From the IMG/VR virus record IMGVR_UViG_3300042898_003677, positions 62,001-126,000 of that record: 64,000 nucleotides of DNA. The stretch is one strand, 5' to 3'. Below are positions 1-64,000 of this stretch, piece by piece. This DNA comes from a virus. The notes beneath the pieces were generated by a model. That model did not search any database. It was given only the letters and a program-made list of their open reading frames with translations, and was not told the DNA's origin. Both the position numbers and the translations under genes were made by a program. Each line of letters begins with the position of its first letter. Positions within the stretch are counted from its first letter, which is position 1.

Positions 1-398
1 GGGATAGCATATCCTGTGTCAATTCCAACAGTTGTTCCATCAACATTGGCAATTAATCTAATTGACCAAGATGGACCAGCATCATACCCTGACAAACCTA
101 AAATTCTTGTTACGAATAATTGGTTAGATTGTTGTAGGTAAGACTTTGCAATGTAAGCCGCCTCATATTTAGGGATTTGAGTTCCGATAAATTTTACTGG
201 TTCTGTTCCACCAAAAAATGTTTGGAATTCATCGTAATTTGTAATGAAGATTGGTTCGAAGGCTGGACCCTTTAAAGTCTCCCCAACTAATCCCAAAGTT
301 GTAACACCTACGCTTTGTGCTACGAAAGATAAGTCTGTTTCTGAAGTATAAACGCCGGGTGAGACGAAAACCTTTTGATTTGCTTGTGCTGTTGCCAT
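1..398 (-). CDS. gp18: tail sheath protein, gp18-like (partial, C-terminus beyond left edge)
   Basis: This encodes the N-terminal 132 residues of a contractile tail sheath subunit, the protein that stacks around the tail tube and shortens on infection. The protein begins MATAQANQKVFVSPGVYTSE. The pattern SPGVYTSETDLS, then GLVGETLKGPAFEP, then an F-x-x-FFGG segment matches the start of T4 gp18-type sheaths (SPGI-E...GPA...FG). The ATG at 398 has no Shine-Dalgarno; its leader is A/T-rich with a TATTTATG octamer about 37 bases upstream. The rest of the gene lies outside the window. The family call is firm; assignment as gp18 rather than another sheath family rests on the surrounding T4-type genes. 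Confidence 0.85.
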   Translation of the reverse strand, partial: MATAQANQKVFVSPGVYTSETDLSFVAQSVGVTTLGLVGETLKGPAFEPIFITNYDEFQTFFGGTEPVKFIGTQIPKYEAAYIAKSYLQQSNQLFVTRILGLSGYDAGPSWSIRLIANVDGTTVGIDTGYAI

Positions 399-434
399 TT
401 AGTTATTCTTTTCTAAAAATGAATTTATTTTTAT

Positions 435-442
435 CATAAATA
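435..442 (-). promoter_or_regulatory. late-type octamer variant (TATTTATG on the minus strand)
   Basis: One-mismatch version of the recurring TATTTATA element, 37 bases before the sheath start codon. Confidence 0.35.
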
Positions 443-499
443 TTTGATTAAAACACAAAAAACTTGACTTTTGAATATGTATTTGTAAACGGTAAGAAT

Positions 500-520
500 T
501 TATTCTGCCTTTATTCTGCC
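500..520 (+). repeat. direct repeat TTATTCTGCC x2 before the small regulator gene
   Basis: Two adjacent copies of TTATTCTGCC separated by a single T end three bases before the start codon at 523. Tandem sites at this position could bind a regulator, possibly the gene's own RHH-like product. This is speculative. Confidence 0.35.
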
Positions 521-522
521 TT

Positions 523-687
523 ATGGACAAAACACCTCATAAAATAAAGAATTTAAAGATTTCTGTTGAAGCACACACAATGTTAAAAAAACACTGTGAA
601 AAACACGGTTTAAAGATTTATAAGTTTTTGGAAAACTTAATTGCCGAAAAGTGTAAAGAAAAAAAAGATATCTACGGAGAGGATTAA
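523..687 (+). CDS. small ribbon-helix-helix-like protein
   Basis: A 54-residue basic protein starting MDKTPHKIKNLKISVEAH. It has one predicted beta strand (NLKISVEA) followed by two helices (HTMLKKHCEKH and KIYKFLENLIAEK), the layout of Arc/CopG/MetJ ribbon-helix-helix DNA-binding proteins. It would therefore be a small dimeric transcription regulator, an inference from secondary-structure pattern only. It is divergent from the sheath gene, with its own 124-base upstream region containing a doubled TTATTCTGCC. Its stop codon overlaps by four bases the stop of the convergent gene at 684-1727. A 60-residue minus-strand reading of the same DNA was rejected because the plus-strand product has the better-formed protein. 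Confidence 0.65.
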   Translation: MDKTPHKIKNLKISVEAHTMLKKHCEKHGLKIYKFLENLIAEKCKEKKDIYGED

Positions 688-1727
688 ACCAACTTGGCAA
701 CAAAGTCTATATTTGCTTCTTGACCAACAGTTTCTTTATTAACCTCAATCAAAATAATATCATTTGTGTTGAGTTGGATTAAGTCTAAATCAGAACCATA
801 GTAATCGCCATTTATGTAAACATCAAATGAATCAACATTTGTTGTACCCATTAAATTTAAATCAATTCGGTAATCAACAATATCACTTAAACTTGTATTA
901 CCCGATGTGTAAATAAAATTGAATGGAAATTCATTTGGGTTTGGTGGCATAATCTCTGCTCGTTTAGCATTTGCCAAACTTGCATCAACTTCAAATAATT
1001 CTAATACTCTACTAACCGCGGGTTTTACTTGGAACTCTTCTTCGTCAATCAAGTAACCTAACATTGTAAAATCATAACTTTGGACATAATATTTTCTTTT
1101 GTCCAAATCCATAACAGAATTATCCGTAACGTTATCCATAATGATTGGAACATACTGACCTTTAATAAAGGTATATGCCTGTCTTGATGAAAAAGTTTGC
1201 ATCACATTTTTATTAAATGTGTTTAACTCTCTCATTCTATTACAGATTATTTTTACACTATATTTTATATCCACAGGAACAGGTTGGGGGATTGTATAAA
1301 CATCATACCCTTTTACGTTTCCGTTCCAAGTAGGAACTGTAGCATAATAAAATTGTTTTCTATTTGGAATAGTATACTGTGTGGATGGATTGGTTCCGTA
1401 TTTAACTTCAGGATTTCTAACTGTTGTAATAAATGGTGGGTTCGTATTGAAGTCAGGGTCTTTGAAGTTCCAAGTTTCAGTAAACTGTGACCAATTTTGT
1501 GTTGTGATAATTTTATCAATAACAGGAACTGTTTTACCCTCAACAACAAGTTTTAAAGAATCCTTAACAAAATCGAGCATACCCCTATCCAAATCAGCGT
1601 GTAATACGGACTTTGGTAGATATGTCCCATCTTTTTGAATATACTCAAGAAGTTCTCGTCTTCTTTCGGATAAAATTTTTGGTGGAACTAAATCTATGTT
1701 TGGTTTTATTTGCTTTGGGAACCCCAT
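684..1727 (-). CDS. putative tail sheath terminator (gp15-like)
   Basis: A 347-residue structural protein. In T4, gp15 caps the tail tube and sheath and docks the tail to the neck. The middle-to-end segment has a VDIKYSVKIICNRM strand, a helix-rich linker (ELNTFNKNVMQTF), then KYYVQSYDFTMLGYL. This order resembles T4 gp15 (an IKMIYEL strand, a two-helix region, then a W-S-L-T-F-E-V-N-G-W segment). Length (347 vs 272) and neighbours (sheath on one side, probable neck gene on the other) fit. The start at ATG 1727 follows the upstream stop by one base (TAATATG), so translation is probably coupled. An upstream TTG at 1742 is unlikely. The assignment is pattern-based and moderate; generic tail structural protein is the safe call. 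Confidence 0.5.
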   Translation of the reverse strand: MGFPKQIKPNIDLVPPKILSERRRELLEYIQKDGTYLPKSVLHADLDRGMLDFVKDSLKLVVEGKTVPVIDKIITTQNWSQFTETWNFKDPDFNTNPPFITTVRNPEVKYGTNPSTQYTIPNRKQFYYATVPTWNGNVKGYDVYTIPQPVPVDIKYSVKIICNRMRELNTFNKNVMQTFSSRQAYTFIKGQYVPIIMDNVTDNSVMDLDKRKYYVQSYDFTMLGYLIDEEEFQVKPAVSRVLELFEVDASLANAKRAEIMPPNPNEFPFNFIYTSGNTSLSDIVDYRIDLNLMGTTNVDSFDVYINGDYYGSDLDLIQLNTNDIILIEVNKETVGQEANIDFVAKLV

Positions 1728-1728
1728 A

Positions 1729-2142
1729 TTAGTTATTAACAATAAAAATTTTATTTTTACGATTTACCATATCAACCGCATTGGCGTGAAATACTGGTTC
1801 TTCAGTATCTTTGTAAACAAATGAGTCATAAACATCGGGCTTATATGTTACAACAATACCGTTTGGTTCTTTAGGGATATTTTCACAAGGGTATTGACAA
1901 AAATCTTCCAAGTAACCAATAACAAATGCGTGAACATTTTTTGATTTTTCACGACGAACTCGGTCTCTACCACCCTTTCTAACTCTGAACTCCACATCAC
2001 TTAATTTTACAAAGTCGGCGTGCATAATAACCTTACCATCAAACGTTACTGAAAAAGTATGTTTGTGTAGGTTATAATACACCATAACTCTTTTACCTAA
2101 AAAGGCAGATTCAAATTGTGATTCAGTAATTAGTATTTTCAT
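1729..2142 (-). CDS. hypothetical protein with MKILITESQF N-terminus
   Basis: A 137-residue protein of unknown function. It starts MKILITESQFESAF, nearly the same opening as the next upstream gene (MKIIITERQYNML), so the pair share an N-terminal tag rather than a whole domain. The remainder is beta-rich with a basic stretch (VRKGGRDRVRREKSK, about residues 53-67). It sits inside the neck/tail minus-strand operon, with 9 bases to the gene at 2152-2448 and one base to the gp15-like gene. No catalytic motif is visible. A virion or assembly role is inferred from context. Confidence 0.7.
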   Translation of the reverse strand: MKILITESQFESAFLGKRVMVYYNLHKHTFSVTFDGKVIMHADFVKLSDVEFRVRKGGRDRVRREKSKNVHAFVIGYLEDFCQYPCENIPKEPNGIVVTYKPDVYDSFVYKDTEEPVFHANAVDMVNRKNKIFIVNN

Positions 2143-2151
2143 ATATTATAA

Positions 2152-2448
2152 TTATTTTGAACAATAGTTATCGTAGGTGTGAATAAAGAAATCCCTAAAT
2201 TGTGATTGATACCCATTGTCAATAAGATATTGATAGATATACTCATATAAATCATCATTACCAATTTGTTCACATAATTGTTCGACAATATTTGCCATTG
2301 ATGAATCAACATATTCTCTAATTTCATCTTTACTCCAATAATCACAAACAGAATCACGGTCCAAGTCACTTATGTGTTCATCGACATACCCCAATCTTCG
2401 TTGTAGTCTTAACATATTGTATTGTCTCTCTGTGATGATGATTTTCAT
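2152..2448 (-). CDS. hypothetical protein with MKIIITERQY N-terminus
   Basis: A 98-residue, mostly helical acidic protein (many D, E, Y; for example DDLYEYIYQYLIDNGY). Its first ten residues, MKIIITERQY, match the opening of the downstream neighbour (MKILITESQF). No known fold was recognised. Its start codon overlaps the stop of the upstream probable neck gene, indicating one transcript. Confidence 0.65.
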   Translation of the reverse strand: MKIIITERQYNMLRLQRRLGYVDEHISDLDRDSVCDYWSKDEIREYVDSSMANIVEQLCEQIGNDDLYEYIYQYLIDNGYQSQFRDFFIHTYDNYCSK

Positions 2449-2963
2449 TAAAATCCGTCAAATTCATTTACCGTAACCGGGGTTGCGATAATTGTTCTGT
2501 AGAATGGTTTGTAACCACCATACGTATGTTTATTGTCTGAAGTAACCCTTCCATCATCGGCTACAGAGAAATATCTAACCTTATCTTCAGTTAAATAATA
2601 ACCCAAGTAATCACCAAACATTACATCAACACCAAGTTCATCAAGATAAGATTGGTAAACAGAAAATTTCATATTACCAGGTTCCATTTGTTCAACCCTA
2701 CTCTGACCTAAGAATTGTGTGGTAGGTGCCATAATTTGAACAAGACCCTTAAGTTCAACAGGGGGTAGGTATTTGATACCACCTTCCAAAGCTTCTCCAT
2801 AAACATCATCAGTATTTGTTTTATATCTGTCGACTCTATAAAGGATTACGGTAAAGTTCATATCACCCTCTAACCACTCTGAACCCATTGCAATATCAAG
2901 GGCATAATCCTCACCACCAAAGAATTTACCTAATCTTGTAATTGGAACTAATTTTTCTCCCAT
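2448..2963 (-). CDS. putative neck protein (gp14-like)
   Basis: A 171-residue beta-rich virion protein. The core reads MKFSVYQSYLDELGVDVMFG then DYLGYYL, then HTYGGYKPFYR near the C-terminus. T4 gp14 has an equivalent run (a V-N-M-S-V strand, a K-x-GDLIYFP turn, then DPFYQV), which is why a neck role is suggested; overall length is shorter (171 vs 256). It is the first gene of the minus-strand block that ends with the probable gp15 gene, matching the T4 order 14-15. A TATTTATC element lies four bases before the ATG. This is an inference from weak similarity; otherwise an uncharacterised structural protein. Confidence 0.45.
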   Translation of the reverse strand: MGEKLVPITRLGKFFGGEDYALDIAMGSEWLEGDMNFTVILYRVDRYKTNTDDVYGEALEGGIKYLPPVELKGLVQIMAPTTQFLGQSRVEQMEPGNMKFSVYQSYLDELGVDVMFGDYLGYYLTEDKVRYFSVADDGRVTSDNKHTYGGYKPFYRTIIATPVTVNEFDGF

Positions 2964-2966
2964 ATT

Positions 2967-2974
2967 GATAAATA
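2967..2974 (-). promoter_or_regulatory. late-type octamer variant (TATTTATC)
   Basis: Lies four bases upstream of the minus-strand start at 2963, in the divergent gap before the plus-strand helicase. Confidence 0.4.
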
Positions 2975-3011
2975 CAATTATATTGATTATTATTATGTAA
3001 AATGCTTTTTG

Positions 3012-4766
3012 ATGGCAGAACCAAGAACAATAGAATCGAAGGCAATCAAGATTTTAGAGGAATACCAAGGGGCCAATAACCACATTATTAACTTAAAAAT
3101 TAAGTTAGAAAAAAACCCTAAATTTTTCCCTACAAGAAGCCAATGTGATTACATCTTTGAGAATAAAGATGTTGTACCTAAAGTTGCTCGTAAATGGGTG
3201 GTACTTGATTCATACTTTTCACAAAAACTTGCTGATGATAAATTCTTAATGACCGTCCCCGAAAAAATGTGGGTGGAAAAGATTTTATGTGAAAGAGATA
3301 AAGCGTTTCATATTTGGGGAAAGTTTTTTGAATCCGATGAATTACAAGAATATTGGGTTCCGAAGGCATCTATTATCAAAGACAATAAGGTTAATATTGG
3401 TGAAATAGATTATTCAAAATATTCTCATCGTCCTCCATTGGACCACCAAAAAATTGCAATCGAACAATTATTAAGAAATAAGAAATACATTTTGGCTGAT
3501 GATATGGGGTTAGGTAAAACTACCTCAACAATTATCGCATCATTAGAGACAGGTGCTAAAAAGATTTTAATTATCTGTCCAGCATCTTTAAAGATTAACT
3601 GGCAACGAGAATATCAACTTTACAGTAACAAAACAAGTTATGTTTGTGAAGGTAAAAACTACTCAAGTGAACACGATATTTTGATAATGAATTATGATAT
3701 TATCAAAAATTTCCACGATACAAAAAACAAAGAAAAGTCTCAAATTTTTAAAGACAAGTTTGATTTAGTAATCATTGATGAAGCACACTACATTCAAAAT
3801 GTCCAAGCTCAAAGAACAAAATTAATTAACGATATTGTTAAAGATGTTGATAGACTTTGGTTATTAACAGGTACCCCGATGACATCAAGACCAATTAATT
3901 ATTTTAATTTGTTATCGTTGGTTGACTCTCCTGTTGCTAAGAATTGGATGGCGTATGTTGTCAGATATTGTGCAGGATATCAGTTCAAAGTAGGACCAAG
4001 AAAAGTTTGGAATGTAATGGGAGCGTCTAACTTGGAGGAATTAAGAGACCGAACTACAACAACGGTTCTTCGTCGTTTAAAAGAAGACGTTTTAGATTTA
4101 CCTGATAAAATCATAACACCAGTTTATTTACGACTCAAGTCAAAATTGTACGAGGAGGTAATGGGTGATTATTATAATTGGTATGAAAAAAATCCTGACG
4201 AGAGTAAAAACTTATCTCTTCAGTTTACAAAGTTAACTCAAGTTAGACAGGTTATCGCAGATGAAAAAGTTAACCACACAATTGAACTTGCAGAGAACAT
4301 AATAGAACAAGGAAAAAAAGTTATCATTTTTTGTAATTTTACAAACTCTTTAGAAAAAATATGTGAACACTTTGGTAAATCTGCGGTGCGTCTTGATGGG
4401 TCAATGTCAAAAACGCAAAGACAAGATTCGGTTGACAGATTCCAAGAAGATGACAAAGTAAAAGTGTTTGTCGGTAATATTAAAGCCGCAGGTGTGGGTA
4501 TCACACTAACCGCAGCTGAAGCTGTTATTATGAACGATTTGTCATTCTTACCGTCTGACCACAGTCAATCTGAGGACCGAGCTTACCGATACGGACAGAA
4601 AAATAATGTTTTGGTTTACTACCCAATTTTTGAAAATACAATCGAAGGAATCATCTATGACATACTCAATAACAAGAAAAAAATTATTGGAACCGTGATG
4701 GGTGATACTCAAGATGAAACAAATGTTGTTGAGGAAATTTTGAAAGAGATTAGTAGAATGAGATAA
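3012..4766 (+). CDS. SNF2-family DNA helicase/ATPase
   Basis: A 584-residue superfamily 2 ATPase of the SNF2 branch. Residues about 140-300 carry LDHQKIAIEQLL (Q-motif region), LADDMGLGKTT (Walker A), ILIICPASLKINWQREY (motif Ia), VIIDEAHYIQN (DEAH box) and LLTGTPMTSRP (motif III). The second lobe has VIIFCNF, RLDGSMSKTQR, KAAGVGITLTAAE (motif V) and EDRAYRYGQ (motif VI). T4-like phages use UvsW for fork regression and recombination; this protein probably fills a related role, but its motifs are those of SNF2/SMARCAL1-type translocases rather than UvsW. The ATG at 3012 is preferred to the TTG just before it. It starts a plus-strand run divergent from the neck operon. Confidence 0.9.
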   Translation: MAEPRTIESKAIKILEEYQGANNHIINLKIKLEKNPKFFPTRSQCDYIFENKDVVPKVARKWVVLDSYFSQKLADDKFLMTVPEKMWVEKILCERDKAFHIWGKFFESDELQEYWVPKASIIKDNKVNIGEIDYSKYSHRPPLDHQKIAIEQLLRNKKYILADDMGLGKTTSTIIASLETGAKKILIICPASLKINWQREYQLYSNKTSYVCEGKNYSSEHDILIMNYDIIKNFHDTKNKEKSQIFKDKFDLVIIDEAHYIQNVQAQRTKLINDIVKDVDRLWLLTGTPMTSRPINYFNLLSLVDSPVAKNWMAYVVRYCAGYQFKVGPRKVWNVMGASNLEELRDRTTTTVLRRLKEDVLDLPDKIITPVYLRLKSKLYEEVMGDYYNWYEKNPDESKNLSLQFTKLTQVRQVIADEKVNHTIELAENIIEQGKKVIIFCNFTNSLEKICEHFGKSAVRLDGSMSKTQRQDSVDRFQEDDKVKVFVGNIKAAGVGITLTAAEAVIMNDLSFLPSDHSQSEDRAYRYGQKNNVLVYYPIFENTIEGIIYDILNNKKKIIGTVMGDTQDETNVVEEILKEISRMR

Positions 4767-4782
4767 AAGTGTATCTTCCTGT

Positions 4783-4790
4783 TATTTATA
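4783..4790 (+). promoter_or_regulatory. late-type octamer TATTTATA
   Basis: Exact match 17 bases before ATG 4808. It lies within the reading frame that would start at GTG 4769, so it favours the ATG. Confidence 0.5.
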
Positions 4791-4807
4791 AGGAAATATA
4801 CCTTAAT

Positions 4808-6337
4808 ATGCAACACTTACAAGAATCAGTAGAAAGAGTTGAAAAACAAATTTTACAAGAACAAAAAAAAGAAGAGGTAAAAGTTTTAATTAACGAAATG
4901 AAGAAGATAGGTATTGAAGACCTACCTTATGCCTACACAGCCCTGAAAAGATTTATTGACCCCGAAACAATGAATGTTCATTACAACAAACATTACAAGG
5001 GTTATGTAAATAAGTTAAATGACTTACTCTCTAAAAGAAAATCAAAAAACAACGATTTAGAAAAAATCATAAGAAACATTTCAAAGTATCCAAAGGCAGT
5101 TAGAGATAATGCAGGTGGGGCGTTTAACCACGCATTGTTTTGGAATATGTTATCACCAAAACCGATGAAAGTTGGTAATGATATTAAACAAAGAATCATA
5201 AAAGATTTTGGTAGTTTTGATAGATTCAAAAAAGAATTTGAAAAAATTGCAACAGAAAGATTTGGTTCAGGTTGGGTTTGGTTGATTATTACTAAAAAAA
5301 ATACTCTAAAGGTGATGTCCACTCCAAACCAAGACAATCCACTAATGAATGTTATTGAGGATGGGGGATTCCCATTGTTAGGTTTAGACTTATGGGAACA
5401 CGCTTACTATCTAAAATACAAAAACAAAAGAGACGAATACATTAAAAACTTTTGGACCGCAGTTAATTGGGATTTTGTCGAGGGGTTATACAAGATGAGG
5501 TCTGAGACTCGTTTAACTGAAATAAAAGAAGTTAAAGGTTTAATCTTGGAAGGTAAATCTGAAAGTTGTTCTAAAGAAGAAAAAGATTTTTACCGAGTTT
5601 TATTTAGTGTTAATGAAAATGTTGTTGAGGTTTACAAGAACACAATTAATAAAATAATTAAAAGAAAATTTGCTGACAAGTGGTTCCCTTATTCTAAAGG
5701 TGAATTAGCGGGTGTATACAATTTAGAAAAAGAAGGTCGTTCAGATATAAATTATTTAAACACAAACTACACCGTAATTTGTCCATTAATAAAAGATATT
5801 AATAAAGTTATTACTCGTTCAGGTCAAGAACCAATATCATTTGCGGTACCACCACAAAATCAAGTTGCAGAAATGAAAAGACTCTGTAACTATATTGAAA
5901 AATATCAGGACAGAATTTTTGACCCAAAAAGTGCAACATTCCAAAATATGATGTCGTTATTACTTCGTACAAATGAACAAGGGTCTAAACGAGAAGAATT
6001 TGCAAAAAAAGTAATTACCGAAAAAATACCAAATTCAAAAGTTGTTACAACTGCAGGGTCTGGTTCAGTCAAAGATGCCGTCCAAAAAATTGACTTAGAA
6101 GTTTTCATAAATGGTCAAAAAAATACTTGTCAGGTAAAGGGTTTTATGGAATTAAAACCTGCCGATGGTAAAATAGTTATTATTGGTAGTGGTGAAGTAA
6201 GATACTATAATGTTGATTGGATGGTGTTTGTTAACATAAAAATGAGAAGAGTTGTTATCTTCAGAAACACACCAAATATTGTTATGGGAGAGTATGTTTT
6301 TGATGAGTCAGATTTGATTTACAACTTAAACCTTTAA
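4808..6337 (+). CDS. Fe/Mn superoxide dismutase fused to a PD-(D/E)XK nuclease-like domain
   Basis: A 509-residue fusion. Residues about 40-230 are a complete Fe/Mn superoxide dismutase. The four metal ligands align with E. coli SodB: His58 (NVHYNKHYKGYV), His108 (GGAFNHALFW), Asp194 and His198 (LGLDLWEHAYY). FGSGWVWLI and FWTAVNWDFV are also present. Residues 1-40 are a charged helical extension. Residues about 231-509 are unrelated to SOD. They contain an E-rich helix (KREEFAKKVI, about 395-403), then KIDLEVFING (Asp429) and CQVKGF (Gln442-Lys444), spaced like a PD-(D/E)XK nuclease core. The SOD call is strong; the nuclease call is inference. It lies between a helicase and neck gp13 and is preceded by a late-type octamer, so virion association is possible. 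The start at ATG 4808 was chosen over GTG 4769. Confidence 0.85.
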   Translation: MQHLQESVERVEKQILQEQKKEEVKVLINEMKKIGIEDLPYAYTALKRFIDPETMNVHYNKHYKGYVNKLNDLLSKRKSKNNDLEKIIRNISKYPKAVRDNAGGAFNHALFWNMLSPKPMKVGNDIKQRIIKDFGSFDRFKKEFEKIATERFGSGWVWLIITKKNTLKVMSTPNQDNPLMNVIEDGGFPLLGLDLWEHAYYLKYKNKRDEYIKNFWTAVNWDFVEGLYKMRSETRLTEIKEVKGLILEGKSESCSKEEKDFYRVLFSVNENVVEVYKNTINKIIKRKFADKWFPYSKGELAGVYNLEKEGRSDINYLNTNYTVICPLIKDINKVITRSGQEPISFAVPPQNQVAEMKRLCNYIEKYQDRIFDPKSATFQNMMSLLLRTNEQGSKREEFAKKVITEKIPNSKVVTTAGSGSVKDAVQKIDLEVFINGQKNTCQVKGFMELKPADGKIVIIGSGEVRYYNVDWMVFVNIKMRRVVIFRNTPNIVMGEYVFDESDLIYNLNL

Positions 6338-6342
6338 TAAAC

Positions 6343-6350
6343 TATTTATA
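6343..6350 (+). promoter_or_regulatory. late-type octamer TATTTATA
   Basis: Exact match ending three bases before ATG 6354. If it were a -10 element, the transcript would have almost no leader. Confidence 0.45.
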
Positions 6351-6353
6351 GGT

Positions 6354-7472
6354 ATGGCAGCAATTCCAGAACCAGAAAGAAGTAAAATTTATACGAGAAT
6401 TAAACATCAGTTAGGTGCACCACTTAGAAGTGTTGAACTTGAAGATGAAATGATGGACTCGTTAATGGAACTATCAATCCAAGACTATGAACAATATGTT
6501 TTAGATTGGTTAATAGAATCTCAATGGGTTAACTTGGTTAACCTTAATATGAGTGAAAAATCAGTTGCAAACGCACTAATTACAAGAACATTTAATCTTG
6601 AGGACCAATACACCTATGCATATTCAAAGATTGTTGGTCTACAAACAGTTGGTCCTTGGGTTCTTAAAAAAGATTACTTTATTCTTAGTGCCAACACACA
6701 AACTTATGAGATACCAGCAGGTCGTGAGGTAAACGAATTACTATGGTTTTCAAACCAACCTTGGCAAAACGTGGCTCTTTGGGGTACCGCTGATTTTGGT
6801 TTTGCAGGCGTAGGTCTTGGTGGTAACCAAGCGGGTTATGCACAATATGGTAACGCAGGTTCGTACTTTATGATGAGTGGTTTTGACTACCTAATTAGAT
6901 ATCAAGAAGCAAATATTCTTAACCGAATCTTAGGTGGTTCATTAACCTATAGAATTACAGGATTACCGGACGGTAAAAAAATGGTTCATTTGTATAATAC
7001 ACCTGGTGGTAATTTTAACTGGAGTAACTATTCTGAATACGCAGGTAAAGCCGTATGGTATTGGTATTATGATGTTGATGGTGATAGTAGAAAAGATTGT
7101 TTAAGAGACAATCCTGACGTTATCAAATTACCTTCAGACGTTCCAATCGAAGACTTAAGTTGGGAAGATTTAAATGCTCCCGCACAACAATGGGTTAGAA
7201 GATGGTTTACCGCTTACTGTAAAGAAACTTTAGCGAGAGTTAGAGGAAAATACTCAGGTAATTTAAAAACCCCTGATAGTGAACTTGTAATGGATTATCA
7301 GTCACTTTTAACTGAAGCTAAAGACGAAAAGACTAAATTAGACGAAGAATTAAAAGCAAGACTTGAAAGATTACGTCCTGAAAAACAAATGGAAAAAGAA
7401 GCTCTAACGGCAGAAAACCTGAATAAACAAATGAAATTTAGGGCAATGCCTCGTCAAATTTATGTTATCTAA
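6354..7472 (+). CDS. gp13: neck protein gp13-like (head completion / head-tail connector)
   Basis: A 372-residue structural protein. Its N-terminus (IYTRIKHQLGAPLRSVEL, then a D-E-x-x-x-x-L-x-x-x-x-x-D-Y helix) matches the head-tail connector signature of cyanophage and T4-type gp13 neck proteins, where an R-x-LGAP-x-x-x-V-x-L/V-x-D motif opens the protein. It should join the portal-filled head to the tail. The middle is Gly/aromatic-rich (GFAGVGLGGNQAGYAQYGNA), and the C-terminus is a charged helix (residues about 315-365, KDEKTKLDEELKARLERLR). The following gene begins two bases after its stop. Length exceeds T4 gp13 (309). Confidence 0.7.
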   Translation: MAAIPEPERSKIYTRIKHQLGAPLRSVELEDEMMDSLMELSIQDYEQYVLDWLIESQWVNLVNLNMSEKSVANALITRTFNLEDQYTYAYSKIVGLQTVGPWVLKKDYFILSANTQTYEIPAGREVNELLWFSNQPWQNVALWGTADFGFAGVGLGGNQAGYAQYGNAGSYFMMSGFDYLIRYQEANILNRILGGSLTYRITGLPDGKKMVHLYNTPGGNFNWSNYSEYAGKAVWYWYYDVDGDSRKDCLRDNPDVIKLPSDVPIEDLSWEDLNAPAQQWVRRWFTAYCKETLARVRGKYSGNLKTPDSELVMDYQSLLTEAKDEKTKLDEELKARLERLRPEKQMEKEALTAENLNKQMKFRAMPRQIYVI

Positions 7473-7474
7473 TT

Positions 7475-7810
7475 ATGGCGGTTATTAAAAGTATTCCATC
7501 CCAAAGAATTATTAACGGACAAGTTCAAGAAACTTCCGAAATATCAATCGTATCTGAAGCTTACTATGACACTGCAGGAGAATCTTGTGTTGTTGTAAAA
7601 AGTGTGGATAATTCTAAATTAAGATTAAATAGTACAACTACTGACCACGTAGTCGTTAAAGCATTAACTAAAGTTTTAGTTATACCTGATATTGGTAGAG
7701 TTGATGAAGCTTATGATGAGATTATGTTAGATTGGGGCGCTTGTGTTGAGTTTAGATTCTGTGCAGGTAATTGGTATATCTTATCATCAGATGGATTAAA
7801 ACAATCTTAA
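7475..7810 (+). CDS. small putative virion structural protein
   Basis: A 111-residue beta-rich protein without a recognised domain (MAVIKSIPSQRIINGQVQET; CVEFRFCAGNWYILSSDG at the C-terminus). It follows the neck gene with a two-base gap and so shares its transcript. The strand-turn pattern with a final W-Y-I-L-S-S-D-G is common in small phage structural or fibre-accessory proteins, but no function can be assigned. Confidence 0.65.
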   Translation: MAVIKSIPSQRIINGQVQETSEISIVSEAYYDTAGESCVVVKSVDNSKLRLNSTTTDHVVVKALTKVLVIPDIGRVDEAYDEIMLDWGACVEFRFCAGNWYILSSDGLKQS

Positions 7811-7846
7811 TATTCAATTTTTTTAGATTAATCATATTTTTTTTCT

Positions 7847-8524
7847 ATGAGAATAGAAAATATTAATGAAGTCCCAATTTTAATCCATACAATGGATGCC
7901 TACTCTACATATTGGGACACTTGGTACCATTTATTTAAAAAATACACTACAAATCACGGACCAATTTACTTCTTAACTGAAGAAAAAGAACCTTCATTTG
8001 TTAATGAAGTTAACCACATTAAATCAGGTAAAGGTGAGTGGGGATATAGACTCAAAAAAGGTTTTGAACAAGTTCCTTCTGATATTCTATTTTATATGCA
8101 AGAAGACAATTGGGCGTATGCACCATTTGAATTTAAACAAGAATATTTGGACAAGTTTTATGAACTTGATATACACTCATTGAGATTTCATAAATGTGCT
8201 TGGGGTGAAATCAATTATGTTTCAGTTGAAGATAATCTATTTAGGTATACTCAAAATTCACGGTATTTAATGGGACATCAAATGGGTCTTTGGGATAAAA
8301 ATTTCTTTAAATCAAACGTGTTAGATACTGACAATCCTTGGAGTAGTGAGTTGGAAGGAACACCAAGATGGTATGATACTGACCATAGAATTTATCAATA
8401 CGACATCGCTTGGTATTGGTCTACTTGTAGAAGAGGTGAATTACAGAATATTGGTAGAGAGATATTAAGTAATAATGGTATCACAGAATTTGATGATACC
8501 CCCATTCCACGTCAATCAAACTAA
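7847..8524 (+). CDS. putative glycosyltransferase (GT-A-like)
   Basis: A 225-residue protein resembling small nucleotide-sugar transferases: an N-terminal strand with PILIHTMDAYSTYWDTWYHL, GPIYFLTEEKEPS, then LFYMQEDNWAY, where the E-D-N triplet sits at the position of the metal-binding DxD in GT-A enzymes. Aromatic content is high and no membrane segment is seen. It ends the plus-strand neck operon, and its last four bases overlap the convergent HsdS-like gene. The donor and acceptor are unknown; a role with the other glycosylation genes is inferred. Confidence 0.6.
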   Translation: MRIENINEVPILIHTMDAYSTYWDTWYHLFKKYTTNHGPIYFLTEEKEPSFVNEVNHIKSGKGEWGYRLKKGFEQVPSDILFYMQEDNWAYAPFEFKQEYLDKFYELDIHSLRFHKCAWGEINYVSVEDNLFRYTQNSRYLMGHQMGLWDKNFFKSNVLDTDNPWSSELEGTPRWYDTDHRIYQYDIAWYWSTCRRGELQNIGREILSNNGITEFDDTPIPRQSN

Positions 8525-8802
8525 TTTATAGAAATATTACCTAAATCACTAATCGTAATATTTTTTAATCTAGTTGTACCGTGAGATAACGACGCAATCT
8601 TACCTTGACTTACAAGGTATTGAAATACGTAGTAAAGATAATCAGGTATAACCAAATCAGGACGAGTTACCGTAACTCCAATATGTTCAGGAGAAAACTC
8701 ACGAGTAGGTGTTCCAACAGTTGTTTCATCTCCTTTACGAATTAACCAAAAATCGGCTTCGGGATTGTTAACACTAAAGTCAACGATGTGTTTCAGTTTC
8801 AT
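8521..8802 (-). CDS. HsdS-like (type I restriction specificity) half-domain protein
   Basis: A 93-residue protein. The segment ADFWLIRKGDETTVGTP, then HIGVTVTRPDLVIPDYLYYV, GKIASLSHGTTRLKN and ITISDLGNISI follows the pattern of the C-terminal part of a type I restriction HsdS target-recognition domain (poor or novel N-x-I-x-V, I-x-P-x-Y-L-Y-Y, a G-x-I-x-x-x-x-x-G-x-x-L-x-N-I turn, L-x-x-I-x-I). A full HsdS is about 400 residues with two such domains, so this is a free-standing piece. It follows the DNA polymerase stop by four bases on the same strand. It might be a decoy against host restriction or a repurposed DNA-binding module; neither is shown. Confidence 0.6.
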   Translation of the reverse strand: MKLKHIVDFSVNNPEADFWLIRKGDETTVGTPTREFSPEHIGVTVTRPDLVIPDYLYYVFQYLVSQGKIASLSHGTTRLKNITISDLGNISIN

Positions 8803-8806
8803 AATA

Positions 8807-11509
8807 TTAAATATGTTGTTCCCAACCTTCTTCGGCTAATTCATACATATAATCAGGTTCAAGACCTCGTTTCTTCCAATAAGAAACTTCACCGTCAGAC
8901 ATTGTCATAACTTCTTCAAGTTCATCTTGGTCTCCATTACCCAAAGGTAAACCATTGATAAGTTCACATTGAGCTGTGGTAAATAAACCTCTTTTTGATG
9001 GGTCAGCAACAATTAGACTCTTTCTTACTTCTTCTTTGAATACAACCATAAGCGGTTCAATACGTTTGTTGAACGTTGTAATTGCTCTCGCAACATTGTA
9101 TTCGCCAGTCATCTCAGGGTTGTTCTCAAGGTCTTCAGGGTTCAACATATAACAATTTAACGTCACAGTATCACCTTTCTTAACAACATCTCCGTGAGAA
9201 GCTCTTTGTCCGTTATTAACATACATAATCATATCCCCCAAGTTAACATTCAATCCGTGATGAATTGCAAGTTCCATATGTGCTTGTCTTGACATCAGAG
9301 ACCCCGCTTTTGTCTTCTGTGTGCAACGAAACTTGTAGTCCTGTAGTGTTTGTTTAACTTTAGCTTTTTGAGCGATTTTGGCCAAAGGAATTTGTTGGTC
9401 CCAAATCTTTTGTAGATACTCGTAATAATACTCCACAAATGATTTACCATCACCCTTTAATAAAAGTTTAATACCCTTATCCAAAAACTCTTCGATGTAA
9501 CCAGGTAGTTTCTTTGATTTGATTGTGTTACCAACCAATTTGATTTTACCTGAATCGGTAAGTAGAGCATAGTTCTTACGAGCAAGGTTTATACACGATG
9601 GCCAAACACCATCGGTATCCAGTGCCATTTCACCTCTCATAAAAATATCGTTGTATTCTGCAACGTCAGCATCAGGTCCCGTATACTCTTTACCCTCTTT
9701 TACTTTCCAATTTAATCCTCGACCAATGTATCTGTGACTATCAACATCTTCAGGTGACGAGAAGTTCACACCGTCCGTATCCATTACAAGTGGAATGTAA
9801 CCACGAGACATAAAGAATTTAATCATTTGACGAAGATATTGTCTACCCGTACAAGTAATCTGTTCTCCCATATACATATCCCCCCAAGCAAATACCTGTG
9901 GAGCTGAAAGCGCACCGAACATCGAGTTGATGAAGATTTTAATCGGTAACTGTTTGTTGTTGTATGATGCTGATTTTTTGGGGTCAGATTCATAATACTC
10001 CTCAGCAAGTTGTTTGTACAAGATACGAGTATCACGGAAGTATTTTAACATACCTTTCATCGCACCTGTTACGTCACATTGGGGGAACACATCGTGAACC
10101 AACTGAATTGATGGATAAAGTGACGAGAAGTCGAGCTTTAATACGCTTTTAGAATACCCTACTTTAAGTAGACGAGACAATCCACCTACGAAGTCTGTCT
10201 TGGATTGTTTTGCTGGTATTGCCAAATTATGTTTGTAAGACCACGCTAACATCAACATCTTCCATAGTGTTGCCGTACCCATTGTAGATACTCGCTCATA
10301 TGTTGTTGGAATCATTGATGCAAGTAGAAACGATGCTTGGTTGAATTCTTTATCAACTTTTAAGGTTTCTTCCAAGTCATCTTGGAGATATCGTTCAACC
10401 AATTCGGCACCATCAGTTAATAGATAAGTGTCAGGAAACTTTTTATCCAAATCAACATAGTCACCCTTTTTACGATACTCACCATTTTTGATGTTTAACC
10501 AATACTCTTTCTTTTCCTGATACATCTTACCAATAGAGTCGTGACCAATATAAACTCGGTCTGGTTCTTTTGCGTTTACATATTCTGCAATATACTTCAA
10601 ACCCGCAGATTTGATTGATGAGTTAATTGCTTGAGCTCTACGGACCGCGTGAATAATATCAATTACATTGTAACCCCAAATAGAAGTCTGCATAAAATCC
10701 TCAACTTCGTTTGCGAGTTTCAACAAGTTTTTCTTTTGTGATATGGAATGTTCGGGATGTAATGAGTGACATATTTTTTTGATGTCAATTCCCAACGCCT
10801 TACATCTTTCAAAAATCCAATACCAGTCAAAGTTTGCTGAGTTGTAACCACCGATAATACTTGGTTTGAGTTCATTAATTACTTTGAAGAACTCGATAAT
10901 ACCGCTCTTCTCTTGTGTCTCATCAATACATTCGATAATTCTATTATAACCTTTGTTTGTTCTAATACCAATCATAAAGATACGACCGTCTCTTGGTTCG
11001 AGTGAGGTCGTCTCTAAGTCGAATACCAATCGAGACACGTCATCATAGTCTTCATACCCCTTAAATAATCGTTTTTGTTTTGAAACGAAATATTGTTCTA
11101 CAGGTGGTAGAATCAAAATCTTATCTTTAAATTTTTCACCCCAAGGGTCTGCTCCACCATCACGGAAGAACTGAATCAAACTTCTATACCCCTTCAAAGA
11201 TTTAACCATATAGGTCAAACCTTTTTCCATTCGTTCATCACCGTGAGTATCTAATTTGTCAATAACAATCCCGTGTTTTGACATTGCTTCTTTTTGAGCT
11301 CCTTTGGAGTTTCCGTAGAAATTTAATCCACGTAAATCACCAACCCAACAAAATGGAATGAATGTATCTTTTCGGATTTCTTTACCCTTACCAGGAATTT
11401 CTTTGATTTTATAAATGGAGTCTGAGGCGTAATCAAATTCTACCGCCACGATAAATTCTTCAGGGTCGTTCCCTTCCAAGAATTCTTTGATTTCTTGTTG
11501 TTCAATCAT
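8807..11509 (-). CDS. gp43: family B DNA polymerase (gp43-like)
   Basis: The 900-residue replicative polymerase with proofreading; T4 gp43 is 898 residues. Exonuclease motifs: Exo I VFDLETTSLE (Asp164, Glu166), Exo II GGYNSANFDWYWIF, Exo III YLQDDLEET. Polymerase motifs: A KLDFSSLYPSIQ, B KIFINSMFGALSA, C LVMDTDGVNF. The protein appears full-length with all catalytic Asp residues. Its leader of about 100 bases contains a strong palindrome (11541-11555) and a late-type octamer, which recalls T4 gp43 translational autoregulation through an mRNA hairpin. It stands apart from other replication genes. Confidence 0.97.
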   Translation of the reverse strand: MIEQQEIKEFLEGNDPEEFIVAVEFDYASDSIYKIKEIPGKGKEIRKDTFIPFCWVGDLRGLNFYGNSKGAQKEAMSKHGIVIDKLDTHGDERMEKGLTYMVKSLKGYRSLIQFFRDGGADPWGEKFKDKILILPPVEQYFVSKQKRLFKGYEDYDDVSRLVFDLETTSLEPRDGRIFMIGIRTNKGYNRIIECIDETQEKSGIIEFFKVINELKPSIIGGYNSANFDWYWIFERCKALGIDIKKICHSLHPEHSISQKKNLLKLANEVEDFMQTSIWGYNVIDIIHAVRRAQAINSSIKSAGLKYIAEYVNAKEPDRVYIGHDSIGKMYQEKKEYWLNIKNGEYRKKGDYVDLDKKFPDTYLLTDGAELVERYLQDDLEETLKVDKEFNQASFLLASMIPTTYERVSTMGTATLWKMLMLAWSYKHNLAIPAKQSKTDFVGGLSRLLKVGYSKSVLKLDFSSLYPSIQLVHDVFPQCDVTGAMKGMLKYFRDTRILYKQLAEEYYESDPKKSASYNNKQLPIKIFINSMFGALSAPQVFAWGDMYMGEQITCTGRQYLRQMIKFFMSRGYIPLVMDTDGVNFSSPEDVDSHRYIGRGLNWKVKEGKEYTGPDADVAEYNDIFMRGEMALDTDGVWPSCINLARKNYALLTDSGKIKLVGNTIKSKKLPGYIEEFLDKGIKLLLKGDGKSFVEYYYEYLQKIWDQQIPLAKIAQKAKVKQTLQDYKFRCTQKTKAGSLMSRQAHMELAIHHGLNVNLGDMIMYVNNGQRASHGDVVKKGDTVTLNCYMLNPEDLENNPEMTGEYNVARAITTFNKRIEPLMVVFKEEVRKSLIVADPSKRGLFTTAQCELINGLPLGNGDQDELEEVMTMSDGEVSYWKKRGLEPDYMYELAEEGWEQHI

Positions 11510-11540
11510 AATTTAAGTTTTACCGAGTGACTTATTTTCT

Positions 11541-11555
11541 TCCACACCGTGTGGA
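11541..11555 (-). promoter_or_regulatory. palindrome/hairpin in DNA polymerase leader
   Basis: TCCACAC-C-GTGTGGA is a perfect 7-1-7 inverted repeat that is G/C-rich in an A/T-rich gap. In the minus-strand transcript it gives a six-pair stem with a CGG loop, about 32 bases upstream of the polymerase ATG. It is a candidate operator, analogous to the T4 gp43 RNA operator or a DNA-level repressor site. Confidence 0.5.
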
Positions 11556-11575
11556 GTTTGTCTTACTCATTCAAC

Positions 11576-11583
11576 TATAAATA
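11576..11583 (-). promoter_or_regulatory. late-type octamer TATTTATA
   Basis: Exact match on the minus strand, 66 bases before the polymerase start and upstream of the palindrome. Confidence 0.45.
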
Positions 11584-11608
11584 TAGATTGTAAAAGTGAA
11601 TCTGTCAA

Positions 11609-11986
11609 TTAGCAACAAGCAGTTTTTGCAATAAAGCTGTCTTCAACATTAATATACAACTCTTCTCTAATAGGAACAATTAAATCACCCTCAAAGTTCT
11701 TGATTAAGAATTGTCCTTTGTATCTACCAGGAGTATTTGTGTCCCTTGCAGTAAATTGATAGTAGATATAATATTCTGTTGGAGCTCCGTCAGCCAAAAT
11801 TAAACTAACAATAGAACAGGGCGCTGAAACAATCTTGGGAATACCCGTTGCCTCATTAATCATTGAGAAGTATATTGCTGAAACCTCTAAAAGGTCCATC
11901 AACTCCAAATAACCTGACCTACCGTCTTGAACGACCTGCATTTTTAATACAGGTAAAGTAGCATTTTTTCTGATAAAGAATTCCAT
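11609..11986 (-). CDS. putative virion protein, BppU-N-like beta domain
   Basis: A 125-residue protein beginning MEFFIRKNATLPVLKMQV. The layout is a short N-terminal strand naming an interaction terminus, a lengthwise beta sandwich with SAIYFSMINEATG, EYYIYYQFTARDTNTPGRYK and GQFLIKNFEGDLIVP, and a C-terminal strand EELYINV. This recalls the N-terminal domain of baseplate/fibre adaptor proteins (BppU-N type). It ends with two Cys (TACC). It is the last gene of the glycosyltransferase/fibre minus-strand block but has its own late-type octamer, which supports a structural role. Similarity is by pattern only. Confidence 0.55.
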   Translation of the reverse strand: MEFFIRKNATLPVLKMQVVQDGRSGYLELMDLLEVSAIYFSMINEATGIPKIVSAPCSIVSLILADGAPTEYYIYYQFTARDTNTPGRYKGQFLIKNFEGDLIVPIREELYINVEDSFIAKTACC

Positions 11987-11991
11987 ACAAA

Positions 11992-11999
11992 GATAAATA
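11992..11999 (-). promoter_or_regulatory. late-type octamer variant (TATTTATC)
   Basis: Five bases before the start at 11986, inside the gap after the glycosyltransferase operon. Confidence 0.4.
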
Positions 12000-12004
12000 C
12001 TTTG

Positions 12005-13684
12005 TTAAGACTCTTTTCTCAAGCTTCTGTCATAATGTTCAAATCTATCGTGCTCAGTTGGGGTTGCAAATAACAATGCCGACTTGATATTACCCTTTTT
12101 AGTTTCTTGGAAAATGTAACTCATCCAAGTTTGTTCAAAAGGACGGTCCCACTTTGTTGTTAAGAACATTTTCTCGTTTCCATATCTTGTAACAACTTGT
12201 GGCCAGTTACAATAATAAACTTCACCAATACCATAAGGTAATCCTTGATATGAATATACTGCGTCAAATTTAGTTCTTGGCGCATTAGGGTCTAATCCTT
12301 GAACAGGTAGGTTTGGTTTTTCAGGCCAAAACTTTTCTCTAACTGTTTGAGGAACATTATACCAAGACCATTGAACTCCATTGTCCCCAAAAAACTCAGA
12401 ATAATTTAGTTTCAAAAAGTCTAATGAGTTTTCTCGGGTAATCTTCATAGACTTATTGTATAGGTCCTGAATATTTCTAATGAACCCATTTCTACAAACA
12501 GTATCTTTACCATCATAGAAGAACATATCGTCTTCAAAGAACCAATAAAAATCAAAACCATTTTCTTGTGCGTGTTCAGCGATAAATTGTCTACCACCAC
12601 AGATACCTAAGTTATCTTTTTTAATGTGTTCAAACTCGTATAACTTACAAAGTTCCGAGTATTCCTCGGTAGTTGACAAGTCACTTGAATTATCTAAAAG
12701 ATATTTCTTTTTAGGTTTTGTTAAGAAATTTTCATCATATAACTCCATAGACTTAATCAATGTTTTAAATTGATTAGGACTATTGAATGTAATTACATAG
12801 AGTGAGGTGTTATCATAATCTAAATCACTATAAGACTGTTTACCTGAAATATTTTTAACTTTATAGGTATCATTTTTAACATCTTCACAAAACTTAGAGA
12901 TAAGTCCGTTACCATCAATTTCGTGGTAATCAAACATATCGTTGTGTCTGTATAACATAATACTGAATAAAGATTCTTCAGTGCCCATTAAACCTCTACC
13001 TAAAGTCTCACTTAAAACACTATAATAAAGACTATTAACGTCTGTTATCATACTTTTTAATCCACCAAACAAACCTCCTCTACAAACAAGTTTTACATCT
13101 TGTCCTGCGTAATCATTAATCGTTGGGTATTTGAATCCGTGAATTTCATTTTCAGCGTCATATGGGAACGCCACAAACCCAAATCTTGGAAATACCTTAT
13201 CGAATTTTTCTTGAATTTTATCGTGTGTAAAATATCCAGGATGAACCGTATTTGTAATACCTGCATCAATCCAAAACAAATGTGTGGAGTCAAATTTGTC
13301 AAATATTTTTGCATCGTGCAATACAAACATTTTTGACATAACAAGAGGGTTATACATATCAAGTTTTGCTTGAGTTGATTCTGGCAGCCATCCCGATTGA
13401 CTATACCATTCAGGGTTTGTTCTTATAGACTGAATGATTTCATAAAAATCATTTTTAAACCATTCTTGAGGTCTTACAATAAATTGGGTATTTTCATTAT
13501 TTCTATTTGGTTGTGAAAATACGAATTCTTCAAGTTCTTTATCACCAAAAATAATAAAGTTAGTGTCTTGTCTTAAAAGTTCCGAGAACTTTTGTAGATA
13601 ATGGTCAAACGACCTTGACCATCCTTCAGTCAAAGAGTCACGTTTAATATTCCAAAGTCCGGTTACAAATGTAATTTTACTCAT
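12005..13684 (-). CDS. two-domain glycosyltransferase (WlaTC/HtrL-like N-terminus, GT2-like C-terminus)
   Basis: A 559-residue protein. Residues 1-270 match the WlaTC/HtrL (YibB) family seen in bacterial surface-glycan loci: ITFVTGLWNIKRD, NFIIFGDKELEEFV, LFWIDAGITNTVHPG, GLFGGLKSMI. Residues about 290-559 form a second transferase-like unit opening with SLYVITFNSPNQFKTLIKSM, then FYWFFEDDMFFYDG, whose EDDM gives a candidate metal-binding acidic cluster. The upstream neighbour carries only the first domain type, so this gene is a fusion or an accretion in the same cluster. Its start overlaps the preceding gene by eight bases. Substrates are unknown. Confidence 0.75.
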   Translation of the reverse strand: MSKITFVTGLWNIKRDSLTEGWSRSFDHYLQKFSELLRQDTNFIIFGDKELEEFVFSQPNRNNENTQFIVRPQEWFKNDFYEIIQSIRTNPEWYSQSGWLPESTQAKLDMYNPLVMSKMFVLHDAKIFDKFDSTHLFWIDAGITNTVHPGYFTHDKIQEKFDKVFPRFGFVAFPYDAENEIHGFKYPTINDYAGQDVKLVCRGGLFGGLKSMITDVNSLYYSVLSETLGRGLMGTEESLFSIMLYRHNDMFDYHEIDGNGLISKFCEDVKNDTYKVKNISGKQSYSDLDYDNTSLYVITFNSPNQFKTLIKSMELYDENFLTKPKKKYLLDNSSDLSTTEEYSELCKLYEFEHIKKDNLGICGGRQFIAEHAQENGFDFYWFFEDDMFFYDGKDTVCRNGFIRNIQDLYNKSMKITRENSLDFLKLNYSEFFGDNGVQWSWYNVPQTVREKFWPEKPNLPVQGLDPNAPRTKFDAVYSYQGLPYGIGEVYYCNWPQVVTRYGNEKMFLTTKWDRPFEQTWMSYIFQETKKGNIKSALLFATPTEHDRFEHYDRSLRKES

Positions 13685-14558
13685 CGATTTTATTTAATTC
13701 TTCTAAAATTTTATAGAAACTTTTGTTTTCAACAAAGTAACTGTCAGGGGTTTCTCTTGGAGCGTTATCTCTACACCACCAAGTATCAAAATGTTTTCTA
13801 ACAAAATATTCTGAATGGTTGTAAAACATTAGTGTCATAAACAATTCTTCAGGAAAAGGTCTTTTATCCTCTTCAATAATCTTGTCAGCGTAATTCTCAA
13901 ACATAGGTACTAATGTCTCCCATAATTCTCGTTTACCACCGAACATACCACCAATAATATGAATTGTTCTATCATAATTGGTATACCATTTTGGGTCAAC
14001 TGTTTGAGACCAAAAATTTCTATCATTATCTTTACCAATCAAAAAGAATTTATCTCCTGAAAATTCTACAACATTTTTTAAAAAATCATTATTAAATAAC
14101 GATGACTCATAAAACTTTCTTGGACCGTTTTCTACCGTAAGGTATTTGTTCGGTATTAATCCGCTATGTGATAAACCAGCATCAATCCAATAATAATAAT
14201 CGTATGTTTTATCTTCGTTCCACCACCAACTAAACTTTTGATATTGTATTTCAAAACATCTATCACTTTTTTTAGCGTCTTCATAGTTTTTATACTTTTG
14301 AAGTAGTGTTTCATATCTTGTGGTTCTTAAGTTAGACAACTCAAATTTTAATTTATCTTCAGATATACCATTTTCAACATAAAAGAAATTTTTTAATCTA
14401 TCAATTTCTCTTGTTGAGGTATAACACACAAAATCAGCATCGGTCATTTTTAATAGTGAGAGAAGTGAATTTAAGTAATGACCAAATCTTGATGGTCTAC
14501 CGCCTAACTCAGTCCCATATAGGTCACCGTAAATACAGGTTATAAATTTAACTGACAT
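13677..14558 (-). CDS. WlaTC/HtrL-like glycosyltransferase
   Basis: A 293-residue paralogue of the N-terminal half of the downstream protein: VKFITCIYGDLYG at the start, DADFVCYTSTREI, YYYWIDAGLSHSGLIPNKY and HIIGGMFGGKRELWE. The W-I-D-A-G motif with the later GG-x-FGG is shared by both, arguing for a local duplication. It overlaps both neighbours by about ten bases, so the minus-strand glycosyltransferase genes are translationally coupled. The family is associated with lipo-oligosaccharide synthesis; here a phage-protein or host-surface acceptor is possible. Confidence 0.72.
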   Translation of the reverse strand: MSVKFITCIYGDLYGTELGGRPSRFGHYLNSLLSLLKMTDADFVCYTSTREIDRLKNFFYVENGISEDKLKFELSNLRTTRYETLLQKYKNYEDAKKSDRCFEIQYQKFSWWWNEDKTYDYYYWIDAGLSHSGLIPNKYLTVENGPRKFYESSLFNNDFLKNVVEFSGDKFFLIGKDNDRNFWSQTVDPKWYTNYDRTIHIIGGMFGGKRELWETLVPMFENYADKIIEEDKRPFPEELFMTLMFYNHSEYFVRKHFDTWWCRDNAPRETPDSYFVENKSFYKILEELNKIDE

Positions 14559-15285
14559 AATAATATTCTTTATGAATGTTTTCTTTTTTCATTGTTTTAT
14601 TGTTTACGTTATTCATAAACTCATTAGGTATTTTTACCTCACTATAAAGGTTCCAATTGTATGTTTGACCGTAAAAATTATTACACATTTGTTGTGAAAC
14701 GTCTGACCAGTCATTAGTAATTTGTGGTGCTATGGGTAGAATTGGGCAATAACTTTGTTTTTTTAAATATACTTTTTGATATATGTAATCATCCACTGCG
14801 TAAAATCTTCTACGTTCATCTTCTTCTATGGAAATAACATCATCATATGATGATTCGTGATACAATATCATATTTGTTGCAAAAATACCTCTGTGTTCAG
14901 GAGACGCTGGTGGTAGATTAGTAATATCATTTAATAGTGGGTGTTTTTCGCTCCTATTAACATATCTATTTAAAGTTGGTGCCAAGTTAAAAACTGCGTA
15001 TTCAAGACTTTGACACTCATCTTCGATTGCTTTTAATAAAGATTTTGCATACGGCATAACAACACAATCATCTTCAATAATAAGAACTTCTTTATATCCT
15101 CTTTCTTTCGCAATTTTTAAAATAGCCGTGTGGGAAAGTGTACAACCCACGTGGCTATTAGTATCAACCGCCTTGAATAACTCAAAATCCCATTCAAGAT
15201 ATTCCATTTCTTTTTTAATGGATTCTAATCTATCAGGTCTTCTTTCAAGATTTACTACAAATTTTGGTATTGTATTGAACTTCAT
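14548..15285 (-). CDS. family 25-like glycosyltransferase
   Basis: A 245-residue GT25-type enzyme (lipooligosaccharide and collagen galactosyltransferase family). Diagnostic segments are FVVNLERRPDRLESIKKEM (the N-L-x-R-R-x-x-R opening), VGCTLSHTAILKIA (G-C-x-x-S-H) and EVLIIEDDCVV (E-D-D metal site). The aberrant part is the C-terminus, which lacks a recognisable acceptor domain and ends with a charged tail. It is third in a four-gene glycosyltransferase operon. GT25 enzymes transfer galactose or glucose to glycans or hydroxylysine; the donor here cannot be read. Confidence 0.8.
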   Translation of the reverse strand: MKFNTIPKFVVNLERRPDRLESIKKEMEYLEWDFELFKAVDTNSHVGCTLSHTAILKIAKERGYKEVLIIEDDCVVMPYAKSLLKAIEDECQSLEYAVFNLAPTLNRYVNRSEKHPLLNDITNLPPASPEHRGIFATNMILYHESSYDDVISIEEDERRRFYAVDDYIYQKVYLKKQSYCPILPIAPQITNDWSDVSQQMCNNFYGQTYNWNLYSEVKIPNEFMNNVNNKTMKKENIHKEYYYVS

Positions 15286-15288
15286 TTT

Positions 15289-16536
15289 TTAAAGATTTCC
15301 TGTTAATCTATCACACCAACCCTTAGATTCTGAGTGAGGCCATACAACCCAATATTTAGGTTTTTCTGCTGTTTGGAATTCTCTCCATACTTTACAATAT
15401 CCATCAGGGTCTCTTAACATTGAAGTAATTTCATTTTTATCAGCGTCTTTTCTAAAGATTGTTTCATCATTTTCATTGTGGAACGCAACCACCCAAAAAT
15501 CATAATCTTTTTCAGGTACTGAAGAATAACCAATATCAATACAGTGTTTGAATACTTGTGCGAAATCGGCTTTCCAATCATCTTCAGACTCATAATTGTA
15601 TGGATTTGGCGGATATTTTTTATCAATTGTGTATTGCTGAACAGCTCTTTTTTCAAATAAAAGACCCGCATATTTTTCATAATCTCTTAAACTTCTAACG
15701 GTACCAAAGCCATAAGGACCATCGTGACCTTCTTGAGTTTCACCGTCCATACCAAACAACTTTCTATTTGTTAAGTGTGAGTGATTATTTTTATTAACCC
15801 ATTCTTTGTCATCATCCCATTGTTTTGTTCTTCCTTTACGAGTATACTCGTGCCAAATTAATGTTTTATGTGGGTGAAACAAATCATAACCCCAAGTATA
15901 TGCTCTTGCGGCGATTGAAATTTCTTCTCCGTGGAAGTAATATTCGGGATTGTGTTGTACCTCGTTTGAGAATTCACCTAATGTAAAACAATAGTGTGCA
16001 GAATAGAATCTTGCGGGGATTGGTTCTTTTAAATCTTGCCAACCAGGAATTGTTTCAGGTAAGAAAAATACCGCACCTTCAGGAATAAATCTATCAAAAA
16101 CCATTCTCCAAGGGTCTTGAACTCTACCTGCAGGGTCGTTTTCAGGGTCAAATGATGAAACATATCCTGTTAATAAAGGTTTTTTATGACCTTTCTTTTG
16201 AAGTTGTTTAATCATCTTAATCATCTCGTCATCCCAATTAGGTGCGAACCTCATATGTGAGTCAATTTGTAGGGTATATTCTTCACCCTCATAAAGTTGT
16301 TGTGTTAAGTTTCTAGCCCAACAAACGCCTTTAGATTCTTCGTGTGGAATATCTAAAACTCTGAATCTTTTATCCCCTTCAAATTCTTCTAAACTGTCAA
16401 ATTTATCATCGGGGTGAAATTGTCTTGCAATACCAAATCTAATATTTTTTGGTTTTTTAGCATTTTCCAACATATTCTTAATTGTTGGAACGAGTTGTGG
16501 GTCTCTATAGGACGCAATTTGAACAAAAATTTTCAT
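15289..16536 (-). CDS. GlcNAc-transferase family protein (PF11397 / GT60-like)
   Basis: A 415-residue enzyme with the hallmarks of the GlcNAc family that contains Skp1 and mucin-type polypeptide O-alpha-GlcNAc transferases: FVQIASYRDPQLVPTI at the start, GVCWARNLTQQLY, then YTLQIDSHMRFAPNWD, where D92-S-H94 is the DxD-equivalent, and GEEISIAARAYTWGYDLF toward the end. Known family members act on Ser/Thr or hydroxyproline in proteins. It is the first gene after the terminator of the Thr/Pro-rich fibre gene, which makes those repeats plausible acceptors. The family call is strong; the acceptor is inference. Confidence 0.82.
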   Translation of the reverse strand: MKIFVQIASYRDPQLVPTIKNMLENAKKPKNIRFGIARQFHPDDKFDSLEEFEGDKRFRVLDIPHEESKGVCWARNLTQQLYEGEEYTLQIDSHMRFAPNWDDEMIKMIKQLQKKGHKKPLLTGYVSSFDPENDPAGRVQDPWRMVFDRFIPEGAVFFLPETIPGWQDLKEPIPARFYSAHYCFTLGEFSNEVQHNPEYYFHGEEISIAARAYTWGYDLFHPHKTLIWHEYTRKGRTKQWDDDKEWVNKNNHSHLTNRKLFGMDGETQEGHDGPYGFGTVRSLRDYEKYAGLLFEKRAVQQYTIDKKYPPNPYNYESEDDWKADFAQVFKHCIDIGYSSVPEKDYDFWVVAFHNENDETIFRKDADKNEITSMLRDPDGYCKVWREFQTAEKPKYWVVWPHSESKGWCDRLTGNL

Positions 16537-16559
16537 TACACTTTTTTTTAAAAAATAAA

Positions 16560-16585
16560 AAACCCTCCAATAAAGTGGAGGGTTT
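16560..16585 (-). terminator. rho-independent terminator
   Basis: A 10-base-pair stem (AAACCCTCCA / TGGAGGGTTT) with a six-base loop. On the minus strand it is followed by a T-rich run, so it ends the fibre-gene transcript before the GT60-like gene. Confidence 0.85.
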
Positions 16586-16613
16586 ATATGAAAGTTGTTT
16601 TAAATAATTTGAA

Positions 16614-17933
16614 TTAACATCCGTTAGGGTCTGTCTGAACAATAACTCCTGAAGAATCTGTTCTGTACCAAGCGGTACCGTTAGACCAATATGCAACTCC
16701 TACAGGGTTTGATAATGGGTCAATTGTTTGATATAATGTCTCACCTAAGTTTGGTCCTACACCACCTGATACCGAACCATAAACTGTAATAGGACTAGCC
16801 GCACAAGCTAAGTTAGCGGTTGAGCCTGATGATAACGAGTAAACATAATTATTTCTTGTTGGTGTTGGTGTTGGTGTACTTGTTCCTGTGTTAGTTGGTG
16901 TTTGAGTATTAGTTGGAGTATTAGTTGCGGTATTAGTTGGTGTTTGAGTATTAGTTGGTGTTGGTGTGTTAGTTGCTGTTTGTGTTGGTGTTGGTGTTAA
17001 TGTTGGACATATTGAGAATCCATTTAATTCATAACCTGCAGAATCTAACTCAACAACTTGACCCGAATTCTGATAGAAACCTGACATATCAGTTGTTACA
17101 GGTCCTGAAGGAGAATCATAGAAGAAAATATTTTGGTCAAAGAATTGATTTATACCATATATCTCAATAGACGTACCGTAATTACCACAAGCATCAAGGG
17201 CATTATTTGCGAAATTCACGGCAAATTGGAATCTAGCAGGTTCAGTTGTTGATGGTGTTGGAGTTGGTGTTTGAGTATTAGTTGCGGTGTTTGTTGGTGT
17301 TTGAGTAATAGTTGGTGTTGGTGTGTTAGATGATGTGTTGGTTGGAGTATTAGTCGGGGTTTGAGTTTGGGTACTAGTCGGAGTGTTAGTTGGTGTTTGT
17401 GTATTTGTAGGTGTTTGCGTTGGTGTACCTGTTTGAGTATTTGTTGGTGTTTGTGTTTGAGTTGATGTATTTGTTATAGTATTAGTCGGTGTCTGAGTTG
17501 GTGTATTTGTTGCGGTATTAGTTGGTGTTTGTGTTTGGGTATTACTTGGTGTGTTAGTTACAGTATTTGTTGGTGTATTAGTTACAGTATTTGTTGGTGT
17601 TGGTGTAGGCGTTTTGGTTTGAGTATTAGTTGGGGTTTGAGTATTAGTTGCGGTGATAGACGGTGTTGGAGTTGGGGTTCTTGTATTAGTTGGTGTTGGA
17701 GTATTAGTCGCAGTTTGAGATGGTGTTGGTGAAATAGGAGGGAATGTCTCCTCAACAATAGTAAATTGTGCTGATAAAGCAGCTTGAAACGTACCATTAA
17801 CCAACCAAATATTTCGTACTTGACCAGGTGTTAATAAGATATCGTATTCCCACATATTGTTGGAACACTCTTGATAAGAGAAAGTTAATCCCTGAGCTGT
17901 GTTATTAGTTAGTGTGTATTTTTTACAAGCCAT
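16614..17933 (-). CDS. mucin-like Thr/Pro-rich modular fibre/adhesin protein
   Basis: A 439-residue modular protein. Residues 1-70 (CKKYTLTNNTAQGLTFSYQE) form an N-terminal domain shared almost identically with the next upstream gene. A stalk of about 160 residues of T-P-T-N/Q repeats follows. Next comes a globular module (about 233-312) bracketed by Cys (DACGNYGTSIEIYG to GFSIC), a second short T/P stalk, and a C-terminal module ending GVIVQTDPNGC. Almost every second stalk residue is Thr, like mucins, giving dense potential O-glycosylation sites. No signal peptide or membrane segment is seen, consistent with a virion fibre. A terminator follows the gene. Fibre role is inferred from architecture. 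Confidence 0.8.
   Translation of the reverse strand: MACKKYTLTNNTAQGLTFSYQECSNNMWEYDILLTPGQVRNIWLVNGTFQAALSAQFTIVEETFPPISPTPSQTATNTPTPTNTRTPTPTPSITATNTQTPTNTQTKTPTPTPTNTVTNTPTNTVTNTPSNTQTQTPTNTATNTPTQTPTNTITNTSTQTQTPTNTQTGTPTQTPTNTQTPTNTPTSTQTQTPTNTPTNTSSNTPTPTITQTPTNTATNTQTPTPTPSTTEPARFQFAVNFANNALDACGNYGTSIEIYGINQFFDQNIFFYDSPSGPVTTDMSGFYQNSGQVVELDSAGYELNGFSICPTLTPTPTQTATNTPTPTNTQTPTNTATNTPTNTQTPTNTGTSTPTPTPTRNNYVYSLSSGSTANLACAASPITVYGSVSGGVGPNLGETLYQTIDPLSNPVGVAYWSNGTAWYRTDSSGVIVQTDPNGC
16860..17000 (-). repeat. T/P-coding degenerate repeat (second stalk)
   Basis: Short degenerate ACN-CCN-ACN units (GTTGGTGT on the plus strand) encoding the distal T-P-T-N-T stalk of the 439-residue fibre protein. 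Confidence 0.8.
17240..17740 (-). repeat. T/P-coding degenerate repeat (main stalk)
   Basis: About 500 bases of degenerate repeats with units of 12-24 bases, encoding the main stalk. Strong strand asymmetry: G/T on plus, A/C on minus. Confidence 0.85.
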
Positions 17934-17972
17934 TTTAGTAGTTCTTTATTATTAAATATCATCAATATGTTA

Positions 17973-18542
17973 TTAACAACTGCCAGTGTCTATAATAACT
18001 CCTGACCCGTTAGTTTGGATATAATTATGCCCATCAGAATAGAATGATGCTTCAGTTGTTGAGGTCATTGCAAAATTTAAATAAACAATATCACCATTAA
18101 TCAAATTTGAAAATAGTTTTGTCGAATATCTTGGTGCATTTCCCTGTGGATAGTTATTACAAGCATTTACCGACAAAGTATCATCAATCCCTAAATCAGA
18201 ATATTCAAACACTACTTGTGTTGGGGTTGGAGTCGGGGTTGATGTACGTGTTGGTGTTACTGATTGTGTTGGAGTAGGAGTTAACGTTGGAGTAACTGAT
18301 GGCGTTGGTGTATTAGTCGGAGTCTGAGATGGTGTTGGTGAAATAGGTGGAAACACTTCTTCAGTGATTGTGAATTGTGCCTCTAAAGCCGCTTGAAAAG
18401 TTCCGTTAACTAACCAAATATTTCTAACTTGACCAGGTGTTAATAAGATATCGTATTCCCACATATTGTTGGAACATTCTTGATAAGAAAAAGTTAAACC
18501 TTGTGAGGTGTTGTTTGTTAAAGTATATTTTTTACAAGACAT
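17973..18542 (-). CDS. short mucin-like fibre protein, paralogue of downstream gene
   Basis: A 189-residue protein with the same N-terminal domain as its downstream neighbour: the first 70 residues differ at only a few positions. It has a short T/P stalk (about residues 70-110) and a C-terminal module from NACNNYPQG to GVIIDTGSC. That end resembles the C-terminal module of the neighbour (GVIVQTDPNGC). The two genes are a tandem duplication with different stalk length and head, 39 bases apart. The shared N-terminus is presumably the virion-attachment end, so the two may compete for or share one attachment site. Confidence 0.78.
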   Translation of the reverse strand: MSCKKYTLTNNTSQGLTFSYQECSNNMWEYDILLTPGQVRNIWLVNGTFQAALEAQFTITEEVFPPISPTPSQTPTNTPTPSVTPTLTPTPTQSVTPTRTSTPTPTPTQVVFEYSDLGIDDTLSVNACNNYPQGNAPRYSTKLFSNLINGDIVYLNFAMTSTTEASFYSDGHNYIQTNGSGVIIDTGSC

Positions 18543-18551
18543 AATATTTTA

Positions 18552-20459
18552 TTAACTATTTAAACAAGTTATACAATTATTCCAAGGACCCGATATAACG
18601 TCTGCGAATGTGGTTACTGTTGCAGTTGTTGTTGATATTATCGTGTAACAAGAAACACCATCATTAATTACATCTAATTTATAGATTTTACCCGTCTGTA
18701 AAGTATCATAAATACCAAACTGACCAACAAATCCTGAAGAACAATCTTGTACTAAATATTTTTTAGCCCCTTGAGGTGTGTCAGTAGGTGTTACTGACGG
18801 TGTATTTGTATTTGTTGGTGTTGGACTTGCGGTATTAGTTGGAGTCTGTGTTTGTGTTGGAGTCTGTGTTTGTGTTGTTGTATTAGTTGGGGTTTGTGTT
18901 GGAGTATTTGATGCCGTGTTTGTTGGTGTCTGTGTTGCGGTATTAGTTGGTGTCTGTGTTTGTGTTGCCGTGTTAGTCGGAGTTTGAGTCGGAGTTTGAG
19001 TTGAGGTATTGGTTGGTGTATTTGTTGCAGTATTTGTTGGTGTTTGAGTTGGTGTTGGCGTATTACTAGCAGTATTAGTTGGTGTCTGAGTAGGTGTGTT
19101 GGTGGCAGTGTTTGTTGGTGTTTGAGTTGCGGTATTTGTTGGAGTATTTGTTGGTGTTTGAGTAGGTGTATTTGTTGCGGTATTAGTTGGAGTGTTAGTT
19201 GCAGTATTAGTTGGTGTCTGAGTTGGTGTATTTGTTGCAGTATTAGTTGGGGTATTTGTTGCTGTGTTTGTTGGAGTCTGAGTCTGAGTTGGAGTTTGAG
19301 TTGGTGTAGGTGTGTTGGTTGCGGTATTAGTCGGAGTTTGAGTTTGGGTAGGTGTATTTGTTGCTGTGTTAGTTGGAGTCTGAGTTTGAGTTGGAGTTTG
19401 AGTTTGGGTTGGTGTTTGGGTAGGTGTAGGTGTAAGTGTTACGCATATTGAATACCCACCTGTTTCATTACCTGATGAATCCAACTCAACAACTTGTGCA
19501 GATTGTTGGTAGTAACCTGTCATATCAACGGTTACTGGACCTGACGGAGAATTGTAGAAGAAATTGTTTTGGTCGAATATAGTTTCAATACCATATATGG
19601 TAGTTGATGTTCCATAATTACCACAAGCCTCATCATATGTACCACCTTTGATAACTGAGAACGCATATCTTGGTGGTTCACTTGGGGTTGGAGTTTGTGT
19701 TTGTGTTTGTGTCGGAGTTTGTGTTTGTGTCGGAGTTTGTGTTTGTGTCGGAGTTTGTGTTGGAGTCTCTGTATTAGTTGGTGTTTGGGTTGGTGTTGAA
19801 CCTAATGTAGATGTTGGTGTCTGAGTTGGTGTAGATGTTGGTGTGTTTGTCGCAGTATTAGTTGGTGTGTTTGTTGCGGTATTAGTTGGTGTGTTTGTTG
19901 CGGTATTAGTTGGCGTATTTGTCGCAGTATTAGTTGGTGTGTTTGTTGCGGTATTAGTTGGCGTATTTGTTGCGGTGTTAGTTGGCGTATTTGTTACCGT
20001 ATTAGTTGGAGTTTGTGTCGGAGTATTTGTATTACTTGGAGTTTGAGTTGGGGTTGAACCTAAAGTTGACGTTGGTGTTTGAGTAGGTGTAGGTGTCTGT
20101 GTGTTTGTAGGTGTCTGTGTGTTTGTAGGTGTTTGAGTTGCAGTATTTGTTGGCGTCGGCGTATTAGTTGTTGTATTAGTAGGTGTTGTTGTTGGTGTAA
20201 CAGTCATTGTTGGCGTACTCGTACTAGTTACCGTAGGCGTAGGTGTTGGGCTTACTGGTGGAACCGTAACTTCTAAAGTGTAAGTGTAGTCATATGTTGG
20301 AATGTACATTTCAAACACACCATAATAGTATGATGAAATATAATTAAATGGTATTACTTGCGTACCCAAATCTATTGTACCCCCCGAAGCAGGTAGATAC
20401 GTTACTTCAGCGGTTTGACCACTTAAATTATTACTTAAAATTCTAATTCCAATTGCCAT
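18552..20459 (-). CDS. long mucin-like Thr/Pro-rich fibre protein
   Basis: A 635-residue protein. Residues 1-75 are an N-terminal beta domain distinct from its neighbours (MAIGIRILSNNLSGQTAEVT). A stalk of about 185 residues of T-P-T-N/Q/A repeats follows, including seven near-identical 24-base units. A Cys-bracketed module (EACGNYGTSTTIYG to GGYSIC), clearly homologous to the module in the 439-residue protein, comes next. Then there is a second stalk of about 220 residues and a C-terminal module with five Cys (VQDCSSGFVG ... NNCITCLNS). More than half of the protein is Thr, Pro, Asn or Gln. No coiled coil or hydrolase motif is visible. A TATTTATT element lies five bases before the start. Confidence 0.8.
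   Translation of the reverse strand: MAIGIRILSNNLSGQTAEVTYLPASGGTIDLGTQVIPFNYISSYYYGVFEMYIPTYDYTYTLEVTVPPVSPTPTPTVTSTSTPTMTVTPTTTPTNTTTNTPTPTNTATQTPTNTQTPTNTQTPTPTQTPTSTLGSTPTQTPSNTNTPTQTPTNTVTNTPTNTATNTPTNTATNTPTNTATNTPTNTATNTPTNTATNTPTNTATNTPTSTPTQTPTSTLGSTPTQTPTNTETPTQTPTQTQTPTQTQTPTQTQTQTPTPSEPPRYAFSVIKGGTYDEACGNYGTSTTIYGIETIFDQNNFFYNSPSGPVTVDMTGYYQQSAQVVELDSSGNETGGYSICVTLTPTPTQTPTQTQTPTQTQTPTNTATNTPTQTQTPTNTATNTPTPTQTPTQTQTPTNTATNTPTNTATNTPTQTPTNTATNTPTNTATNTPTQTPTNTPTNTATQTPTNTATNTPTQTPTNTASNTPTPTQTPTNTATNTPTNTSTQTPTQTPTNTATQTQTPTNTATQTPTNTASNTPTQTPTNTTTQTQTPTQTQTPTNTASPTPTNTNTPSVTPTDTPQGAKKYLVQDCSSGFVGQFGIYDTLQTGKIYKLDVINDGVSCYTIISTTTATVTTFADVISGPWNNCITCLNS
18780..19440 (-). repeat. 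T/P-coding repeat tract (distal stalk)
   Basis: About 660 bases of degenerate 12- to 24-base units, the longest tract in the window, encoding the second stalk of the 635-residue protein. Confidence 0.85.
19843..20010 (-). repeat. seven tandem 24-base units
   Basis: Seven consecutive 24-base copies (plus-strand form GTRTTTGTYGCRGTATTAGT plus four bases), each encoding eight residues of the T-N-T-A-T-N-T-P type. Differences are mainly at third codon positions, suggesting expansion followed by drift. Confidence 0.85.
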
Positions 20460-20464
20460 ATTCT

Positions 20465-20472
20465 AATAAATA
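20465..20472 (-). promoter_or_regulatory. late-type octamer variant (TATTTATT)
   Basis: Five bases before the start of the long fibre gene. Confidence 0.4.
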
Positions 20473-20490
20473 GTTGAATCCAAATAAGAT

Positions 20491-22476
20491 TTATAAAATG
20501 TCATAAGATAAATCGTTATTTGGTAATAATGTATAATTCAGGTCATTATTCGGAAGTAATACGAAACCTAAATCGTTATCAGGTATTGATATGTAATAGA
20601 AGTCATTTGCCGGTATAACAATAGTACAATCAATACAATCAGTATCTAATAAATCATACTTATTTTTTAGTAACCTAAAATTGTGTCTAATTTGTGACGC
20701 ATCCAAAGGTTCGGTATACATTCTAAACGCACTGATATCACCAATGAAACTACCACCAAAAATCTCTTCTAAATGTATTTCAGTTGTTAAACCTGAATAG
20801 ATTGTGTGTTCCAAATCATAATCAGTCAAACACTCAGGGTCTTGTTGATATGTAATTGCCGACAATGTCGGAGCACATCCACCCGAAAAAGTTAAGTTGT
20901 CTTTTAATCCTTGAGTTCCCCCACCTAATGAAATGTTGTATGGAACCCCAATTTGTTTTTCTTTATATGTGTTTAATGGTCGAGCAACAATTTCTTCAAA
21001 ATCATCGATAATCATAAATTGTTTACCGTTAACATAAACATAAAGTTTACCTAACCTGTATTTTCTTTGTTGAATCCAATAATCGTTAATTTCAACAACA
21101 TCCGTTGTTGCGGGAACGTCTTTAGGGTTGTGTGTAATTGGGGGTTCAATTAGGGAGACGCTATTGTTTGCTGTGGTTGCGGTATAAATCTCAGTGACCA
21201 ATTGTCCTAATCCACCAAGAGAATATTGGTCCTTACAATCTAACCAATCATTTCTTCTAAACACAACATCAATTTGAACCCAGTGTTCCACATTTGGATA
21301 TGTTGTTCCTGTACATCCATCAAAAATTCCTTTTGATGAACACCACTCGATTACCGTGGTTCCTGTTACAAATGTTGTTCCTGTTTCACAAGTTCCCGTT
21401 GTAACACAAGAACCCGTTATTAGATACTCTTTAACACAGACTTTAGGGTTACCAGTATCACCGCTAAGTCTAACTGACATACCGTTTGAAACCCCGTCAT
21501 ATAACGGGTCTAGTTCAGGATATTCGGCTTTAACCTCACACTGACAAGCACATCCACAACTACAGTTTTTGGATGTTCCTCCTGACATTTGATAAACGTG
21601 AATACACTGATTTGAATTTGTGTAACCTGTTTCGTGACAAAGACAAGTTTTCATACAAGTCAAACCTGATGTTACTCTTGTATATCCTGTGTCACTTTCA
21701 GGACTTCCGTCAGGATAGTGATAAAATTTATTTTCGGCTCTTGTCCCCAAATAGAAGAAGGTACCTTTGTTATTTGGGTATCTATTATTAATACCGACAC
21801 TTGTATCACCTGTCCATCTGTATTTTAATAAAAACTCAGCGGTCCAACCTTGATTAGTTCTAACAGGGAATGTATCATAATCGTATCCTTGTAATTTAAA
21901 AAACCCTTGGAAGAATCCTCCGTTAAGTGTTGCCACGGTTCCGATACGACCGCCAGCATTAGACCAACTTAAATTATAGTTATATGAGTTGTCATTCCAC
22001 AATCTGTTTGAAGGAGTTGTACTACCAGTAATTGGATGCATTTTAAATCTCCTATCGTACTTGTATCTGTTATATGTTTCGGCGGTTGTTGTGTACAGTC
22101 CTGTCGTAATGTCTATTGAAACCCCTGACATTTGTAATGTCAAACCATTGTCAATTCCTGTAAGTCCTACGTCACACAATGTTGACGCACAAACACAAAA
22201 GTTTGGGTCAATGTTTTTTGGGTTGTAATAATTTTCAGAAACTATTGTGTCATATAAAAATTCGTTTCTTAAAGGAGCAATTGTTGTTCCAGTAGAATTG
22301 AAATCAAATTTCAAAGGCATTCTATTACCATCATCTTCAGCGATTAGAAATGGTGAAAAGATAACCTCTTGGTTATAATCTTTTTCGTCAGATGCTAAAC
22401 AAAAATCAGTTACTTGGTTTACCGGTAGTAATCCAATTCTACGATAATTGTATTGATTAATATTTTGATATGCCAT
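20491..22476 (-). CDS. large Cys-rich fibre/adhesin with LamG-like region
   Basis: A 661-residue putative fibre or adhesin. The middle (about residues 190-260 and 380-510) alternates strands such as GWTAEFLLKYRW, GTFFYLGTRAENKF, VEHWVQIDVVFRRNDW and LGKLYVYVNGKQFMIIDDFEEI, the pattern of a concanavalin/LamG-type beta sandwich; IGDISAFRMYTEPLDASQI is typical of the end of such a domain. A Cys-dense insert sits near residues 280-310 (CMKTCLCHETG, then CSCGCACQCEV). The last 45 residues contain four I/L-P-x-N-D-F/L-x-Y/F repeats. It heads the fibre operon. Host-glycan or surface binding is inferred. Confidence 0.75.
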   Translation of the reverse strand: MAYQNINQYNYRRIGLLPVNQVTDFCLASDEKDYNQEVIFSPFLIAEDDGNRMPLKFDFNSTGTTIAPLRNEFLYDTIVSENYYNPKNIDPNFCVCASTLCDVGLTGIDNGLTLQMSGVSIDITTGLYTTTAETYNRYKYDRRFKMHPITGSTTPSNRLWNDNSYNYNLSWSNAGGRIGTVATLNGGFFQGFFKLQGYDYDTFPVRTNQGWTAEFLLKYRWTGDTSVGINNRYPNNKGTFFYLGTRAENKFYHYPDGSPESDTGYTRVTSGLTCMKTCLCHETGYTNSNQCIHVYQMSGGTSKNCSCGCACQCEVKAEYPELDPLYDGVSNGMSVRLSGDTGNPKVCVKEYLITGSCVTTGTCETGTTFVTGTTVIEWCSSKGIFDGCTGTTYPNVEHWVQIDVVFRRNDWLDCKDQYSLGGLGQLVTEIYTATTANNSVSLIEPPITHNPKDVPATTDVVEINDYWIQQRKYRLGKLYVYVNGKQFMIIDDFEEIVARPLNTYKEKQIGVPYNISLGGGTQGLKDNLTFSGGCAPTLSAITYQQDPECLTDYDLEHTIYSGLTTEIHLEEIFGGSFIGDISAFRMYTEPLDASQIRHNFRLLKNKYDLLDTDCIDCTIVIPANDFYYISIPDNDLGFVLLPNNDLNYTLLPNNDLSYDIL

Positions 22477-22485
22477 AGTGTATAT

Positions 22486-22493
22486 GATAAATA
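22486..22493 (-). promoter_or_regulatory. late-type octamer variant (TATTTATC)
   Basis: Nine bases before the minus-strand start at 22476, in a 51-base divergent gap that also holds a plus-strand octamer. Confidence 0.45.
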
Positions 22494-22506
22494 CCCGGGT
22501 TAGATG

Positions 22507-22514
22507 TATTTATA
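22507..22514 (+). promoter_or_regulatory. late-type octamer TATTTATA
   Basis: Exact match 13 bases before ATG 22528, back to back with the minus-strand variant at 22486-22493. Confidence 0.5.
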
Positions 22515-22527
22515 GATAAAAAAACTG

Positions 22528-23319
22528 ATGATTAATCTTAATGAGGAATATTTCGAATCAGGATACTACTTTCTTTTGAGAGAAAAGAAGGATGGGATAC
22601 ATATGTGGTACTCTGTATCTAAGACTATTAATGAAGCCAGAGAACAAGATGATTATATTAAATTCCCAAAAGATATGTTAAGCAAGGTCCAAAAATATTT
22701 GGATAGGTTAACAAAAAATAAAAAGTCAAAAACTCAAAAAGAAGTTAAGAGTGAATTGGAAGAATTGGTCGATGGTGACGGAAACTTAAATTCATCAAGA
22801 GTTCCTATCCTTGACCCAAGATTGTTTCCTAAAAAGACTATGGACCAAACAGTTGCTTCTGCAACACAACCTTCAGGAAACCTATGGTGGACATCAAGAG
22901 GTGGATGGGGTAGGTCTGTTCAAGCCGAAGAAGATATGTCGGGAGCATTTGGGTATGAAGAAACTAAAGATTTACCACCAAAACAAACCATCAAAAAATT
23001 GGCGGATATGGGTGTTGATAACCCTGTTGAAAGAGCGATTGAATTTGGTAAAGACCCAAAAATCAAGCAATCTAAAAAAGCTCGTGGTAGTAAAATGAGA
23101 ATTAGATTACAAGAAAAAGAAGCAATTGATAGTTTCAGAAAAGATGAAATGGAAAAAATTGTAAAAGAAATTTTACTCTCAAAGAAAAAAAATGATAAGG
23201 ACCTTACTAAAAAGACAAAAGAAACAAATATGTCCAAAAAAAATAAAATGGATGTTTTAACAAAAAAAATTAGTAAGACATTAAAAAACAACATAATTAA
23301 TTCATCTCGTGAACAGTAA
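22528..23319 (+). CDS. hypothetical basic protein, putative virion/assembly role
   Basis: A 263-residue lysine-rich protein. The N-terminal 50 residues form a small alpha/beta unit (SGYYFLLREKKDGIHMWYSV). The middle has a conserved-looking W/G segment (SGNLWWTSRGGWGRSVQAEE). The C-terminal 80 residues are almost all Lys, Glu and Asn helix (EMEKIVKEILLSKKKN). No enzymatic motif was recognised. It starts a plus-strand group of five small genes after a late-type octamer. Its last 11 bases overlap the next gene. Confidence 0.7.
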   Translation: MINLNEEYFESGYYFLLREKKDGIHMWYSVSKTINEAREQDDYIKFPKDMLSKVQKYLDRLTKNKKSKTQKEVKSELEELVDGDGNLNSSRVPILDPRLFPKKTMDQTVASATQPSGNLWWTSRGGWGRSVQAEEDMSGAFGYEETKDLPPKQTIKKLADMGVDNPVERAIEFGKDPKIKQSKKARGSKMRIRLQEKEAIDSFRKDEMEKIVKEILLSKKKNDKDLTKKTKETNMSKKNKMDVLTKKISKTLKNNIINSSREQ

Positions 23320-23800
23320 TCTTTATAATACTAGTTTAGGTGTTGTTATTTTGCCGGATGAAATAAAAAATCATCTTAGAATTTGTTTTGCCAAAGCCAA
23401 AGGTGCCGATGAAAATACCGAAGGTTTTAATAGAAACAAAGAACTTCAAAACCAAACACAAATCACTTACAAACAATTAAAAAGAATTAAAAACTTTTTT
23501 GATAATTTTAAGGGTAATGACACCGATTTATCTTGGATTTTAAATGGTGAGGGTGTTATGAAATCTTGGGTTGATAACTCGTTAAATCAAATGAGGAACA
23601 ACTCACATCAAAAAAATCAAGAAGATACTAAACCTGATGATTCAAAGGTGACACATAGTGATTTAAAAACTAATATGTCCGACTATATGAGACCATCTAA
23701 ACAACACAAAACAACTTCCAAAAAACACTCAACATCTGTTTTTGAATCTAAAGTTGTTGATAACCTTAAAAGGATAAACGAAATAATGTCAAAATTATAA
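23309..23800 (+). CDS. hypothetical protein
   Basis: A 163-residue lysine/asparagine-rich protein with no recognised domain. It begins at a GTG (MNSNLYNTSLGVVILPDEIK) that overlaps the previous gene; the next in-frame ATG is far downstream, so GTG is the likely start. The segment ITYKQLKRIKNFFDNFKGND followed by LSWILNGEGVMKSWV looks like a small helical bundle. The second half is low-complexity and hydrophilic. It probably belongs to the same assembly module as its neighbours. Confidence 0.65.
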   Translation: MNSNLYNTSLGVVILPDEIKNHLRICFAKAKGADENTEGFNRNKELQNQTQITYKQLKRIKNFFDNFKGNDTDLSWILNGEGVMKSWVDNSLNQMRNNSHQKNQEDTKPDDSKVTHSDLKTNMSDYMRPSKQHKTTSKKHSTSVFESKVVDNLKRINEIMSKL

Positions 23801-23803
23801 TTT

Positions 23804-24103
23804 ATGTCAAGCTCAAGTCCATATAACATTGATTTAAGTCAAACAGAATCAAATCAATTAACAGCAATTGCAGACGCTGAAAGAAAAAAATTAATAACTC
23901 GTAATGATTTTGCACAAAGTGTTGATGAGTATGGTGTGACCAATTCTCAAGCACTTGCAGATGGTGATGAAATGGGTCGTGGTACTGGTGTATTCTTAGA
24001 TGTGTACAATGATACTGCGGGTACCAGCACCGATATTTTTGAAAGAAAAAACGAGATTAAAATTAACAAATACGATAAATTTAAAACATACCCTAATTTC
24101 TAA
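23804..24103 (+). CDS. hypothetical small structural-type protein
   Basis: A 99-residue acidic protein starting MSSSSPYNIDLSQTES. It has one amphipathic helix (SNQLTAIADAERKKLI) and a Gly/Thr-rich middle (GRGTGVFLDVYNDTAGTSTD). It sits three bases after the previous gene, and its stop shares a base with the next start (TAATG). No function recognised. Confidence 0.65.
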   Translation: MSSSSPYNIDLSQTESNQLTAIADAERKKLITRNDFAQSVDEYGVTNSQALADGDEMGRGTGVFLDVYNDTAGTSTDIFERKNEIKINKYDKFKTYPNF

Positions 24104-24483
24104 TGAAATTATTGTCCACTTTTAAGGGATTGCTGAATGAGGTTGCGTCACTAGACTCAATCCAAAATGCAATTCGCAATAAACAAAAAGTGGTAATTTA
24201 CTACGATGGTGACGAACCAGGTGGTAAAGGTTTGAGGGTTATCGAACCCGTATGTTTAGGTAGGAGTAAAAGAAATAATTTAGTTTTAAGGGCTTGGGAC
24301 GATGAAGGAGCTTCGCATAGAGGTTACTTAGGTACAAGACCTATGCCGGGATGGAGACTATTTAAAGTCGATAAAATCGTATCTTTCAAACCAACAGGAG
24401 AAAATTTTGAAACTGCAAGACCAAATTACAATCCAAATGGTGACAAAAGTATGATTTCGATTATTATTAATGCAATATTTTAA
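24103..24483 (+). CDS. WYL-like domain protein
   Basis: A 126-residue protein. After a short N-terminal helix (MKLLSTFKGLLNEV), the run AIRNKQKVVIYYDGDE, LRVIEPVCLGRSKRNNLVLR and RLFKVDKIVSFKPTGENF follows the WYL fold seen in ligand-sensing regulators: a Y-Y strand, R-x-I-E-P, an L-x-L/V-x-A-W strand and an R-L-F-x-V/L-D-K/R-I end. There is no attached helix-turn-helix, so this is a stand-alone WYL-like module. It may bind nucleic acid or nucleotide ligands during infection. It lies among structural-type genes, which is unusual for a regulator. Confidence 0.6.
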   Translation: MKLLSTFKGLLNEVASLDSIQNAIRNKQKVVIYYDGDEPGGKGLRVIEPVCLGRSKRNNLVLRAWDDEGASHRGYLGTRPMPGWRLFKVDKIVSFKPTGENFETARPNYNPNGDKSMISIIINAIF

Positions 24484-24485
24484 TT

Positions 24486-25055
24486 ATGGACATAGAAAAG
24501 TTAATGATGGCAAAGGCCATTATGGATAGAACCAAACAAATGGACTCGGGAGAGGTTGCTAAACCACAACAAAGAATGCAACTAGAAAATTTTGATGCTC
24601 CACAAGCCAAATACAATTTACCAAGTGATTTAATGGAAGGTATTGGTCAACCACAAATGAACATACCTACCAAACAAAATAATGGTATGGGTTTTAGTAA
24701 ACCATCGGTAGATGCAATTAAGAAATCTAAGTTACCAGATGAGATTAAAAGATTAATGATTGAACACCCAATCGACAATCCAAATACAATGTCGGGTCCA
24801 ACATTATCTGATGACTTAATTGAAAAGGCATCAAGACTTATGGGCACTAAACCACAAGTTAACGAACAATCACAACCTCAAACCGTATCAAGTAATTCAG
24901 ATATTAAAAAAATGGTAAAAGAAGCGGTACGTGAAATTTTGTCTGAAAGTGGTTTAATTACTGAATCTACAGAAAAGTCGAATGATGTTTTTACATTTAG
25001 AGTTGGTAAACACCTTTTTGAAGGTAAGCTGACCAAAATTAAAAAAATGAGATAG
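24486..25055 (+). CDS. hypothetical protein with C-terminal VKEAVREIL motif
   Basis: A 189-residue protein rich in Gln, Pro and Asn in the middle (disordered). It has a C-terminal helix SDIKKMVKEAVREILSESG followed by a small beta unit (DVFTFRVGKHLFEGKLTKIK). The helix belongs to a motif repeated in several proteins of this phage (I-x-x-L/M-V-x-x-x-V/I-x-x-x-L-x-E). It is the last gene of the 22528-25055 group. No enzymatic motif is visible; a virion or scaffold-associated role is inferred. Confidence 0.65.
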   Translation: MDIEKLMMAKAIMDRTKQMDSGEVAKPQQRMQLENFDAPQAKYNLPSDLMEGIGQPQMNIPTKQNNGMGFSKPSVDAIKKSKLPDEIKRLMIEHPIDNPNTMSGPTLSDDLIEKASRLMGTKPQVNEQSQPQTVSSNSDIKKMVKEAVREILSESGLITESTEKSNDVFTFRVGKHLFEGKLTKIKKMR

Positions 25056-25079
25056 TCCTTTCTTATTATGATTTGAATT

Positions 25080-25104
25080 CGTATATTTTAGTTTAAAGTA
25101 TACG
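25080..25104 (+). promoter_or_regulatory. candidate promoter/operator upstream of the long plus-strand operon
   Basis: The 54-base gap before 25110 holds the inverted repeat CGTATA ... TATACG (25080-25085 and 25099-25104) around TTTTAGTTTAAAG. A similar ATTTTAGTnTAAA string recurs upstream of the gene at 29335. No TATTTATA is present, which suggests a different, earlier promoter class. Confidence 0.35.
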
Positions 25105-25109
25105 ATATT

Positions 25110-26327
25110 ATGTCAAAAATTAATGTTTTATGTGTCCCATCTGACCGTTCAGGTGTTGGCAAATTCAGGTCGTTAGACCCCCACATTTTTCTTCAAAATC
25201 AATATCCCGAGGATTTTTTTGTTGAGATTGATTACAATCCACCTATGAATGATTTGAATTTCTATAAGAAATTCCAAATTGTACATTTCCATAGAAGTAT
25301 CACAGGAGACTTTGATGCATCTAAAAAGTTAGTTGAGGAACTAAATAAAATGGGTGTTATCACAATTTGTGATATCGATGACTATTGGATGCCAAGCAAA
25401 GACCACCCAATTCACGATGTTATTATGTATAATAAAATCAATGAAAGAATTGTTGAAAGTCTTAAAGGGGCACAATACGTAACAACAACCACCACTTTAT
25501 TCGCAGATGAAATTAAAAAGATTAATAAAAATGTGTTTGTATTACCAAACGCAGTTAATCCCGAAGAACCACAATTCAAAGAAGTAACACCCGAATCTGA
25601 TAGACTCAGAATTGGTTGGTTAGGTGGTTCATCACATATGGGTGATTTGAAGTTGTTAGACAACTCATTTAATAAATTACTCCAATTCAAAGATAAAGTT
25701 CAATATGTTCTTTGTGGGTTTGACACAAGAGGTACGATTACTGAAATTAACGGTCAAACAGGTGAACAGAAGAAAAGACAAATTCTTCCTCACGAAACTG
25801 TGTGGGCTAGATACGAAGAAATCTTTACACAAAACTATAAAGTTGTTTCAGAAGATTTTAAAAATCATTTGATGAAGTTTGAACAAGGTGAAAAACCTGA
25901 GTTTTTAGGGGAGGGTTACCGTCGTGTTTGGACACTTCCTGTTACATCATATGCTAAAAATTATTCTAAGATGGACGTTTCATTGGCCCCAATCAAAAAC
26001 CATATGTTTAACAGAATGAAGTCTCAACTTAAAGTTATTGAGGCGGGATTCTATAAAAAAGCTGTTGTGGCGTCTGATTTGGGTCCCTACACACTTGATT
26101 TGACACACTCATTAGACAAACACGGTAAGTTTACAGATGGTAACGCGCTACTAGTTAGTGAATACTCAAACGCTCACGATTGGGCTAAATATTTGGAGAA
26201 ATTAATCAAAAACCGTAATTTTGCTACTGACTTGGGTGAGAGATTGTATGAGTCTGTTAAAGACAAATATGATTTGAAAAATGTCACTAAAGACCGAGCA
26301 GAATTGTACAAAAGTTTAATTAAATAA
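25110..26327 (+). CDS. GT-B (family 4-like) glycosyltransferase
   Basis: A 405-residue GT-B fold enzyme. The N-terminal half has INVLCVPSDRSGVGKFRSLD and QIVHFHRSITGDF, then CDIDDYWMPSKDHP and VFVLPNAVNP, the hinge. The C-terminal donor half begins LRIGWLGGSSHMGDL, with VSLAPIKNHMFNRMKSQLKV, EAGFYKKAVVAS and NALLVSE, matching the E-x7-E-type donor site of GT4 (E followed by G-x-x-x-x-x-x-x-S/D). It opens the long plus-strand operon and is followed two bases later by a nuclease gene. Probable donor: a nucleotide sugar, unknown. Confidence 0.8.
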   Translation: MSKINVLCVPSDRSGVGKFRSLDPHIFLQNQYPEDFFVEIDYNPPMNDLNFYKKFQIVHFHRSITGDFDASKKLVEELNKMGVITICDIDDYWMPSKDHPIHDVIMYNKINERIVESLKGAQYVTTTTTLFADEIKKINKNVFVLPNAVNPEEPQFKEVTPESDRLRIGWLGGSSHMGDLKLLDNSFNKLLQFKDKVQYVLCGFDTRGTITEINGQTGEQKKRQILPHETVWARYEEIFTQNYKVVSEDFKNHLMKFEQGEKPEFLGEGYRRVWTLPVTSYAKNYSKMDVSLAPIKNHMFNRMKSQLKVIEAGFYKKAVVASDLGPYTLDLTHSLDKHGKFTDGNALLVSEYSNAHDWAKYLEKLIKNRNFATDLGERLYESVKDKYDLKNVTKDRAELYKSLIK

Positions 26328-26328
26328 T

Positions 26329-27048
26329 ATGATTAAGATTCCATTACCTAAAATTCTTTTTCTTGACATTGAGACTGTCGGACTAACAAAAGACTATGAC
26401 CATTGCAAAAAGGAATACCCAAAAATTGCCGAACAATTTGATAAGTATTTTGATTGGTTTTTGAAAAGGTTCCCTGAAGACCAACTGATTGGTAAAAACG
26501 AAGATGAACAAAAAAATCTTGTGTTTTCTTCACGAGCAGCTTTGGTTCCTGAATTTGCAAAGATTGTTTGTATCAGTGTTGCGTTTGTTATGGAAAATGG
26601 TGATATTAAGAAACAAACATTCCACAACGATAATGAACAACACTTGTTGGTGGATTGTCAAAAGTTACTTGACCGTTGTGGTAGATTAGAATTTTGGTTG
26701 TGTGGACATAACCTTAAGAACTTTGATATTCCTATGATGGCAAAAAGAATGATTATCAACGGATTAATGCCACCATCAATCTTACCGTCTTATGACACAA
26801 AACCTTGGGAGATTAGAGCGATTGACACCAAAGAAATTTGGCAATACGGTGCATACACAGCAATTGGTTCTTTGGACCTTATGTGTACCTGTATGGACGT
26901 TCCATCTCCTAAAGAAGGTGAGGTTACAGGGGCTAAGGTTCACGACGCGTATTGGAATAAAGGTATGTTAAAAGAAATTGCCGAATATTGTGAAAGAGAT
27001 GTTCAGGTATTAATTGATGTTGTTCAAAAATTAAAAGCACTTATATGA
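26329..27048 (+). CDS. 3'-5' exonuclease, PolB-like (DnaQ superfamily)
   Basis: A 239-residue DEDD-type exonuclease. Exo I is ILFLDIETVGL, Exo II is WLCGHNLKNFDIPMMAKR and the final motif is YCERDVQVLIDVVQ (Y-x-x-x-D). The segment KIVCISVAFVMENGDI and the ITGAKVHDAYWNK-like stretch fit the predicted PolB-like exonuclease family (PF10108). It could support replication, recombination or host-DNA turnover. It is separate from the main polymerase, which carries its own exonuclease. It overlaps the dUTPase gene by four bases, forming a nucleotide/DNA pair inside a glycan operon. Confidence 0.87.
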   Translation: MIKIPLPKILFLDIETVGLTKDYDHCKKEYPKIAEQFDKYFDWFLKRFPEDQLIGKNEDEQKNLVFSSRAALVPEFAKIVCISVAFVMENGDIKKQTFHNDNEQHLLVDCQKLLDRCGRLEFWLCGHNLKNFDIPMMAKRMIINGLMPPSILPSYDTKPWEIRAIDTKEIWQYGAYTAIGSLDLMCTCMDVPSPKEGEVTGAKVHDAYWNKGMLKEIAEYCERDVQVLIDVVQKLKALI

Positions 27049-27653
27049 TTGATTTTGAATCAGACCCAGAATTAAACGATGAGATTAAAAGACTCTTCGA
27101 CGAAATTAAAAATTTTAAAGACGAGAATGATGATGAGGATTTGATGTCCGAAATTGAATCCCGTTTAGGTTTACCTTTTGACGAATTTGAAAAGTTATTA
27201 GGGGACGCCTTAACAAAAAAACCATTGTTCTATAAAAAACTACACGAAGATGCTGTAGACCCAAAGTACGCATATGAAACCGATTCAGGTTTTGATTTAC
27301 ACAGTGTAGAAGAAATCCATTTCTTACCATTTGAACGTAAGTTAGTTCCAACAGGATTATCATTTGATATTCCTGAAGGTTTTGAAATTCAAGTAAGAAC
27401 TAAAAGTGGGTTGGCAATTAAACAAGGACTTATGGTTTTGAATAGTCCTGGAACTGTAGACCAAGGATACACAGGTGAGGTCAAAGTTATTCTAATGAAT
27501 ATGAATAATATGGCGGTTACCGTTGAAAAAGGACAGAAGGTTGCTCAAGGCGTTTTATGTCCTGTAGAATCAGGTAAAAAAGTTTCTTTGGTGGAAGATG
27601 AATTTGAGGATAAAGAACGTGGTTCAAATGGATTTGGTTCAACAGGAATTTAA
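27045..27653 (+). CDS. dut: dUTPase (dUTP diphosphatase) with N-terminal acidic extension
   Basis: A 202-residue trimeric-type dUTPase, which removes dUTP and supplies dUMP for thymidylate. Five motifs: YETDSGFDLHS (1), VRTKSGLAIKQG (2), LNSPGTVDQGYTGEVKVIL (3), KGQKVAQGVLCPV (4) and ERGSNGFGSTGI (5, C-terminal glycine-rich arm). Residues 1-60 are an acidic helical extension (ELNDEIKRLFDEIKNFKDEN) absent from standard dUTPases of about 150 residues. Motif order and the Asp of motif 3 are intact, so activity is expected. Confidence 0.95.
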   Translation: MIDFESDPELNDEIKRLFDEIKNFKDENDDEDLMSEIESRLGLPFDEFEKLLGDALTKKPLFYKKLHEDAVDPKYAYETDSGFDLHSVEEIHFLPFERKLVPTGLSFDIPEGFEIQVRTKSGLAIKQGLMVLNSPGTVDQGYTGEVKVILMNMNNMAVTVEKGQKVAQGVLCPVESGKKVSLVEDEFEDKERGSNGFGSTGI

Positions 27654-27663
27654 AAAATAAGAT

Positions 27664-29283
27664 ATGATTACTATTGGATATTCTACCCGAGAAAGTAAAC
27701 CTGAGTTTATTGAATACTTAAAAACCTCATCAGGTTATGCCAAAAATGTTAGGGTTATTGAGAAAGTTAATAATGGTGAAAAATCACTATCACAAGTTTA
27801 TAATGAAATTTTAAATGAAAGTGAAACTGATATTGTAATCTTTTGTCACGATGATATCTATTTTGATAGTACTGGATGGTATCATAAAATACTAAAACAT
27901 TTTGAAAAAACAGATTACGGAATTTTAGGTGTTGCTGGTACCAAATTTATGAGTGAAAATGGTACTTGGTGGTCCGACAGAAGAAAGATGTATGGTGTTG
28001 TTAATCACGAAAGTGGGGGTAAAAAATGGGAATCAAAATACTCCACATCATTAGGAAACGGTATCGATGATGTTGTTGTTCTTGACGGTGTTTTTTTAGT
28101 GGTTCATAAGAATAGAATTAATCATAACTTTGTCGAAGAATTTGAGGGATTTCACTTCTACGATATTCCATTTTGTTTTGAGAACTTTTTAAGTGGTGTA
28201 AAACTTGGTGTTATGTATAACGTAAGAATTACTCACAAATCAGTTGGTATGACTAACGAACAATGGGAGATAAATCGAAAAAAATTCGAGGAAAAATACA
28301 ATCAACATCTACCACAAAAATTGGCATTAGACCCTAAGACAAAATTAAAGATTTTGTTTACTTGTTTATCATTTAAAACATTGACAGGTTCTGAACTTTA
28401 TGTATACCAATTAGCCAAGTCACTTAAGAAAATGGGACACGATGTTTCTGTTATGTCAGAAATTGGTGGTCCTTTAACTGATATGGCAAAAAAAGATGGT
28501 ATCAAAGTTTATTCAATTAGAGAACCTTTGGGCTATAAATTAGGAGATGGAAAGTGGAGTTTTCAAAATGGTGAAATTTCACAACCAAATGTCCTATACC
28601 CTGTTGGAGAATTGATGGTAGATTTAATTCACACTCAACACAAACCAATCACAGAACATATTTGTAGACTTTATCCAAACATACCAAAAATATCCACAAT
28701 ACATTCTGAAGTAATTGATTTGGAAATTCCATATGTTCACGAATCTATTAAAAAATACATTGCAATCAGACCTGAAATTAAAGATTATTTGATTACTGAA
28801 CACTCAATCGACGAGGAAAAAATTAAAGTAATTTACAACCCAATTGATAATACAAAATTTAAATCATCGACAACAAGTGAGGATTATGTTCTGTTTGTCG
28901 GTACTTTAGATTATTTGAGAAAAAATACAATTTTTGATTTAGTTGAGAAAACTAAAGAAAGGGGTTTGAAATTAGTGGTTGTTGGTGAAGATAAATCAAT
29001 TTATTTAAACGAATTAAAAAGTCACTCTCACGTAGAATATTATCCTGCGACTTGGTCGGTTGAGAAATATGTTTCAAAGTGTAAAGAAACTGCAGGTATT
29101 CAATTAGGGAGAACAACTATTGAAGGTTGGATTTCAGGTAAACCAGGTTGGATTTATAAAGTCGATGCTCAAGGGAATATAATGGATATTGAGTATCACG
29201 AACCCCCAACTGATGTGGATAAATACTATTCGGAAAATGTTACTAAACAAGTAATTGATGAATATCTTTATTCGGTAGTTTAA
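27664..29283 (+). CDS. two-domain glycosyltransferase (GT2-like plus GT4-like)
   Basis: A 539-residue fusion. Residues 1-220 resemble the GT2-like family of PF13712 type: MITIGYSTRESKPEFIEYLK, VIFCHDDIYFDSTGWY (H-D-D metal site), YGILGVAGTKFM and DGVFLVVHKNRI. Residues about 225-539 are a GT-B unit: KILFTCLSFKTLTGSELYVY, YIAIRPEIKDYLI, KVIYNPIDNTKF, DYVLFVGTLDYLRKNT and GIQLGRTTIEGWISGKPG. The two units could act in sequence on one glycan. It lies ten bases after the dUTPase gene. Confidence 0.8.
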   Translation: MITIGYSTRESKPEFIEYLKTSSGYAKNVRVIEKVNNGEKSLSQVYNEILNESETDIVIFCHDDIYFDSTGWYHKILKHFEKTDYGILGVAGTKFMSENGTWWSDRRKMYGVVNHESGGKKWESKYSTSLGNGIDDVVVLDGVFLVVHKNRINHNFVEEFEGFHFYDIPFCFENFLSGVKLGVMYNVRITHKSVGMTNEQWEINRKKFEEKYNQHLPQKLALDPKTKLKILFTCLSFKTLTGSELYVYQLAKSLKKMGHDVSVMSEIGGPLTDMAKKDGIKVYSIREPLGYKLGDGKWSFQNGEISQPNVLYPVGELMVDLIHTQHKPITEHICRLYPNIPKISTIHSEVIDLEIPYVHESIKKYIAIRPEIKDYLITEHSIDEEKIKVIYNPIDNTKFKSSTTSEDYVLFVGTLDYLRKNTIFDLVEKTKERGLKLVVVGEDKSIYLNELKSHSHVEYYPATWSVEKYVSKCKETAGIQLGRTTIEGWISGKPGWIYKVDAQGNIMDIEYHEPPTDVDKYYSENVTKQVIDEYLYSVV

Positions 29284-29289
29284 AGTCCT

Positions 29290-29297
29290 TATTTATT
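29290..29297 (+). promoter_or_regulatory. late-type octamer variant (TATTTATT)
   Basis: Located 37 bases before ATG 29335. The same gap holds an A/T inverted repeat, ACTAAAA (29301-29307) and TTTTAGT (29316-29322). Confidence 0.3.
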
Positions 29298-29334
29298 TTT
29301 ACTAAAAAATTATTATTTTAGTATAAAAATTAAT

Positions 29335-31311
29335 ATGATAGTTCTTACAACAACATATAATTGTGAAAATTTTGTAGAAAGGTCTTTACTGAGTATAATG
29401 AGTCAACGTTTTAAAAACTTTACTTGTTATATTACTGATGATATGTCTACCGACAATACAGTGTCAATAATCAAAGAGACTATTAAGGGTGACGATAGAT
29501 TTGTATTGATTGAAAATACAAAAAAGATGTATCAACCAGGAAATTACGACCAAGTAATCAGAGGTTTAAACATACCTGATGATGAGGTTTGTGTTGAAGT
29601 AGATGGTGATGATTGGTTACCTAATTCAAATGTATTAGGGTTTATTGACGATGTTTATAAAAACCCTGATATTTGGATGACAAGTGGTTCATTTAAGTAT
29701 CACGATGGTAGACTTGGTTTTGCAAAAAAACCACATAATTTATTAGACATTAGAAAACAAACTTTTACCCTAACGCATTTAAGAACTTGGAAATCTTGGT
29801 TATGGAAAAAAATTGAGCAGTCTGATTTAATGGATTCTAATGGCGAATATTGGTCGGTTGCTGGGGATTTATCATTTATGTTTCCAATGGTTGAGATGTC
29901 AGGCGAAAAACACTTTAAGTTCATACCTGAAATTTTATACGTCTATAACGAATCAAACCCGTTAAATGACCATAAAGTTAATATGTCAGTTGTGAATAAT
30001 ACAACGTCAATAATTAGGAATAAGAAACCATACAAAAGATTATCAGGTTCCGAATCAACAAACCCACACGATTTAATTACAAATCAAAGATTTGATGTGA
30101 TTGTTAAATATCTTTACGCACAATCTATAATTAAAAATTATCAGACAGATACGTACAAAAATTTATACAAAGAACATTTAATAAAATGGAATAATTGTTT
30201 TGAAATTTCAAACCCATCAAAAAATTCATTCGAGGTATTTGACAATACTTTTAAAGATATTATCACTAATATAAGTGAGAATGGATTTGACCCACAAATA
30301 TCAAAAATCCCTGTGGTGAATGATAAATATATTGTTAATGGTGCTCACAGATTGGCCGCGAGTTTAGCTTTAAATAAGAATGTTTTTACTGAAGAATCTA
30401 CAAGTATTAAAGACGGTCAACTAATTTGTTCTTGGGAGGGTGAATTCAAAAAATTAAATTTAAGTGAAACTCTATGTGATAGAGTTGCTCTTGAATACGC
30501 AAAATTAAAAAATAACACTTATATTGTTAGCGTTTTTCCATCAACAGGAGGGAATATCGAAGTACCTCTTTCTATTCTAAAAAAATACGGTTCTGTATTT
30601 TATTACAAACAAATAAAATTAGAAAAGAACGGTCCTCTAAACTTTATGAGAGAGTTATATGCCGGTGAACAATGGGCTGGTAATCATCAAAACAATTACA
30701 TTGGTTATAGACAGAAAGAAGGTTTGTGTTTTACACAAAACGCACCTGTAACAATCTTCTTAGTTGAATTTGATAGTGTTGAGCAGTCTGTAAGAGCTAA
30801 AGAAGAAATTAGGAATCGTTTTAATATAGGAAAACATTCTGTTCATATAAATGACACTCACGACCAAACTATCAGACTTTCACAATGTGTATTTAATCAG
30901 AACTCAATAAAATTTATGTGTGATAGTACCCCATCAGATTACAGAAAATTTGATGGTTTATTAAATAGTTTTAAAAAATATATTGAGGATAATAATTTAG
31001 ATATTGATGAATATGCGGTAACCGCAAGTTCAATACTATCAATCTATGGTCTTAGAGAAGGTAAAGACTTAGATTATATCCACACAAAATCAGCACCGTT
31101 AATTAAAGTAAGTGATGATATACAATCTCATAATTCATATGGTATTGGTAGATATGAACTTAATTATGATGAAATAATTCACAATCCAGTTAATCATTTC
31201 TATTCGAGAGGGGTCAAATTTGTTTCCCCAAAAATAATAAAAGATATGAAAGAAAAGAGGAACGAACCGAAAGATATTAACGATATAAACCTATTAAATA
31301 GTATATTGTAA
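29335..31311 (+). CDS. multidomain GT2 glycosyltransferase with ParB-like and nucleotidyltransferase-like segments
   Basis: A 658-residue protein. Residues 1-240 are a GT2 domain: VLTTTYNCENFVERSLLSIM, CYITDDMSTDNTVSII, VCVEVDGDDWLPNS (D-G-D-D) and LRTWKSWLWKKI. Residues about 325-350 read ISKIPVVNDKYIVNGAHRLA, the N-G-x-H-R-x-A-A signature of ParB-like nucleotide-binding folds. Residues about 560-640 include YAVTASSILSIYGLREGKDL then a D-x-I-H, resembling a nucleotidyltransferase-fold active site (G-S-x-x-x-x-x-G-x-R-x-x-x-D-x-D/H). The middle, about residues 380-540, is unassigned. Such composite enzymes occur in surface-glycan loci; the chemistry of the non-GT parts is unknown. Confidence 0.75.
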   Translation: MIVLTTTYNCENFVERSLLSIMSQRFKNFTCYITDDMSTDNTVSIIKETIKGDDRFVLIENTKKMYQPGNYDQVIRGLNIPDDEVCVEVDGDDWLPNSNVLGFIDDVYKNPDIWMTSGSFKYHDGRLGFAKKPHNLLDIRKQTFTLTHLRTWKSWLWKKIEQSDLMDSNGEYWSVAGDLSFMFPMVEMSGEKHFKFIPEILYVYNESNPLNDHKVNMSVVNNTTSIIRNKKPYKRLSGSESTNPHDLITNQRFDVIVKYLYAQSIIKNYQTDTYKNLYKEHLIKWNNCFEISNPSKNSFEVFDNTFKDIITNISENGFDPQISKIPVVNDKYIVNGAHRLAASLALNKNVFTEESTSIKDGQLICSWEGEFKKLNLSETLCDRVALEYAKLKNNTYIVSVFPSTGGNIEVPLSILKKYGSVFYYKQIKLEKNGPLNFMRELYAGEQWAGNHQNNYIGYRQKEGLCFTQNAPVTIFLVEFDSVEQSVRAKEEIRNRFNIGKHSVHINDTHDQTIRLSQCVFNQNSIKFMCDSTPSDYRKFDGLLNSFKKYIEDNNLDIDEYAVTASSILSIYGLREGKDLDYIHTKSAPLIKVSDDIQSHNSYGIGRYELNYDEIIHNPVNHFYSRGVKFVSPKIIKDMKEKRNEPKDINDINLLNSIL

Positions 31312-31314
31312 AAT

Positions 31315-31914
31315 ATGCCAATATCAGATAACCTAAAAACAATTTTTGTCCATATACCAAAAAACGCTGGTACTGCAATTACTAATAGTAAAATTGCAAG
31401 ATTTTATATGGGTGGTCACGATTCGGCAAAAGAAATTAAAAATAAAGAACCTAAAAAATGGGACGAATATTTCAAATTTGCCGTCATTAGAAATCCTTGG
31501 GATAGGGTCGTTTCCAATTATGAGTATGCTCGTATGGAAAAAAGTTATTGGCACCACGTAAGTGACACGAATGTTGGCGCGGCTCATTTCGATTACCATA
31601 CATTGAAAGATAAAACATTTGAGGAGTGTGTTAATATGTTGTATGAAGACAGGTCGTCTTTAAAACATCAAGGTTGGGCACCTCAATATGTGTGGATATC
31701 TGATAATGAAAAAAATATTTTAGTTGATAAAGTTTTTTATCACGAAACTTTAGAAACTGATGAGGAGTTTAATAAGTTAATTCCTGATTTAGAAAAGGTA
31801 AACTTTAGTGATAGAAAAAGCAACAATTACAAAGATTATTATACTGAAGATTTGATACGTAAGGTGTCAGAGATTTATGAATATGATATAAATTTATTTA
31901 AATTCAAATACTAA
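31315..31914 (+). CDS. PAPS-dependent sulfotransferase (carbohydrate type)
   Basis: A 199-residue sulfotransferase. The 5'-phosphosulfate loop is IFVHIPKNAGTAIT (residues 10-23) and the 3'-phosphate site is FAVIRNPWDRVVSNY (55-69); both are diagnostic of the Sulfotransfer_2 family that sulfates glycans. It lacks membrane anchors and is shorter than eukaryotic members. It is followed three bases later by APS kinase, which makes the PAPS donor, so the two very likely work together. The acceptor is probably a glycan made by the surrounding genes. Confidence 0.9.
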   Translation: MPISDNLKTIFVHIPKNAGTAITNSKIARFYMGGHDSAKEIKNKEPKKWDEYFKFAVIRNPWDRVVSNYEYARMEKSYWHHVSDTNVGAAHFDYHTLKDKTFEECVNMLYEDRSSLKHQGWAPQYVWISDNEKNILVDKVFYHETLETDEEFNKLIPDLEKVNFSDRKSNNYKDYYTEDLIRKVSEIYEYDINLFKFKY

Positions 31915-31917
31915 ATT

Positions 31918-32367
31918 ATGATTTATTGGTTTACAGGCCAGCCAGGCCACGGAAAAACGGTTTTATCTAACCATTTAAAAGGTTATTTAGAATCAAATTA
32001 CAAAAAAAATGTCATTCACATTGATGGTGATGACATTAGAGAAATCTTTCAGAATAAAGACTATTCAAGGGAAGGTAGAATTAAAAACATAACATTCGCA
32101 CAAAACTTGGCACATTTTTGTAGTCACAAAGGATTTGACGTTGTTGTTAGTGTTGTTGCACCATATAAAGAAGTTCGAGATTCTTTTAAGGAAAGAATGG
32201 GTGAAAATATGGTAGAATTATATGTACACACAACTGAGGAAAGAGGACGTGAAAATTACCACGTCGCAGATTACGAAGCACCAACTGAAAATTATGTTGA
32301 TGTTGATACAACAGATGAATCACCAGAAGGTTCATTGGTTTACATTATTAATGAATTAGATATATGA
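31918..32367 (+). CDS. cysC: adenylylsulfate (APS) kinase
   Basis: A 149-residue kinase converting APS and ATP to PAPS. It has the P-loop FTGQPGHGKT (residues 5-14; usual bacterial form GLSGSGKS/T), HIDGDDIRE (D36-x-D38-D39), the NKDYSREGRIKNI segment and VVVSVVAPYKEVRD, all in the expected order. It is slightly shorter than E. coli CysC (201) because the N- and C-terminal extensions are missing. The P-loop variant Q-P-G-H is noticeable. It lies between a sulfotransferase and a HAD gene and overlaps the latter by four bases. Confidence 0.9.
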   Translation: MIYWFTGQPGHGKTVLSNHLKGYLESNYKKNVIHIDGDDIREIFQNKDYSREGRIKNITFAQNLAHFCSHKGFDVVVSVVAPYKEVRDSFKERMGENMVELYVHTTEERGRENYHVADYEAPTENYVDVDTTDESPEGSLVYIINELDI

Positions 32368-32705
32368 AGAAATTTAACACCTATTTTTGTGACATAGATG
32401 GCACAATTTTTAAGTATAGAAAGTTTACTGATATACCAGTCACAAAACCTGAAGTAATAACATCAGTTGCTGAAAAATTAAATGAATGGTTTTATGAAGG
32501 TCATCATATTGTTTTAACTACCGCAAGACCTGAAAATTTGAGAAGCCACACTGAATTTGAATTAAAAGATAATAATATAAAATACAATCAATTGGTTATG
32601 GGTATCGAAAGAGGTCCAAGATATCTAATAAATGATATGGACCCTGATAAAGAAGGTGAAAGAGCAATTGGTATAAACTTAAATAGAGATAAAGGATTTG
32701 AATAA
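32364..32705 (+). CDS. HAD-superfamily phosphatase-like protein
   Basis: A 113-residue capless HAD protein. Motif I is FCDIDGTIFK (D-x-D), motif II is HIVLTTARPEN (T-T-A-R), and motif IV is near YLINDMDPD (N-D). Small HADs of this kind dephosphorylate sugar phosphates or nucleotides. In this context it might act in sugar-nucleotide preparation or on PAP left by sulfation; neither is shown. Its start overlaps the APS kinase stop (ATGA), and the next ATG follows its stop by one base. Confidence 0.8.
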   Translation: MKKFNTYFCDIDGTIFKYRKFTDIPVTKPEVITSVAEKLNEWFYEGHHIVLTTARPENLRSHTEFELKDNNIKYNQLVMGIERGPRYLINDMDPDKEGERAIGINLNRDKGFE

Positions 32706-32706
32706 A

Positions 32707-33111
32707 ATGGAAAATTGGACTAAAAAAATTCACGTAGGGTCGTCCTTACCCGCTAAAGATGGACAATACGCAATGTTTGTTGGTAGATGGCAACCACTCC
32801 ATCCTGGACACCAAGAACTTTTTAAACAAGCAATGGATGAAGGTAAGAATGTTTTAATTTGTATTAGAGACATTGCCCCTGACGAAAAAAATCCATTTGC
32901 TGCCGAAGAGGTTAGACAAAATATTATGGAACATTACTCAAATGAATGTGAGGAAGGAAAGGTAAAAGTTATGGTTATTCCAGATATCTGCTCAATAGAA
33001 TTTGGAAGAGGAGTTGGTTACGATATTATTGAGCGTATACCACCACAGCAAATTGCAGATATTTCAGCAACTAAAATTCGTGAACAAATGAAAAAAGAAG
33101 GTAAATTATGA
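32707..33111 (+). CDS. HxGH-type nucleotidylyltransferase
   Basis: A 134-residue nucleotidylyltransferase-fold protein: YAMFVGRWQPLHPGHQELF (H-P-G-H signature), VLICIRDIAPDEKNPF, EVRQNIMEHY, and the C-terminal ISATKIREQMKK (I-S-x-T-x-x-R). These are NMNAT/cytidylyltransferase family motifs. The family also includes the catalytic domain of ATP sulfurylase, and linkage to APS kinase raises the possibility of an APS-related role, but sequence alone does not decide. A TTG nine bases upstream is a less likely start. Confidence 0.78.
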   Translation: MENWTKKIHVGSSLPAKDGQYAMFVGRWQPLHPGHQELFKQAMDEGKNVLICIRDIAPDEKNPFAAEEVRQNIMEHYSNECEEGKVKVMVIPDICSIEFGRGVGYDIIERIPPQQIADISATKIREQMKKEGKL

Positions 33112-33341
33112 TTGATGTAAAAATTAGATACAATACGGTTTGTGATGATAATCACATGTATTGGAGAATTTTAATAAACGGTGTTGAACATACTTGTTCA
33201 AATATCTTAATAGAAACACCCATGCACACAACTATTGATACGGTGTATGACCCATCAAGAGAAAAAATGGTAACAAAACACCATATCTCTTGTATGGCAT
33301 CTGAAGTTATTTGGAAGGGTGATGTTGTAATTGTTAAGTAA
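33108..33341 (+). CDS. hypothetical small protein
   Basis: A 77-residue beta-rich protein (MYWRILINGVEHTCSNILI, HHISCMASEVIWKGDVVIV) with three Cys and several His. No known domain. It overlaps both the nucleotidylyltransferase and the DUF2061 genes by 1-4 bases, so it is part of the sulfation segment of the operon. A small accessory or metal-binding role is possible. Confidence 0.65.
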   Translation: MIDVKIRYNTVCDDNHMYWRILINGVEHTCSNILIETPMHTTIDTVYDPSREKMVTKHHISCMASEVIWKGDVVIVK

Positions 33342-33562
33342 TGGTAAACGTTAAAAGACATATTGGTAAAACTATAAGTTACCGTTTGATTGGGACACTT
33401 ACAACAGTGTTAGTAGCATATTCTTTTGGAGCGGATATAAAATTAGCTTCCTTAATGGGTGTTGGTGAATTATTATTTAAACCAGTAATCTACTTTTTAC
33501 ACGAAAGAGTTTGGTACAAATACATAAAATTTGGGTTGATAGAAAAAAAAGATGGAAATTAA
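33341..33562 (+). CDS. DUF2061 family small membrane protein
   Basis: A 73-residue protein: KRHIGKTISYRLIGTLTTVL, then FGADIKLASLMGVGELLFKP and YFLHERVWYKYIKFG. This is the DUF2061 pattern (R-x-I-x-K-T-x-x-Y-R-x-x-x-T, then H-E-R-x-W). It has two short hydrophobic segments and would sit in the inner membrane. From memory, DUF2061 genes are often found near sulfate-activation genes in bacteria, and here it is four genes from cysC. The function of the family is unknown. Confidence 0.85.
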   Translation: MVNVKRHIGKTISYRLIGTLTTVLVAYSFGADIKLASLMGVGELLFKPVIYFLHERVWYKYIKFGLIEKKDGN

Positions 33563-34112
33563 AGATATACAACATTCTGAAAATTGGTTTAATTACCAAG
33601 AATTTTACAATGAAATTGCTAGTAAAAAATATGAAACTTTAGTTGAGTTAGGTACTTGGAAAGGTCACTCACTATCTTATTTGGCAAAAAAATTATTAGA
33701 ACAAACTTACAAATTTGAACTATACGGAGTTGATTTATTTGATGATTCGTACATTCACACCAAAGAAGGAAACGAATATTTAACACCACAAATGAAATAT
33801 ATTTATGATGTTTATAATCAAAATTTAATTGATGCCGGTGTTAGAGATGTTGTTAAAGACATTAAAGGTAATACTTGGGACGCCGCAGCTCAATTTGAAG
33901 ATGGTAGTGTGGATTTTGTGTTTATTGATGCAGACCATAATTATGAGTCAGTAAAAAAAGACATTCTTTCTTGGTTACCAAAAATGAGAGAAGGTGGAAT
34001 TATGTCAGGTCACGATTATTGGAATCATACTTGTGGTGTTAAACAAGCAGTTGATGAACTTTTTCCTAATGTAATCATCGGTACAAATAACATTTGGATG
34101 GTTAAATTTTAA
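33552..34112 (+). CDS. class I SAM-dependent methyltransferase (Methyltransf_24-like)
   Basis: A 186-residue Rossmann methyltransferase. Motif I is LVELGTWKGHSLSYLAK (E-L-G-T/V-x-x-G), then LYGVDLFDD (motif II acid), VDFVFIDADHNYESV (motif IV-like, I-D-A-D-H-x-Y) and GGIMSGHDYWNH (G-G-x-x-x-G-H-D). This is the profile of the Methyltransf_24 / cephalosporin-hydroxylase-like group common in polysaccharide loci. The likely role is glycan O-methylation. Its start lies inside the previous gene (11-base overlap). Confidence 0.85.
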   Translation: MEIKDIQHSENWFNYQEFYNEIASKKYETLVELGTWKGHSLSYLAKKLLEQTYKFELYGVDLFDDSYIHTKEGNEYLTPQMKYIYDVYNQNLIDAGVRDVVKDIKGNTWDAAAQFEDGSVDFVFIDADHNYESVKKDILSWLPKMREGGIMSGHDYWNHTCGVKQAVDELFPNVIIGTNNIWMVKF

Positions 34113-34114
34113 TT

Positions 34115-34543
34115 ATGAAAAAAATTTCACATAGAGGTAATTTAAATGGTCGTATTCCTGAGAGAGAAAACTCACCTGATTATATTGTTGAGTCTTTATC
34201 TCTTGGTTATAATTGTGAGATTGATGTTTGGGTGGTTAATGATGAATATTTTTTAGGTCACGACAAAGCTCAATACAAAATTGAGGAGACATTTTTAGAA
34301 AGCAATTTATTATGGTGTCACGCTAAAAATATTCAAGCTCTCGAAAAGATGTTAAAGAATAAAAAAATACATTGTTTTTGGCATCAAAATGATGATGTTA
34401 CTTTAACATCGAAAGGTTTTATTTGGACCTATCCAAATAAAGAATTAACAAAAAAATCAATCTGTGTTTTACCTGAACTAAATTCTTTTGATATGGGAGA
34501 TTGTTATGGGGTCTGTTCAGATTATATTCAACAATACAAATGA
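34115..34543 (+). CDS. PLC-like/GDPD-like phosphodiesterase domain protein
   Basis: A 142-residue protein with ISHRGNLNGRIPERENSPDY at the start and CEIDVWVVNDEYFLGHD. This matches the H-R-G...P-E-N-S/T...E-x-D-V...H-D core of glycerophosphodiester phosphodiesterases, but the protein is about half their length and probably lacks the closing strands of the barrel. The family hydrolyses glycerophosphodiesters; short homologues occur in capsule and surface-glycan loci. Its TGA overlaps the next start (ATGA). Confidence 0.7.
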   Translation: MKKISHRGNLNGRIPERENSPDYIVESLSLGYNCEIDVWVVNDEYFLGHDKAQYKIEETFLESNLLWCHAKNIQALEKMLKNKKIHCFWHQNDDVTLTSKGFIWTYPNKELTKKSICVLPELNSFDMGDCYGVCSDYIQQYK

Positions 34544-35901
34544 TAAAGTTAATAATTTTTGATTTGGATGGTGTATTAATAGATACAAAAAATATTCATT
34601 TTGAATCATTAAATGACGCAATCGTAAAATATCAACCTGAATGTGTAATTCCTTGGGAAGAACATTTGGGTAAATTTGATGGGTTAAAAACAAATCAAAA
34701 GTTGGATATTTTAACTAAGGAAAAAAATCTTGATTCTAACCTGCATAATTTAATATGGTTAGAAAAACAAAAATTAACCATCGAGAAATTAACTGAAACG
34801 GTTCCATCAAAACATATTGTCGAGTTATTTAAAAACTTATCTAAAGATGGGTATAAAATCGCCTGTTGCAGTAACTCAATTAGAAAGACGGTTTTAACTG
34901 TATTATCGAAACTTCAAATAATTGAGTTTTTCGATATTATCATATCAAATGAAGATGTGATTAATAGTAAACCACACCCTGAAATGTATTGGACTTGCAT
35001 TTCGAAAATGAAATGCTTACCGGAACAAACATTAATTATTGAGGACTCTCCATACGGGTTATTAGCAGCATCAAGGTCCCATTCAAAAATTATGAGAGTG
35101 TCATCACCAGATGAAGTTAATACAAAAAATGTATACAATAAATTAAGTGAGATTAATCATATTACAATGAAAAGCCCAAAGTGGTCAGACAAAAAATTAA
35201 ATGTTCTTATACCTATGGCGGGTGCCGGTTCTCGTTTTGAAAAGGCCGGATATAGTTTTCCAAAACCCCTAATAGATGTTAAGGGTGAACCAATGATTAA
35301 GGTTGTAAGTGAAAACTTAAACCTTGATGCGAACTTTATTTACATAGTTCAAAAATCACACAGAGAAAAATACAATTTAGACACATTATTAAATTTAATC
35401 AGTCCAAACTGTAAAATAGTTGAAGTTGACGGTGTTACGGAAGGTGCTGCGTGTACCACCCTTTTAGCCAAAGAATTCATCAATAATGACGATTCGTTAA
35501 TCCTTGCAAACTCAGACCAATTTATTGAGTGGGACTCTAACGAGTTTATGTATAAAATGAAAGAAACTGATGTTGATGGAGGTATTGTAACATTCGAATC
35601 TACCCACCCAAAATGGTCTTTTGCAAAATTAAATGAATTTGGTTTTGTTAGTGAAGTTGCCGAAAAGAATCCAATTTCTGACATAGCAACTGTAGGAATA
35701 TATTACTGGAAGAAAGGTTCTGATTATGTAAAATATGCAGAACAAATGATTAGTAAGAACGTAAGAGTTAATAATGAATTTTATGTGTGTCCTGTCTTTA
35801 ATGAGGCAATACCTGACGGTAAAAAAGTGATAAATTACCGTATAGACAAAATGTGGGGTCTTGGGACACCGGAGGATTTAGTAACATACTTGAACAAGTA
35901 A
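34540..35901 (+). CDS. HAD phosphatase fused to sugar-phosphate nucleotidylyltransferase
   Basis: A 453-residue bifunctional enzyme. Residues 1-215 are a beta-phosphoglucomutase-type HAD: IIFDLDGVLIDTKN (motif I), IACCSNSIRKTV (motif II), NSKPHPEMY (motif III Lys) and LIIEDSPYGLLAA (motif IV). Residues about 218-453 are an NTP-transferase: NVLIPMAGAGSRFEKAGYSF, PKPLIDVKGEPMI, LANSDQFIEW (D metal site), GGIVTFESTHPKWSFAKL and KMWGLGTPEDL. The pair would process a sugar phosphate and activate it as a nucleotide sugar. ATG 34540 overlaps the previous stop and starts directly at motif I; an upstream TTG is unlikely. Confidence 0.87.
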   Translation: MIKLIIFDLDGVLIDTKNIHFESLNDAIVKYQPECVIPWEEHLGKFDGLKTNQKLDILTKEKNLDSNLHNLIWLEKQKLTIEKLTETVPSKHIVELFKNLSKDGYKIACCSNSIRKTVLTVLSKLQIIEFFDIIISNEDVINSKPHPEMYWTCISKMKCLPEQTLIIEDSPYGLLAASRSHSKIMRVSSPDEVNTKNVYNKLSEINHITMKSPKWSDKKLNVLIPMAGAGSRFEKAGYSFPKPLIDVKGEPMIKVVSENLNLDANFIYIVQKSHREKYNLDTLLNLISPNCKIVEVDGVTEGAACTTLLAKEFINNDDSLILANSDQFIEWDSNEFMYKMKETDVDGGIVTFESTHPKWSFAKLNEFGFVSEVAEKNPISDIATVGIYYWKKGSDYVKYAEQMISKNVRVNNEFYVCPVFNEAIPDGKKVINYRIDKMWGLGTPEDLVTYLNK

Positions 35902-35938
35902 TTCTTTTTTTTAAAATAAAACCTTTTATATTTTTAAA

Positions 35939-36781
35939 ATGAAAAAAATATATTTTGCAAATACTTCTTGGGGAGACTCAGAATCATTAGTAAGAAACAT
36001 TATTGACCAAACCCCAAATAGTTTAGGTGTTTGGGAAGATGTTACATACACATTAAATAAATCAGAGTCGGATTTTATTATCGTGCAAGATGGGACCCCT
36101 GAGGATGTTGATGACTCCAAAGTAATTTATTTTGGTAGAGAACCTAAACACGTAACAGTTGCGTATTATGAATGGAAAAGAAATTCATATGGGAACTATC
36201 ATCACGAAGCAGGTAATTGTTGGTTACCATCGACTTGGTGGGTTAAACACCCATTTAATGAGTTGTTTGATTTAAACCCAACAAAGACTAAAAAACTATC
36301 CGCAATAGATTCTGGTAGAATTATGACAGAATATCATCATTTTAGAAAAGAATTGGTTACAAAATTGATGACGAATTATTCACAAGATGTTGATGTTTAC
36401 GGACATATCAGACCAGGTCACGCCCTACCTCCTAGAGATAAAAAACAAGGTTTAATTGATTACAATTACAACTTAGTTATTGAAAACGGTAAAACTGATT
36501 TTTATTTCAGTGAAAAATTTGTTGACCCAATTTTATTACTTACAATGCCAATTTATTCAGGTTGTAAACAAATTAGTAAGTTTTTTCCAAAAGGTAGTTA
36601 TATCGAATTTGATGATTCTAAAGGTATCGATTATGCAATTAGTCAAATACTTGAAATTGCAAATTCAAACTATAGAGAAGAAAATATTGAAAATCTAAAA
36701 GAAGCAAGACACTTAGTCCTAAACAAATATAATATTTGGCCAACAATAAAAATGGCGATTGACAATAAAAAAGTATTATAA
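35939..36781 (+). CDS. family 10-like (fucosyl) glycosyltransferase
   Basis: A 280-residue enzyme. The C-terminal half reads YNYNLVIENGKTDFYFSEKF, then VDPILLLTMPIYSGCKQIS and FFPKGSYIEFDDSKGI. This is the GT10 donor-site pattern (F-x-x-x-x-E-N-x-x-x-x-Y-x-x-E-K, D-x-x-x-x-x-x-x-P-I-Y-x-G, P-x-x-S-F/Y-I). GT10 enzymes use GDP-fucose; the GDP-mannose 4,6-dehydratase gene downstream makes the precursor of GDP-fucose or GDP-rhamnose, which supports the call. It is preceded by a 37-base A/T-rich gap. Acceptor unknown. Confidence 0.8.
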   Translation: MKKIYFANTSWGDSESLVRNIIDQTPNSLGVWEDVTYTLNKSESDFIIVQDGTPEDVDDSKVIYFGREPKHVTVAYYEWKRNSYGNYHHEAGNCWLPSTWWVKHPFNELFDLNPTKTKKLSAIDSGRIMTEYHHFRKELVTKLMTNYSQDVDVYGHIRPGHALPPRDKKQGLIDYNYNLVIENGKTDFYFSEKFVDPILLLTMPIYSGCKQISKFFPKGSYIEFDDSKGIDYAISQILEIANSNYREENIENLKEARHLVLNKYNIWPTIKMAIDNKKVL

Positions 36782-37194
36782 TGGAAAAAATATATTCAAA
36801 AGTAGACCCATCTAAACTTCTTCATTTAATTGTTAGAAAAGATGACATCACTCCAGGAAGACAAGATGTAATCTCTGAAGAAAACTTTATCCAATGTTCA
36901 ATCTTGAATATGGAGGAAGGTAAAACATTTAAACCACATAAACACATTTGGAAAGAAAGAACTCGTAATGTAATCGCCCAAGAAAGTTGGATTGTAATCC
37001 AAGGCTCTGTAAAATGTATTTTTTATGATATTGATGACACTATAATTGCCGAACCAATATTAAATGTGGGTGATGCCAGTTTCACTTTAGAAGGTGGACA
37101 TAATTACTATATTTTGGAAGACAACACTTTGGTTTATGAATATAAAACAGGTCCATATGAAGGTCAAAAATTAGATAAAACATTTATTGAATAA
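36781..37194 (+). CDS. cupin-fold protein (WbuC/WxcM-like)
   Basis: A 137-residue single-domain cupin. Segments FIQCSILNMEEGKTFKPHKH, IVIQGSVKCIFYDIDD and ILNVGDASFTLEGGHNYYIL give the G-x5-H-x-H and G-x5-P/E-x-G-x-x-H-x-x cupin motifs, with His in both. Similar proteins (WbuC, WxcM/FdtA types) sit in O-antigen loci, some acting as sugar ketoisomerases or epimerases. Here it could modify a GDP-4-keto sugar, which is inference. It shares one base with the previous gene. Confidence 0.75.
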   Translation: MEKIYSKVDPSKLLHLIVRKDDITPGRQDVISEENFIQCSILNMEEGKTFKPHKHIWKERTRNVIAQESWIVIQGSVKCIFYDIDDTIIAEPILNVGDASFTLEGGHNYYILEDNTLVYEYKTGPYEGQKLDKTFIE

Positions 37195-37195
37195 T

Positions 37196-37732
37196 ATGAA
37201 ATTACATCTTGGTTGCGGTAAAAGAGATTTTGGTCCTGAATGGATTCACATCGATGGGGCGGACTTCCCACACATTAAAAGTCACGATATTACAAAATTA
37301 GATTTTGAAGAAAATACAGTTGATTTAATTTATTCATCACACACTTTGGAATACTTTGATAGAATTGAAGTTATTGAGGTATTGAAAGAATGGTTAAGAG
37401 TTTTAAAACCAAATGGCGTTTTAAGATTGGCGGTTCCTGATTTTGAATCAATGGTTCATCTCTATATTGTTGGTGGTGAATTAGAATCATTTTTAGGCCC
37501 TCTATACGGTAGAATGGATATGGGTGACACCAAAATATATCATAGAACTTGTTATGACTTTAAATCATTAAAGACTTTGTTAGAAAACAATGGTTTTACG
37601 GATGTATCAGTGTATGATTGGAGGGAGACTGAACATTCACACATTGATGACCATTCTCAAGCATATCTACCACATATGGATAAAGAACACGGAACTTTAA
37701 TTAGTTTAAACGTAGAATGTAAAAAAAAGTAA
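37196..37732 (+). CDS. SAM-dependent methyltransferase (Methyltransf_11-like)
   Basis: A 178-residue methyltransferase: MKLHLGCGKRDFGPEWIHID (motif I plus acid), HDITKLDFEENTVDLIYSSH (motif IV), EVLKEWLRVLKPNGVLRLAV (post-motif; L-K-P-x-G). This is typical of small methyltransferases in polysaccharide gene clusters. With the other methyltransferase upstream, the phage could carry out two separate methylations. The ATG at 37196 overlaps the end of the cupin gene; a TTG at 37187 was discarded. Confidence 0.87.
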   Translation: MKLHLGCGKRDFGPEWIHIDGADFPHIKSHDITKLDFEENTVDLIYSSHTLEYFDRIEVIEVLKEWLRVLKPNGVLRLAVPDFESMVHLYIVGGELESFLGPLYGRMDMGDTKIYHRTCYDFKSLKTLLENNGFTDVSVYDWRETEHSHIDDHSQAYLPHMDKEHGTLISLNVECKKK

Positions 37733-37733
37733 T

Positions 37734-38330
37734 ATGACACCAACATTTGAAATTGTTCAGGAATTTGAAAGTAAAGTTGCGGAGTTTTTTGGAGCACCGT
37801 TCGCAGTTGCTTTTGATAGTTGCACACACGGGATTGAAGTTGTTCTTAGATATTTGGAAACTAAAGAAATTTCAGTGCCAACAAGAACATACTTATCCAT
37901 CCCATTTTTAGCTAATAAATTAAACATTGGTTTAGAATGGAGAATCGAAGCTTGGCAAGATTACTACTACATTACAGACAGAGTAATTGATGCCGCTGTT
38001 TTATGGAAAAAAGATTCTTATATCCCAGATACATTTATGGGAATTAGTTTTCAATACCAAAAACACTTATCTTTAGGTAGAGGTGGGGTTATATTATTAG
38101 ATAACGAACACGATAAAAATCAAATTAAAAAAATGTCATACGACGGTAGATTACCTATGATACCTTGGAGAGACCAAAACATCGACACTTTTGGTTATCA
38201 CTATTATATGACGCCAGAAACCGCAAAATTGGGTTTATCAAAACTAGAGGACGCAATCAACACAGAACCAAAAAAATGGGTGGTTACAGATTGGCCAGAT
38301 TTAACAGAAATGGATATTTTTAAAAAATGA
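37734..38330 (+). CDS. short DegT/DnrJ/EryC1-type aminotransferase-like protein
   Basis: A 198-residue protein resembling the large-domain half of sugar aminotransferases: EFESKVAEFFGAPFAVAFDS then a S-C-T-H-G-I-E-V-V-L-like start, SVPTRTYLSIPFLANKL, VIDAAVLWK and GISFQYQKHLSLGRGGVILL, whose Lys is at the PLP Schiff-base position followed by G-x-GG. Full enzymes are about 370 residues; the C-terminal small domain is missing. It may be a dimer-competent minimal enzyme or an inactive remnant. It sits directly before gmd, recalling perosamine-type pathways. Confidence 0.75.
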   Translation: MTPTFEIVQEFESKVAEFFGAPFAVAFDSCTHGIEVVLRYLETKEISVPTRTYLSIPFLANKLNIGLEWRIEAWQDYYYITDRVIDAAVLWKKDSYIPDTFMGISFQYQKHLSLGRGGVILLDNEHDKNQIKKMSYDGRLPMIPWRDQNIDTFGYHYYMTPETAKLGLSKLEDAINTEPKKWVVTDWPDLTEMDIFKK

Positions 38331-39307
38331 GTAAAGTAGCTTTTATAACAGGAATTAATGGTCAAGACGGTAGTTACTTGGCGGAACACTTATTAACTAT
38401 GGGTTATGAAGTTCACGGTATGGTTAGAAGAAATTCTATGTCCGAGAACCAAGATTCAAGAGTTTATCACTTAACAGACCAAATAACAACACATTATGGA
38501 GACTTATTGGATGAAAGTTCTATTGATAGAATTTTAGAAAAAGTAAGACCTGATGAAATTTATAACATTGGTGCACAAAGTCACGTAAGAATATCTTTTG
38601 ATATGCCACAATTTACGGTTAAAACAAATGCTCTTGGTGTATTGAATGTTTTAGAGTCATACAGAAGAGTTGTACCAAACGCTAAATTTTATCAAGCGTC
38701 ATCTTCTGAAATGTTTGGTAATAGTGTTGATGAGGATGGGTTTCAAAGAGAAACCACCCCGATGCATCCAGTATCACCTTATGGATGTTCAAAATTGTTT
38801 GGTTATTCTATCGTTAGAAACTATAGAAAGGCATACGGATTACACGCAACTAACGGAATATTATTTAATCACGAGTCACCAAGACGAGGTTCAAATTTTG
38901 TAACTAACAAAGTTGTTAAAACCGCAGTACAAATTAAACTTGGTCTTGAGAAAAAATTAGAATTAGGGAATTTAGACTCATACAGAGATTGGGGTCACTC
39001 AAAAGATTATGTTAAAGCAATGCATTTAATTATGAATCACGAAACACCTGAAGACTTTGTTGTATCAACAATGCAAACCCACTCTGTAAGAGATATGACA
39101 AAATATGTTTTTGATAGTATGAATATGAACTATGAAGACTATGTAACACAAAATCCAATTTTCATCAGACCTGAAGAATTAAAATATCTTAAGGGAGATT
39201 CTACAAAGGCTAGAACAATACTTGGTTGGAAACCTGAATATACATTTGAGTCAATGTTAGATGAAATGGTTGAATATTGGTATAACCATTTTTCAAAACA
39301 ACTATAA
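38327..39307 (+). CDS. gmd: GDP-mannose 4,6-dehydratase
   Basis: A 326-residue extended SDR: KVAFITGINGQDGSYLAEHL (NAD(P) motif), HGMVRRNSMSE, YNIGAQSHVRISFDMP, YQASSSEMFGN (S-S-S-E), YGCSKLFGYSIVRNYR (Y-x-x-x-K), NGILFNHESPRRG and YRDWGHSKDYVKAMH. All are textbook GMD motifs, and catalytic Ser, Glu, Tyr and Lys are present. It makes GDP-4-keto-6-deoxymannose, the branch point to GDP-fucose, GDP-rhamnose and GDP-perosamine. A bacterial GMD is about 370 residues, so this is a little short. No GDP-fucose synthase follows in the window; the host may supply it. Confidence 0.95.
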   Translation: MSKVAFITGINGQDGSYLAEHLLTMGYEVHGMVRRNSMSENQDSRVYHLTDQITTHYGDLLDESSIDRILEKVRPDEIYNIGAQSHVRISFDMPQFTVKTNALGVLNVLESYRRVVPNAKFYQASSSEMFGNSVDEDGFQRETTPMHPVSPYGCSKLFGYSIVRNYRKAYGLHATNGILFNHESPRRGSNFVTNKVVKTAVQIKLGLEKKLELGNLDSYRDWGHSKDYVKAMHLIMNHETPEDFVVSTMQTHSVRDMTKYVFDSMNMNYEDYVTQNPIFIRPEELKYLKGDSTKARTILGWKPEYTFESMLDEMVEYWYNHFSKQL

Positions 39308-39444
39308 TGTCAGAAAAAAAACCAAAAAAACCGGAAAAACAAACCGAGGACAAACCATACATTTATGAAAGTCCTGATAAAGGAAAAACTATCTACAAAA
39401 GAAAATTAGGTGAATACCCGATTGAACGAGAACGTATAAAATAA
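39307..39444 (+). CDS. small hydrophilic protein (45 residues)
   Basis: Encodes MSEKKPKKPEKQTEDKPYIY followed by 25 more residues ending YPIERERIK. It is Lys/Glu/Pro-rich and probably disordered at the start. The ATG overlaps the gmd stop (TATAATG), and its stop shares a base with the phoH start (TAATG), tight spacing typical of real genes in this operon. No function recognised. Confidence 0.65.
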   Translation: MSEKKPKKPEKQTEDKPYIYESPDKGKTIYKRKLGEYPIERERIK

Positions 39445-40178
39445 TGAGGATGAAGAAAAAAACAAACAACCCAACACCAACTCCTGAGTATGGTGGTTCA
39501 CCAAGAACTAAAAAGGAACTGATTTCAACAATCATAAAAAGACAAACAAAAGAAAAATTTCTAAGTGAAAGTCAGAAGTTGTATTACGAAAAATTAAAAA
39601 CATCTGAAATCACAATTTGTTCGGGTCCTGCAGGTGTGGGTAAAAGTTACATAGCAATGAAAGCGGCTATTGACCTATTAGCTGACCCTAGTACACCTTA
39701 CGAAAAGATAATCATTGTTAGACCAGCGGTTGAAGCTGAAGAAAAACTGGGTTCTTTACCGGGTAATGTTGAAGAGAAACTTGACCCATATATCTTCCCA
39801 AGTTATTACCTTTTAAACAAAATTATCGGTAAAGACGCACGTGAAAAATTAAAAGATATTGAAGCGATTGAAGTATTCGCATTGGCTTATATGAGAGGTA
39901 TGAATATTGACAACTCAATTCTAATCTTTGAAGAAGCTCAGAACGCAACCCCCAATCAAATGAAATTGCTTTTGACAAGAATTGGGTTTAACTCCAAATT
40001 CTTTATCTCAGGTGACTTAGAACAAACTGACCGATACAAAGATAAAACACACTCAGGTTTGTGGGACGCGATGAAAAGATTCTCAGATTTAGATAACATC
40101 GGAACTCACGAGTTCAAAGATACTGATGTTGTGAGAAATCCTTTGATTACCAAAATACTAAAAAGATACGAAGATTAA
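39444..40178 (+). CDS. phoH: PhoH-like ATPase
   Basis: A 244-residue PhoH-family P-loop ATPase common in marine phages. Walker A is CSGPAGVGKSYIAMKAA, then IIIVRPAVEAEEKLGSLPG (V-R-P-x-V-x-x-x-E-x-L-G-x-L-P-G), AYMRGMNIDN, Walker B LIFEEAQNATPNQMKLLLTR and FISGDLEQTDR. All motifs are intact. The family is linked to phosphate starvation and RNA-related functions but its role in phage is not settled. The first 35 residues are a basic, Pro/Thr-rich tail. It closes the sugar-nucleotide part of the operon. Confidence 0.95.
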   Translation: MRMKKKTNNPTPTPEYGGSPRTKKELISTIIKRQTKEKFLSESQKLYYEKLKTSEITICSGPAGVGKSYIAMKAAIDLLADPSTPYEKIIIVRPAVEAEEKLGSLPGNVEEKLDPYIFPSYYLLNKIIGKDAREKLKDIEAIEVFALAYMRGMNIDNSILIFEEAQNATPNQMKLLLTRIGFNSKFFISGDLEQTDRYKDKTHSGLWDAMKRFSDLDNIGTHEFKDTDVVRNPLITKILKRYED

Positions 40179-40179
40179 A

Positions 40180-40770
40180 ATGAGAATCGCAATTGATGTT
40201 AACGGAGTTCTTAGAGACACTCTTTTAAGAATTGAACAGGTCTATACTAAGTTCTATGTTGATAATCCATTTATCACTGATGAGGAAAAAGAACCTTATG
40301 AAGTGTTATCACCCGTAGAAACTTTAGATATTTCAAAACACCTGAAATTCAAAGATGAGGATGAGGTTTATGACTTCTTGTATAGAGAACATACTATGGA
40401 AATATTTGGTCACGCTCCGTCCGTAGAAATGACATCATTTAACGACTTCAACGAGTTTTATACTGACCACAGAGATAATAACGAAATTATTATTGTATCT
40501 GATGAGATTGGTAAATCAAAACCCGCAACATTATTCTTCTTATCTAAGTTTGGATGTTTAGTAGAAAAGATAAAATTCTACTCAGAAATCACCACTAATT
40601 CTATGTGGGATGAAATAGATGTTTTACTTACGGCTAATCCTAACTTATTATTAAATCACCCTACTGATAAAATTGTGATAAAATTCAACACTGTCTATAA
40701 TACAGATATTGATATAACACACAATATTAATACTATTAAAGAACTTAAAGAAATTATAGAAAAATTATGA
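40180..40770 (+). CDS. HAD-fold protein, 5'-nucleotidase-like, with altered motif I
   Basis: A 196-residue HAD-like protein: MRIAIDVNGVLRDTLLRIEQ at the start, a helical cap region with DEDEVYDFLYREHTMEIFG, IIIVSDEIGKSKPATLFFL (motif II and III region) and EIDVLLTANPNLLLNHP. In active HADs motif I is D-x-D-G; here it is D-V-N-G, so the second acid, which protonates the leaving group, is Asn. This suggests reduced or changed chemistry, or a binding role. It overlaps the next gene by four bases. Confidence 0.65.
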   Translation: MRIAIDVNGVLRDTLLRIEQVYTKFYVDNPFITDEEKEPYEVLSPVETLDISKHLKFKDEDEVYDFLYREHTMEIFGHAPSVEMTSFNDFNEFYTDHRDNNEIIIVSDEIGKSKPATLFFLSKFGCLVEKIKFYSEITTNSMWDEIDVLLTANPNLLLNHPTDKIVIKFNTVYNTDIDITHNINTIKELKEIIEKL

Positions 40771-41042
40771 TAGAAGTATTTGGACAAAACTATTATGTGG
40801 ATTTCGATAAAATCGAATCATACATTGATACTATCGGTGACGAAAGTTTAAATCTTTCAGGTGGGACGGAAATGAAAATTAATGTTGTAAAATACGAGCT
40901 AATTAAATTAATGTTAGATGTTATTTTTAGTGAAATGGATATGGGAGACAATAAATTAGGACTTAAAAGTTCAGAAATATCCATACCATTTAGATTAGCA
41001 TTTAACTCATTATTAAACAAAAATATAATAAATCATTATTAA
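40767..41042 (+). CDS. hypothetical protein
   Basis: A 91-residue acidic protein (IEVFGQNYYVDFDKIESYID; NVVKYELIKLMLDVIFSEMD; SSEISIPFRLAFNSLLNKNI) with mixed alpha/beta content and no recognised domain. It overlaps the previous gene's stop and ends one base before the next start, inside the operon leading to the sigma factor. Confidence 0.65.
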   Translation: MIEVFGQNYYVDFDKIESYIDTIGDESLNLSGGTEMKINVVKYELIKLMLDVIFSEMDMGDNKLGLKSSEISIPFRLAFNSLLNKNIINHY

Positions 41043-41043
41043 T

Positions 41044-42099
41044 ATGGACCAATTACAAATTGACAAGGTAAAACAATCTATAGACAAACTTAGAGATAAG
41101 TCGTCTAAAATTTATTTCTTTGTGCACGACACAAAAGGAAATGCGAAAGCATCAATAAAATACATTTATGATATGGCGTTGACTCTTAAAAGAGGGGGTT
41201 ACAACGCAATCATTCTTCACGAGAAGAAAGATTACACAGGAGTTTCAGGATGGTTGAATGAGGAGTATATGAATGAAATCCCTCATAAAGTTATTGAAGG
41301 TGAGAATATTGAAATTGCACCTGAAGACTTTTTGGTAATCCCTGAAATCTTTGGGTTTATGATGGACCAAGTTAAAAACTTACCTTGTGGTAAAATTGTA
41401 TTAACTCAGGGTTATTCATATATGTTGGAAACATTACAACCAGGTCAAACTTGGAATCAGTTTGGTTTCTTAAAATGTATCACCACAAGTGAAGTTCAAA
41501 AAGACTACATTCAAAAAGTTATGAGAGGTCAAACTTTTGATGTTATCGAACCATTTATTGAGGATTACTTCAAAAAGTCTGAAAGACTTCCGATGCCAAT
41601 TATCGGTGTTCACTCAAGAGAACAAGAAGATACAATTAACCTAATCAAAACTTTCTATTTGAGATTCCCTCAGTTTAGATGGTTTACGTTTAGAGATTTA
41701 CGTGGATTGAGTCAAGAACAATTCGCTAAGGCAATCTCAGAATGTTTCTTAACAGTTTGGATTGATAGAAACAGTGCTTACGGTACCTTCCCATTGGAGA
41801 GTATGAAATGTGGTGTTCCAACAATTGGTATCCAACCAAACTTGAAACCTGAGTGGATGAATGAAACTAATGGTGTGTGGATTAAGGACGAAACTTTACT
41901 ACCTGAATTAATTGCCGATTGGTCTCAACATTGGTTAGAAGATGACATTTCAGAAGATGTCCTTAAAAATTTAGATATAACAATCGAACCTTTACCAAAT
42001 AAAGAGTCGTTTCAAAATAAAGTGATAGAAGTGTTCTCGGGATACCTTAATACCAGAGCAGAATCTATGGAAGAACAAATCTCAAAATTCGCAGAATAA
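41044..42099 (+). CDS. GT-B-like glycosyltransferase
   Basis: A 351-residue enzyme of GT4-like shape: KIYFFVHDTKGNAKASIKYI, LTLKRGGYNAIILHEKKDYT, GKIVLTQGYSYMLETL, CITTSEVQKDYIQKV, PIIGVHSREQEDTINLI, then TVWIDRNSAYGTFPLESMKC followed by GVPTIGIQP, the E-x-x-x-x-G-x-P donor-site motif of GT4. The C-terminal 40 residues are helical. A probable role is in the same glycan pathway. It lies two bases after the previous gene and one base before the next. Confidence 0.75.
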   Translation: MDQLQIDKVKQSIDKLRDKSSKIYFFVHDTKGNAKASIKYIYDMALTLKRGGYNAIILHEKKDYTGVSGWLNEEYMNEIPHKVIEGENIEIAPEDFLVIPEIFGFMMDQVKNLPCGKIVLTQGYSYMLETLQPGQTWNQFGFLKCITTSEVQKDYIQKVMRGQTFDVIEPFIEDYFKKSERLPMPIIGVHSREQEDTINLIKTFYLRFPQFRWFTFRDLRGLSQEQFAKAISECFLTVWIDRNSAYGTFPLESMKCGVPTIGIQPNLKPEWMNETNGVWIKDETLLPELIADWSQHWLEDDISEDVLKNLDITIEPLPNKESFQNKVIEVFSGYLNTRAESMEEQISKFAE

Positions 42100-42100
42100 T

Positions 42101-42907
42101 ATGGAAGAAAAATTAAATTTATCAGTAATCCTACCCATCAAATCATCATTAGCATTAAATTTTGATGAGTATTTTAATAAAGCAATTACTTCATTAAAAA
42201 ACCAAATGGTTGGTTTTGAAGAATTAATCATTGTTAGTTCAAATGAAGAACAACTAAAGTCTTACTTAGAATCATTTGATTTTGGTGACTTGAATGTTGT
42301 AAAATTAAATTACGATGGTGAACCAAATTATTCATCACAAATTAATTATGGTGTATCACAAGCCAAGGGTGAATGGATTTCATTTTTTGAATTTGATGAC
42401 GAATACGCATCAATTTGGTTTAAAAATGTTTTAAAGTATTCAAAATCATATCCTGAAGTACAAGCTTTCTTACCTGTAGTTGTTGATGTTGATGATAAAG
42501 AAGTTTTTGCTGGTTTCACAAATGAAGCGGTATTTGCCGCAAACTTCTCACAAGAAATGGGATATTTGACAAATGATATTCTACAAGATTATCAAAACTT
42601 CCAAAGCTCAGGTATGGTAATTAAAAAGAGCGTTGTCGAAGAGTTTGGTGGTTTTAAATCTTCAATCAAACTTACATTCGTATACGAATTTTTACTTAGA
42701 ATGACATACAATTCGGTATCTATTATGACAATCCCAAGATTAGGATACAAACATACAAATATGAGAACAGGTTCATTGTTTTGGAACTACAAGTTTAGTG
42801 ATGAGAAAATGGTTGAGGATGAGGTTAAGTTTTGGGTCCAAACAGCTAAAAAAGAATATTTCTTCTCAAATGATAGAACCATAAAGTATGAGAGTCAAAA
42901 TGGATAA
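42101..42907 (+). CDS. GT2-family glycosyltransferase
   Basis: A 268-residue GT2-like enzyme: LNLSVILPIKSSLALNFDEY, FEELIIVSSNEEQL, NYSSQINYGVSQAKGEWISF, FFEFDDEYASIWFKN, where F-D-D replaces the usual D-x-D, QSSGMVIKKSVVEEFGGFKS and YKHTNMRTGSLFW. The core is complete. It is translationally coupled to the late sigma gene: the stop TAA shares a base with the next ATG. Confidence 0.8.
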   Translation: MEEKLNLSVILPIKSSLALNFDEYFNKAITSLKNQMVGFEELIIVSSNEEQLKSYLESFDFGDLNVVKLNYDGEPNYSSQINYGVSQAKGEWISFFEFDDEYASIWFKNVLKYSKSYPEVQAFLPVVVDVDDKEVFAGFTNEAVFAANFSQEMGYLTNDILQDYQNFQSSGMVIKKSVVEEFGGFKSSIKLTFVYEFLLRMTYNSVSIMTIPRLGYKHTNMRTGSLFWNYKFSDEKMVEDEVKFWVQTAKKEYFFSNDRTIKYESQNG

Positions 42908-43659
42908 TGCTAGAGGTTCTATCAGCTACAACAGAAGAGTCCACCGCAAAAAAACGCGGTAGGAAATCTACAGGTCAAACTACGAATTATTTTGACGTAA
43001 GGGAAGAAGAGGCTGTTAAAAGTTTTCTTTTAGCGGAAACGCAAGAAGAAAAAAATAGAATTTATAACGAATTTCTACGTATGCCATTGGATAAAATGAT
43101 ATCCTCAATTATACGTAGATACAAACTTTATAGAAAAGATATGGATTTCAGGGAAATCCATAACGATACTCATTCATTCTTAATGACAAAAGTTGATAAG
43201 TTTAAGCCTTCTAAAAATAAGAAGGCTTATTCATATTTTGGGACTATTTGTAAGAATTATTTGATGGGTCAAATAATTAAAGACCAAAAAGAAACTAATC
43301 GTAAAGTTTCTTATGAAGACATATCAACCTCATTAGAAGAAAGAGCTGATATGATATATCATATTGATACCGAAGTCGTTGAAACTGATTTTGTGATAAA
43401 AAAATATTTGGACGAACTTAGAGGATTTATTGAAGAAGATTCTTTAAGTCATAGTGAGGTTAAACTAGGTTACGCCCTTATTGATTTATTTGAAAACTAT
43501 GAAGAGATATTTTCAGGTACAGACAATAATAAATTCAATAAAAACATTATTTTACTCTCTTTAAGAGAGATGACAAATCTTTCAACAAAAGAGATTAGAA
43601 ACTCAATGAAAAAGTTTAAAAAACTTTATGTTGTGGTGCAAGGTAGAATAAAAACTTAA
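42907..43659 (+). CDS. gp55: late transcription sigma factor, gp55-like
   Basis: A 250-residue divergent sigma factor. Residues about 60-140 form the sigma region-2-like core: MISSIIRRYKLYRKDMDFRE, HSFLMTKVDKFKPSK, AYSYFGTICKNYLMGQIIKD and KETNRKVSYED. T4 gp55 has the equivalent [20 protein letters not shown] and ERKEVAKKYSY. The protein is longer than T4 gp55 (185): a basic N-terminal tail and a C-terminal helical segment (LLSLREMTNLSTKEIRNSMK) that resembles a small helix-turn-helix. It would direct host RNA polymerase to late promoters; candidate sites are the TATTTATA elements. It closes the early/middle-type operon. Confidence 0.8.
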   Translation: MLEVLSATTEESTAKKRGRKSTGQTTNYFDVREEEAVKSFLLAETQEEKNRIYNEFLRMPLDKMISSIIRRYKLYRKDMDFREIHNDTHSFLMTKVDKFKPSKNKKAYSYFGTICKNYLMGQIIKDQKETNRKVSYEDISTSLEERADMIYHIDTEVVETDFVIKKYLDELRGFIEEDSLSHSEVKLGYALIDLFENYEEIFSGTDNNKFNKNIILLSLREMTNLSTKEIRNSMKKFKKLYVVVQGRIKT

Positions 43660-43665
43660 GAAAAA

Positions 43666-43673
43666 TATTTATA
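43666..43673 (+). promoter_or_regulatory. late-type octamer TATTTATA
   Basis: Exact match with the same local context as at 6343 (TATTTATAGGTATG), ending three bases before ATG 43677. It marks the start of the baseplate/tail block directly after the sigma gene. Confidence 0.5.
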
Positions 43674-43676
43674 GGT

Positions 43677-44048
43677 ATGCCAAGACCACAAAAAAAAGAG
43701 ATTAATCTTACAAAAGAGTCAATGTTGTCTCTTATGCAAGAAATTTATAACGAAATTGTTGAGCAACGTAACACAGCAATTAGGATACAAAATAAAATGT
43801 TATCAATGATGAAGGAAGCATCAGATATGCAAAAATTAGGTCCTGTCATTGAAAAACAACAAAAAATTATAAACGACTGTGTAGAAAAAAAGTTAACACT
43901 TTCAAAACTACAAGCAGGAATTTGGGAGAAGTCGTCATCAAATCAAGAATCATTTTCTTTATCTGATATGGACGATGAATTGATGCGTTCACTTATTGAT
44001 AGAGATTCTGACATCGATGATGATGAACCCACATACAAAATGAAATAA
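43677..44048 (+). CDS. hypothetical helical protein (late)
   Basis: A 123-residue mostly helical protein: INLTKESMLSLMQEIYNEIV, KQQKIINDCVEKKLTLSKLQ, then an acidic tail (DDELMRSLIDRDSDIDDDEP). No family recognised. It is the first gene after gp55 and has a late-type octamer, so it is likely a late structural or assembly gene. The size resembles T4 gp33, the late co-activator, but no sequence match was seen. Confidence 0.65.
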   Translation: MPRPQKKEINLTKESMLSLMQEIYNEIVEQRNTAIRIQNKMLSMMKEASDMQKLGPVIEKQQKIINDCVEKKLTLSKLQAGIWEKSSSNQESFSLSDMDDELMRSLIDRDSDIDDDEPTYKMK

Positions 44049-44049
44049 T

Positions 44050-46188
44050 ATGCCGTATGACGTTTCAAATATATCACCAGATTTAACTGATGGGTACAAA
44101 AGTATCCAATCACAAATAGGTGCTTTTGGGGCATATACACAAGCAACTACATCACAAAAAGAAGTTTCATCTACGAAAGGTAATTCAGATGCACAAGGGA
44201 CTAATGCAATTGCACAACAACTCAATAGTGTCACTGAAGGACAGAAAGCGTTTCAAAGAAACGTACCAACAAGTTACGACCAACTCTTAAAATTAATTAA
44301 AAGTTCGGCAAACGCAAATTCACAAGGTCAGGGTGGTCTTGAAACAACTAGAGCACTAAGAAAAATATTATTGGATGCGGTATTCAAGATGGAACCGTAT
44401 GTTGCAAAAGTTATTGCAGATGAAGCGTTTAAAGCTTTAGGTTGTGCACAACAACAAACTTACCCATCTATTTCACAGACAGTATTAGATTCCTTACCAA
44501 GCTTATCTACATTACCGGCAAACGAATCAATTTATGTTAACTTAGAAGAAATTGATTTTTTTGGTAGTTTGAAGGTTAAACCAAATTCATTAGTTGGTCG
44601 AATATATTACGAAACAACAGGATTTACACAACTATCACCATACATAAACTATAGTGGAGCTAAAAAGTTCCCAATGAATTTTGAGCTACAAAATAGAACT
44701 CAAAATTTAAATCAAACTTTTAAGTATGAATATGACTTACCTTATTACGGTAAATCAAATACAAATCTTTGGGATTTTGAATACGTTAAACAAAATGATA
44801 TTGGGGCAACTGGAGATTATCTTAGGATGTTTTTATTACAGAGACCTGATAAGAGTGGACAGTATGTTCCCCCTCCAACAACAGGAAGTACATTAAAATA
44901 CTCGGCAAATACGATAGTTGATTCTTTGGGTGATTATTACCAATCTATCAAGGTATTTGATAGTAGGGTTTTTGCTGCAAACTTAATAAATTTATTAACG
45001 GGTTCTCTTTCCGTAGATTTAACATCAACTCAGGTTGAGGAGCAATCTAAATTTATATTAATTTTAAATAGGATTTTTGGTTTATGTGAGTCGGGTCCTA
45101 AAGAAATTGATGTTGCAGGAACATCAAAAATATCTGAATACGATAATATTGGTGATGAGTTTTTTGAATTTAATGAGGTAGATAATAACAATATTAATCA
45201 GTTTGTTAATGACGCCTTAAATGGTGTCGTGACATTCGTAGAATGTAATAATATCAATGTTCCTGTAAACAATCAGGTTATTTTAGAACAATTAACTCAA
45301 ATAAATGATGACTTAAGTGTTAATGAACAAGTTGATTTACTTGAAGGTATTTTAGATTCAATTGTAGACAATTGGGAAAATACTTTTCCAGGAGTAGGGT
45401 TAAATGAGGCTTGGTTACAAAATATTTTACAGAAACTTCCTGTTGCGTTATTAGCGTCAATTTTTACACCAAAAGTTTTACTCCCTCTTTTTACATTTAA
45501 ATCTGTACTAGAAAATCAAATTTTAGGGTTTGCAAATGAAATTATTCAATCAGGAAACAGTATTGTAATTTCAGGAAACTCATCAATCGCGTCTGCAAAT
45601 ACAATCAATGATATTGTAAGTTCACAAGTTGCAAGTGGTGTTGATTTTGCAAGAAAATTTAAAAAATTTGTGTTCGGAGTTGTTGCCGCAGTTGCCGAAA
45701 AATTCTTAGAAATATTATTTGAGGAACTAAAAAAGAATCTACTTAGAATAGTTAAGTTAATACTCAAAGACATATATCGAACAACTAAAGATAAAAGAGT
45801 TTTGATTATTCAATCATTGTTAGAAGCGGGCGAATTTATTGTTCAAACAGTTGTTAATTACCGAGAATGTAAATCATTAGTTGGTGCGATTCAAAAAATA
45901 TTAAAACTGATTAATAAAAAGTTACCAGGTACAGGAATTAATAAAGCACTTCTAGCTTTTGCGGATGCGTTACCAGGTTTCTCACCTGAAAGGGCGGCAA
46001 TAAATGCTATAGAATCTATGCAGGGATATGGATTACGAACAGGACCAACACCAGATGGTCAACCAAATAAAATGACATTTTACCAAATTGCAACACAAAA
46101 AGGTTTAAGCGTTGAGGACGCTAAAAATGGTGTTGTTGATATTGGTATTAGTGTAATAACAGGACTACCAATTGGAAAATCTCGATGA
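44050..46188 (+). CDS. large virion structural protein, baseplate-associated candidate
   Basis: A 712-residue protein. The N-terminus is Gln/Ser/Thr-rich (GYKSIQSQIGAFGAYTQATT). A beta-rich central part follows (IDFFGSLKVKPNSLVGRIYY). Then comes a long hydrophobic/helical C-terminal third (LPVALLASIFTPKVLLPLFT; FKKFVFGVVAAVAEKFLEIL; LKKNLLRIVKLILKDIY) that could form an oligomer core or contact membrane. The tail has a Gly/Pro-rich end (TGINKALLAFADALPGFSP; GPTPDGQPNK). No T4 homologue was identified. Position before the gp5-like gene suggests a baseplate component. Confidence 0.7.
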   Translation: MPYDVSNISPDLTDGYKSIQSQIGAFGAYTQATTSQKEVSSTKGNSDAQGTNAIAQQLNSVTEGQKAFQRNVPTSYDQLLKLIKSSANANSQGQGGLETTRALRKILLDAVFKMEPYVAKVIADEAFKALGCAQQQTYPSISQTVLDSLPSLSTLPANESIYVNLEEIDFFGSLKVKPNSLVGRIYYETTGFTQLSPYINYSGAKKFPMNFELQNRTQNLNQTFKYEYDLPYYGKSNTNLWDFEYVKQNDIGATGDYLRMFLLQRPDKSGQYVPPPTTGSTLKYSANTIVDSLGDYYQSIKVFDSRVFAANLINLLTGSLSVDLTSTQVEEQSKFILILNRIFGLCESGPKEIDVAGTSKISEYDNIGDEFFEFNEVDNNNINQFVNDALNGVVTFVECNNINVPVNNQVILEQLTQINDDLSVNEQVDLLEGILDSIVDNWENTFPGVGLNEAWLQNILQKLPVALLASIFTPKVLLPLFTFKSVLENQILGFANEIIQSGNSIVISGNSSIASANTINDIVSSQVASGVDFARKFKKFVFGVVAAVAEKFLEILFEELKKNLLRIVKLILKDIYRTTKDKRVLIIQSLLEAGEFIVQTVVNYRECKSLVGAIQKILKLINKKLPGTGINKALLAFADALPGFSPERAAINAIESMQGYGLRTGPTPDGQPNKMTFYQIATQKGLSVEDAKNGVVDIGISVITGLPIGKSR

Positions 46189-46391
46189 CAGAAGAAGAAT
46201 TTAAAATTATGATTGAAAGTTCTAAAGACGTTGATAAATTATCCAATAAGTCTTTAGAAACTAATATGGACAAACTTGCAACAGAGTTTGAAGATACTAA
46301 AAAAAACATTATTAATATGACATACTACTTAGATAGAGTTGAGCAACTTTATGACGTTATGTTAAAAGAACACAAGAAAAGAAACGGATAA
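46185..46391 (+). CDS. small hypothetical coiled protein
   Basis: A 68-residue acidic helical protein (MTEEEFKIMIESSKDVDKLS; DTKKNIINMTYYLDRVEQLY) predicted as one or two amphipathic helices. It overlaps the 3' end of the large structural gene by four bases and the next gene by one. A chaperone or small baseplate role is possible but not shown. Confidence 0.65.
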   Translation: MTEEEFKIMIESSKDVDKLSNKSLETNMDKLATEFEDTKKNIINMTYYLDRVEQLYDVMLKEHKKRNG

Positions 46392-47896
46392 TGGCAAGGT
46401 TATGGTATTACGCTAAAGTTGTTGACAATCAAGACCCTTTAAATCTTGGTCGTGTACGTGCACAAATTTTAACAGATGATACGGAAGCGATTAGACAATC
46501 TGTAGAAGATTTTAATGTTGTAACGGATGCTTGGTCAGAAAAAGACCCATTTGTTTTTAACAGTTTATTACCAATATACATTTGGTCCGTTCCAAAAGTA
46601 GATGAACTTCTACAAATTTACTACCACGATACTGATGACTCTCAGTTTTTAAACGCGTACTACATACAAGGTCCTTTCTCAAGAATTCAAAATATTGTTT
46701 TAGAAAATTACGCTCAATCTGAAAGATATGGAGATATTAGAGGTATCAGATTAAATGGGTCAAAGTTTATTAGAAACACGGATGGTAGTTTTAAGAATCC
46801 TGACCCAAATGGAGTATTCCCCGACCCAGGAGATGTTGCAGTTATGGGTAGAGGGTCAACAGATTTAGTTTTAAAAGAAAACGAATTATTACTTAGAGCC
46901 GGGAAATACAAAGGAGAATTAGTTGGTGATAAAGACCCTGTCGGTAATAAAAACAGAGCCTTTTTACAACTATCAAAATTTGACACATCAAAGATTAAAG
47001 AGGCTCAAAAAACATTCTTCGAGATTAAGGAATCTAACCCCCAAGTTAAGTATCTTATTGAGTATATTATTAATAACCCCGAAAACTCATTACCAAACCC
47101 GATTTATAATGGTGTTTGTCGACTTTACAAATTAGTCCCTTCAGAAAGAACGTTAGCAAAGGCATTAAAGGTTGATTCAAATATTGAGGATTTAAAGGTT
47201 CTTGTTGCCCAAGAAAAGTTTACCAATTTAGAAGGAACACAACAAGTGATTGATTTTATTAACTTATTCATTCAAACTTGTAACTCTAAAAGAAAAACCG
47301 CAAGTGGTGTTGAATTGTTTGGTGTTTTAGAACAAAGATTTCCAATCTACTTTAGACCCGCACCATTTTTCTATACTCAAATGAGTGCCGGTAATTTTCA
47401 GACTCAAAGAACTTTATCAACCATATATCAAAAGATTAAGTTGAATCAAAACAACTCAGTTGGTGGTTATGGTTTAATATACGAACAGTCTAAAGTTGGT
47501 GTTCCTATTAAATTAATCAAAAATGTTGTTGAAGGTTTTAAAACTACAGGATTACCATCAACATTCGCGGCATTAGGGGGGAACAAAATTTATCTATTGT
47601 CTCAAACCTCTCAAATACCGGGTAAAAAGAAAATCAATTTTGATAATAGTCTCTATGGTATTGATGAAACTAAGTTTGTTACTGAGATTGACCCAAATAC
47701 CTCAAGTTTAGTTAGGGGTGAAGAGTTATTAGAGTTTTTGAATCAAATTGTTAGGTTCTTAATTTCACATACTCACGCTTATCCTGGTGAACCACCTTGT
47801 GTTGTTACAGAAGACGGTTCTACTGTTTCTGCAGTTCTTACAGCAAATAATGAAGCTCCATCCAAAGTTCTTAACCAGAATATTCGACTGAATTGA
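46391..47896 (+). CDS. baseplate hub/spike protein with gp5-type OB domain
   Basis: A 501-residue protein starting MARLWYYAKVVDNQDPLNLG then RVRAQI, the classic N-terminal opening of gp5/VgrG-type OB-fold (V-x-x-N-x-D-P-x-x-x-G-R-V-x-V). It continues with PIYIWSVPKVDELLQIYYHD and a Gly-rich beta part (PDPGDVAVMGRGSTDLVLKE). The C-terminal part has FLISHTHAYPGEPPCV, a pattern seen in tail-spike or baseplate proteins. No lysozyme motif like that in T4 gp5 is visible. It probably forms part of the central baseplate spike. Confidence 0.75.
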   Translation: MARLWYYAKVVDNQDPLNLGRVRAQILTDDTEAIRQSVEDFNVVTDAWSEKDPFVFNSLLPIYIWSVPKVDELLQIYYHDTDDSQFLNAYYIQGPFSRIQNIVLENYAQSERYGDIRGIRLNGSKFIRNTDGSFKNPDPNGVFPDPGDVAVMGRGSTDLVLKENELLLRAGKYKGELVGDKDPVGNKNRAFLQLSKFDTSKIKEAQKTFFEIKESNPQVKYLIEYIINNPENSLPNPIYNGVCRLYKLVPSERTLAKALKVDSNIEDLKVLVAQEKFTNLEGTQQVIDFINLFIQTCNSKRKTASGVELFGVLEQRFPIYFRPAPFFYTQMSAGNFQTQRTLSTIYQKIKLNQNNSVGGYGLIYEQSKVGVPIKLIKNVVEGFKTTGLPSTFAALGGNKIYLLSQTSQIPGKKKINFDNSLYGIDETKFVTEIDPNTSSLVRGEELLEFLNQIVRFLISHTHAYPGEPPCVVTEDGSTVSAVLTANNEAPSKVLNQNIRLN

Positions 47897-47904
47897 TATT
47901 TATA
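47897..47904 (+). promoter_or_regulatory. late-type octamer TATTTATA
   Basis: Exact match starting immediately after the stop of the hub gene and 17 bases before ATG 47922. Confidence 0.5.
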
Positions 47905-47921
47905 ATAAAATACTTATTTAA

Positions 47922-49430
47922 ATGTCTATCTTAAGGTCATATTTCTCAAAGAACGATACTATAATATCAAATCTTTATACCAATACTGCTCGTAACCCAG
48001 TTGCTGAATTAAACTTTGGTGCTTCGGATTTAATTGTACCCAACTTTGGTTTTACACGTTTTTTATTTGACCTTGATTTAACTTATCTTGAAGAACAAAT
48101 TGCTTCAGGTGTTATATCAACAGGTTGTACCACAGGTATGACTCACGTTTTAAATATGGTTAATACTTCATCGTTTGAAGATGACTTGATTAATACCAAT
48201 ATGACAAATGGTAGAAAAAGAGCAACATCATTTGATTTAATTCTTTTTAGAATACCAAAATACTCAGGAAGTACAGGTGAACCTCAAGTATGGGATGAAG
48301 GTGTTGGGTTTGATTATAATGATTACGCATTAACTAAGAATGGTGTTAGTGGTCAATTATCTGTCATCCAACAAAACAATAACTCAGCCTTTTCAACAAG
48401 ACCAACAAACTGGTATCAAAGAAGTACACTTAAGAATTGGTCAGTACCTGGTTTATATGACAATAGAAACACTTTAACAAGTTTGACGGGGTGTAACTAC
48501 TCTGCGTTAACAATCGTTGACGTACAACACTTTGAATTGGGTAATGAAGATGCAAGTTTTGATATGACTAATGAAATCAACAGTATTTTAAATGGTACGT
48601 TGACAGGTGTCACAGGATGGGGAATTGCTTATGTCCCTGATATTGAGAATATTACAGGTTTAACTGAGAGTTATAGTGTTGCGTTCTTTTCAAAATACAC
48701 ACAAACATTCTACCAACCATATCTTCAAACAACCTATAATGATTTGATTAAGGATGATAGAAATTTATTCTTACAAAATCAGACAAATAAGTTATACTTA
48801 TATGTTTATCAAAACGGTGATTTTGTAAACTTAGATAATTTACCAACAGTATCTATTGAGGACTCTGCAGGAGATTTAGTTGTTACAGGATTGTCAACTT
48901 GTTTGATTACAAAGGGTATTTATGAAGTCACGGTTCCTAACGCCTTTTCAGCATACACAACACCTTGTATGTTCTATGATGTGTGGTCTAACTTAACAAT
49001 TAATGGACAACCCATTCCAAACATAACCAATGAATTTGTTTTAAGACCTTATACGTCAGGAATTCAGATAGGAACCCTATCCAAAGAACCTGAAAAATTT
49101 GGGTTTAGTTATTATGGTATTTTACAAAATGAAAAAATACTTAATACTGAAATTAGAAAAATTGGTGTAATCGCCAAAAAACTTTGGTCGTCACAGACTT
49201 TATTGATGGACATTGATGTTTACTATAGAGTTTACGTAAAAGAAGGTACCACTGAGGTTATCGTCCAAGATTGGACTCCTGTAAATAGAACCCCTAACGA
49301 ATATTATTTCATCTTTGATATGAGAGACAAAATACCAAATGAATATTTTGTGGACATAAGGGTAAACACAAGTGGTGAGAAAGATATTTATAAAGACACA
49401 TTACAATTCCAAATAGTAAACAAAAAATGA
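47922..49430 (+). CDS. tail/baseplate structural protein
   Basis: A 502-residue beta-rich protein. N-terminal half: SYFSKNDTIISNLYTNTARN, FGFTRFLFDLDLTYLEEQIA. C-terminal half: LYLYVYQNGDFVNLDNLPTV and IEDSAGDLVVTG, then SYYGILQNEKILNTEIRKIG, IDVYYRVYVKEGTTEVIVQD and YYFIFDMRDKIPNEYFVDIR. The repeated Ig-like strand patterns fit a baseplate or fibre-attachment protein. No specific T4 homologue was recognised. It overlaps the next gene by four bases. Confidence 0.7.
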   Translation: MSILRSYFSKNDTIISNLYTNTARNPVAELNFGASDLIVPNFGFTRFLFDLDLTYLEEQIASGVISTGCTTGMTHVLNMVNTSSFEDDLINTNMTNGRKRATSFDLILFRIPKYSGSTGEPQVWDEGVGFDYNDYALTKNGVSGQLSVIQQNNNSAFSTRPTNWYQRSTLKNWSVPGLYDNRNTLTSLTGCNYSALTIVDVQHFELGNEDASFDMTNEINSILNGTLTGVTGWGIAYVPDIENITGLTESYSVAFFSKYTQTFYQPYLQTTYNDLIKDDRNLFLQNQTNKLYLYVYQNGDFVNLDNLPTVSIEDSAGDLVVTGLSTCLITKGIYEVTVPNAFSAYTTPCMFYDVWSNLTINGQPIPNITNEFVLRPYTSGIQIGTLSKEPEKFGFSYYGILQNEKILNTEIRKIGVIAKKLWSSQTLLMDIDVYYRVYVKEGTTEVIVQDWTPVNRTPNEYYFIFDMRDKIPNEYFVDIRVNTSGEKDIYKDTLQFQIVNKK

Positions 49431-49906
49431 AAACAGTAAGACTTTCAGAAACAGAACTAACTAACCTAATAAAAAAAGTTTTAGGTGAAGATAAGGATAT
49501 GAGAAGTAACAGATATATGTTCTTTTCTAATTTAGAACAAATGAAAAGACAATGTGAGCTTCTTTTGGAGCTAGACGAAGACACTATCACAGAAATTCTT
49601 AACAATGGACACGACTGGGCTGATGACCATATAACAGAATCCAAAAACAATTTAGACCAAGTTTTTGATTTTATGATGAATGAAATCAATGGTGAGGGGG
49701 AAGATATGGAATACGACGAGTATGAATATGTTAACGAAGGTCGTAAAAAGACAGGGACTAAGTTATGTGCTCGTGGTAAAGCTGCTGCCAAATCAAAATT
49801 TGATGTTTACCCTTCAGCATACGCTAATGGATACGCGGTCCAAGTCTGTAAGGGAAAACAACCTGGACTTGACGGTAAAAAAAGATGTTCAGGAACCTAC
49901 TGTTAA
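49427..49906 (+). CDS. hypothetical protein with LSETELTNLIKKVL start and Cys-rich end
   Basis: A 159-residue protein. The start MKTVRLSETELTNLIKKVLG is a short amphipathic motif seen in this and other phages of the group. The middle is acidic (EINGEGEDMEYDEYEYVNEG). The end carries KTGTKLCARGKAAAKSKFDV, YPSAYANGYAVQVCKGK and KRCSGTYC, with four Cys, which could bind metal or form disulfides. The C-terminal K-F-D-V-Y-P-S-A-Y-A-N motif is shared with other phage proteins of unknown role. Virion association is inferred from position. Confidence 0.7.
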   Translation: MKTVRLSETELTNLIKKVLGEDKDMRSNRYMFFSNLEQMKRQCELLLELDEDTITEILNNGHDWADDHITESKNNLDQVFDFMMNEINGEGEDMEYDEYEYVNEGRKKTGTKLCARGKAAAKSKFDVYPSAYANGYAVQVCKGKQPGLDGKKRCSGTYC

Positions 49907-49929
49907 TTTTTTTATTCAAAAACTTTCAT

Positions 49930-49937
49930 TATATTTG
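49930..49937 (+). promoter_or_regulatory. candidate host-type promoter -7 element (TATATTTG)
   Basis: TATATTTG matches the Bacteroidota housekeeping -7 consensus TAnnTTTG, 18 bases before ATG 49956. No clear -33 TTG was found, so this is tentative. It would mark an earlier-expressed gene pair among late genes. Confidence 0.35.
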
Positions 49938-49955
49938 TAGTCAATAAACGAGACT

Positions 49956-50360
49956 ATGAGTACATTACTACACAAACTAAAACGTTTCATCCAAAAGAGT
50001 GCAATTAAAGCAATTCGGGTTTCTACACCACCACAAGAGAAATCTGAATATGAGAGAGATGCTATTAATATTTGTAAAAGACTAATAGCAAAACCTGAAA
50101 GTTTGTTATTACTAACCCCAATATCGTCTAAAAGATATATTAAAAACGATGCCTCAGGTATCTTTGTAATTTTAGAAGGTCGAAGTATCAAAGTAATAAA
50201 TCACGTATACTCTTACGTAGTATTTTTAGAAGACAAATCTTGGAATCAGTTAACTTCATTGTTTGATAATGAAGTTGAAAGCCGTAGAGAGGAATTTGAA
50301 AAGGAGATAACTGCAAATATTCGTCATTCACTCCAAACAATTTATAAGAATATAAAATGA
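49956..50360 (+). CDS. hypothetical protein
   Basis: A 134-residue mixed alpha/beta protein (SEYERDAINICKRLIAKPES; LLLLTPISSKRYIKNDASG; FVILEGRSIKVINHVYSYVV). No domain recognised. It is the first of two overlapping genes behind a candidate host-type promoter; its stop overlaps the next start by four bases. It might be an early host-interaction protein, a guess from promoter type. Confidence 0.65.
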   Translation: MSTLLHKLKRFIQKSAIKAIRVSTPPQEKSEYERDAINICKRLIAKPESLLLLTPISSKRYIKNDASGIFVILEGRSIKVINHVYSYVVFLEDKSWNQLTSLFDNEVESRREEFEKEITANIRHSLQTIYKNIK

Positions 50361-50677
50361 AACAGTTTAAAAGTTTATTTGTATATGGTTTGATTGGATA
50401 TCTATTTATCTCATCAATAGTTATTCTACTTACGTATAACGTATTACTTTATTTTGGTAAAGGTGGTAGAAAACCTATCACTAAAACTATTGAGGAAAAA
50501 CCTTATGTTTTTGATGATGAATCTAAAAAACCATTAAAAAATGATAGTAATAATACTGTCAAAATTCAAAAACAAACACCTAAAGTTATTCCGCAAGTTG
50601 TCCCACAAGTCAAAGATTCCTTTAAAGAAAGTAATGATAGTATTGTTAACCCTGTCGATTCTTTAAAGACTCCTTAA
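50357..50677 (+). CDS. single-pass membrane protein with Pro-rich tail
   Basis: A 106-residue protein with one transmembrane segment (FVYGLIGYLFISSIVILLTY, residues about 8-30) and then a hydrophilic Pro/Lys/Val-rich region (TPKVIPQVVPQVKDSFKE). An N-in, C-out topology is likely from the positive N-terminus. It could be an inner-membrane spanin-like lysis protein or an early membrane effector; no enzymatic motif was found. Its 3' end overlaps the convergent gene at 50646 by 32 bases. Confidence 0.65.
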   Translation: MKQFKSLFVYGLIGYLFISSIVILLTYNVLLYFGKGGRKPITKTIEEKPYVFDDESKKPLKNDSNNTVKIQKQTPKVIPQVVPQVKDSFKESNDSIVNPVDSLKTP

Positions 50678-51050
50678 GAACATTTAAAATAGTATTTCTA
50701 AGACTTTCATTTTTTTTAGTCTTATAGGACACCATAGTTGGTTTATTACCCTTACCAACTTTTGGGTCCTTTTTTTCCGCACGTCTTTTTTGTGCACAGG
50801 CAGCTTTTTTCTGTGCATCTGTCATTTTAGACGCTACTCCCGCCGCACGACATTTTGGATATCCTTTAGGGTCAGCATCAGGTCTACCACAAGGTGGATG
50901 ACCTCCACCTTCTTTTTTTCTACAAATATTAACCCAAGGACCTTTAGGTTGCTTAGAACCTTTTGGTTTTTTCTTAGTACCAAACCAAACCGCTAAATCT
51001 TCGTTTAACATTTTTTCGTAATTAGAATCTCTTCCCGCTTGTAATTTCAT
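50646..51050 (-). CDS. DUF5872-like Cys-containing basic protein
   Basis: A 134-residue, strongly basic protein. The core GPWVNICRKKEGGGHPPCGR, then YPKCRAAGVASKMTDAQKKA, then CAQKRRAEKKDPKVGKGNKP, matches the DUF5872 pattern (W-V-x-I-C...G-H-P-P-C-G-R...Y-P-K-C-R) known from giant viruses and phages. Cys residues are spaced like a zinc-binding unit. The C-terminal helix SLRNTILNVLKESLKN repeats the family-wide amphipathic motif. It may bind nucleic acid. A late-type octamer lies upstream on the minus strand. Confidence 0.75.
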   Translation of the reverse strand: MKLQAGRDSNYEKMLNEDLAVWFGTKKKPKGSKQPKGPWVNICRKKEGGGHPPCGRPDADPKGYPKCRAAGVASKMTDAQKKAACAQKRRAEKKDPKVGKGNKPTMVSYKTKKNESLRNTILNVLKESLKNRQG

Positions 51051-51067
51051 AAAAAATATCTTATTAT

Positions 51068-51075
51068 TATAAATA
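51068..51075 (-). promoter_or_regulatory. late-type octamer TATTTATA (minus strand)
   Basis: Exact match 18 bases before the minus-strand start at 51050. Read on the plus strand it is TATAAATA, five bases before the divergent ATG 51081. Confidence 0.45.
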
Positions 51076-51080
51076 TCACT

Positions 51081-51305
51081 ATGGAAGATAATTTCGAAAA
51101 TACAGAACCTATTGGGGAATTGTTTGGTAATGTTTTATACAGAACCAATGAACAATTAAATGATTTAATTGATAATTTGGATGAAGAGCAGGCATACATT
51201 ATGATGAAGTTTGCCTGTGAAAAGGCGTTATACGCGGGTATCTTTACATTACCCGAAACCGAAATACTACTTAAATCTTTACGGAAAACACATAAGTTAG
51301 GATAA
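51081..51305 (+). CDS. small acidic helical protein
   Basis: A 74-residue protein (MEDNFENTEPIGELFGNVLY; DEEQAYIMMKFACEKALYAG; IFTLPETEILLKSLRKTHKL), mostly helical. No family recognised. It is divergent from the DUF5872-like gene and convergent with the capsid gene, separated from it by a bidirectional terminator. Confidence 0.65.
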   Translation: MEDNFENTEPIGELFGNVLYRTNEQLNDLIDNLDEEQAYIMMKFACEKALYAGIFTLPETEILLKSLRKTHKLG

Positions 51306-51310
51306 AAAAA

Positions 51311-51333
51311 AAAGGGGACCATTGGTCCCCTTT
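51311..51333 (-). terminator. bidirectional rho-independent terminator after the capsid gene
   Basis: A 10-base-pair stem AAAGGGGACC / GGTCCCCTTT with a three-base loop, flanked on the minus-strand exit side by ten T residues. It ends the capsid transcript and, more weakly, the plus-strand gene before it. Confidence 0.9.
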
Positions 51334-51352
51334 CTGTTAGATTTGAGTTTGA

Positions 51353-53158
51353 TTATCTCAATTCTCTCAAGTCGAATGTTCTAACACCATCAACTGTGAT
51401 TCTACCATAGAATCTGTTGTTCACCATTTTCTTAGCGTATCTTGTCATAATACCTTTGATTGGTGTGAAGTTGAATGGGTTATACATTGTTGGTGTTAAT
51501 TGTAGAGGTACATACGGTGCGTAAATGTAACCTGTGTCAAGTAACGATGTTCCTTTATGTCCTAACAACACTTGGTTTGCTGGGAAGTAAGGGTCACGGT
51601 AAACTTGATATCTACCAGCCAATGTACCAACTCTCTCAATACCCATATTGTATTGGTCTTGCTCAGGAGCCGCATTTGATACGTGGAAGTATTCCAAGTC
51701 ATCAAAGATAGCAGATACCTCAGAAGATACTACAATCCAGTTAGCTCCACCTCTTAAAGTAGATTTGTGGATTTGAGCTGAGATTTGGTTGATTGCTGTG
51801 ATAAGAGTTTGGTTCCAGTCCTTTTGTGTGTAAGGAACTGCACTTGAACCTAATCTCTTCCATCCGTTGTAGTCCCAACGTAAGTTCCAAGCCGCACCTT
51901 TTCTAAGGTCTCTTAAGATTTCACGGTCGATTTCAGCCGCAACTTGCTCAGACAATAAAGCTGTTAATTCAGCTTCAGCGTCGATGTTGTGGAATGCCGC
52001 TACGTCTTGAGCCATTTCAGGTGACCATTGTGCTCTTAATTTTCTTTCTGTAACCGATACAGTCACTGACTGAAGGTCGAAAGAAACTTCACCGATTCTA
52101 TCTTCAAATTCAAGATTCTTGTAGATTCTATAAGTTGTAGAGAATGCTTGTGAAGCTGCTGACAATGAAGAGTAGAATGTTGAACCTGTGTAACCATCGA
52201 TTGAGTTAGCATCTCCACAAGAGATACAAACAGGAACCTGAAGGTCAACTTCCAAGTAGATTTTACCTTCTGCGTCACATACGTTGTAATATGTACCACC
52301 GTCAGTTCTAGAGTTAGGGAACTCAAGAGTTACGTCTGAACCGTACTCAACAATACCTTTACCATATCTTTGAGTAACAACTCTGAATAAGTAGTTATTG
52401 TTTACGTTAGCAGCTGTTGTGTAGTTACCAGCCTTACCTCTAATAGTCAAGTCAGATAAGAATTCTTCAGTATCCATTGGTTGACCGTTAGGTCCGATTA
52501 ATTGACCAGCACCTGCTGAAGCAAATCCTGTCATAACCAAAAGAACTTTTCTGTAGTTATCTAAACCATAACCTGAAGCAACTAACTCATCACCAACCCA
52601 TACTACAGTAGAGTTACCAGCTGTGATTGACGAGAAGCTACCTTTTGAGTAGTCGTAAAGACCTGGAGGGTCAAGAGCTGGTTCGTTACCTTCGTAGAAT
52701 CTATCGTAAAGGTCTTTAGTTGCGTTGTAATCATAACCACTATTTGGTTGTTGGTTAGCAGCCGCGTTAGGTGAACCATAAGGTGCCCAGTGTTCACCAA
52801 ATGTTGATGTTTCAGTTTCGTAAGACTGAATGTTAGGTACGAAGTAGAACAATTTACCGATAGGAAGGTTCATAGCTTGTACTGAAACGATGTCGTTAGC
52901 CAAAAGTTTAGAGAAAACTCTTCTTACGATTGGGAAAACAACTGTTTCAAATGAACCTGAGTCAGCAGTTGATGCAGCTTCGTTAATGAGATATGATGCT
53001 TGGTTTTCATATAACTGAGCAACGTTCTCTTTTAGGTGGCCTTTAAGACCTTCAAGGAACCCTAATTTGTCCCATTTGTTGATTGTATCTTCTTTGATAA
53101 CTTTAAGGTGCTTAAGACCAATGTTACCAACAAGACCTGATTCTAATAATGCTCCCAT
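51353..53158 (-). CDS. gp23: major capsid protein, gp23-like
   Basis: The 601-residue T4-type capsid protein (T4 gp23: 521). After a removable N-terminal part comes FETVVFPIVRRVFSKLLAND and VSVQAMNLPIGKLFYFVPNI, equal to the gp23 stretch (V-R-R-A-I-P-N-L-I-A-F-D-I-x-x-V-Q-P-M-N-x-P-T-G). Then RAQWSPEMAQDVAAFHNIDA and EVAAEIDREILRDLRK, and the C-terminal GIMTRYAKKMVNNRFYGRIT. A likely gp21 cleavage site is after Glu60 (SYLINE|AASTAD). The extra length lies in a middle insertion. Downstream terminator is strong; expression is expected to be very high. Confidence 0.95.
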   Translation of the reverse strand: MGALLESGLVGNIGLKHLKVIKEDTINKWDKLGFLEGLKGHLKENVAQLYENQASYLINEAASTADSGSFETVVFPIVRRVFSKLLANDIVSVQAMNLPIGKLFYFVPNIQSYETETSTFGEHWAPYGSPNAAANQQPNSGYDYNATKDLYDRFYEGNEPALDPPGLYDYSKGSFSSITAGNSTVVWVGDELVASGYGLDNYRKVLLVMTGFASAGAGQLIGPNGQPMDTEEFLSDLTIRGKAGNYTTAANVNNNYLFRVVTQRYGKGIVEYGSDVTLEFPNSRTDGGTYYNVCDAEGKIYLEVDLQVPVCISCGDANSIDGYTGSTFYSSLSAASQAFSTTYRIYKNLEFEDRIGEVSFDLQSVTVSVTERKLRAQWSPEMAQDVAAFHNIDAEAELTALLSEQVAAEIDREILRDLRKGAAWNLRWDYNGWKRLGSSAVPYTQKDWNQTLITAINQISAQIHKSTLRGGANWIVVSSEVSAIFDDLEYFHVSNAAPEQDQYNMGIERVGTLAGRYQVYRDPYFPANQVLLGHKGTSLLDTGYIYAPYVPLQLTPTMYNPFNFTPIKGIMTRYAKKMVNNRFYGRITVDGVRTFDLRELR

Positions 53159-53196
53159 TTTAGTATTTGGATTTTGTTTTTAGTTTATTTTTATTT

Positions 53197-54705
53197 TTAC
53201 ATCTTCGCCATCAAATCTTTAATTCTTAAGAATTGTGGATTTTCGTATGTCTTAGATTCAATTAGACTTGTTGAAGAGCCTGAGCTCATTTGGTTGTTAA
53301 GTTTAGTTTCAACACTTTCGTTGATACTCTTACCCTCAACTTTACTCAATTCATCTTTAACAGTCTTGTAGAGTTGTTTTGATTCTTTTAGTGATTCAAC
53401 AGAATCAAATCTTCTCAAGATATTTATTTTTTCTTTCTTGGTAGTAGAATGTTCCGTGAACAATCTTGTAGCGTAAGCTAGGTTAGAATTAAAAACCGCA
53501 ACTTCATTAAGTTTTTCTCTGAAAACATTCAATGCTTTTCTATACTCTTCGTTTTTCTCTCTAAGTACATTCATTTCAGTTTCAACAGATTCATAAGTAT
53601 AGTTACGATTGTTTGTAATTCCTTTTCTTAAACCTCTACCTTCTTTTGAACCCATACCATAAGTTCTAGCAGCTTCTTTGGTTTCTTCTTTTTTCTTACG
53701 AGTTTCGAAGTGAGCATCATCTCTACGAGACTTAGTTGACTTAAGGTCTTTCTTAGCAATTTTACCGTGCTTCATACCTTCTCTTTCGTCTTCCTTGTCA
53801 TCGTATCCTTGACCCTCTTTAAACTCAAATTTTGCTTTACCAGTACCCATAGTTTTAGGTCCTTCTTTCTTGTCGTCAGAGAATCCTTTTTTAGGTAATG
53901 AACTACCGTATTTAAATTTAGGATTTCCCATTCCAACGCCTTTAGGTTTAACAGTCATTTTAGCTTCCTCAAGGTTGTAACCTTCATTGTCTTCATCTTC
54001 TTCATACATTTCAGACATATCCATATCGTCCATTTCAGACATATCCATATCTTCTTCATCCATAACAATTTCATAGACTACTTCATCTTCTTCATCTACT
54101 TCTTCTTGTTCGTTATAAAGTGCGTCTAAAACTGCATCCAAATCAGAATCTTCAACATCCTGTTCCATCATTTCATCTTCTTCACCAATTCCGTCAAATC
54201 CGAAATAATCTTCTTCTTCATCGTATTGTTCGTCAAGTTCTTCGTCTTCTTCTTGTTCATTCATTTTAACAAGATACTCAACGTCATCACCGCTGTCTTT
54301 GATTGAGATTTCATCACCGTCTTTTTGAACAATGATTCCATCCTCATCAGACATACGTTTAAAGATTGTTAAGATGTCTTCTGCTGAAGCGTTAGTAAGG
54401 TCAATAGTTTCTTCGTCATCTTCAAACTCCATTTCGTCTTCGTCACCGAATTCCATTTCGTCTTCAGATTCTTCAGAATCCATATCCTCAAGGTTATCAG
54501 CTTCATCTTCCACTTCATCAGTGTCAAACTCCGCATCTAATTCAATCTCCTCATCTTCTTGCTCGTTGAGAGATTCTTTTACTAACTGACTGATTTCTTC
54601 CTTCATAGTTGAAGCAAGTATTCCTTTTGCGTTTTCGGCTATAACGTCTTCGACGTTTTTCATTTGAATTAAAGCCTCTTGAACCAAATTTTTATTTTCG
54701 GACAT
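53197..54705 (-). CDS. gp22: prohead core/scaffold protein, gp22-like
   Basis: A 502-residue, extremely acidic N-terminal half (runs such as DEMEFGDEDEMEFEDDEETI, a DMDMSEMDDMDMSEM repeat) followed by a basic middle (KKDLKSTKSRRDDAHFETRK) and a long helical C-terminus (NVLREKNEEYRKALNVFREK). T4 gp22 is the smaller (269) helical, charged scaffold that is digested by gp21. Position between capsid and protease genes supports the role. I-x-E/L-x-E sites are abundant. A late-type octamer precedes the gene. The acidic mass could act as a DNA mimic or exclude material during assembly. Confidence 0.75.
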   Translation of the reverse strand: MSENKNLVQEALIQMKNVEDVIAENAKGILASTMKEEISQLVKESLNEQEDEEIELDAEFDTDEVEDEADNLEDMDSEESEDEMEFGDEDEMEFEDDEETIDLTNASAEDILTIFKRMSDEDGIIVQKDGDEISIKDSGDDVEYLVKMNEQEEDEELDEQYDEEEDYFGFDGIGEEDEMMEQDVEDSDLDAVLDALYNEQEEVDEEDEVVYEIVMDEEDMDMSEMDDMDMSEMYEEDEDNEGYNLEEAKMTVKPKGVGMGNPKFKYGSSLPKKGFSDDKKEGPKTMGTGKAKFEFKEGQGYDDKEDEREGMKHGKIAKKDLKSTKSRRDDAHFETRKKKEETKEAARTYGMGSKEGRGLRKGITNNRNYTYESVETEMNVLREKNEEYRKALNVFREKLNEVAVFNSNLAYATRLFTEHSTTKKEKINILRRFDSVESLKESKQLYKTVKDELSKVEGKSINESVETKLNNQMSSGSSTSLIESKTYENPQFLRIKDLMAKM

Positions 54706-54717
54706 ATATTTTTTTAC

Positions 54718-54725
54718 TATAAATA
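54718..54725 (-). promoter_or_regulatory. late-type octamer TATTTATA
   Basis: Exact match 12 bases before the scaffold start at 54705. Confidence 0.5.
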
Positions 54726-54781
54726 CTGCAATAAAACAAAAAATTTAATTTTTGTCCCATTAAAGAATTTAAAGCAAAAAA

Positions 54782-54804
54782 AAAGTGGTCGATTTGACCA
54801 CTTT
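54782..54804 (-). terminator. rho-independent terminator
   Basis: A 9-base-pair stem AAAGTGGTC / GACCACTTT with a GATTT loop. T-runs flank both sides, so it can act in both directions. On the minus strand it ends the protease-DUF4494 transcript before the scaffold gene. Confidence 0.85.
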
Positions 54805-54818
54805 ATTTTTTTTTGTTT

Positions 54819-55028
54819 TTAATCTATTACTTCGTCTATTTTACTTTCAGATACTGAAACGATTCTCCAATCGTGTTGAAAGCCTTGGTATTTCCCTGTT
54901 ACTTTAGCTTCGACATCTGTAACTGAAAATCCCCTCACTAATTTCTCTTCTCTAATTTTTTTAATTCTTCCTGAGTTTTCATCGGGGAGTTCATAAACGA
55001 TTTTTGCAACAAAATATTTTTCATCCAT
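54819..55028 (-). CDS. DUF4494-like small protein
   Basis: A 69-residue protein: KYFVAKIVYELPDE, KIREEKLVRGFSVTDVEAKV and DWRIVSVSESKIDEVI. This is the layout of DUF4494 (an opening V-x-Y strand, a V-x-x-x-S/F-T/S-E/D-A/V-E-A motif, and a closing strand with S-x-I/V-x-E), a family found mostly in Bacteroidota, where its function is unknown. It lies 13 bases after the protease gene and before a terminator. Confidence 0.55.
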   Translation of the reverse strand: MDEKYFVAKIVYELPDENSGRIKKIREEKLVRGFSVTDVEAKVTGKYQGFQHDWRIVSVSESKIDEVID

Positions 55029-55041
55029 AATTGTAAGTTTT

Positions 55042-55755
55042 TTATCTTGTTAAATAATCGTTTAATTTTTTCATTAAGTCAACAGACTTACCCAAAGAAT
55101 CTGAGTCTTTCATCTTTCTTTCTTCTTCTAAGTTTTCTTCGTAGTTATTTCTATCTTCAGGATTACTGAATAAGTAAGCACCTGGTGTAGATGGTGAAGA
55201 TACCAAGTCAAAACAAATTAATTCAAAATCGTCTTGAACTTCATTTTGTTCACCAACTTTTTTAAGAGAGCCGACACCACGAGATGAAACACCCATAGTA
55301 ACACCTTGTCTCATTAGATTGGCAGCAATATCTCCTTTTGTAGATACGATACCTCTTTCGTGGAAACCTGGTGATGTCAATAATTTTAGCTTACCCATCA
55401 AAATATTATTGTCCCACCATATATCAGTAATAATATGCGCAACTCTATCTAAATCGATAAGTGATGATTCAGGGTGATTTAATTCAGATGTTGATAAACC
55501 TTTCTTAATTGCTGTCTTATATCTCTCAGCTTCTCTTTTTAAAATCCTTTCAGGATAAACTCTACCATTTCTATTTGGTACACCATATTTTTGTAAAACG
55601 GCGTAAAACTCAAAAGGATTTCTATAATCAAGTTCTTTTTGTTCCCTCATTATAGCTTCATTGAGACGGTCAGTTGGGGAGATATATCCCGCATCCATTT
55701 CAATAAGAATTCCTTTTCCTGTTTGGCCTGCTCCAAGTACTGAATAATTTTTCAT
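55042..55755 (-). CDS. gp21: prohead protease, gp21-like
   Basis: A 237-residue serine protease that matures the T4-type prohead by cutting capsid and core proteins. Features: FYAVLQKYGVPNRNGRVYPE, STSELNHPESSLIDLDRVAH with catalytic His in N-H-P, DIWWDNNILMGKLKLL, and GVTMGVSSRGVGSL with nucleophile Ser in the S-S-R-G motif, then FELICFDLVSSPSTPGAY. These are the peptidase S80/U9 signatures. It is located between portal and scaffold/capsid as in T4. The last 40 residues are helical and charged. Confidence 0.93.
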   Translation of the reverse strand: MKNYSVLGAGQTGKGILIEMDAGYISPTDRLNEAIMREQKELDYRNPFEFYAVLQKYGVPNRNGRVYPERILKREAERYKTAIKKGLSTSELNHPESSLIDLDRVAHIITDIWWDNNILMGKLKLLTSPGFHERGIVSTKGDIAANLMRQGVTMGVSSRGVGSLKKVGEQNEVQDDFELICFDLVSSPSTPGAYLFSNPEDRNNYEENLEEERKMKDSDSLGKSVDLMKKLNDYLTR

Positions 55756-55768
55756 CTATTCTTTTTCA

Positions 55769-55776
55769 AATAAATA
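55769..55776 (-). promoter_or_regulatory. late-type octamer variant (TATTTATT)
   Basis: Thirteen bases before the protease start at 55755. Confidence 0.4.
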
Positions 55777-55780
55777 TACA

Positions 55781-56233
55781 TTAATAGATTGTTTGGAGTA
55801 AATCTGAGTTTTTGGTGGAGGAAAAGTTAAAATGATTGTTGTTTAAAATGTTATCCTTATAGACTCTTTTAAGGATTTTTTTGACTGAATCTTTAATTTC
55901 ATTACATTTGAAATCACCGTCTTGTTTGGTGAAAAGATTTATTTCAAGATTCATAAATGATTTTTTATTGTATCTAATACCACTTGTTCGTAAGTCTAAA
56001 TCTACAATAAAATGTTGTTTGAATAATTCTGTGTTTATTGAATGTAAAACTGAATGTTTTACCTCTCTTGACATAATGGACACTATCCTATTCCAATTAT
56101 CATCTTCATTTATTGGGGTTACCCAAGTTTGAATATTCAAATAAATTGATTTTAGTTCTTTAGCGTCAACTGTCCCGTAAAAGCTTTTAATACTGTCGTA
56201 TTGATTTAGAGTAATTGTTTTGCCCTTCTTCAT
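55781..56233 (-). CDS. hypothetical protein in head-assembly region
   Basis: A 150-residue protein (MKKGKTITLNQYDSIKSFYG; VKHSVLHSINTELFKQHFIV; YNKKSFMNLEINLFTKQDGD), alpha/beta with no domain recognised. It lies between the protease gene and the divergent bS21 gene. ATG 56233 is preferred to a TTG nine bases upstream. Probably a head-related or late accessory protein, judged by location only. Confidence 0.6.
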   Translation of the reverse strand: MKKGKTITLNQYDSIKSFYGTVDAKELKSIYLNIQTWVTPINEDDNWNRIVSIMSREVKHSVLHSINTELFKQHFIVDLDLRTSGIRYNKKSFMNLEINLFTKQDGDFKCNEIKDSVKKILKRVYKDNILNNNHFNFSSTKNSDLLQTIY

Positions 56234-56314
56234 TAAGGTCAACTATTATTGTCTCGTTTATTTTTTTAAAATATACTAAAAAATTATCAACAAAACAAAT
56301 ATATTTAATATTGT

Positions 56315-56500
56315 ATGTTAATAGTAAAAGTAGACTCAAATATTGAAAAGGCACTAAAGACTTTGAAATCCAAAGTTATTAGAACAAAACAAATGCAAAG
56401 ATTAGTTGAATTGAAAGAATTTAAAAAGAAATCTGTAGTTAAGAGAAGTCAGAAAGAATCTGCAAAACACAAACAATATCTTAGGACTCTTGGTGAATAG
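56315..56500 (+). CDS. rpsU: ribosomal protein bS21 (phage-encoded)
   Basis: A 61-residue basic protein that reads as bS21: MLIVKVDSNIEKALKTLKSK, then VIRTKQMQRLVELKEFKKKS and VVKRSQKESAKHKQYLRTLG. Bacterial bS21 has the same order: I/L-I-V-x-V, a helix I-E-K/R-A-L-K-x-x-K-x-K, R-T-x-x-x-x-x-L-R/V-x-x-x-x-F-x-K-x-S-V, then a basic helix. bS21 sits on the 30S platform next to the anti-Shine-Dalgarno region. It is the only plus-strand gene in the head block, has its own A/T-rich upstream region, and overlaps the convergent gene by 20 bases. Confidence 0.85.
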   Translation: MLIVKVDSNIEKALKTLKSKVIRTKQMQRLVELKEFKKKSVVKRSQKESAKHKQYLRTLGE

Positions 56501-57188
56501 AATCCTTTAATTGTTTTAATCTGATATAATTCATTAAATCAAAATTTTCAGATTTAATCTTTTCAATAGTTTCATTTAACTTAGTCTTCATATCTTTTTC
56601 AGATTCTTTTTCTGAAATGACAACTAGTCTCTCTATTGTAGATTCTTTAATTGTTTGGAATTCTTTTTCTAAATCATCTTTAGATGTTGCCATTAAATGA
56701 AAGACTTCTACTTTTGTAGATTCGTCTAATGTTTCCAAATATGATTGAACTGTTTGATTGGCAATATTGACCATAGACTTTAATGGAATTTTTACAGTTT
56801 CACTCACGTTAGTTTTGTTCTTCATTAAAGTTTCTATGATACGTTTTTTGGACAATACTCTTTCAGATAGATTTACGTTTTTGAAATAAACTAAATTATC
56901 CAAATCTGAATATACGTTTTCAGATACCCCAACCCCATTTGGTAACTGAGTTTTGGTAACCAAATGTCTAACAATCTCAATACCTTCATTTAAGAATAAC
57001 TCAGCATCTTCTTTAGATAATCCTTGTGGTTTATAAAGGTCATCGTAGATAGAATATAATTTTGAAAATGATTTATTTTCAAGAATATTGTGTTTGAATT
57101 CTCTTAAAGTTTTTTTAAAGTCTGATTGGTTCTTGTAGGATTCTACAAGACTCTTTTCAATTGCCGATTTTATTTGTCCAAATGTCAT
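56481..57188 (-). CDS. helical structural/core protein
   Basis: A 235-residue, charged, almost wholly helical protein (IKSAIEKSLVESYKNQSDFK; IYDDLYKPQGLSKEDAELFL; FQTIKESTIERLVVISEKES; LNETIEKIKSENFDLMNYIR). No family recognised. Location between portal and protease genes, with a late-type octamer upstream, suggests a prohead core component such as the T4 gp67/gp68 type. This is inferred from place and composition. Confidence 0.6.
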   Translation of the reverse strand: MTFGQIKSAIEKSLVESYKNQSDFKKTLREFKHNILENKSFSKLYSIYDDLYKPQGLSKEDAELFLNEGIEIVRHLVTKTQLPNGVGVSENVYSDLDNLVYFKNVNLSERVLSKKRIIETLMKNKTNVSETVKIPLKSMVNIANQTVQSYLETLDESTKVEVFHLMATSKDDLEKEFQTIKESTIERLVVISEKESEKDMKTKLNETIEKIKSENFDLMNYIRLKQLKDSIHQES

Positions 57189-57203
57189 TTTTAGGGGTTT
57201 TCA

Positions 57204-57211
57204 TATAAATA
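57204..57211 (-). promoter_or_regulatory. late-type octamer TATTTATA
   Basis: Exact match 15 bases before the start at 57188, abutting the stop codon of the portal gene. Confidence 0.5.
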
Positions 57212-59074
57212 TTACGAATTCAGCAACTTATCAAGTTCTTCACCCATTTTTCCTAAACTTTGTTGTCCAACACCTAAATCTAAAAATTTGTTACCATACA
57301 TATCACTCTCTAAAAGGATATTCATATCTCTATCCATTTTGGATTCTGGCGCTAACTCTGGCGCGCCAGCTTCAGGTGCCGGTGGTGGAGGAACCTCTCC
57401 ACCCGCTTCTGGCGCGGTCTCAAAACCACCGCCTCCACCTGCGAATATATCTTCACCTGGAGGTGGCGTTGTAGTCTCGCCTGCGGGTTCTTGACCTGTT
57501 GCTGGTAGATTACCTTGTTTGTTACCATAAAGTTTATCAATTGTATCAAAGATACCTGTTTTAGAAATAACTGTTGGTGTATTTTTAAGCTCTTCACCCA
57601 CAGCCTTTTCAAGTCTTTGTTGTAGTAGGTCAACTCTAATTTCTTCATCAGACCATTGGAATATATGTTTTTTGGCCCAAGTTGATGAGGTTGGTTGAAT
57701 ACCATTTCCTGGGTCAGTAACCATATCTTTATACAATAACATTTTTTCTTTCCAAATGTCAATCTTAAGAAGGTCTGCTTGTGTTGATGGGTTTGTTAAT
57801 CCCAATTCAAAATTAGATATCTCTTCTTCAAAACCTAAAAGGAACAAGTGAATAATTGCAATTTTATTCATTTCTTGAACCATAGATTTTTGAATTCTAT
57901 TAATGGTTCTTGCAAATCTGATATCCATCAGTGCCAAGCTTTTACCATCACCTACGGTTTCTTCAAATCCTAAAAATGCTTTTGGTATACGAAGTGCTGT
58001 AACAAGTTTCTTTTGAATATATTCAATATCTGCAATTTCAGATAAGTTCTGTGCACCAGGTAATGTGTCAATTGGACTTGGCGCTGCAGGGTCTCTTACA
58101 GGAATAAAATAATCTTGGTCAACCGCCATTTGGTTAAATCTCATATCTACGTTACCTGTTTTAGAATCAACAATTTGTTCTCTTTTAAACTTGTTGGCAA
58201 CACGTTGTACGTAAGCCTCAACATCATCGTCGTTCATATTTCCGACATATACTTTGAAGACCCTACGTTCAGGGGCTCTTGAAGTACGGTATATCAACAT
58301 CGCGTCCTCCGATAATAGAAGTTGTTTCCAAATTCTACGGGACTTTTCCAACATAGATGTACCATACGGCAATTTACGGTCATCACCCAATAATCTAAAG
58401 TGAGCAATTTCCCAAGGTTGGAATTCCATATTCTTTTCTTTCCAATAGAATTTCAATCCTTTATTTTTAGTGTAATCGTTACCTATGTTTGGAGATACTG
58501 AACCATCCATAAGTCCACTTTCAACCCTTTCAACTTCAATGTTTGGTAACTGAACACAACCAACAACACCCTTTTCAGGGTCCAATCTTAGATAAACAAA
58601 ATTGTCACCATACTTACAAGTGTTTCTAGTCCACATAGGTAAGTTAGTGTTAATATCTAAGTTATTATTGAATAAATCCGCTAATACAGATTTAATCCTT
58701 TTTGATTCTGAATAAATCTGTAATACAAAACCATCTTCATTAGGTGTTGTAGATTCTTCAGCGTAAATGTCTAAGGCTGCAGAAATTTCTGGAGTATACT
58801 CCATAGACTCATAGTCATAATAAGATGATAATCTATTTGGTTGGTAGTATACTGCTTGAGTGTATAAATTATTCTCTACCTTAGCAAATTGTCCTGCCAA
58901 GTAAGCGGTTTGTCTTGCTTGGAGTTTTTCCTTTTCATATTCGGCTTTATCGGTAGTTCTTAAAAGTTCTTTTTTATCAAACTTAAATACAGGAAAATCC
59001 TGATTCATTAACGCGTCAGGACCTAAGGCTCTACCTAATCTTTGCCAAACTGTAAATTGCTTATTTTCTGCCAT
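57212..59074 (-). CDS. gp20: portal protein, gp20-like
   Basis: A 620-residue portal (T4 gp20: 524). N-terminal WQRLGRALGPDALMNQDFPV, then LSSYYDYESMEYTPEISAAL and DIYAEESTTPNEDGFVLQIY, MWTRNTCKYGDNFVYLRLDP, HFRLLGDDRKLPYGTSMLEK, LSEDAMLIYRTSRAPERRVF, KSLALMDIRFARTINRIQKS; all are standard gp20 blocks. The C-terminal 110 residues form a Pro/Gly/Glu-rich disordered extension (EPAGETTTPPPGEDIFAGGG) not found in T4. It forms the dodecameric DNA gate. Its gene follows the terminase gene, inverse of strand but the same functional order as T4. Confidence 0.95.
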   Translation of the reverse strand: MAENKQFTVWQRLGRALGPDALMNQDFPVFKFDKKELLRTTDKAEYEKEKLQARQTAYLAGQFAKVENNLYTQAVYYQPNRLSSYYDYESMEYTPEISAALDIYAEESTTPNEDGFVLQIYSESKRIKSVLADLFNNNLDINTNLPMWTRNTCKYGDNFVYLRLDPEKGVVGCVQLPNIEVERVESGLMDGSVSPNIGNDYTKNKGLKFYWKEKNMEFQPWEIAHFRLLGDDRKLPYGTSMLEKSRRIWKQLLLSEDAMLIYRTSRAPERRVFKVYVGNMNDDDVEAYVQRVANKFKREQIVDSKTGNVDMRFNQMAVDQDYFIPVRDPAAPSPIDTLPGAQNLSEIADIEYIQKKLVTALRIPKAFLGFEETVGDGKSLALMDIRFARTINRIQKSMVQEMNKIAIIHLFLLGFEEEISNFELGLTNPSTQADLLKIDIWKEKMLLYKDMVTDPGNGIQPTSSTWAKKHIFQWSDEEIRVDLLQQRLEKAVGEELKNTPTVISKTGIFDTIDKLYGNKQGNLPATGQEPAGETTTPPPGEDIFAGGGGGFETAPEAGGEVPPPPAPEAGAPELAPESKMDRDMNILLESDMYGNKFLDLGVGQQSLGKMGEELDKLLNS

Positions 59075-59104
59075 ACTCTATAAAATTATTCAAACTAGTC
59101 TGAA

Positions 59105-59112
59105 TATAAATA
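59105..59112 (-). promoter_or_regulatory. late-type octamer TATTTATA
   Basis: Exact match 30 bases before the portal start; it touches the first bases of the terminase 3' end. Confidence 0.5.
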
Positions 59113-60879
59113 CTATCGAGAACCAAACAGCCATTTATATTTCTCATAATCATTTTTAGAGGGTTCATAATTCCTACTATGTTGTTGTTGATTCGGAAAT
59201 TGTGGTATTGACGGATTAAAATATTGTGAACTATCTTTATGTTCATTTACAGTTGTGGACCAAGAATCAATCATTGCTTTAGTGTGATTAACCACCTTAG
59301 TCAATGAAGGGAACGCCGCTTCAGCAGCATACAACGCCATTGAAATTGACATAATACAATCATCGTGATGTCCTCTTTGGTGGTCAGGTCTACCATTTAT
59401 GTATACAAATGTTCCCATTTCACCTAATAATCTACTTGACCTGACTTTAAAGTCGTGTCTAATTGCCTCCTCAAATGATGCAATGATTTGAACTCTTTTT
59501 GAATTAAAATTAATACCAGGTATTTTTTCATTTTGTTTAGGGTCATATTTCCATTTGTTGGTTAAGTCAACACCATCATAATAGAAATTTTTATACCCTA
59601 ATTCTTGTAATCTTCTTGATGTCGCAACACCCATACCCCCCGTTAAGTCAACAATACATAAAGCATTATACATTGTTCCCCACTTGTACGCAATCTCTGC
59701 TAATACATCGGGTGGTATTTTACCAACAAATTCTAAAACCTGTTCTCTTGAGTCAAAATCAATGATTTCAATACACGAGAAGTCTTCTGAATCTCCCCTT
59801 GATACATCAACACCCATCACATATTTGTGATTATTTTCAGGTTCTTTCCATATCCAAAGTTGGTTACCCATTAATTTGGCTGTTGGTTCTTTTACATCAT
59901 TCTCAGAAATTTTTTGGGTTAATAAAGAATCAAATACGTTATCACCTGAACCCAAGAAATTACATTCCAATTCCTGAGCAACTTTTCGTTTGTCGTACTT
60001 GAGTTTTTTAACCATACTCTCAAACCAACTTGAACAAGGTTTATATCCTTGTTCCATATATGTTTGAATTAGTTCAATATCTCTGTCGTATGGATTTTCA
60101 TCGGGTAATTGTCTTACAACGTCTTTGGGGTATTCTTCCTTATTTAACAAATAATGAACAATATCCTCACATTTAACCATATACAAATCTTTGGTATAAC
60201 GAGGGTCACGGAACCAATACATTGGCGTGATTTTGAAGTCGTTCATACCTCTTTGTGCTTGGTCGTAAATTTCGTAGTAAATCGGGTCGTATCCGTTAGG
60301 TGTTGATATTACAACAACTTTACCACCCGTAGATAGTGAGGCCATACAAGCCGCCCAGAAATCACTGTCAGCTTCAATAAACGCCGCCTCGTCAAATATT
60401 AATATCGTGGGGGTATAACCACGTAAGGCATCTTTAGATGTGGCAACCGCCTTAACTTCACATCCATTAGTTAATTTAAAGTGTCTGGCAGAGTTTTTTT
60501 CACCTGAGAACCCAATACCAACCCAGTTCGGCCATTGTTCCGTAAAAGCTCTAATTTTATTAGCAAATTCTACAGATGTTTCTAATTTATTGGCAATAAT
60601 AAGAATCTTTTCAGGTTTTTCTTTTCGAGCAAACGCTAATCGTTTACTTGCCCAACCTGCAGTAACCGTAGATACACCCGCCTGACGATACTTCAATGCA
60701 ATGTTTTCATTATACATTTCGTAATCGTTAACAAGTGTTACTTGGTCTTTAAATAATTCTAAGGGAACATACTTTGATACTGTGTTATCGTATGTTTGTA
60801 GATATGTTTTAAGAGCATAAGGAGTGCTTTTCATACACTTCTTATACTCTATTAAAACTTGTTCTTTTGTTAAACTCAT
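59113..60879 (-). CDS. gp17: terminase large subunit, gp17-like
   Basis: A 588-residue packaging motor (T4 gp17: 610). The Walker A region is ALKYRQAGVSTVTAGWA (residues 62-78), a deviant form in which T4's S-R-Q-L-G-K-T is R-Q-A-G-V-S-T. Walker B is TILIFDEAAF (Asp163, Glu164). A coupling motif follows at KVVVISTPNGYDP. The nuclease domain has VMGVDVSRGDSEDFSCIEII, IVDLTGGMGVATSR and GHHDDCIMSISMAL with the metal-binding Asp residues. All parts are in place. Its start overlaps the stop of the upstream structural gene by one base. Confidence 0.95.
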   Translation of the reverse strand: MSLTKEQVLIEYKKCMKSTPYALKTYLQTYDNTVSKYVPLELFKDQVTLVNDYEMYNENIALKYRQAGVSTVTAGWASKRLAFARKEKPEKILIIANKLETSVEFANKIRAFTEQWPNWVGIGFSGEKNSARHFKLTNGCEVKAVATSKDALRGYTPTILIFDEAAFIEADSDFWAACMASLSTGGKVVVISTPNGYDPIYYEIYDQAQRGMNDFKITPMYWFRDPRYTKDLYMVKCEDIVHYLLNKEEYPKDVVRQLPDENPYDRDIELIQTYMEQGYKPCSSWFESMVKKLKYDKRKVAQELECNFLGSGDNVFDSLLTQKISENDVKEPTAKLMGNQLWIWKEPENNHKYVMGVDVSRGDSEDFSCIEIIDFDSREQVLEFVGKIPPDVLAEIAYKWGTMYNALCIVDLTGGMGVATSRRLQELGYKNFYYDGVDLTNKWKYDPKQNEKIPGINFNSKRVQIIASFEEAIRHDFKVRSSRLLGEMGTFVYINGRPDHQRGHHDDCIMSISMALYAAEAAFPSLTKVVNHTKAMIDSWSTTVNEHKDSSQYFNPSIPQFPNQQQHSRNYEPSKNDYEKYKWLFGSR

Positions 60880-62183
60880 TATTTAGGACGGCTTAAGCCA
60901 AGTCCTGCTAAGAAATCATCAAAATCATCATCGTCATTGTCATCTGAACCACCATCTTCATTTTCATCGTAACTTTCGTATTCTTCTTTTACTTTGAAGG
61001 CAGTGTTCATCAAATCACGGAATTTATCAGTGGCTTTCTTATTTCTGTCTTTATCCTCTGAAATTACATCTCCAATAAGTCTAAGGAATTCGTCAGCAGG
61101 AAGTTTGTAAAGTTCCATTTGGAACCAGTTTATGATACCTTTATTCTCCTCCTCAAATACTTCATCAGGGAGTGAAAATCTTATCTTTTCAATAACTTGA
61201 GGACCAATTCTTAATGACCACGCCTCCATAGGAAGTGTATCAGTTTGACCCAAAACTTTTTCTCTCATAACAGGGTCTTGTGGTAATCCATAACGACCTT
61301 TAGCTTCTTCAAGACCTTTTAAAATTTCGTGACAAAGGATTGGGAATAACATACCCCAAGCCGAGATTGTAGTATCAGGTTTTTCTTCACCACCTTCATC
61401 TCCACCACCATCATCATCACTATTATCTTGTAATTCAACTTTTCCACCAACACCTTGTCCTGTTTGACTCATCATTTCGATAGCTCTTTCATCTGTAAAG
61501 TAGTTAAAGTCATTTACAGACATAATTAACAAATATGCATCGTATAGTTGTGGGTTGATAGCGTTAAGTGCTCTTCTTACAGATGGTTTTTGGAAAATAT
61601 AGTGACCTTTTTTAGCCGCCCCTTGAATAACAGCATTGATGATGTTTCTTTTGTGAGTTTCAAGTTCAAGTAATTCTTCATCAGTCATTACATCTGCATC
61701 GAAAGAAGACATTTCTAATTTTTGCTCAATTTCTTCTTCAACCTCATCATCAATTTCTTCGGCCTCCATACGGAAGTTATTCACATTGATTTGTTCACCT
61801 AAGTGTAAATCGAAGTTAAACCAATCCATTGGCATTTCAGACTCCTCAAGACACGCTTGTAGGGCTAAGTTTTTTAACTCATCAATATGTTGTTGTTCTA
61901 TTCTCCAAACTTGAGGAACCATTCTAAATGACTCTGCTTGTAACATTTGAAATAAGTTACGTGGAGTTACCAAAGTATCTTTACCTGTAACTGTACGTAA
62001 TTTATCAACAACTTGTTTAAAACGGTTAGTAACGAGTTTTTGAACGTCTTTTTCAGAACGTCTTAATGCAGGATTTTTTGCATATGGACTTTCAGGGTCA
62101 CCAAGTTTTCTTTCAAGACTTGGGTCCATTCTTTCAGGGTAATTCCCATAATCAATCTGTTCTTTAATTCTCTTATTTGCCAT
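60879..62183 (-). CDS. uncharacterised acidic structural-type protein
   Basis: A 434-residue protein, no family recognised. N-terminus PERMDPSLERKLGDPESPYA, a helical block (LVTNRFKQVVDKLRTVTGKD), an unbroken acidic middle (EEIDDEVEEEIEQKLEMSSF), ALNAINPQLYDAYLLIMSVN, a Gly/Asp-rich linker (DNSDDDGGGDEGGEEKPDTT), then AWGMLFPILCHEILKGLEEA and a poly-acidic tail near the end. Translational coupling to terminase suggests a role in packaging or head completion, possibly replacing a small terminase, but that is only positional. Confidence 0.6.
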   Translation of the reverse strand: MANKRIKEQIDYGNYPERMDPSLERKLGDPESPYAKNPALRRSEKDVQKLVTNRFKQVVDKLRTVTGKDTLVTPRNLFQMLQAESFRMVPQVWRIEQQHIDELKNLALQACLEESEMPMDWFNFDLHLGEQINVNNFRMEAEEIDDEVEEEIEQKLEMSSFDADVMTDEELLELETHKRNIINAVIQGAAKKGHYIFQKPSVRRALNAINPQLYDAYLLIMSVNDFNYFTDERAIEMMSQTGQGVGGKVELQDNSDDDGGGDEGGEEKPDTTISAWGMLFPILCHEILKGLEEAKGRYGLPQDPVMREKVLGQTDTLPMEAWSLRIGPQVIEKIRFSLPDEVFEEENKGIINWFQMELYKLPADEFLRLIGDVISEDKDRNKKATDKFRDLMNTAFKVKEEYESYDENEDGGSDDNDDDDFDDFLAGLGLSRPK

Positions 62184-62970
62184 TTTTCAAAAGTTTCATA
62201 ATTACTTGGATAACATCCTCTTTAGCTTTCTCTTTGTCAGATGCTTTAGGTGCAGGATTTTCACCCGGATTAGGGTTTTTTCCTGGGTGAGCAGGTCTTG
62301 TTCTTGGTTTTGTACCAGGTTTAACACCAGGTTTAACATCCGGTTTTGTAGGTGCGGTTGTTGGTTGTTCAGATAACATTTTCATAAAATCTCCTTTTGT
62401 CATTTTTGGTTGTAGATTTCTCTCCACCAAAGATACAATTTCTTTTTCAATTAAAGAAATGTAAGGGTCTTTTCCTTCTTTCAAAGATTGTTTTACATCT
62501 TTAACACACCTTTCATACTTGTTCTTTTGTTTTGCACTCCACTCACTTCTTTCAGTTGTTTTAAATTGTTTCCCTAATTGTGATGTACAAATAGCCCAAG
62601 CGTTATCTTTTGTTTTTTTATTTCCTTCAGTCATTTGACTTTCGGTTGGCATTCCGTCGCCATAATCATTATATCCGTCATCGGTAGATGGCCCTACTTG
62701 ATGTGGGTCTTGAGTCCTTGCACCTTTTTCAAAATCCATAGGGTCCTCTTCGTCTTCAGTCATTTCAGTTTCAACTTTAACATTGATTCCTTGCGAGGTC
62801 ATCTTTTTGATTTCTGTAGGGTCAGTACCCTTTTTAACAACAACAAGTCCCTGTTCAGATAACCCGAATTTTTTAAATAATGTAGTAATTTCAGATTCTT
62901 GTAAATTAAGAACTGTTTTAGGACTAAGTCCCATTTCAATTAACTTGAGAGCTTTTTTATTAGTTTTCAT
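62173..62970 (-). CDS. hypothetical structural-type protein with Pro-rich tail
   Basis: A 265-residue protein. Start KALKLIEMGLSPKTVLNLQE, then ITTLFKKFGLSEQGLVVVKK; middle acidic (ETEMTEDEEDPMDFEKGART); a conserved-looking segment NAWAICTSQLGKQFKTTERS then KYERCVKDVKQSLKEGKDPY; a helix ISLIEKEIVSLVERNLQPKM; and a Pro/Lys/Gly-rich tail. The A-W-A-I-C-T...C-V-K pair of Cys motifs is a small domain seen in other phage proteins of unknown role. ATG 62970 was preferred to 62994, which would extend the overlap with the upstream gene. Confidence 0.6.
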   Translation of the reverse strand: MKTNKKALKLIEMGLSPKTVLNLQESEITTLFKKFGLSEQGLVVVKKGTDPTEIKKMTSQGINVKVETEMTEDEEDPMDFEKGARTQDPHQVGPSTDDGYNDYGDGMPTESQMTEGNKKTKDNAWAICTSQLGKQFKTTERSEWSAKQKNKYERCVKDVKQSLKEGKDPYISLIEKEIVSLVERNLQPKMTKGDFMKMLSEQPTTAPTKPDVKPGVKPGTKPRTRPAHPGKNPNPGENPAPKASDKEKAKEDVIQVIMKLLKNGK

Positions 62971-63352
62971 AAACAAATTCTTTTTCAAATGCAAGAATTA
63001 AATCTTTTTCATAAAGTTTATCTTTTACTGAAGTCTCTTCTTCACCAAAAGAAAAAACTAATCTTGTATCACCCAAATAATCTACTTCCCAAGCCAATGC
63101 AATTACTCCGTCAACTGAATCGTGCATTGAGAAATAATCTGAGTTTTGGATTAGTTCAAATTTTGTATCAGTACCTTTAAGAACACCTACTTTTTTGATA
63201 AACTCTAAGTTTGGTGGAGAGGGATAACCATTTGCTGGTGAACTATCCCAAGAATCTCCCTCAACGTTTAAAGTATCAGAAAAAATAAACTCGTATAAAT
63301 TATCACCTTTATAGTCAGGACCAAGTCCATTCACATAAATTAGATAACTCAT
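62960..63352 (-). CDS. hypothetical protein
   Basis: A 130-residue acidic beta-rich protein (MSYLIYVNGLGPDYKGDNLY; FIFSDTLNVEGDSWDSSPA; VIALAWEVDYLGDTRLVFSF). No domain recognised. It overlaps the genes on both sides by a few bases, so it is part of one head-block transcript. Small single-domain structural protein is the most that can be said. Confidence 0.6.
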   Translation of the reverse strand: MSYLIYVNGLGPDYKGDNLYEFIFSDTLNVEGDSWDSSPANGYPSPPNLEFIKKVGVLKGTDTKFELIQNSDYFSMHDSVDGVIALAWEVDYLGDTRLVFSFGEEETSVKDKLYEKDLILAFEKEFVYEN

Positions 63353-64000
63353 AACAATAGACCTTCTTCAGATATTCTAACTTGTTTATTTTTATATTCA
63401 AACACCAAGTTATTCTTGTTTGTTTTTCCTATAAAATTATAAAAATTATTTTCTTCTAAAAATTTCTTAGCTGAAAGTTCTTGTTCGATAGTTTCAGACA
63501 ATCTTTCGATTTGAGTAACACTTTTTTTGGCGTTAGTCTTAACCTCATTCTTTCTTGACTCATACATCAATTTAGATTGTTTAACTTCAGAGTCAGAAAC
63601 TTCAAAATACTTACTTAAAACTTTGTCAATTTTAGATTCAGACATCGCATTTTCAAATGAATATGATTCTGTAGGTTCTTCAATTTCTACCTCACCTTCC
63701 ATATCATCCCCCATTGCAGGTTCTTCAACATCAATTTCATCTTCCATACCCATATCAGCACCTTCTTCTTCGGCACCCTCAAGTTTGGACATAATGTCTT
63801 CCAAGTCTTCTTCACTTAGTTCTGTTAAATCAACTGCAGATAAAACCATATTGATAACGTATTTGATGTCTTCAGAAGTCATACCTTCAGCGTTATCAAA
63901 AGTTCTCATTTTTTGAGTTAACTTACCAGTTAATTTTTGGATTGTCTTGAATGTAACCTCCTCGTCGTCAGCAGGCTCTTCAACATCCATCTCAGCGTCA
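63349..64000 (-). CDS. acidic prohead-core-like protein (partial; N-terminus beyond right edge)
   Basis: At least 216 residues are visible. The frame stays open to the window end, so the ATG at 63990 is probably internal. An acidic N-terminal part (DVEEPADDEEVTF; MSKLEGAEEEGADMGMEDEI) is followed by a helical basic part (KNEVKTNAKKSVTQIERLSE) and a small beta end (NLVFEYKNKQVRISEEG). The D-V/I-E-E-P-x repeat occurs at least three times. Composition is close to the gp22-like protein, so it may be another core or scaffold component. Confidence 0.65.
   Translation of the reverse strand, partial: DAEMDVEEPADDEEVTFKTIQKLTGKLTQKMRTFDNAEGMTSEDIKYVINMVLSAVDLTELSEEDLEDIMSKLEGAEEEGADMGMEDEIDVEEPAMGDDMEGEVEIEEPTESYSFENAMSESKIDKVLSKYFEVSDSEVKQSKLMYESRKNEVKTNAKKSVTQIERLSETIEQELSAKKFLEENNFYNFIGKTNKNNLVFEYKNKQVRISEEGLLL

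Follow-up and report, generated by a model that had tools for sequence, protein, structure and literature searches.

A phage superoxide dismutase-nuclease fusion that may be a cleavable, head-packaged polyprotein

The prohead protease of bacteriophage T4, gp21, cleaves after the motif L/I-X-E (PMC9026906). Polyvalent proteins of phages and plasmids unite disparate activities in one polypeptide and are thought to be co-injected with the DNA; cutting apart inside the head has sometimes been proposed for them, and the word superoxide is absent from the survey in which they are described (Iyer et al. 2017, PMC5512222). A virion-packaged viral superoxide dismutase (SOD) is known from the chlorovirus PBCV-1, whose Cu/Zn enzyme, A245R, is the product of a late gene (PMC7019647). 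None of the papers searched describes a phage SOD-nuclease fusion or the putative cleavage sites considered below.

Such a fusion is encoded in the window analysed here, a stretch of viral DNA of 64,000 nucleotides. The gene, its parts, and its two constant neighbours are as follows, with coordinates counted from the first base of the window.

4808..6337, + strand: SOD-nuclease fusion gene, 509 amino acids plus stop (ATG at 4808, stop at 6335-6337)
4808..4915, + strand: N-terminal leader helix, residues 1-36 (helix 2-33 in the model), a possible capsid-targeting leader
4913..5494, + strand: Fe/Mn superoxide dismutase domain, Mn-type, residues 36-229 (Pfam, PDB, invariant ligands, dN/dS 0.038)
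5567..6334, + strand: C-terminal PD-(D/E)XK-like nuclease domain, residues 254-509 (AlphaFold2, Foldseek, dN/dS 0.071)
3009..4766, + strand: SNF2-family helicase, the constant neighbour upstream of the fusion
6354..7472, + strand: neck or head-tail adaptor-like gene, the constant neighbour downstream of the fusion (phrog_211, 4e-11)

The boundaries, frame, and 509-residue length of the open reading frame are those of the original prediction, and its central observation, a SOD joined to a nuclease-like domain, was confirmed. As judged from sequence and model, the order along the chain is leader helix, [LIV]xE, Mn-type SOD, [LIV]xE ... [LIV]xE, and PD-(D/E)XK-like domain. No PHROGs family matches the fusion protein. 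The leader (residues 1-36) resembles the T4 capsid-targeting sequences in general character only, with no clear similarity, and is kept by most of the relatives that lack the SOD.

The assignment of residues 36-229 as a SOD is well supported by the sequence comparisons. Matches to the Pfam families Sod_Fe_N (4e-23, 82.1 bits versus a cut-off of 27) and Sod_Fe_C (6.5e-40, 135.8 bits versus 20.9) span residues 36-225, and the best solved relatives returned by a PDB sequence search are mostly Mn SODs, with scores of up to 204 bits. The four metal ligands that had been named at the outset, H58, H108, D194, and H198, are conserved in every one of 31 divergent members. Equally invariant in these members are H62, Y66, Q175, E197, and Y201, which match H30, Y34, Q146, E170, and Y174 of MnSOD. 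On the basis of what is known about MnSODs, we take H62, Y66, E197, and Y201 to be gateway and dimer-interface residues, and Q175 to be the second-shell Gln of Mn-type enzymes. The position of this Gln, together with a better score for the fusion with the Mn SOD model than with the Fe model, suggests the Mn type. In a phylogenetic tree the sampled phage SODs form a single clade (99.9% SH-aLRT), and the cellular SODs closest to them are mostly from Bacteroidota.

For the C-terminal domain, a restriction-type nuclease had been proposed from a D...Q-x-K arrangement, with structure prediction as a check. The AlphaFold2 model, calculated on a 35-row alignment, has a pLDDT of 89 in this domain and matches the PD-(D/E)XK fold. 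A Foldseek search with the model gave I-Ssp6803I (2ost) as the best match (E 8.5e-4, probability 1.00), followed by 4tkd and 1gef. These best solved matches, I-Ssp6803I and the Hjc resolvases, are partial and cover the PD-(D/E)XK core with TMt values of ~0.40-0.55.

5933..6145, + strand: nuclease core, with E396 (helix), D429 (strand), and Q442-x-K444 (strand) as invariant residues

As can be seen in the model, E396 lies on a long helix, and D429 and Q442-x-K444 lie on successive strands. The D...Q-x-K arrangement is indeed present: E396, D423, D429, Q442, and K444 are invariant, and E396, D429, Q442, and K444 are also conserved in L082, a SOD-less homologue of 25% identity from a 735-kb phage. 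The active-site set is acidic, acidic, (D/E/Q)-x-K, with Q as a variant of (D/E). A nuclease fold for the domain is well supported by the model. Searches of Pfam, NCBIfam, PHROG, and PADLOC gave no significant match for the domain, and a PDB sequence search gave none. When 84,980 genomes were scanned by pattern, a procedure that detects only sequences sharing two short patterns, no cellular relative was seen. In BFVD the domain is carried by A0A6J5L953, a protein of 501 amino acids named only 'superoxide dismutase', which is therefore very probably the same fusion, and by a marine phage protein of 1,113 amino acids. A query with the huge-phage homologue of the domain gave no further loci. The stand-alone genes for this domain in L082 and L328 lie amid small genes, with the N-termini MKIKKFNE, MKYIKLFEE, and MENLKNYNDFNKINEE, which recall T4 leaders.

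Given that a neck gene adjoins the fusion in all loci of the lineage, the domain might be a head-completion nuclease that works like T4 gp4, in completing the head ahead of tail joining, with the SOD as an accessory. Head closure is the annotated role of T4 gp4, which has a D...E-x-K pattern, and the C-terminal domain is kept when the SOD is lost. The record contains no match to the TnsA-type family PF08722, which we take to be the Pfam family covering T4 gp4, but the record is incomplete and the absence proves little. An hhalign comparison of the C-terminal domain with T4 gp4, using a single sequence on one side, showed no profile similarity (probability of 0.1), and in two other large phages the homologues of the domain are located away from recognised head genes, amid genes of unknown function. 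No TnsA-like Pfam match to the domain is found among the matches listed. There may be a distant kinship to gp4 inside the PD-(D/E)XK superfamily; a gp4-like role is improbable.

Far from being confined to a single phage, the SOD is normally present in a large lineage of related viral contigs. A scan of viral contigs yielded at least 597 confirmed stretches matching the fusion, some of which may come from the same phage or be incomplete. The best 80 of these are nearly all full length, with identities of 52-100%, and a profile search extended the family to members of ~43-50% identity. Recurrence of the full-length fusion in so many viral contigs is far beyond chance. The gene order is constant, with the SNF2 helicase, the fusion, the neck gene, and a gene for a 111-residue protein in succession and DNA polymerase B encoded on the opposite strand. 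Median dN/dS values of 0.038 for the SOD and 0.071 for the C-terminal domain, from 130 pairs that are related and not independent, indicate strong purifying selection acting on each domain.

These data bear on whether the gene is an assembly chimera or is decaying. A SOD in a phage record can be host contamination, and several of the SOD-matching 'phage' records in a phage collection (H1-H9) look like bacterial contigs, so that SOD counts in phage databases are inflated. For the fusion, contamination, a chimera, and decay are ruled out by a domain order and gene neighbourhood that recur in many independent contigs, by the single phage SOD clade, and by the dN/dS of 0.04-0.07; this explanation is refuted. 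A search of the phage collection turned up no isolate that carries the full fusion.

The record holds a T4-type terminase (terL), a portal, a gp21-type protease, and a gp23-type major capsid protein (phrog_138). Among the named phages whose capsid proteins are nearest to that of the record are Flavobacterium phage immuto and Microcystis phage Mel-JY01, and these relatives, along with the literature, point to a freshwater setting for the lineage. Because the phage SODs fall in one clade and have their closest cellular counterparts mostly in Bacteroidota, the T4-like phages with the fusion probably infect this host group. Read from the sequence, the window also contains a run of glycosyltransferase-like genes (12005-16536, - strand) and a nucleotide-sugar or capsule-type gene cluster (~25000-43000, + strand). 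Outside of the window, at the start of the record (G000, 241-4635), ~5 kb of repetitive open reading frames (MNLMYHLNLM...) are probably a long repeat-rich gene in the wrong frame.

Twenty-two unique proteins without the SOD keep the C-terminal domain. In the tree of this domain the SOD-less proteins need two separate changes, one of which is very recent (L134 beside the SOD-bearing L152), and the SOD has thus been lost at least two times in related phages with the nuclease domain kept. No replacement Fe/Mn SOD was found elsewhere in five SOD-less records, some of which may be fragments. Since the SOD-less proteins retain the C-terminal domain, the nuclease is the carrier of the conserved function and the SOD is optional. 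The SOD-less records L136, L255, L259, and L374 measure 160-318 kb, versus 150-182 kb for the SOD-bearing ones checked; from the few records compared, a link between SOD loss and genome size is possible.

The losses also weigh on the proposal in the original prediction of a nuclease sensing redox state, in which the SOD domain would switch the nuclease in response to superoxide. Both predicted activities lie in one chain, and C254 and C325 are invariant in the C-terminal part (alignment A3), yet at least two deletions of the SOD have left the nuclease intact. Moreover, the linker between the two domains is of low confidence in the model and contains conserved putative cleavage sites, at which the domains would be separated, and Fe/Mn SODs are catalysts that are not known to act as sensors. 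Such a switch is most improbable. Of the interpretation as first put forward, then, the SOD, the restriction-type fold, and the late association stand, and the redox-sensing nuclease does not.

The late association rested on an octamer ahead of the gene.

4783..4790, + strand: TATTTATA (gene-sense), a putative late promoter element 17 nucleotides ahead of the ATG

The octamer is present, but TATAAATA, the T4 late octamer, occurs at 4783-4790 on the strand opposite the gene, and the sequence in gene orientation is its reverse complement, TATTTATA. As a sense late promoter TATAAATA was rejected for its wrong orientation, TATTTATA being the form enriched upstream of genes. Indeed, in the 150-kb record 19 of the 22 occurrences of TATTTATA in gene orientation fall within 80 nucleotides upstream of a gene start. 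The 19 genes so preceded, out of 116, are mostly virion genes (portal, scaffold-like, neck, and others of the virion region). When unique upstream 60-mers are counted, TATTTAT is kept in 101/106 for the fusion and 100/101 for the neck gene, versus 3/63 for the SNF2 helicase and 0/96 for the 111-residue protein. Further copies of TATTTATA are positioned by virion genes in the window, for example at 6343-6350, 54718-54725, and 57204-57211. We infer that TATTTATA is the late promoter of this phage and, inverted as it is with respect to the T4 late TATAAATA, that it may belong to a late promoter class of its own. The TATTTATA/TATTTAT element common to the fusion and the neck and virion genes, along with the synteny, supports the association of the fusion with late, structural genes.

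Three putative prohead protease sites flank the SOD. They are given here with the candidate enzyme and a reference site, a slash following the glutamate of the motif.

4889..4897, + strand: putative prohead protease site 1, I28-N-E30/M, kept in divergent lineages
5513..5521, + strand: putative prohead protease site 2, L236-T-E238
5543..5551, + strand: putative prohead protease site 3, I246-L-E248/G
55042..55755, - strand: gp21-type head maturation protease, the candidate enzyme for the sites (phrog_207, 1.8e-43)
52979..52990, - strand: LINE/A site in the major capsid protein (51353-53158), a reference for the protease motif of this phage

The LINE/A of the major capsid protein is located at residue 60, which we take to be about where T4-type capsid proteins are cut, and does not vary among 72 related capsid proteins. 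In the fusion, site 1 reads LINE/M. Among 84 unique SOD-bearing proteins, [L/I]xE is found at site 1 (E30) in 83, the remaining one having VTE, at site 2 (E238) in 79, four others having the E shifted by one residue (LIQE), and at site 3 (E248) in all 84 as well as in 20 of 22 SOD-less proteins; since the sequences are related, these counts are not independent. In the same 84 proteins, each of the three sites has L/I two residues ahead of the E and a freely variable middle residue. Members that are 43-50% identical to the window protein keep the sites as VAE/A, IDE/A, LLE/A, LTE/A, and ISE/G, and the divergent member L388 has MKE at site 3. In the full-length model the pLDDT is below 50 at residues 23-42 and 235-248, and the sites lie in or beside these stretches. 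Site 3 has decayed in two SOD-less proteins whose leaders are very short, which, for two cases only, fits a processing site.

The [LI]xE motif is short and occurs ~1.1 times per 100 residues of this proteome. Isolated [L/I/V]-x-E sites, with a middle-residue entropy of at least 2.0 and a context entropy of at least 1.5 bits, number three in the fusion (509 residues) versus one in six neighbouring proteins (2,485 residues); with the cut-offs picked post hoc and the rows related, this count is supportive rather than a formal test. Near the fusion, small proteins encoded at 1729-2142 and 2152-2448 (both - strand) start with MKILITES and MKIIITER, an N-terminal I-T-E like that of the short T4 internal-protein leaders; the former belongs to the L5 gp82 family (PF25735). 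Another protein of the record starts with MKYIITESQYNLINEAL. These are possible further packaged proteins.

The reading that we favour, with a probability of roughly 0.45, is that the fusion is a late, head-packaged modular polyprotein of T4-like phages that is cleaved to give a SOD and a nuclease, both of which are ejected along with the DNA. Following late synthesis, the leader would bring the fusion into the prohead core, the gp21-type protease would cleave it, and the SOD and the nuclease would stay in the head until ejection. The SOD would remove superoxide around the packaged or just-injected DNA, ahead of any phage gene expression, and the nuclease would act on the DNA of the new host or on the ends of the packaged DNA. 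Packaging had been suggested from the outset; it is plausible, and the gp21-type sites lend it independent support. Note that the position of the gene, outside the head-gene block and beside the neck gene, counts against it, and that a free nuclease in a DNA-filled head would require restraint or specificity.

The protein could instead be a late intracellular bifunctional enzyme that is never packaged, its SOD lowering superoxide during assembly and its nuclease serving in late DNA processing. Freshwater phages carry many genes for defence against reactive oxygen species, including SODs, and these are taken as intracellular auxiliary genes (PMC6802176). The adjoining SNF2 helicase and the closeness of the SOD to host-type SODs of Bacteroidota also agree with an unpackaged enzyme. 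Left unexplained by it, however, are the three conserved [LIV]xE sites in the low-confidence linkers flanking the SOD, the conserved leader, and the joining of the SOD to a nuclease, and we consider it unlikely.

The favoured polyprotein reading can be put more specifically, as a tentative proposal: in tailed phages of freshwater Bacteroidota, a virion SOD may travel within a cleavable nuclease polyprotein from which the prohead protease frees both enzymes, such that the SOD would enter the new host alongside the genome and ahead of gene expression. If packaged, it would be, to our knowledge, the first virion-borne SOD of any bacterial virus. A maturation protease with flanking sites would then represent a new way of carrying an enzyme that is optional to the phage. 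From its precise losses in nature, the SOD can be seen to be optional cargo, with the conserved nuclease as its carrier, and such a design might be used again. Oxidative DNA damage, incurred at entry or while the virion is stored in sunlit water, would be a real selective pressure on virions, one that possibly includes oxidative bursts of hosts or grazers. The label 'superoxide dismutase' in phage records may thereby become a specific claim, the capsid delivery of an antioxidant enzyme, beyond expression alone.

How the fusion compares with known systems can be considered part by part. With the E. coli SodA-like Fe/Mn SODs it has in common both Pfam domains, the four ligands, Q175, and H62/Y66/E197/Y201, and it differs from them in that its SOD lies between a leader and a nuclease domain and belongs to a phage-only clade on its own branch. 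The stand-alone phage SODs of the Pseudomonas PA5oct group and Vibrio 2.275.O are likewise of the Fe/Mn type, but they are 27-28% identical to the fusion, and the match is confined to the SOD part. PBCV-1 A245R is also a viral SOD, albeit of an unrelated Cu/Zn fold and from an algal virus, and we know of no nuclease fusion for it. The C-terminal domain shares the core fold and the E...D...(Q)xK residue order with I-Ssp6803I and Hjc, whereas its identity to them is ~12-18% and it has an extra N-terminal helical half (~120 residues) and extra strands. Like T4 Alt and IPI-IPIII, which are gp21 substrates, the fusion has a leader and the L/I-X-E motif, and the phage has a like protease and like capsid genes; unlike them, it is a putative virion protein, its cargo is a SOD plus a nuclease, and its sites lie on both sides of an internal enzyme. 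Finally, the fusion resembles the polyvalent proteins in having two disparate domains, as seen here from sequence, but separation in the fusion would be accomplished by the prohead protease rather than by a built-in peptidase.

Follow-up and report, generated by a model that had tools for sequence, protein, structure and literature searches.

The window, the whole stretch of 64,000 nt analysed here, carries on its minus strand a run of genes for threonine-rich proteins followed by a PF11397-family enzyme (GNT) and three putative transferases; the reading frames and strands given for them in the original prediction were all correct. The mucin-like stalk proteins are encoded at 18552–20459 (635 aa, 227 Thr), 17973–18542 (189 aa, 32 Thr) and 16614–17933 (439 aa, 120 Thr, two stalks plus small globular domains). 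All three had been described as carrying stalks of Thr, Pro, Asn and Gln with Thr at about every second position. This is true of the 439-aa and 635-aa proteins, in which Thr content is 27% and 36%, T/P/N/Q/S make up 98% and 96% of the best 50-residue window, and Thr-to-Thr spacing equals 2 in 95 and 190 cases, respectively, other spacings being rare. The 189-aa protein has a short stalk only (~50 residues, best window 82%), and its N-terminal part shares 84% identity with the corresponding part of the 439-aa protein. The stalks use a mixture of synonymous Thr codons, in proportions resembling those of other genes; this is evidence against their being just a recently arisen DNA repeat. A 661-aa protein is encoded at 20491–22476 (minus strand); relatives have its N-terminal domain joined to Thr-rich stalks, in some cases together with lectin-like (Laminin_G_3) domains.

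A promoter-like TATTTAT motif stands 13 nt upstream of the 635-aa gene and 17 nt upstream of the 661-aa gene. The motif occurs upstream of the portal gene, other head-region genes and stalk genes, and was counted at 45/60 Thr-rich ORFs, 2/44 GNT genes and 39/370 other ORFs. Being common to head genes, it suggests that the stalk genes are of the structural gene class, and in the Xanthomonas jumbo phage XacN1 the Thr-rich ORF369, ORF370 and ORF372 adjoin tail-sheath genes. The original prediction took the stalk proteins for fibres; what we infer from the sequence is a location on the virion. A terminator had been predicted between the 439-aa gene and GNT. An intrinsic terminator-like hairpin does lie there (16560–16585, minus strand; 10-bp stem plus T run) and is the best of five such sites in the region, although the region in total is no richer in them than shuffled sequences. 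Since GNT lies behind this terminator and lacks the stalk-gene motif, the stalk genes and GNT are not simply co-transcribed.

The PF11397 enzyme and its neighbours

GNT (15289–16536, minus strand; 415 aa) is the proposed initiator of O-glycans on Thr. The motifs from which its family had been recognised (ASYRDPQL, CWARN and IDSHMRF) are present, and the protein matched Pfam PF11397 at 225.7 bits (E = 1.5e-66; family cut-off 21; profile 97–351 plus an N-terminal stretch) and phrog_24687 with E = 1e-166. A single scan returned 538 relatives. Structure prediction might have returned an unrelated enzyme class; it gave mucin-type initiators instead. The AlphaFold (AF2) model (pLDDT 91.7) has a GT-A fold, and the first 15 Foldseek matches in the PDB were all polypeptide GalNAc-transferases (E = 2e-10 to 2e-9). 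TM-scores were ~0.5 with large rmsd, and identity in the fold alignments was 10–16%; the modelled likeness is that of a common GT-A core, not a close match. In an alignment of 32 relatives, D92-S93-H94 (DSH, a DxH replacing DxD) and the C-terminal His, H229 within HEYTR, are invariant. By analogy with GT27, H229 would be a metal ligand.

The DxH variant is common to GT27 and GT60, families that are grouped together and both of which perform polypeptide Ser/Thr O-glycosylation (PMC7185993). The GT60 enzymes Trypanosoma cruzi TcOGNT and Skp1 Gnt1 transfer alpha-GlcNAc to polypeptides, in T. cruzi to Thr of surface mucin-like molecules, and CAZy GT60 is tied to PF11397 (PMC9472816; PMC6939170). 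GNT shares the PF11397-linked family and the DxH motif with the GT60 enzymes TcOGNT and Skp1 Gnt1, but is phage-encoded, has viral stalk proteins as its proposed acceptors and sits in a multi-transferase gene cassette. With the GT27 polypeptide GalNAc-transferases of animal mucin-type glycosylation, which supply the closest solved folds, it has in common DSH, the C-terminal His and Thr/Pro-rich acceptors, the latter as proposed. In contrast to the animal system, there is no Golgi here, and sequence searches of the PDB by single query and by profile gave no significant match, fold comparison alone having worked. GlcNAc as the sugar is suggested only by the family label.

The three genes downstream of GNT, all on the minus strand, had been read as transferases that extend the chains, and a transferase identity is plausible for each. 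The first (14548–15285), proposed to act in chain extension, is a GT25 family glycosyltransferase (PF01755, E = 4.1e-15, 56.6 bits, cut-off 24), found downstream of GNT in 20/45 relatives. YibA (13677–14558), also proposed to act in chain extension, is without a family match; its AF2 model (pLDDT 92.3) has a GT-A fold and was placed by Foldseek among GT-A-type nucleotide-sugar enzymes, GT6 and xyloside xylosyltransferase. It is 31% identical to XacN1 ORF332 and present in 27/45 relatives. The third, a two-domain protein (12005–13684), joins an HtrL_YibB N-half (PF09612, E = 7.4e-11) to a GT-like C-half that weakly resembles TAGT (20.6 bits, cut-off 27.5) and phrog_842, and is 39% identical to XacN1 ORF330 over its full length. 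This is GNT's most constant partner, downstream of it in 44/45 loci of the window clade and 12/13 of the XacN1 clade.

A second group of glycan-related genes lies on the plus strand at 25–43 kb. It comprises a carbohydrate-type sulfotransferase (31315–31914; PF03567, E = 1.7e-12, 48.5 bits, cut-off 22), found in some relatives only and possibly serving glycan sulfation; an APS kinase-like protein (31918–32367; PF01583, E = 1.7e-17) that may make the donor PAPS; a fusion of HAD phosphatase and sugar-phosphate nucleotidyltransferase (34501–35901; PF13419, E = 8.8e-34; PF00483, E = 2e-9); a GT10 enzyme of the fucosyltransferase family (35939–36781; PF00852, E = 8e-10); and a GDP-mannose 4,6-dehydratase-like protein for 6-deoxyhexose donor synthesis (38327–39307; PF16363, E = 4e-115; 381 bits against TIGR01472 gmd, under its cut-off of 415). 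Membership is uncertain for a GT4-like transferase (25110–26327; phrog_7162 glycosyltransferase, E = 2.1e-42, PF13692 and PF00534 below cut-off), a GT2-type plus GT4-type fusion (27664–29283; PF13712, E = 4.6e-29; PF13439, E = 1e-13) and two GT2 family transferases (29335–31311, PF00535, E = 3.2e-14; 42101–42907, PF00535, E = 5.8e-9). The GT10, dehydratase, sulfotransferase and APS kinase genes suggest that the glycans are elaborate.

Linkage of enzyme and stalk genes in phages and bacteria

A search of other phages for the same gene pairing was positive, and bacterial chromosomes have it too. Among 46 non-redundant relatives (clusters at 97% DNA identity), 28 have, upstream of GNT, a Thr-rich ORF whose end is no more than 160 nt away, and 38 have one whose end is no more than 1.6 kb away; the loci are kin by descent, and these counts overstate independence. 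When tblastn with one stalk protein found no match in phage records, probably an effect of low-complexity filtering, a DNA repeat pattern and a genome search were used instead. PF11397 was present in 19 of 50 long viral contigs picked by TPTN repeat alone vs 0 of 28 random contigs (Fisher p = 5e-5). The other 31, some of them fragments, lacked it, and stalks thus occur without the enzyme. Ten Thr-rich contigs without PF11397 were checked for GT2 genes, which were found in nine, not near the stalks compared; in five loci without PF11397 whose neighbours were scanned, a YibB-type protein stood beside a stalk gene only in L206.

PF11397 and a YibB-type transferase form the core cassette, which is found again in jumbo phages of Xanthomonas and Stenotrophomonas and in bacterial chromosomes. 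Thr-rich matches numbered 14 in XacN1 and 9 in Stenotrophomonas phage RAS14, vs none in seven control phages. XacN1 resembles the window in its 48% identical PF11397 protein (ORF334, in the cassette ORF334–ORF330), the same YibB-type transferase and GT-A protein downstream, and many Thr/Pro-rich proteins. It differs in an extra carbamoyltransferase, in the absence of a GT25-like gene from that slot (ORF331 was rejected as a counterpart on comparison) and in a DNA polymerase similar in short patches only; its Thr-rich genes, moreover, are scattered, and throughout its clade such genes are not next to the enzyme.

At bacterial PF11397 loci, a Thr/Pro-rich gene lay at most 600 nt away in 10 of the 17 having one (p = 6e-7). 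Of 11 bacterial Thr-rich ORFs this near, one (L332) overlaps the GNT frame and was dropped. Tat-like signals were found on five of the near Thr/Pro-rich neighbours vs 9 of 1255 background ORFs; such signals would be predicted were the proteins glycosylated before export, and they point to a cytosolic reaction. Jiulongibacter sediminis is one bacterium with a homologue of the enzyme beside a Thr/Pro-rich protein of Tat type. Bacteria also place a two-domain protein of the 12005–13684 type beside PF11397 and Thr/Pro-rich exported proteins.

Proposed glycosylation of virion stalks

The window is from a large freshwater phage, and judging from their genes this and other phages with the pairing very likely glycosylate parts of their own particles. 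The proposal that the phage initiates O-glycans on its own stalks is well supported at the sequence level by the enzyme fold, the DxH motif and the conserved linkage. We give a probability of roughly 75% to the whole reading, in which GNT initiates O-glycans on the Thr-rich stalks, its neighbours extend them and the glycosylated stalks are on the virion. The stalk proteins would be made as structural-class gene products, and in the cytosol of the infected cell GNT would put the first sugar on many of the ~380 Thr of the three proteins, this sugar being most probably an N-acetylhexosamine, alpha-linked and donated by a UDP-sugar. Extension and decoration of the chains would fall to the three transferases encoded downstream, possibly helped by the module at 25–43 kb. 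The product would be rod-like, densely glycosylated stalks that act like mucin domains: stiff, extended, protease-resistant and possibly adhesive or shielding.

Alternatively, GNT might glycosylate another virion or host protein, the stalks being unmodified flexible linkers. Thr/Pro linkers without PF11397 in 31/50 contigs would fit this, as would the mycobacteriophage glycoproteins, given as capsid and tail-tube subunits in the citing text (cited in PMC12619734). We consider it unlikely in view of the specific adjacency, the genome-level co-occurrence and the bacterial pairing with Tat-type Thr/Pro proteins. It is equally improbable, in our estimate, that the transferases alter host surface glycans (LPS, O-antigen, capsule) against superinfection and that the stalk adjacency is incidental. 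Phages do carry serotype-converting transferases, papers found on HtrL/YibB and glycosyltransferases concern lipooligosaccharide outer-core loci, and Pfam names GT25 an LPS biosynthesis family. However, family, fold and DxH motif all mark GNT as a polypeptide-type enzyme, its linkage to Thr-rich proteins is kept in phages and bacteria, and no flippase or lipid-carrier enzyme was seen among the window genes identified in general annotation. Glycosylation of bases in the phage genome, of the kind found in T-even phages and TET-associated systems, could be hinted at by the C-half of 12005–13684 (TAGT; phrog_842, an HMC glucosyltransferase family) but was rejected as very improbable, since bacteria pair the same two-domain protein with PF11397 and exported Thr/Pro-rich proteins and base-modifying partners were not found in the possibly incomplete 150-kb record, neither TET/JBP (PF12851, in a search whose positive controls also gave no signal) nor a thymidylate-synthase-fold hydroxymethylase (PF00303, in a search positive in nine control genomes).

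The design had been thought undescribed in phages. Phage-encoded self-glycosylation was already proposed for XacN1, reported in 2018 with at least two virion glycoproteins; as excerpted, that report neither recognises a mucin-type design nor names the glycoproteins (PMC5852040). Self-glycosylation is thus not wholly new, and the new part appears to be mucin-type initiation on Thr-rich stalks. PBCV-1 chlorovirus and mycobacteriophage, in the descriptions consulted, likewise encode transferases to which glycosylation of virion proteins is attributed, but with other enzymes and acceptors, not mucin-type stalks.

Mucin-type O-glycosylation is regarded as a eukaryotic trait. We see about even odds that the present genes belong to a previously unrecognised prokaryotic system, in which a cytosolic GT60/GT27-like initiator and YibB-type transferases act on Thr/Pro-rich stalks, of Tat-exported surface proteins in bacteria and of virions in phages, where two or more lineages would have taken the system over and some would have added 6-deoxy-sugars, carbamoylation or sulfation. 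If so, a widespread phage and bacterial counterpart with its likely acceptor next door would offer simple genetics for the study and engineering of dense bacterial O-glycans, and many environmental phages would coat virion parts with self-made sugar chains, which would bear on how they adhere, on their host range and on how other organisms recognise them. In Gram-positive serine-rich repeat adhesins, GtfA/GtfB O-glycosylate a mucin-like low-complexity protein in the cytosol and neighbouring transferases then extend the chains. That system uses a GT-B-fold initiator and accessory Sec export, whereas the initiator here is GT60/GT27-like and the bacterial signals are of the Tat type.

A candidate initiator beside Thr-rich stalks

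The original prediction held that this phage, which carries head genes of T4 type (Gp23, Gp20) in a record of 150,075 bases, starts O-glycans on its own fibre stalks; the window spans positions 62001-126000 of that record. The sequence observation behind it was confirmed, every ORF it named being located at exactly the stated position; the self-glycosylation reading is supported at the sequence level, and reaction, sugar and virion location remain predictions. Thr at every second position was borne out for the two long stalk proteins (439 residues, 16614-17933; 635 residues, 18552-20459; both (-) strand), whose Thr contents are 27% and 36%; the third (189 residues, 17973-18542, (-)) has just a short stalk. 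The Thr codon mix of the stalk genes resembles that of other genes. Two more Thr-rich ORFs lie at other places in the same phage record (G000:C1:146727-146972, (+), and 13747-13965, (-)).

Past a terminator-like hairpin (16585-16560) that separates stalk gene and enzyme gene, the protein at 15289-16536 (-) proved to be a PF11397 member as expected (E = 1.5e-66), and it also matches phrog_24687. D92-S93-H94, G203, E205 and H229-E-Y-T-R are invariant in an alignment of 32 phage sequences. The first fifteen PDB matches of its confident AlphaFold model (pLDDT 91.7) were without exception polypeptide GalNAc-transferases; the TM-scores of about 0.5 to these mucin-type enzymes indicate a common GT-A catalytic core, short of near identity. 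Viral-library matches were other 'GlcNAc' transferases from uncultured Caudovirales and a pandoravirus N-acetyl-glucosamine transferase. A GT-A survey groups GT27 with GT60, records DxH in both, and lists polypeptide Ser/Thr O-glycosylation as common to them (PMC7185993). Because of these PDB matches and this grouping with DxH, the enzyme is predicted by family, residues and fold to be of the mucin-initiating type.

Downstream on the same strand lie a GT25 family match (14548-15285), a protein without family match whose confident model has a GT-A-type fold (13677-14558), and an HtrL_YibB protein with a GT-like half (12005-13684). The counterpart of the last is the initiator's most constant partner, present at 44/45 window-clade (this phage's lineage) and 12/13 XacN1-clade (the second phage lineage with the enzyme) loci with enough flank.

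Only one of the 63 window genes has a Shine-Dalgarno-like sequence, and start regions are A/T-rich, a Bacteroidota trait, so the host may be one of the Bacteroidota. A 522-residue ORF (4769-6337) contains, between residues 49 and 238, an Fe/Mn superoxide dismutase domain.

Recurrence of the pairing in phages

One IMG/VR scan returned 538 enzyme relatives, of which 80 retained loci were clustered at 97% DNA identity of the enzyme gene. The pairing recurs in other phages, as had been proposed for checking: among 46 window-clade clusters with enough flank, a Thr-rich ORF upstream of the enzyme ended at most 160 nt away in 28 and at most 1.6 kb away in 38, and one lay anywhere in the locus in 42. 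Conversely, when contigs were fetched by the TPTN repeat pattern, blind to the enzyme, PF11397 was found in 19 of 50 long contigs versus 0 of 28 random ones (p = 5e-5; p = 0.005 with the 13 random contigs of at least 40 kb as control). The XacN1 clade (XacN1, RAS14 and contigs) has stalks, but elsewhere in the genome than the enzyme: Thr-rich matches numbered 14 in XacN1 and 9 in RAS14, and 4/4 clade contigs of at least 175 kb had stalk matches, with none in 14 random contigs or 7 reference phages. A recognisable enzyme relative occurred in only three of 50,697 phage records, all XacN1/RAS14 isolate lineages.

Three viral contigs (L172, L125, L152) have Thr-rich ORFs of 3,600-4,600 residues, and PF11397 was not found in them. 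In another, fetched through the repeat pattern only, an HtrL_YibB-type protein immediately precedes a 2443-residue Thr-rich ORF (L206:2676-11732).

At least two glycoproteins are reported for XacN1, for which the authors proposed phage-encoded glycosylation (PMC5852040). The claim that no such phage system had been described is thus too strong as regards the general idea of self-glycosylation; mucin-type initiation on Thr-rich stalks, with its bacterial counterpart, appears new. A literature search with most subscription journals outside its coverage found no paper joining PF11397 with phage and, among the listed titles, no mucin-type phage or bacterial system.

A bacterial counterpart

Scanning bacterial genomes turned up 168 enzyme relatives. 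A Thr-rich ORF lay within 600 nt of PF11397 in 10 of the 17 loci having a genuine one (p = 6e-7), though some bacterial loci stem from metagenome bins and could be disguised phage contigs. Jiulongibacter sediminis is an isolate with a 1.3 Mb contig, on which a Thr/Pro-rich protein, PF11397, a carbamoyltransferase (common to XacN1 and this locus) and an FkbM-YibB-GT fusion follow one another; this is the phage cassette set in a chromosome. In this locus (L280:5942-13145) a Tat-type Thr/Pro-rich protein sits between two PF11397 genes. Twin-arginine (Tat) like starts were seen in 5 of 10 neighbouring Thr/Pro proteins versus 9 of 1255 background ORFs, a set containing those five; one neighbour also bears a secretion-system sorting tail (PF18962). 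Since Tat substrates are exported folded, the predicted cytosolic modification ahead of export would fit. In the tree, bacterial sequences separate the two phage clades (100/99) and the window clade adjoins Saprospiraceae, which makes at least two transfers between bacteria and phages likely.

Possible virion assignment and a second module

The window contains 25 copies of the promoter-like motif TATTTAT, which stands no more than 60 nt upstream of 14 of 63 genes (0.7 sites expected), including portal, other head-region genes, the 635-residue stalk gene and the gene of the 661-residue protein (20491-22476, (-)); distances were 11-45 nt for genes at 18552, 20491, 53197, 55042, 56481, 57212 and others. 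In relatives it precedes 45/60 Thr-rich ORFs, 2/44 enzyme genes and 39/370 other ORFs. Because stalk and head-region genes have the motif in common, the stalk genes look structural-class, whereas the enzyme gene does not. XacN1 Thr-rich ORF369, 370 and 372 adjoin tail sheath genes; motif and gene position support, short of proof, the stalks as virion parts.

A second module on the (+) strand (25-43 kb) encodes GT4-like, GT2-type and GT10 transferases, a sugar nucleotidyltransferase, a GDP-mannose dehydratase and methyltransferases, and may act on the same stalks. Nucleotide-sugar genes, GT10, the dehydratase and a short DegT-like protein lie at 34501-39307 (+). Within this module, family matches to a sulfotransferase (PF03567) followed by an APS kinase (PF01583; 31315-32367, (+)) suggest that the phage may sulfate glycans. 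As the sulfotransferase was present in only 3 of 17 window-clade contigs tested, two of the three being near copies, glycan decoration is predicted to differ between relatives.
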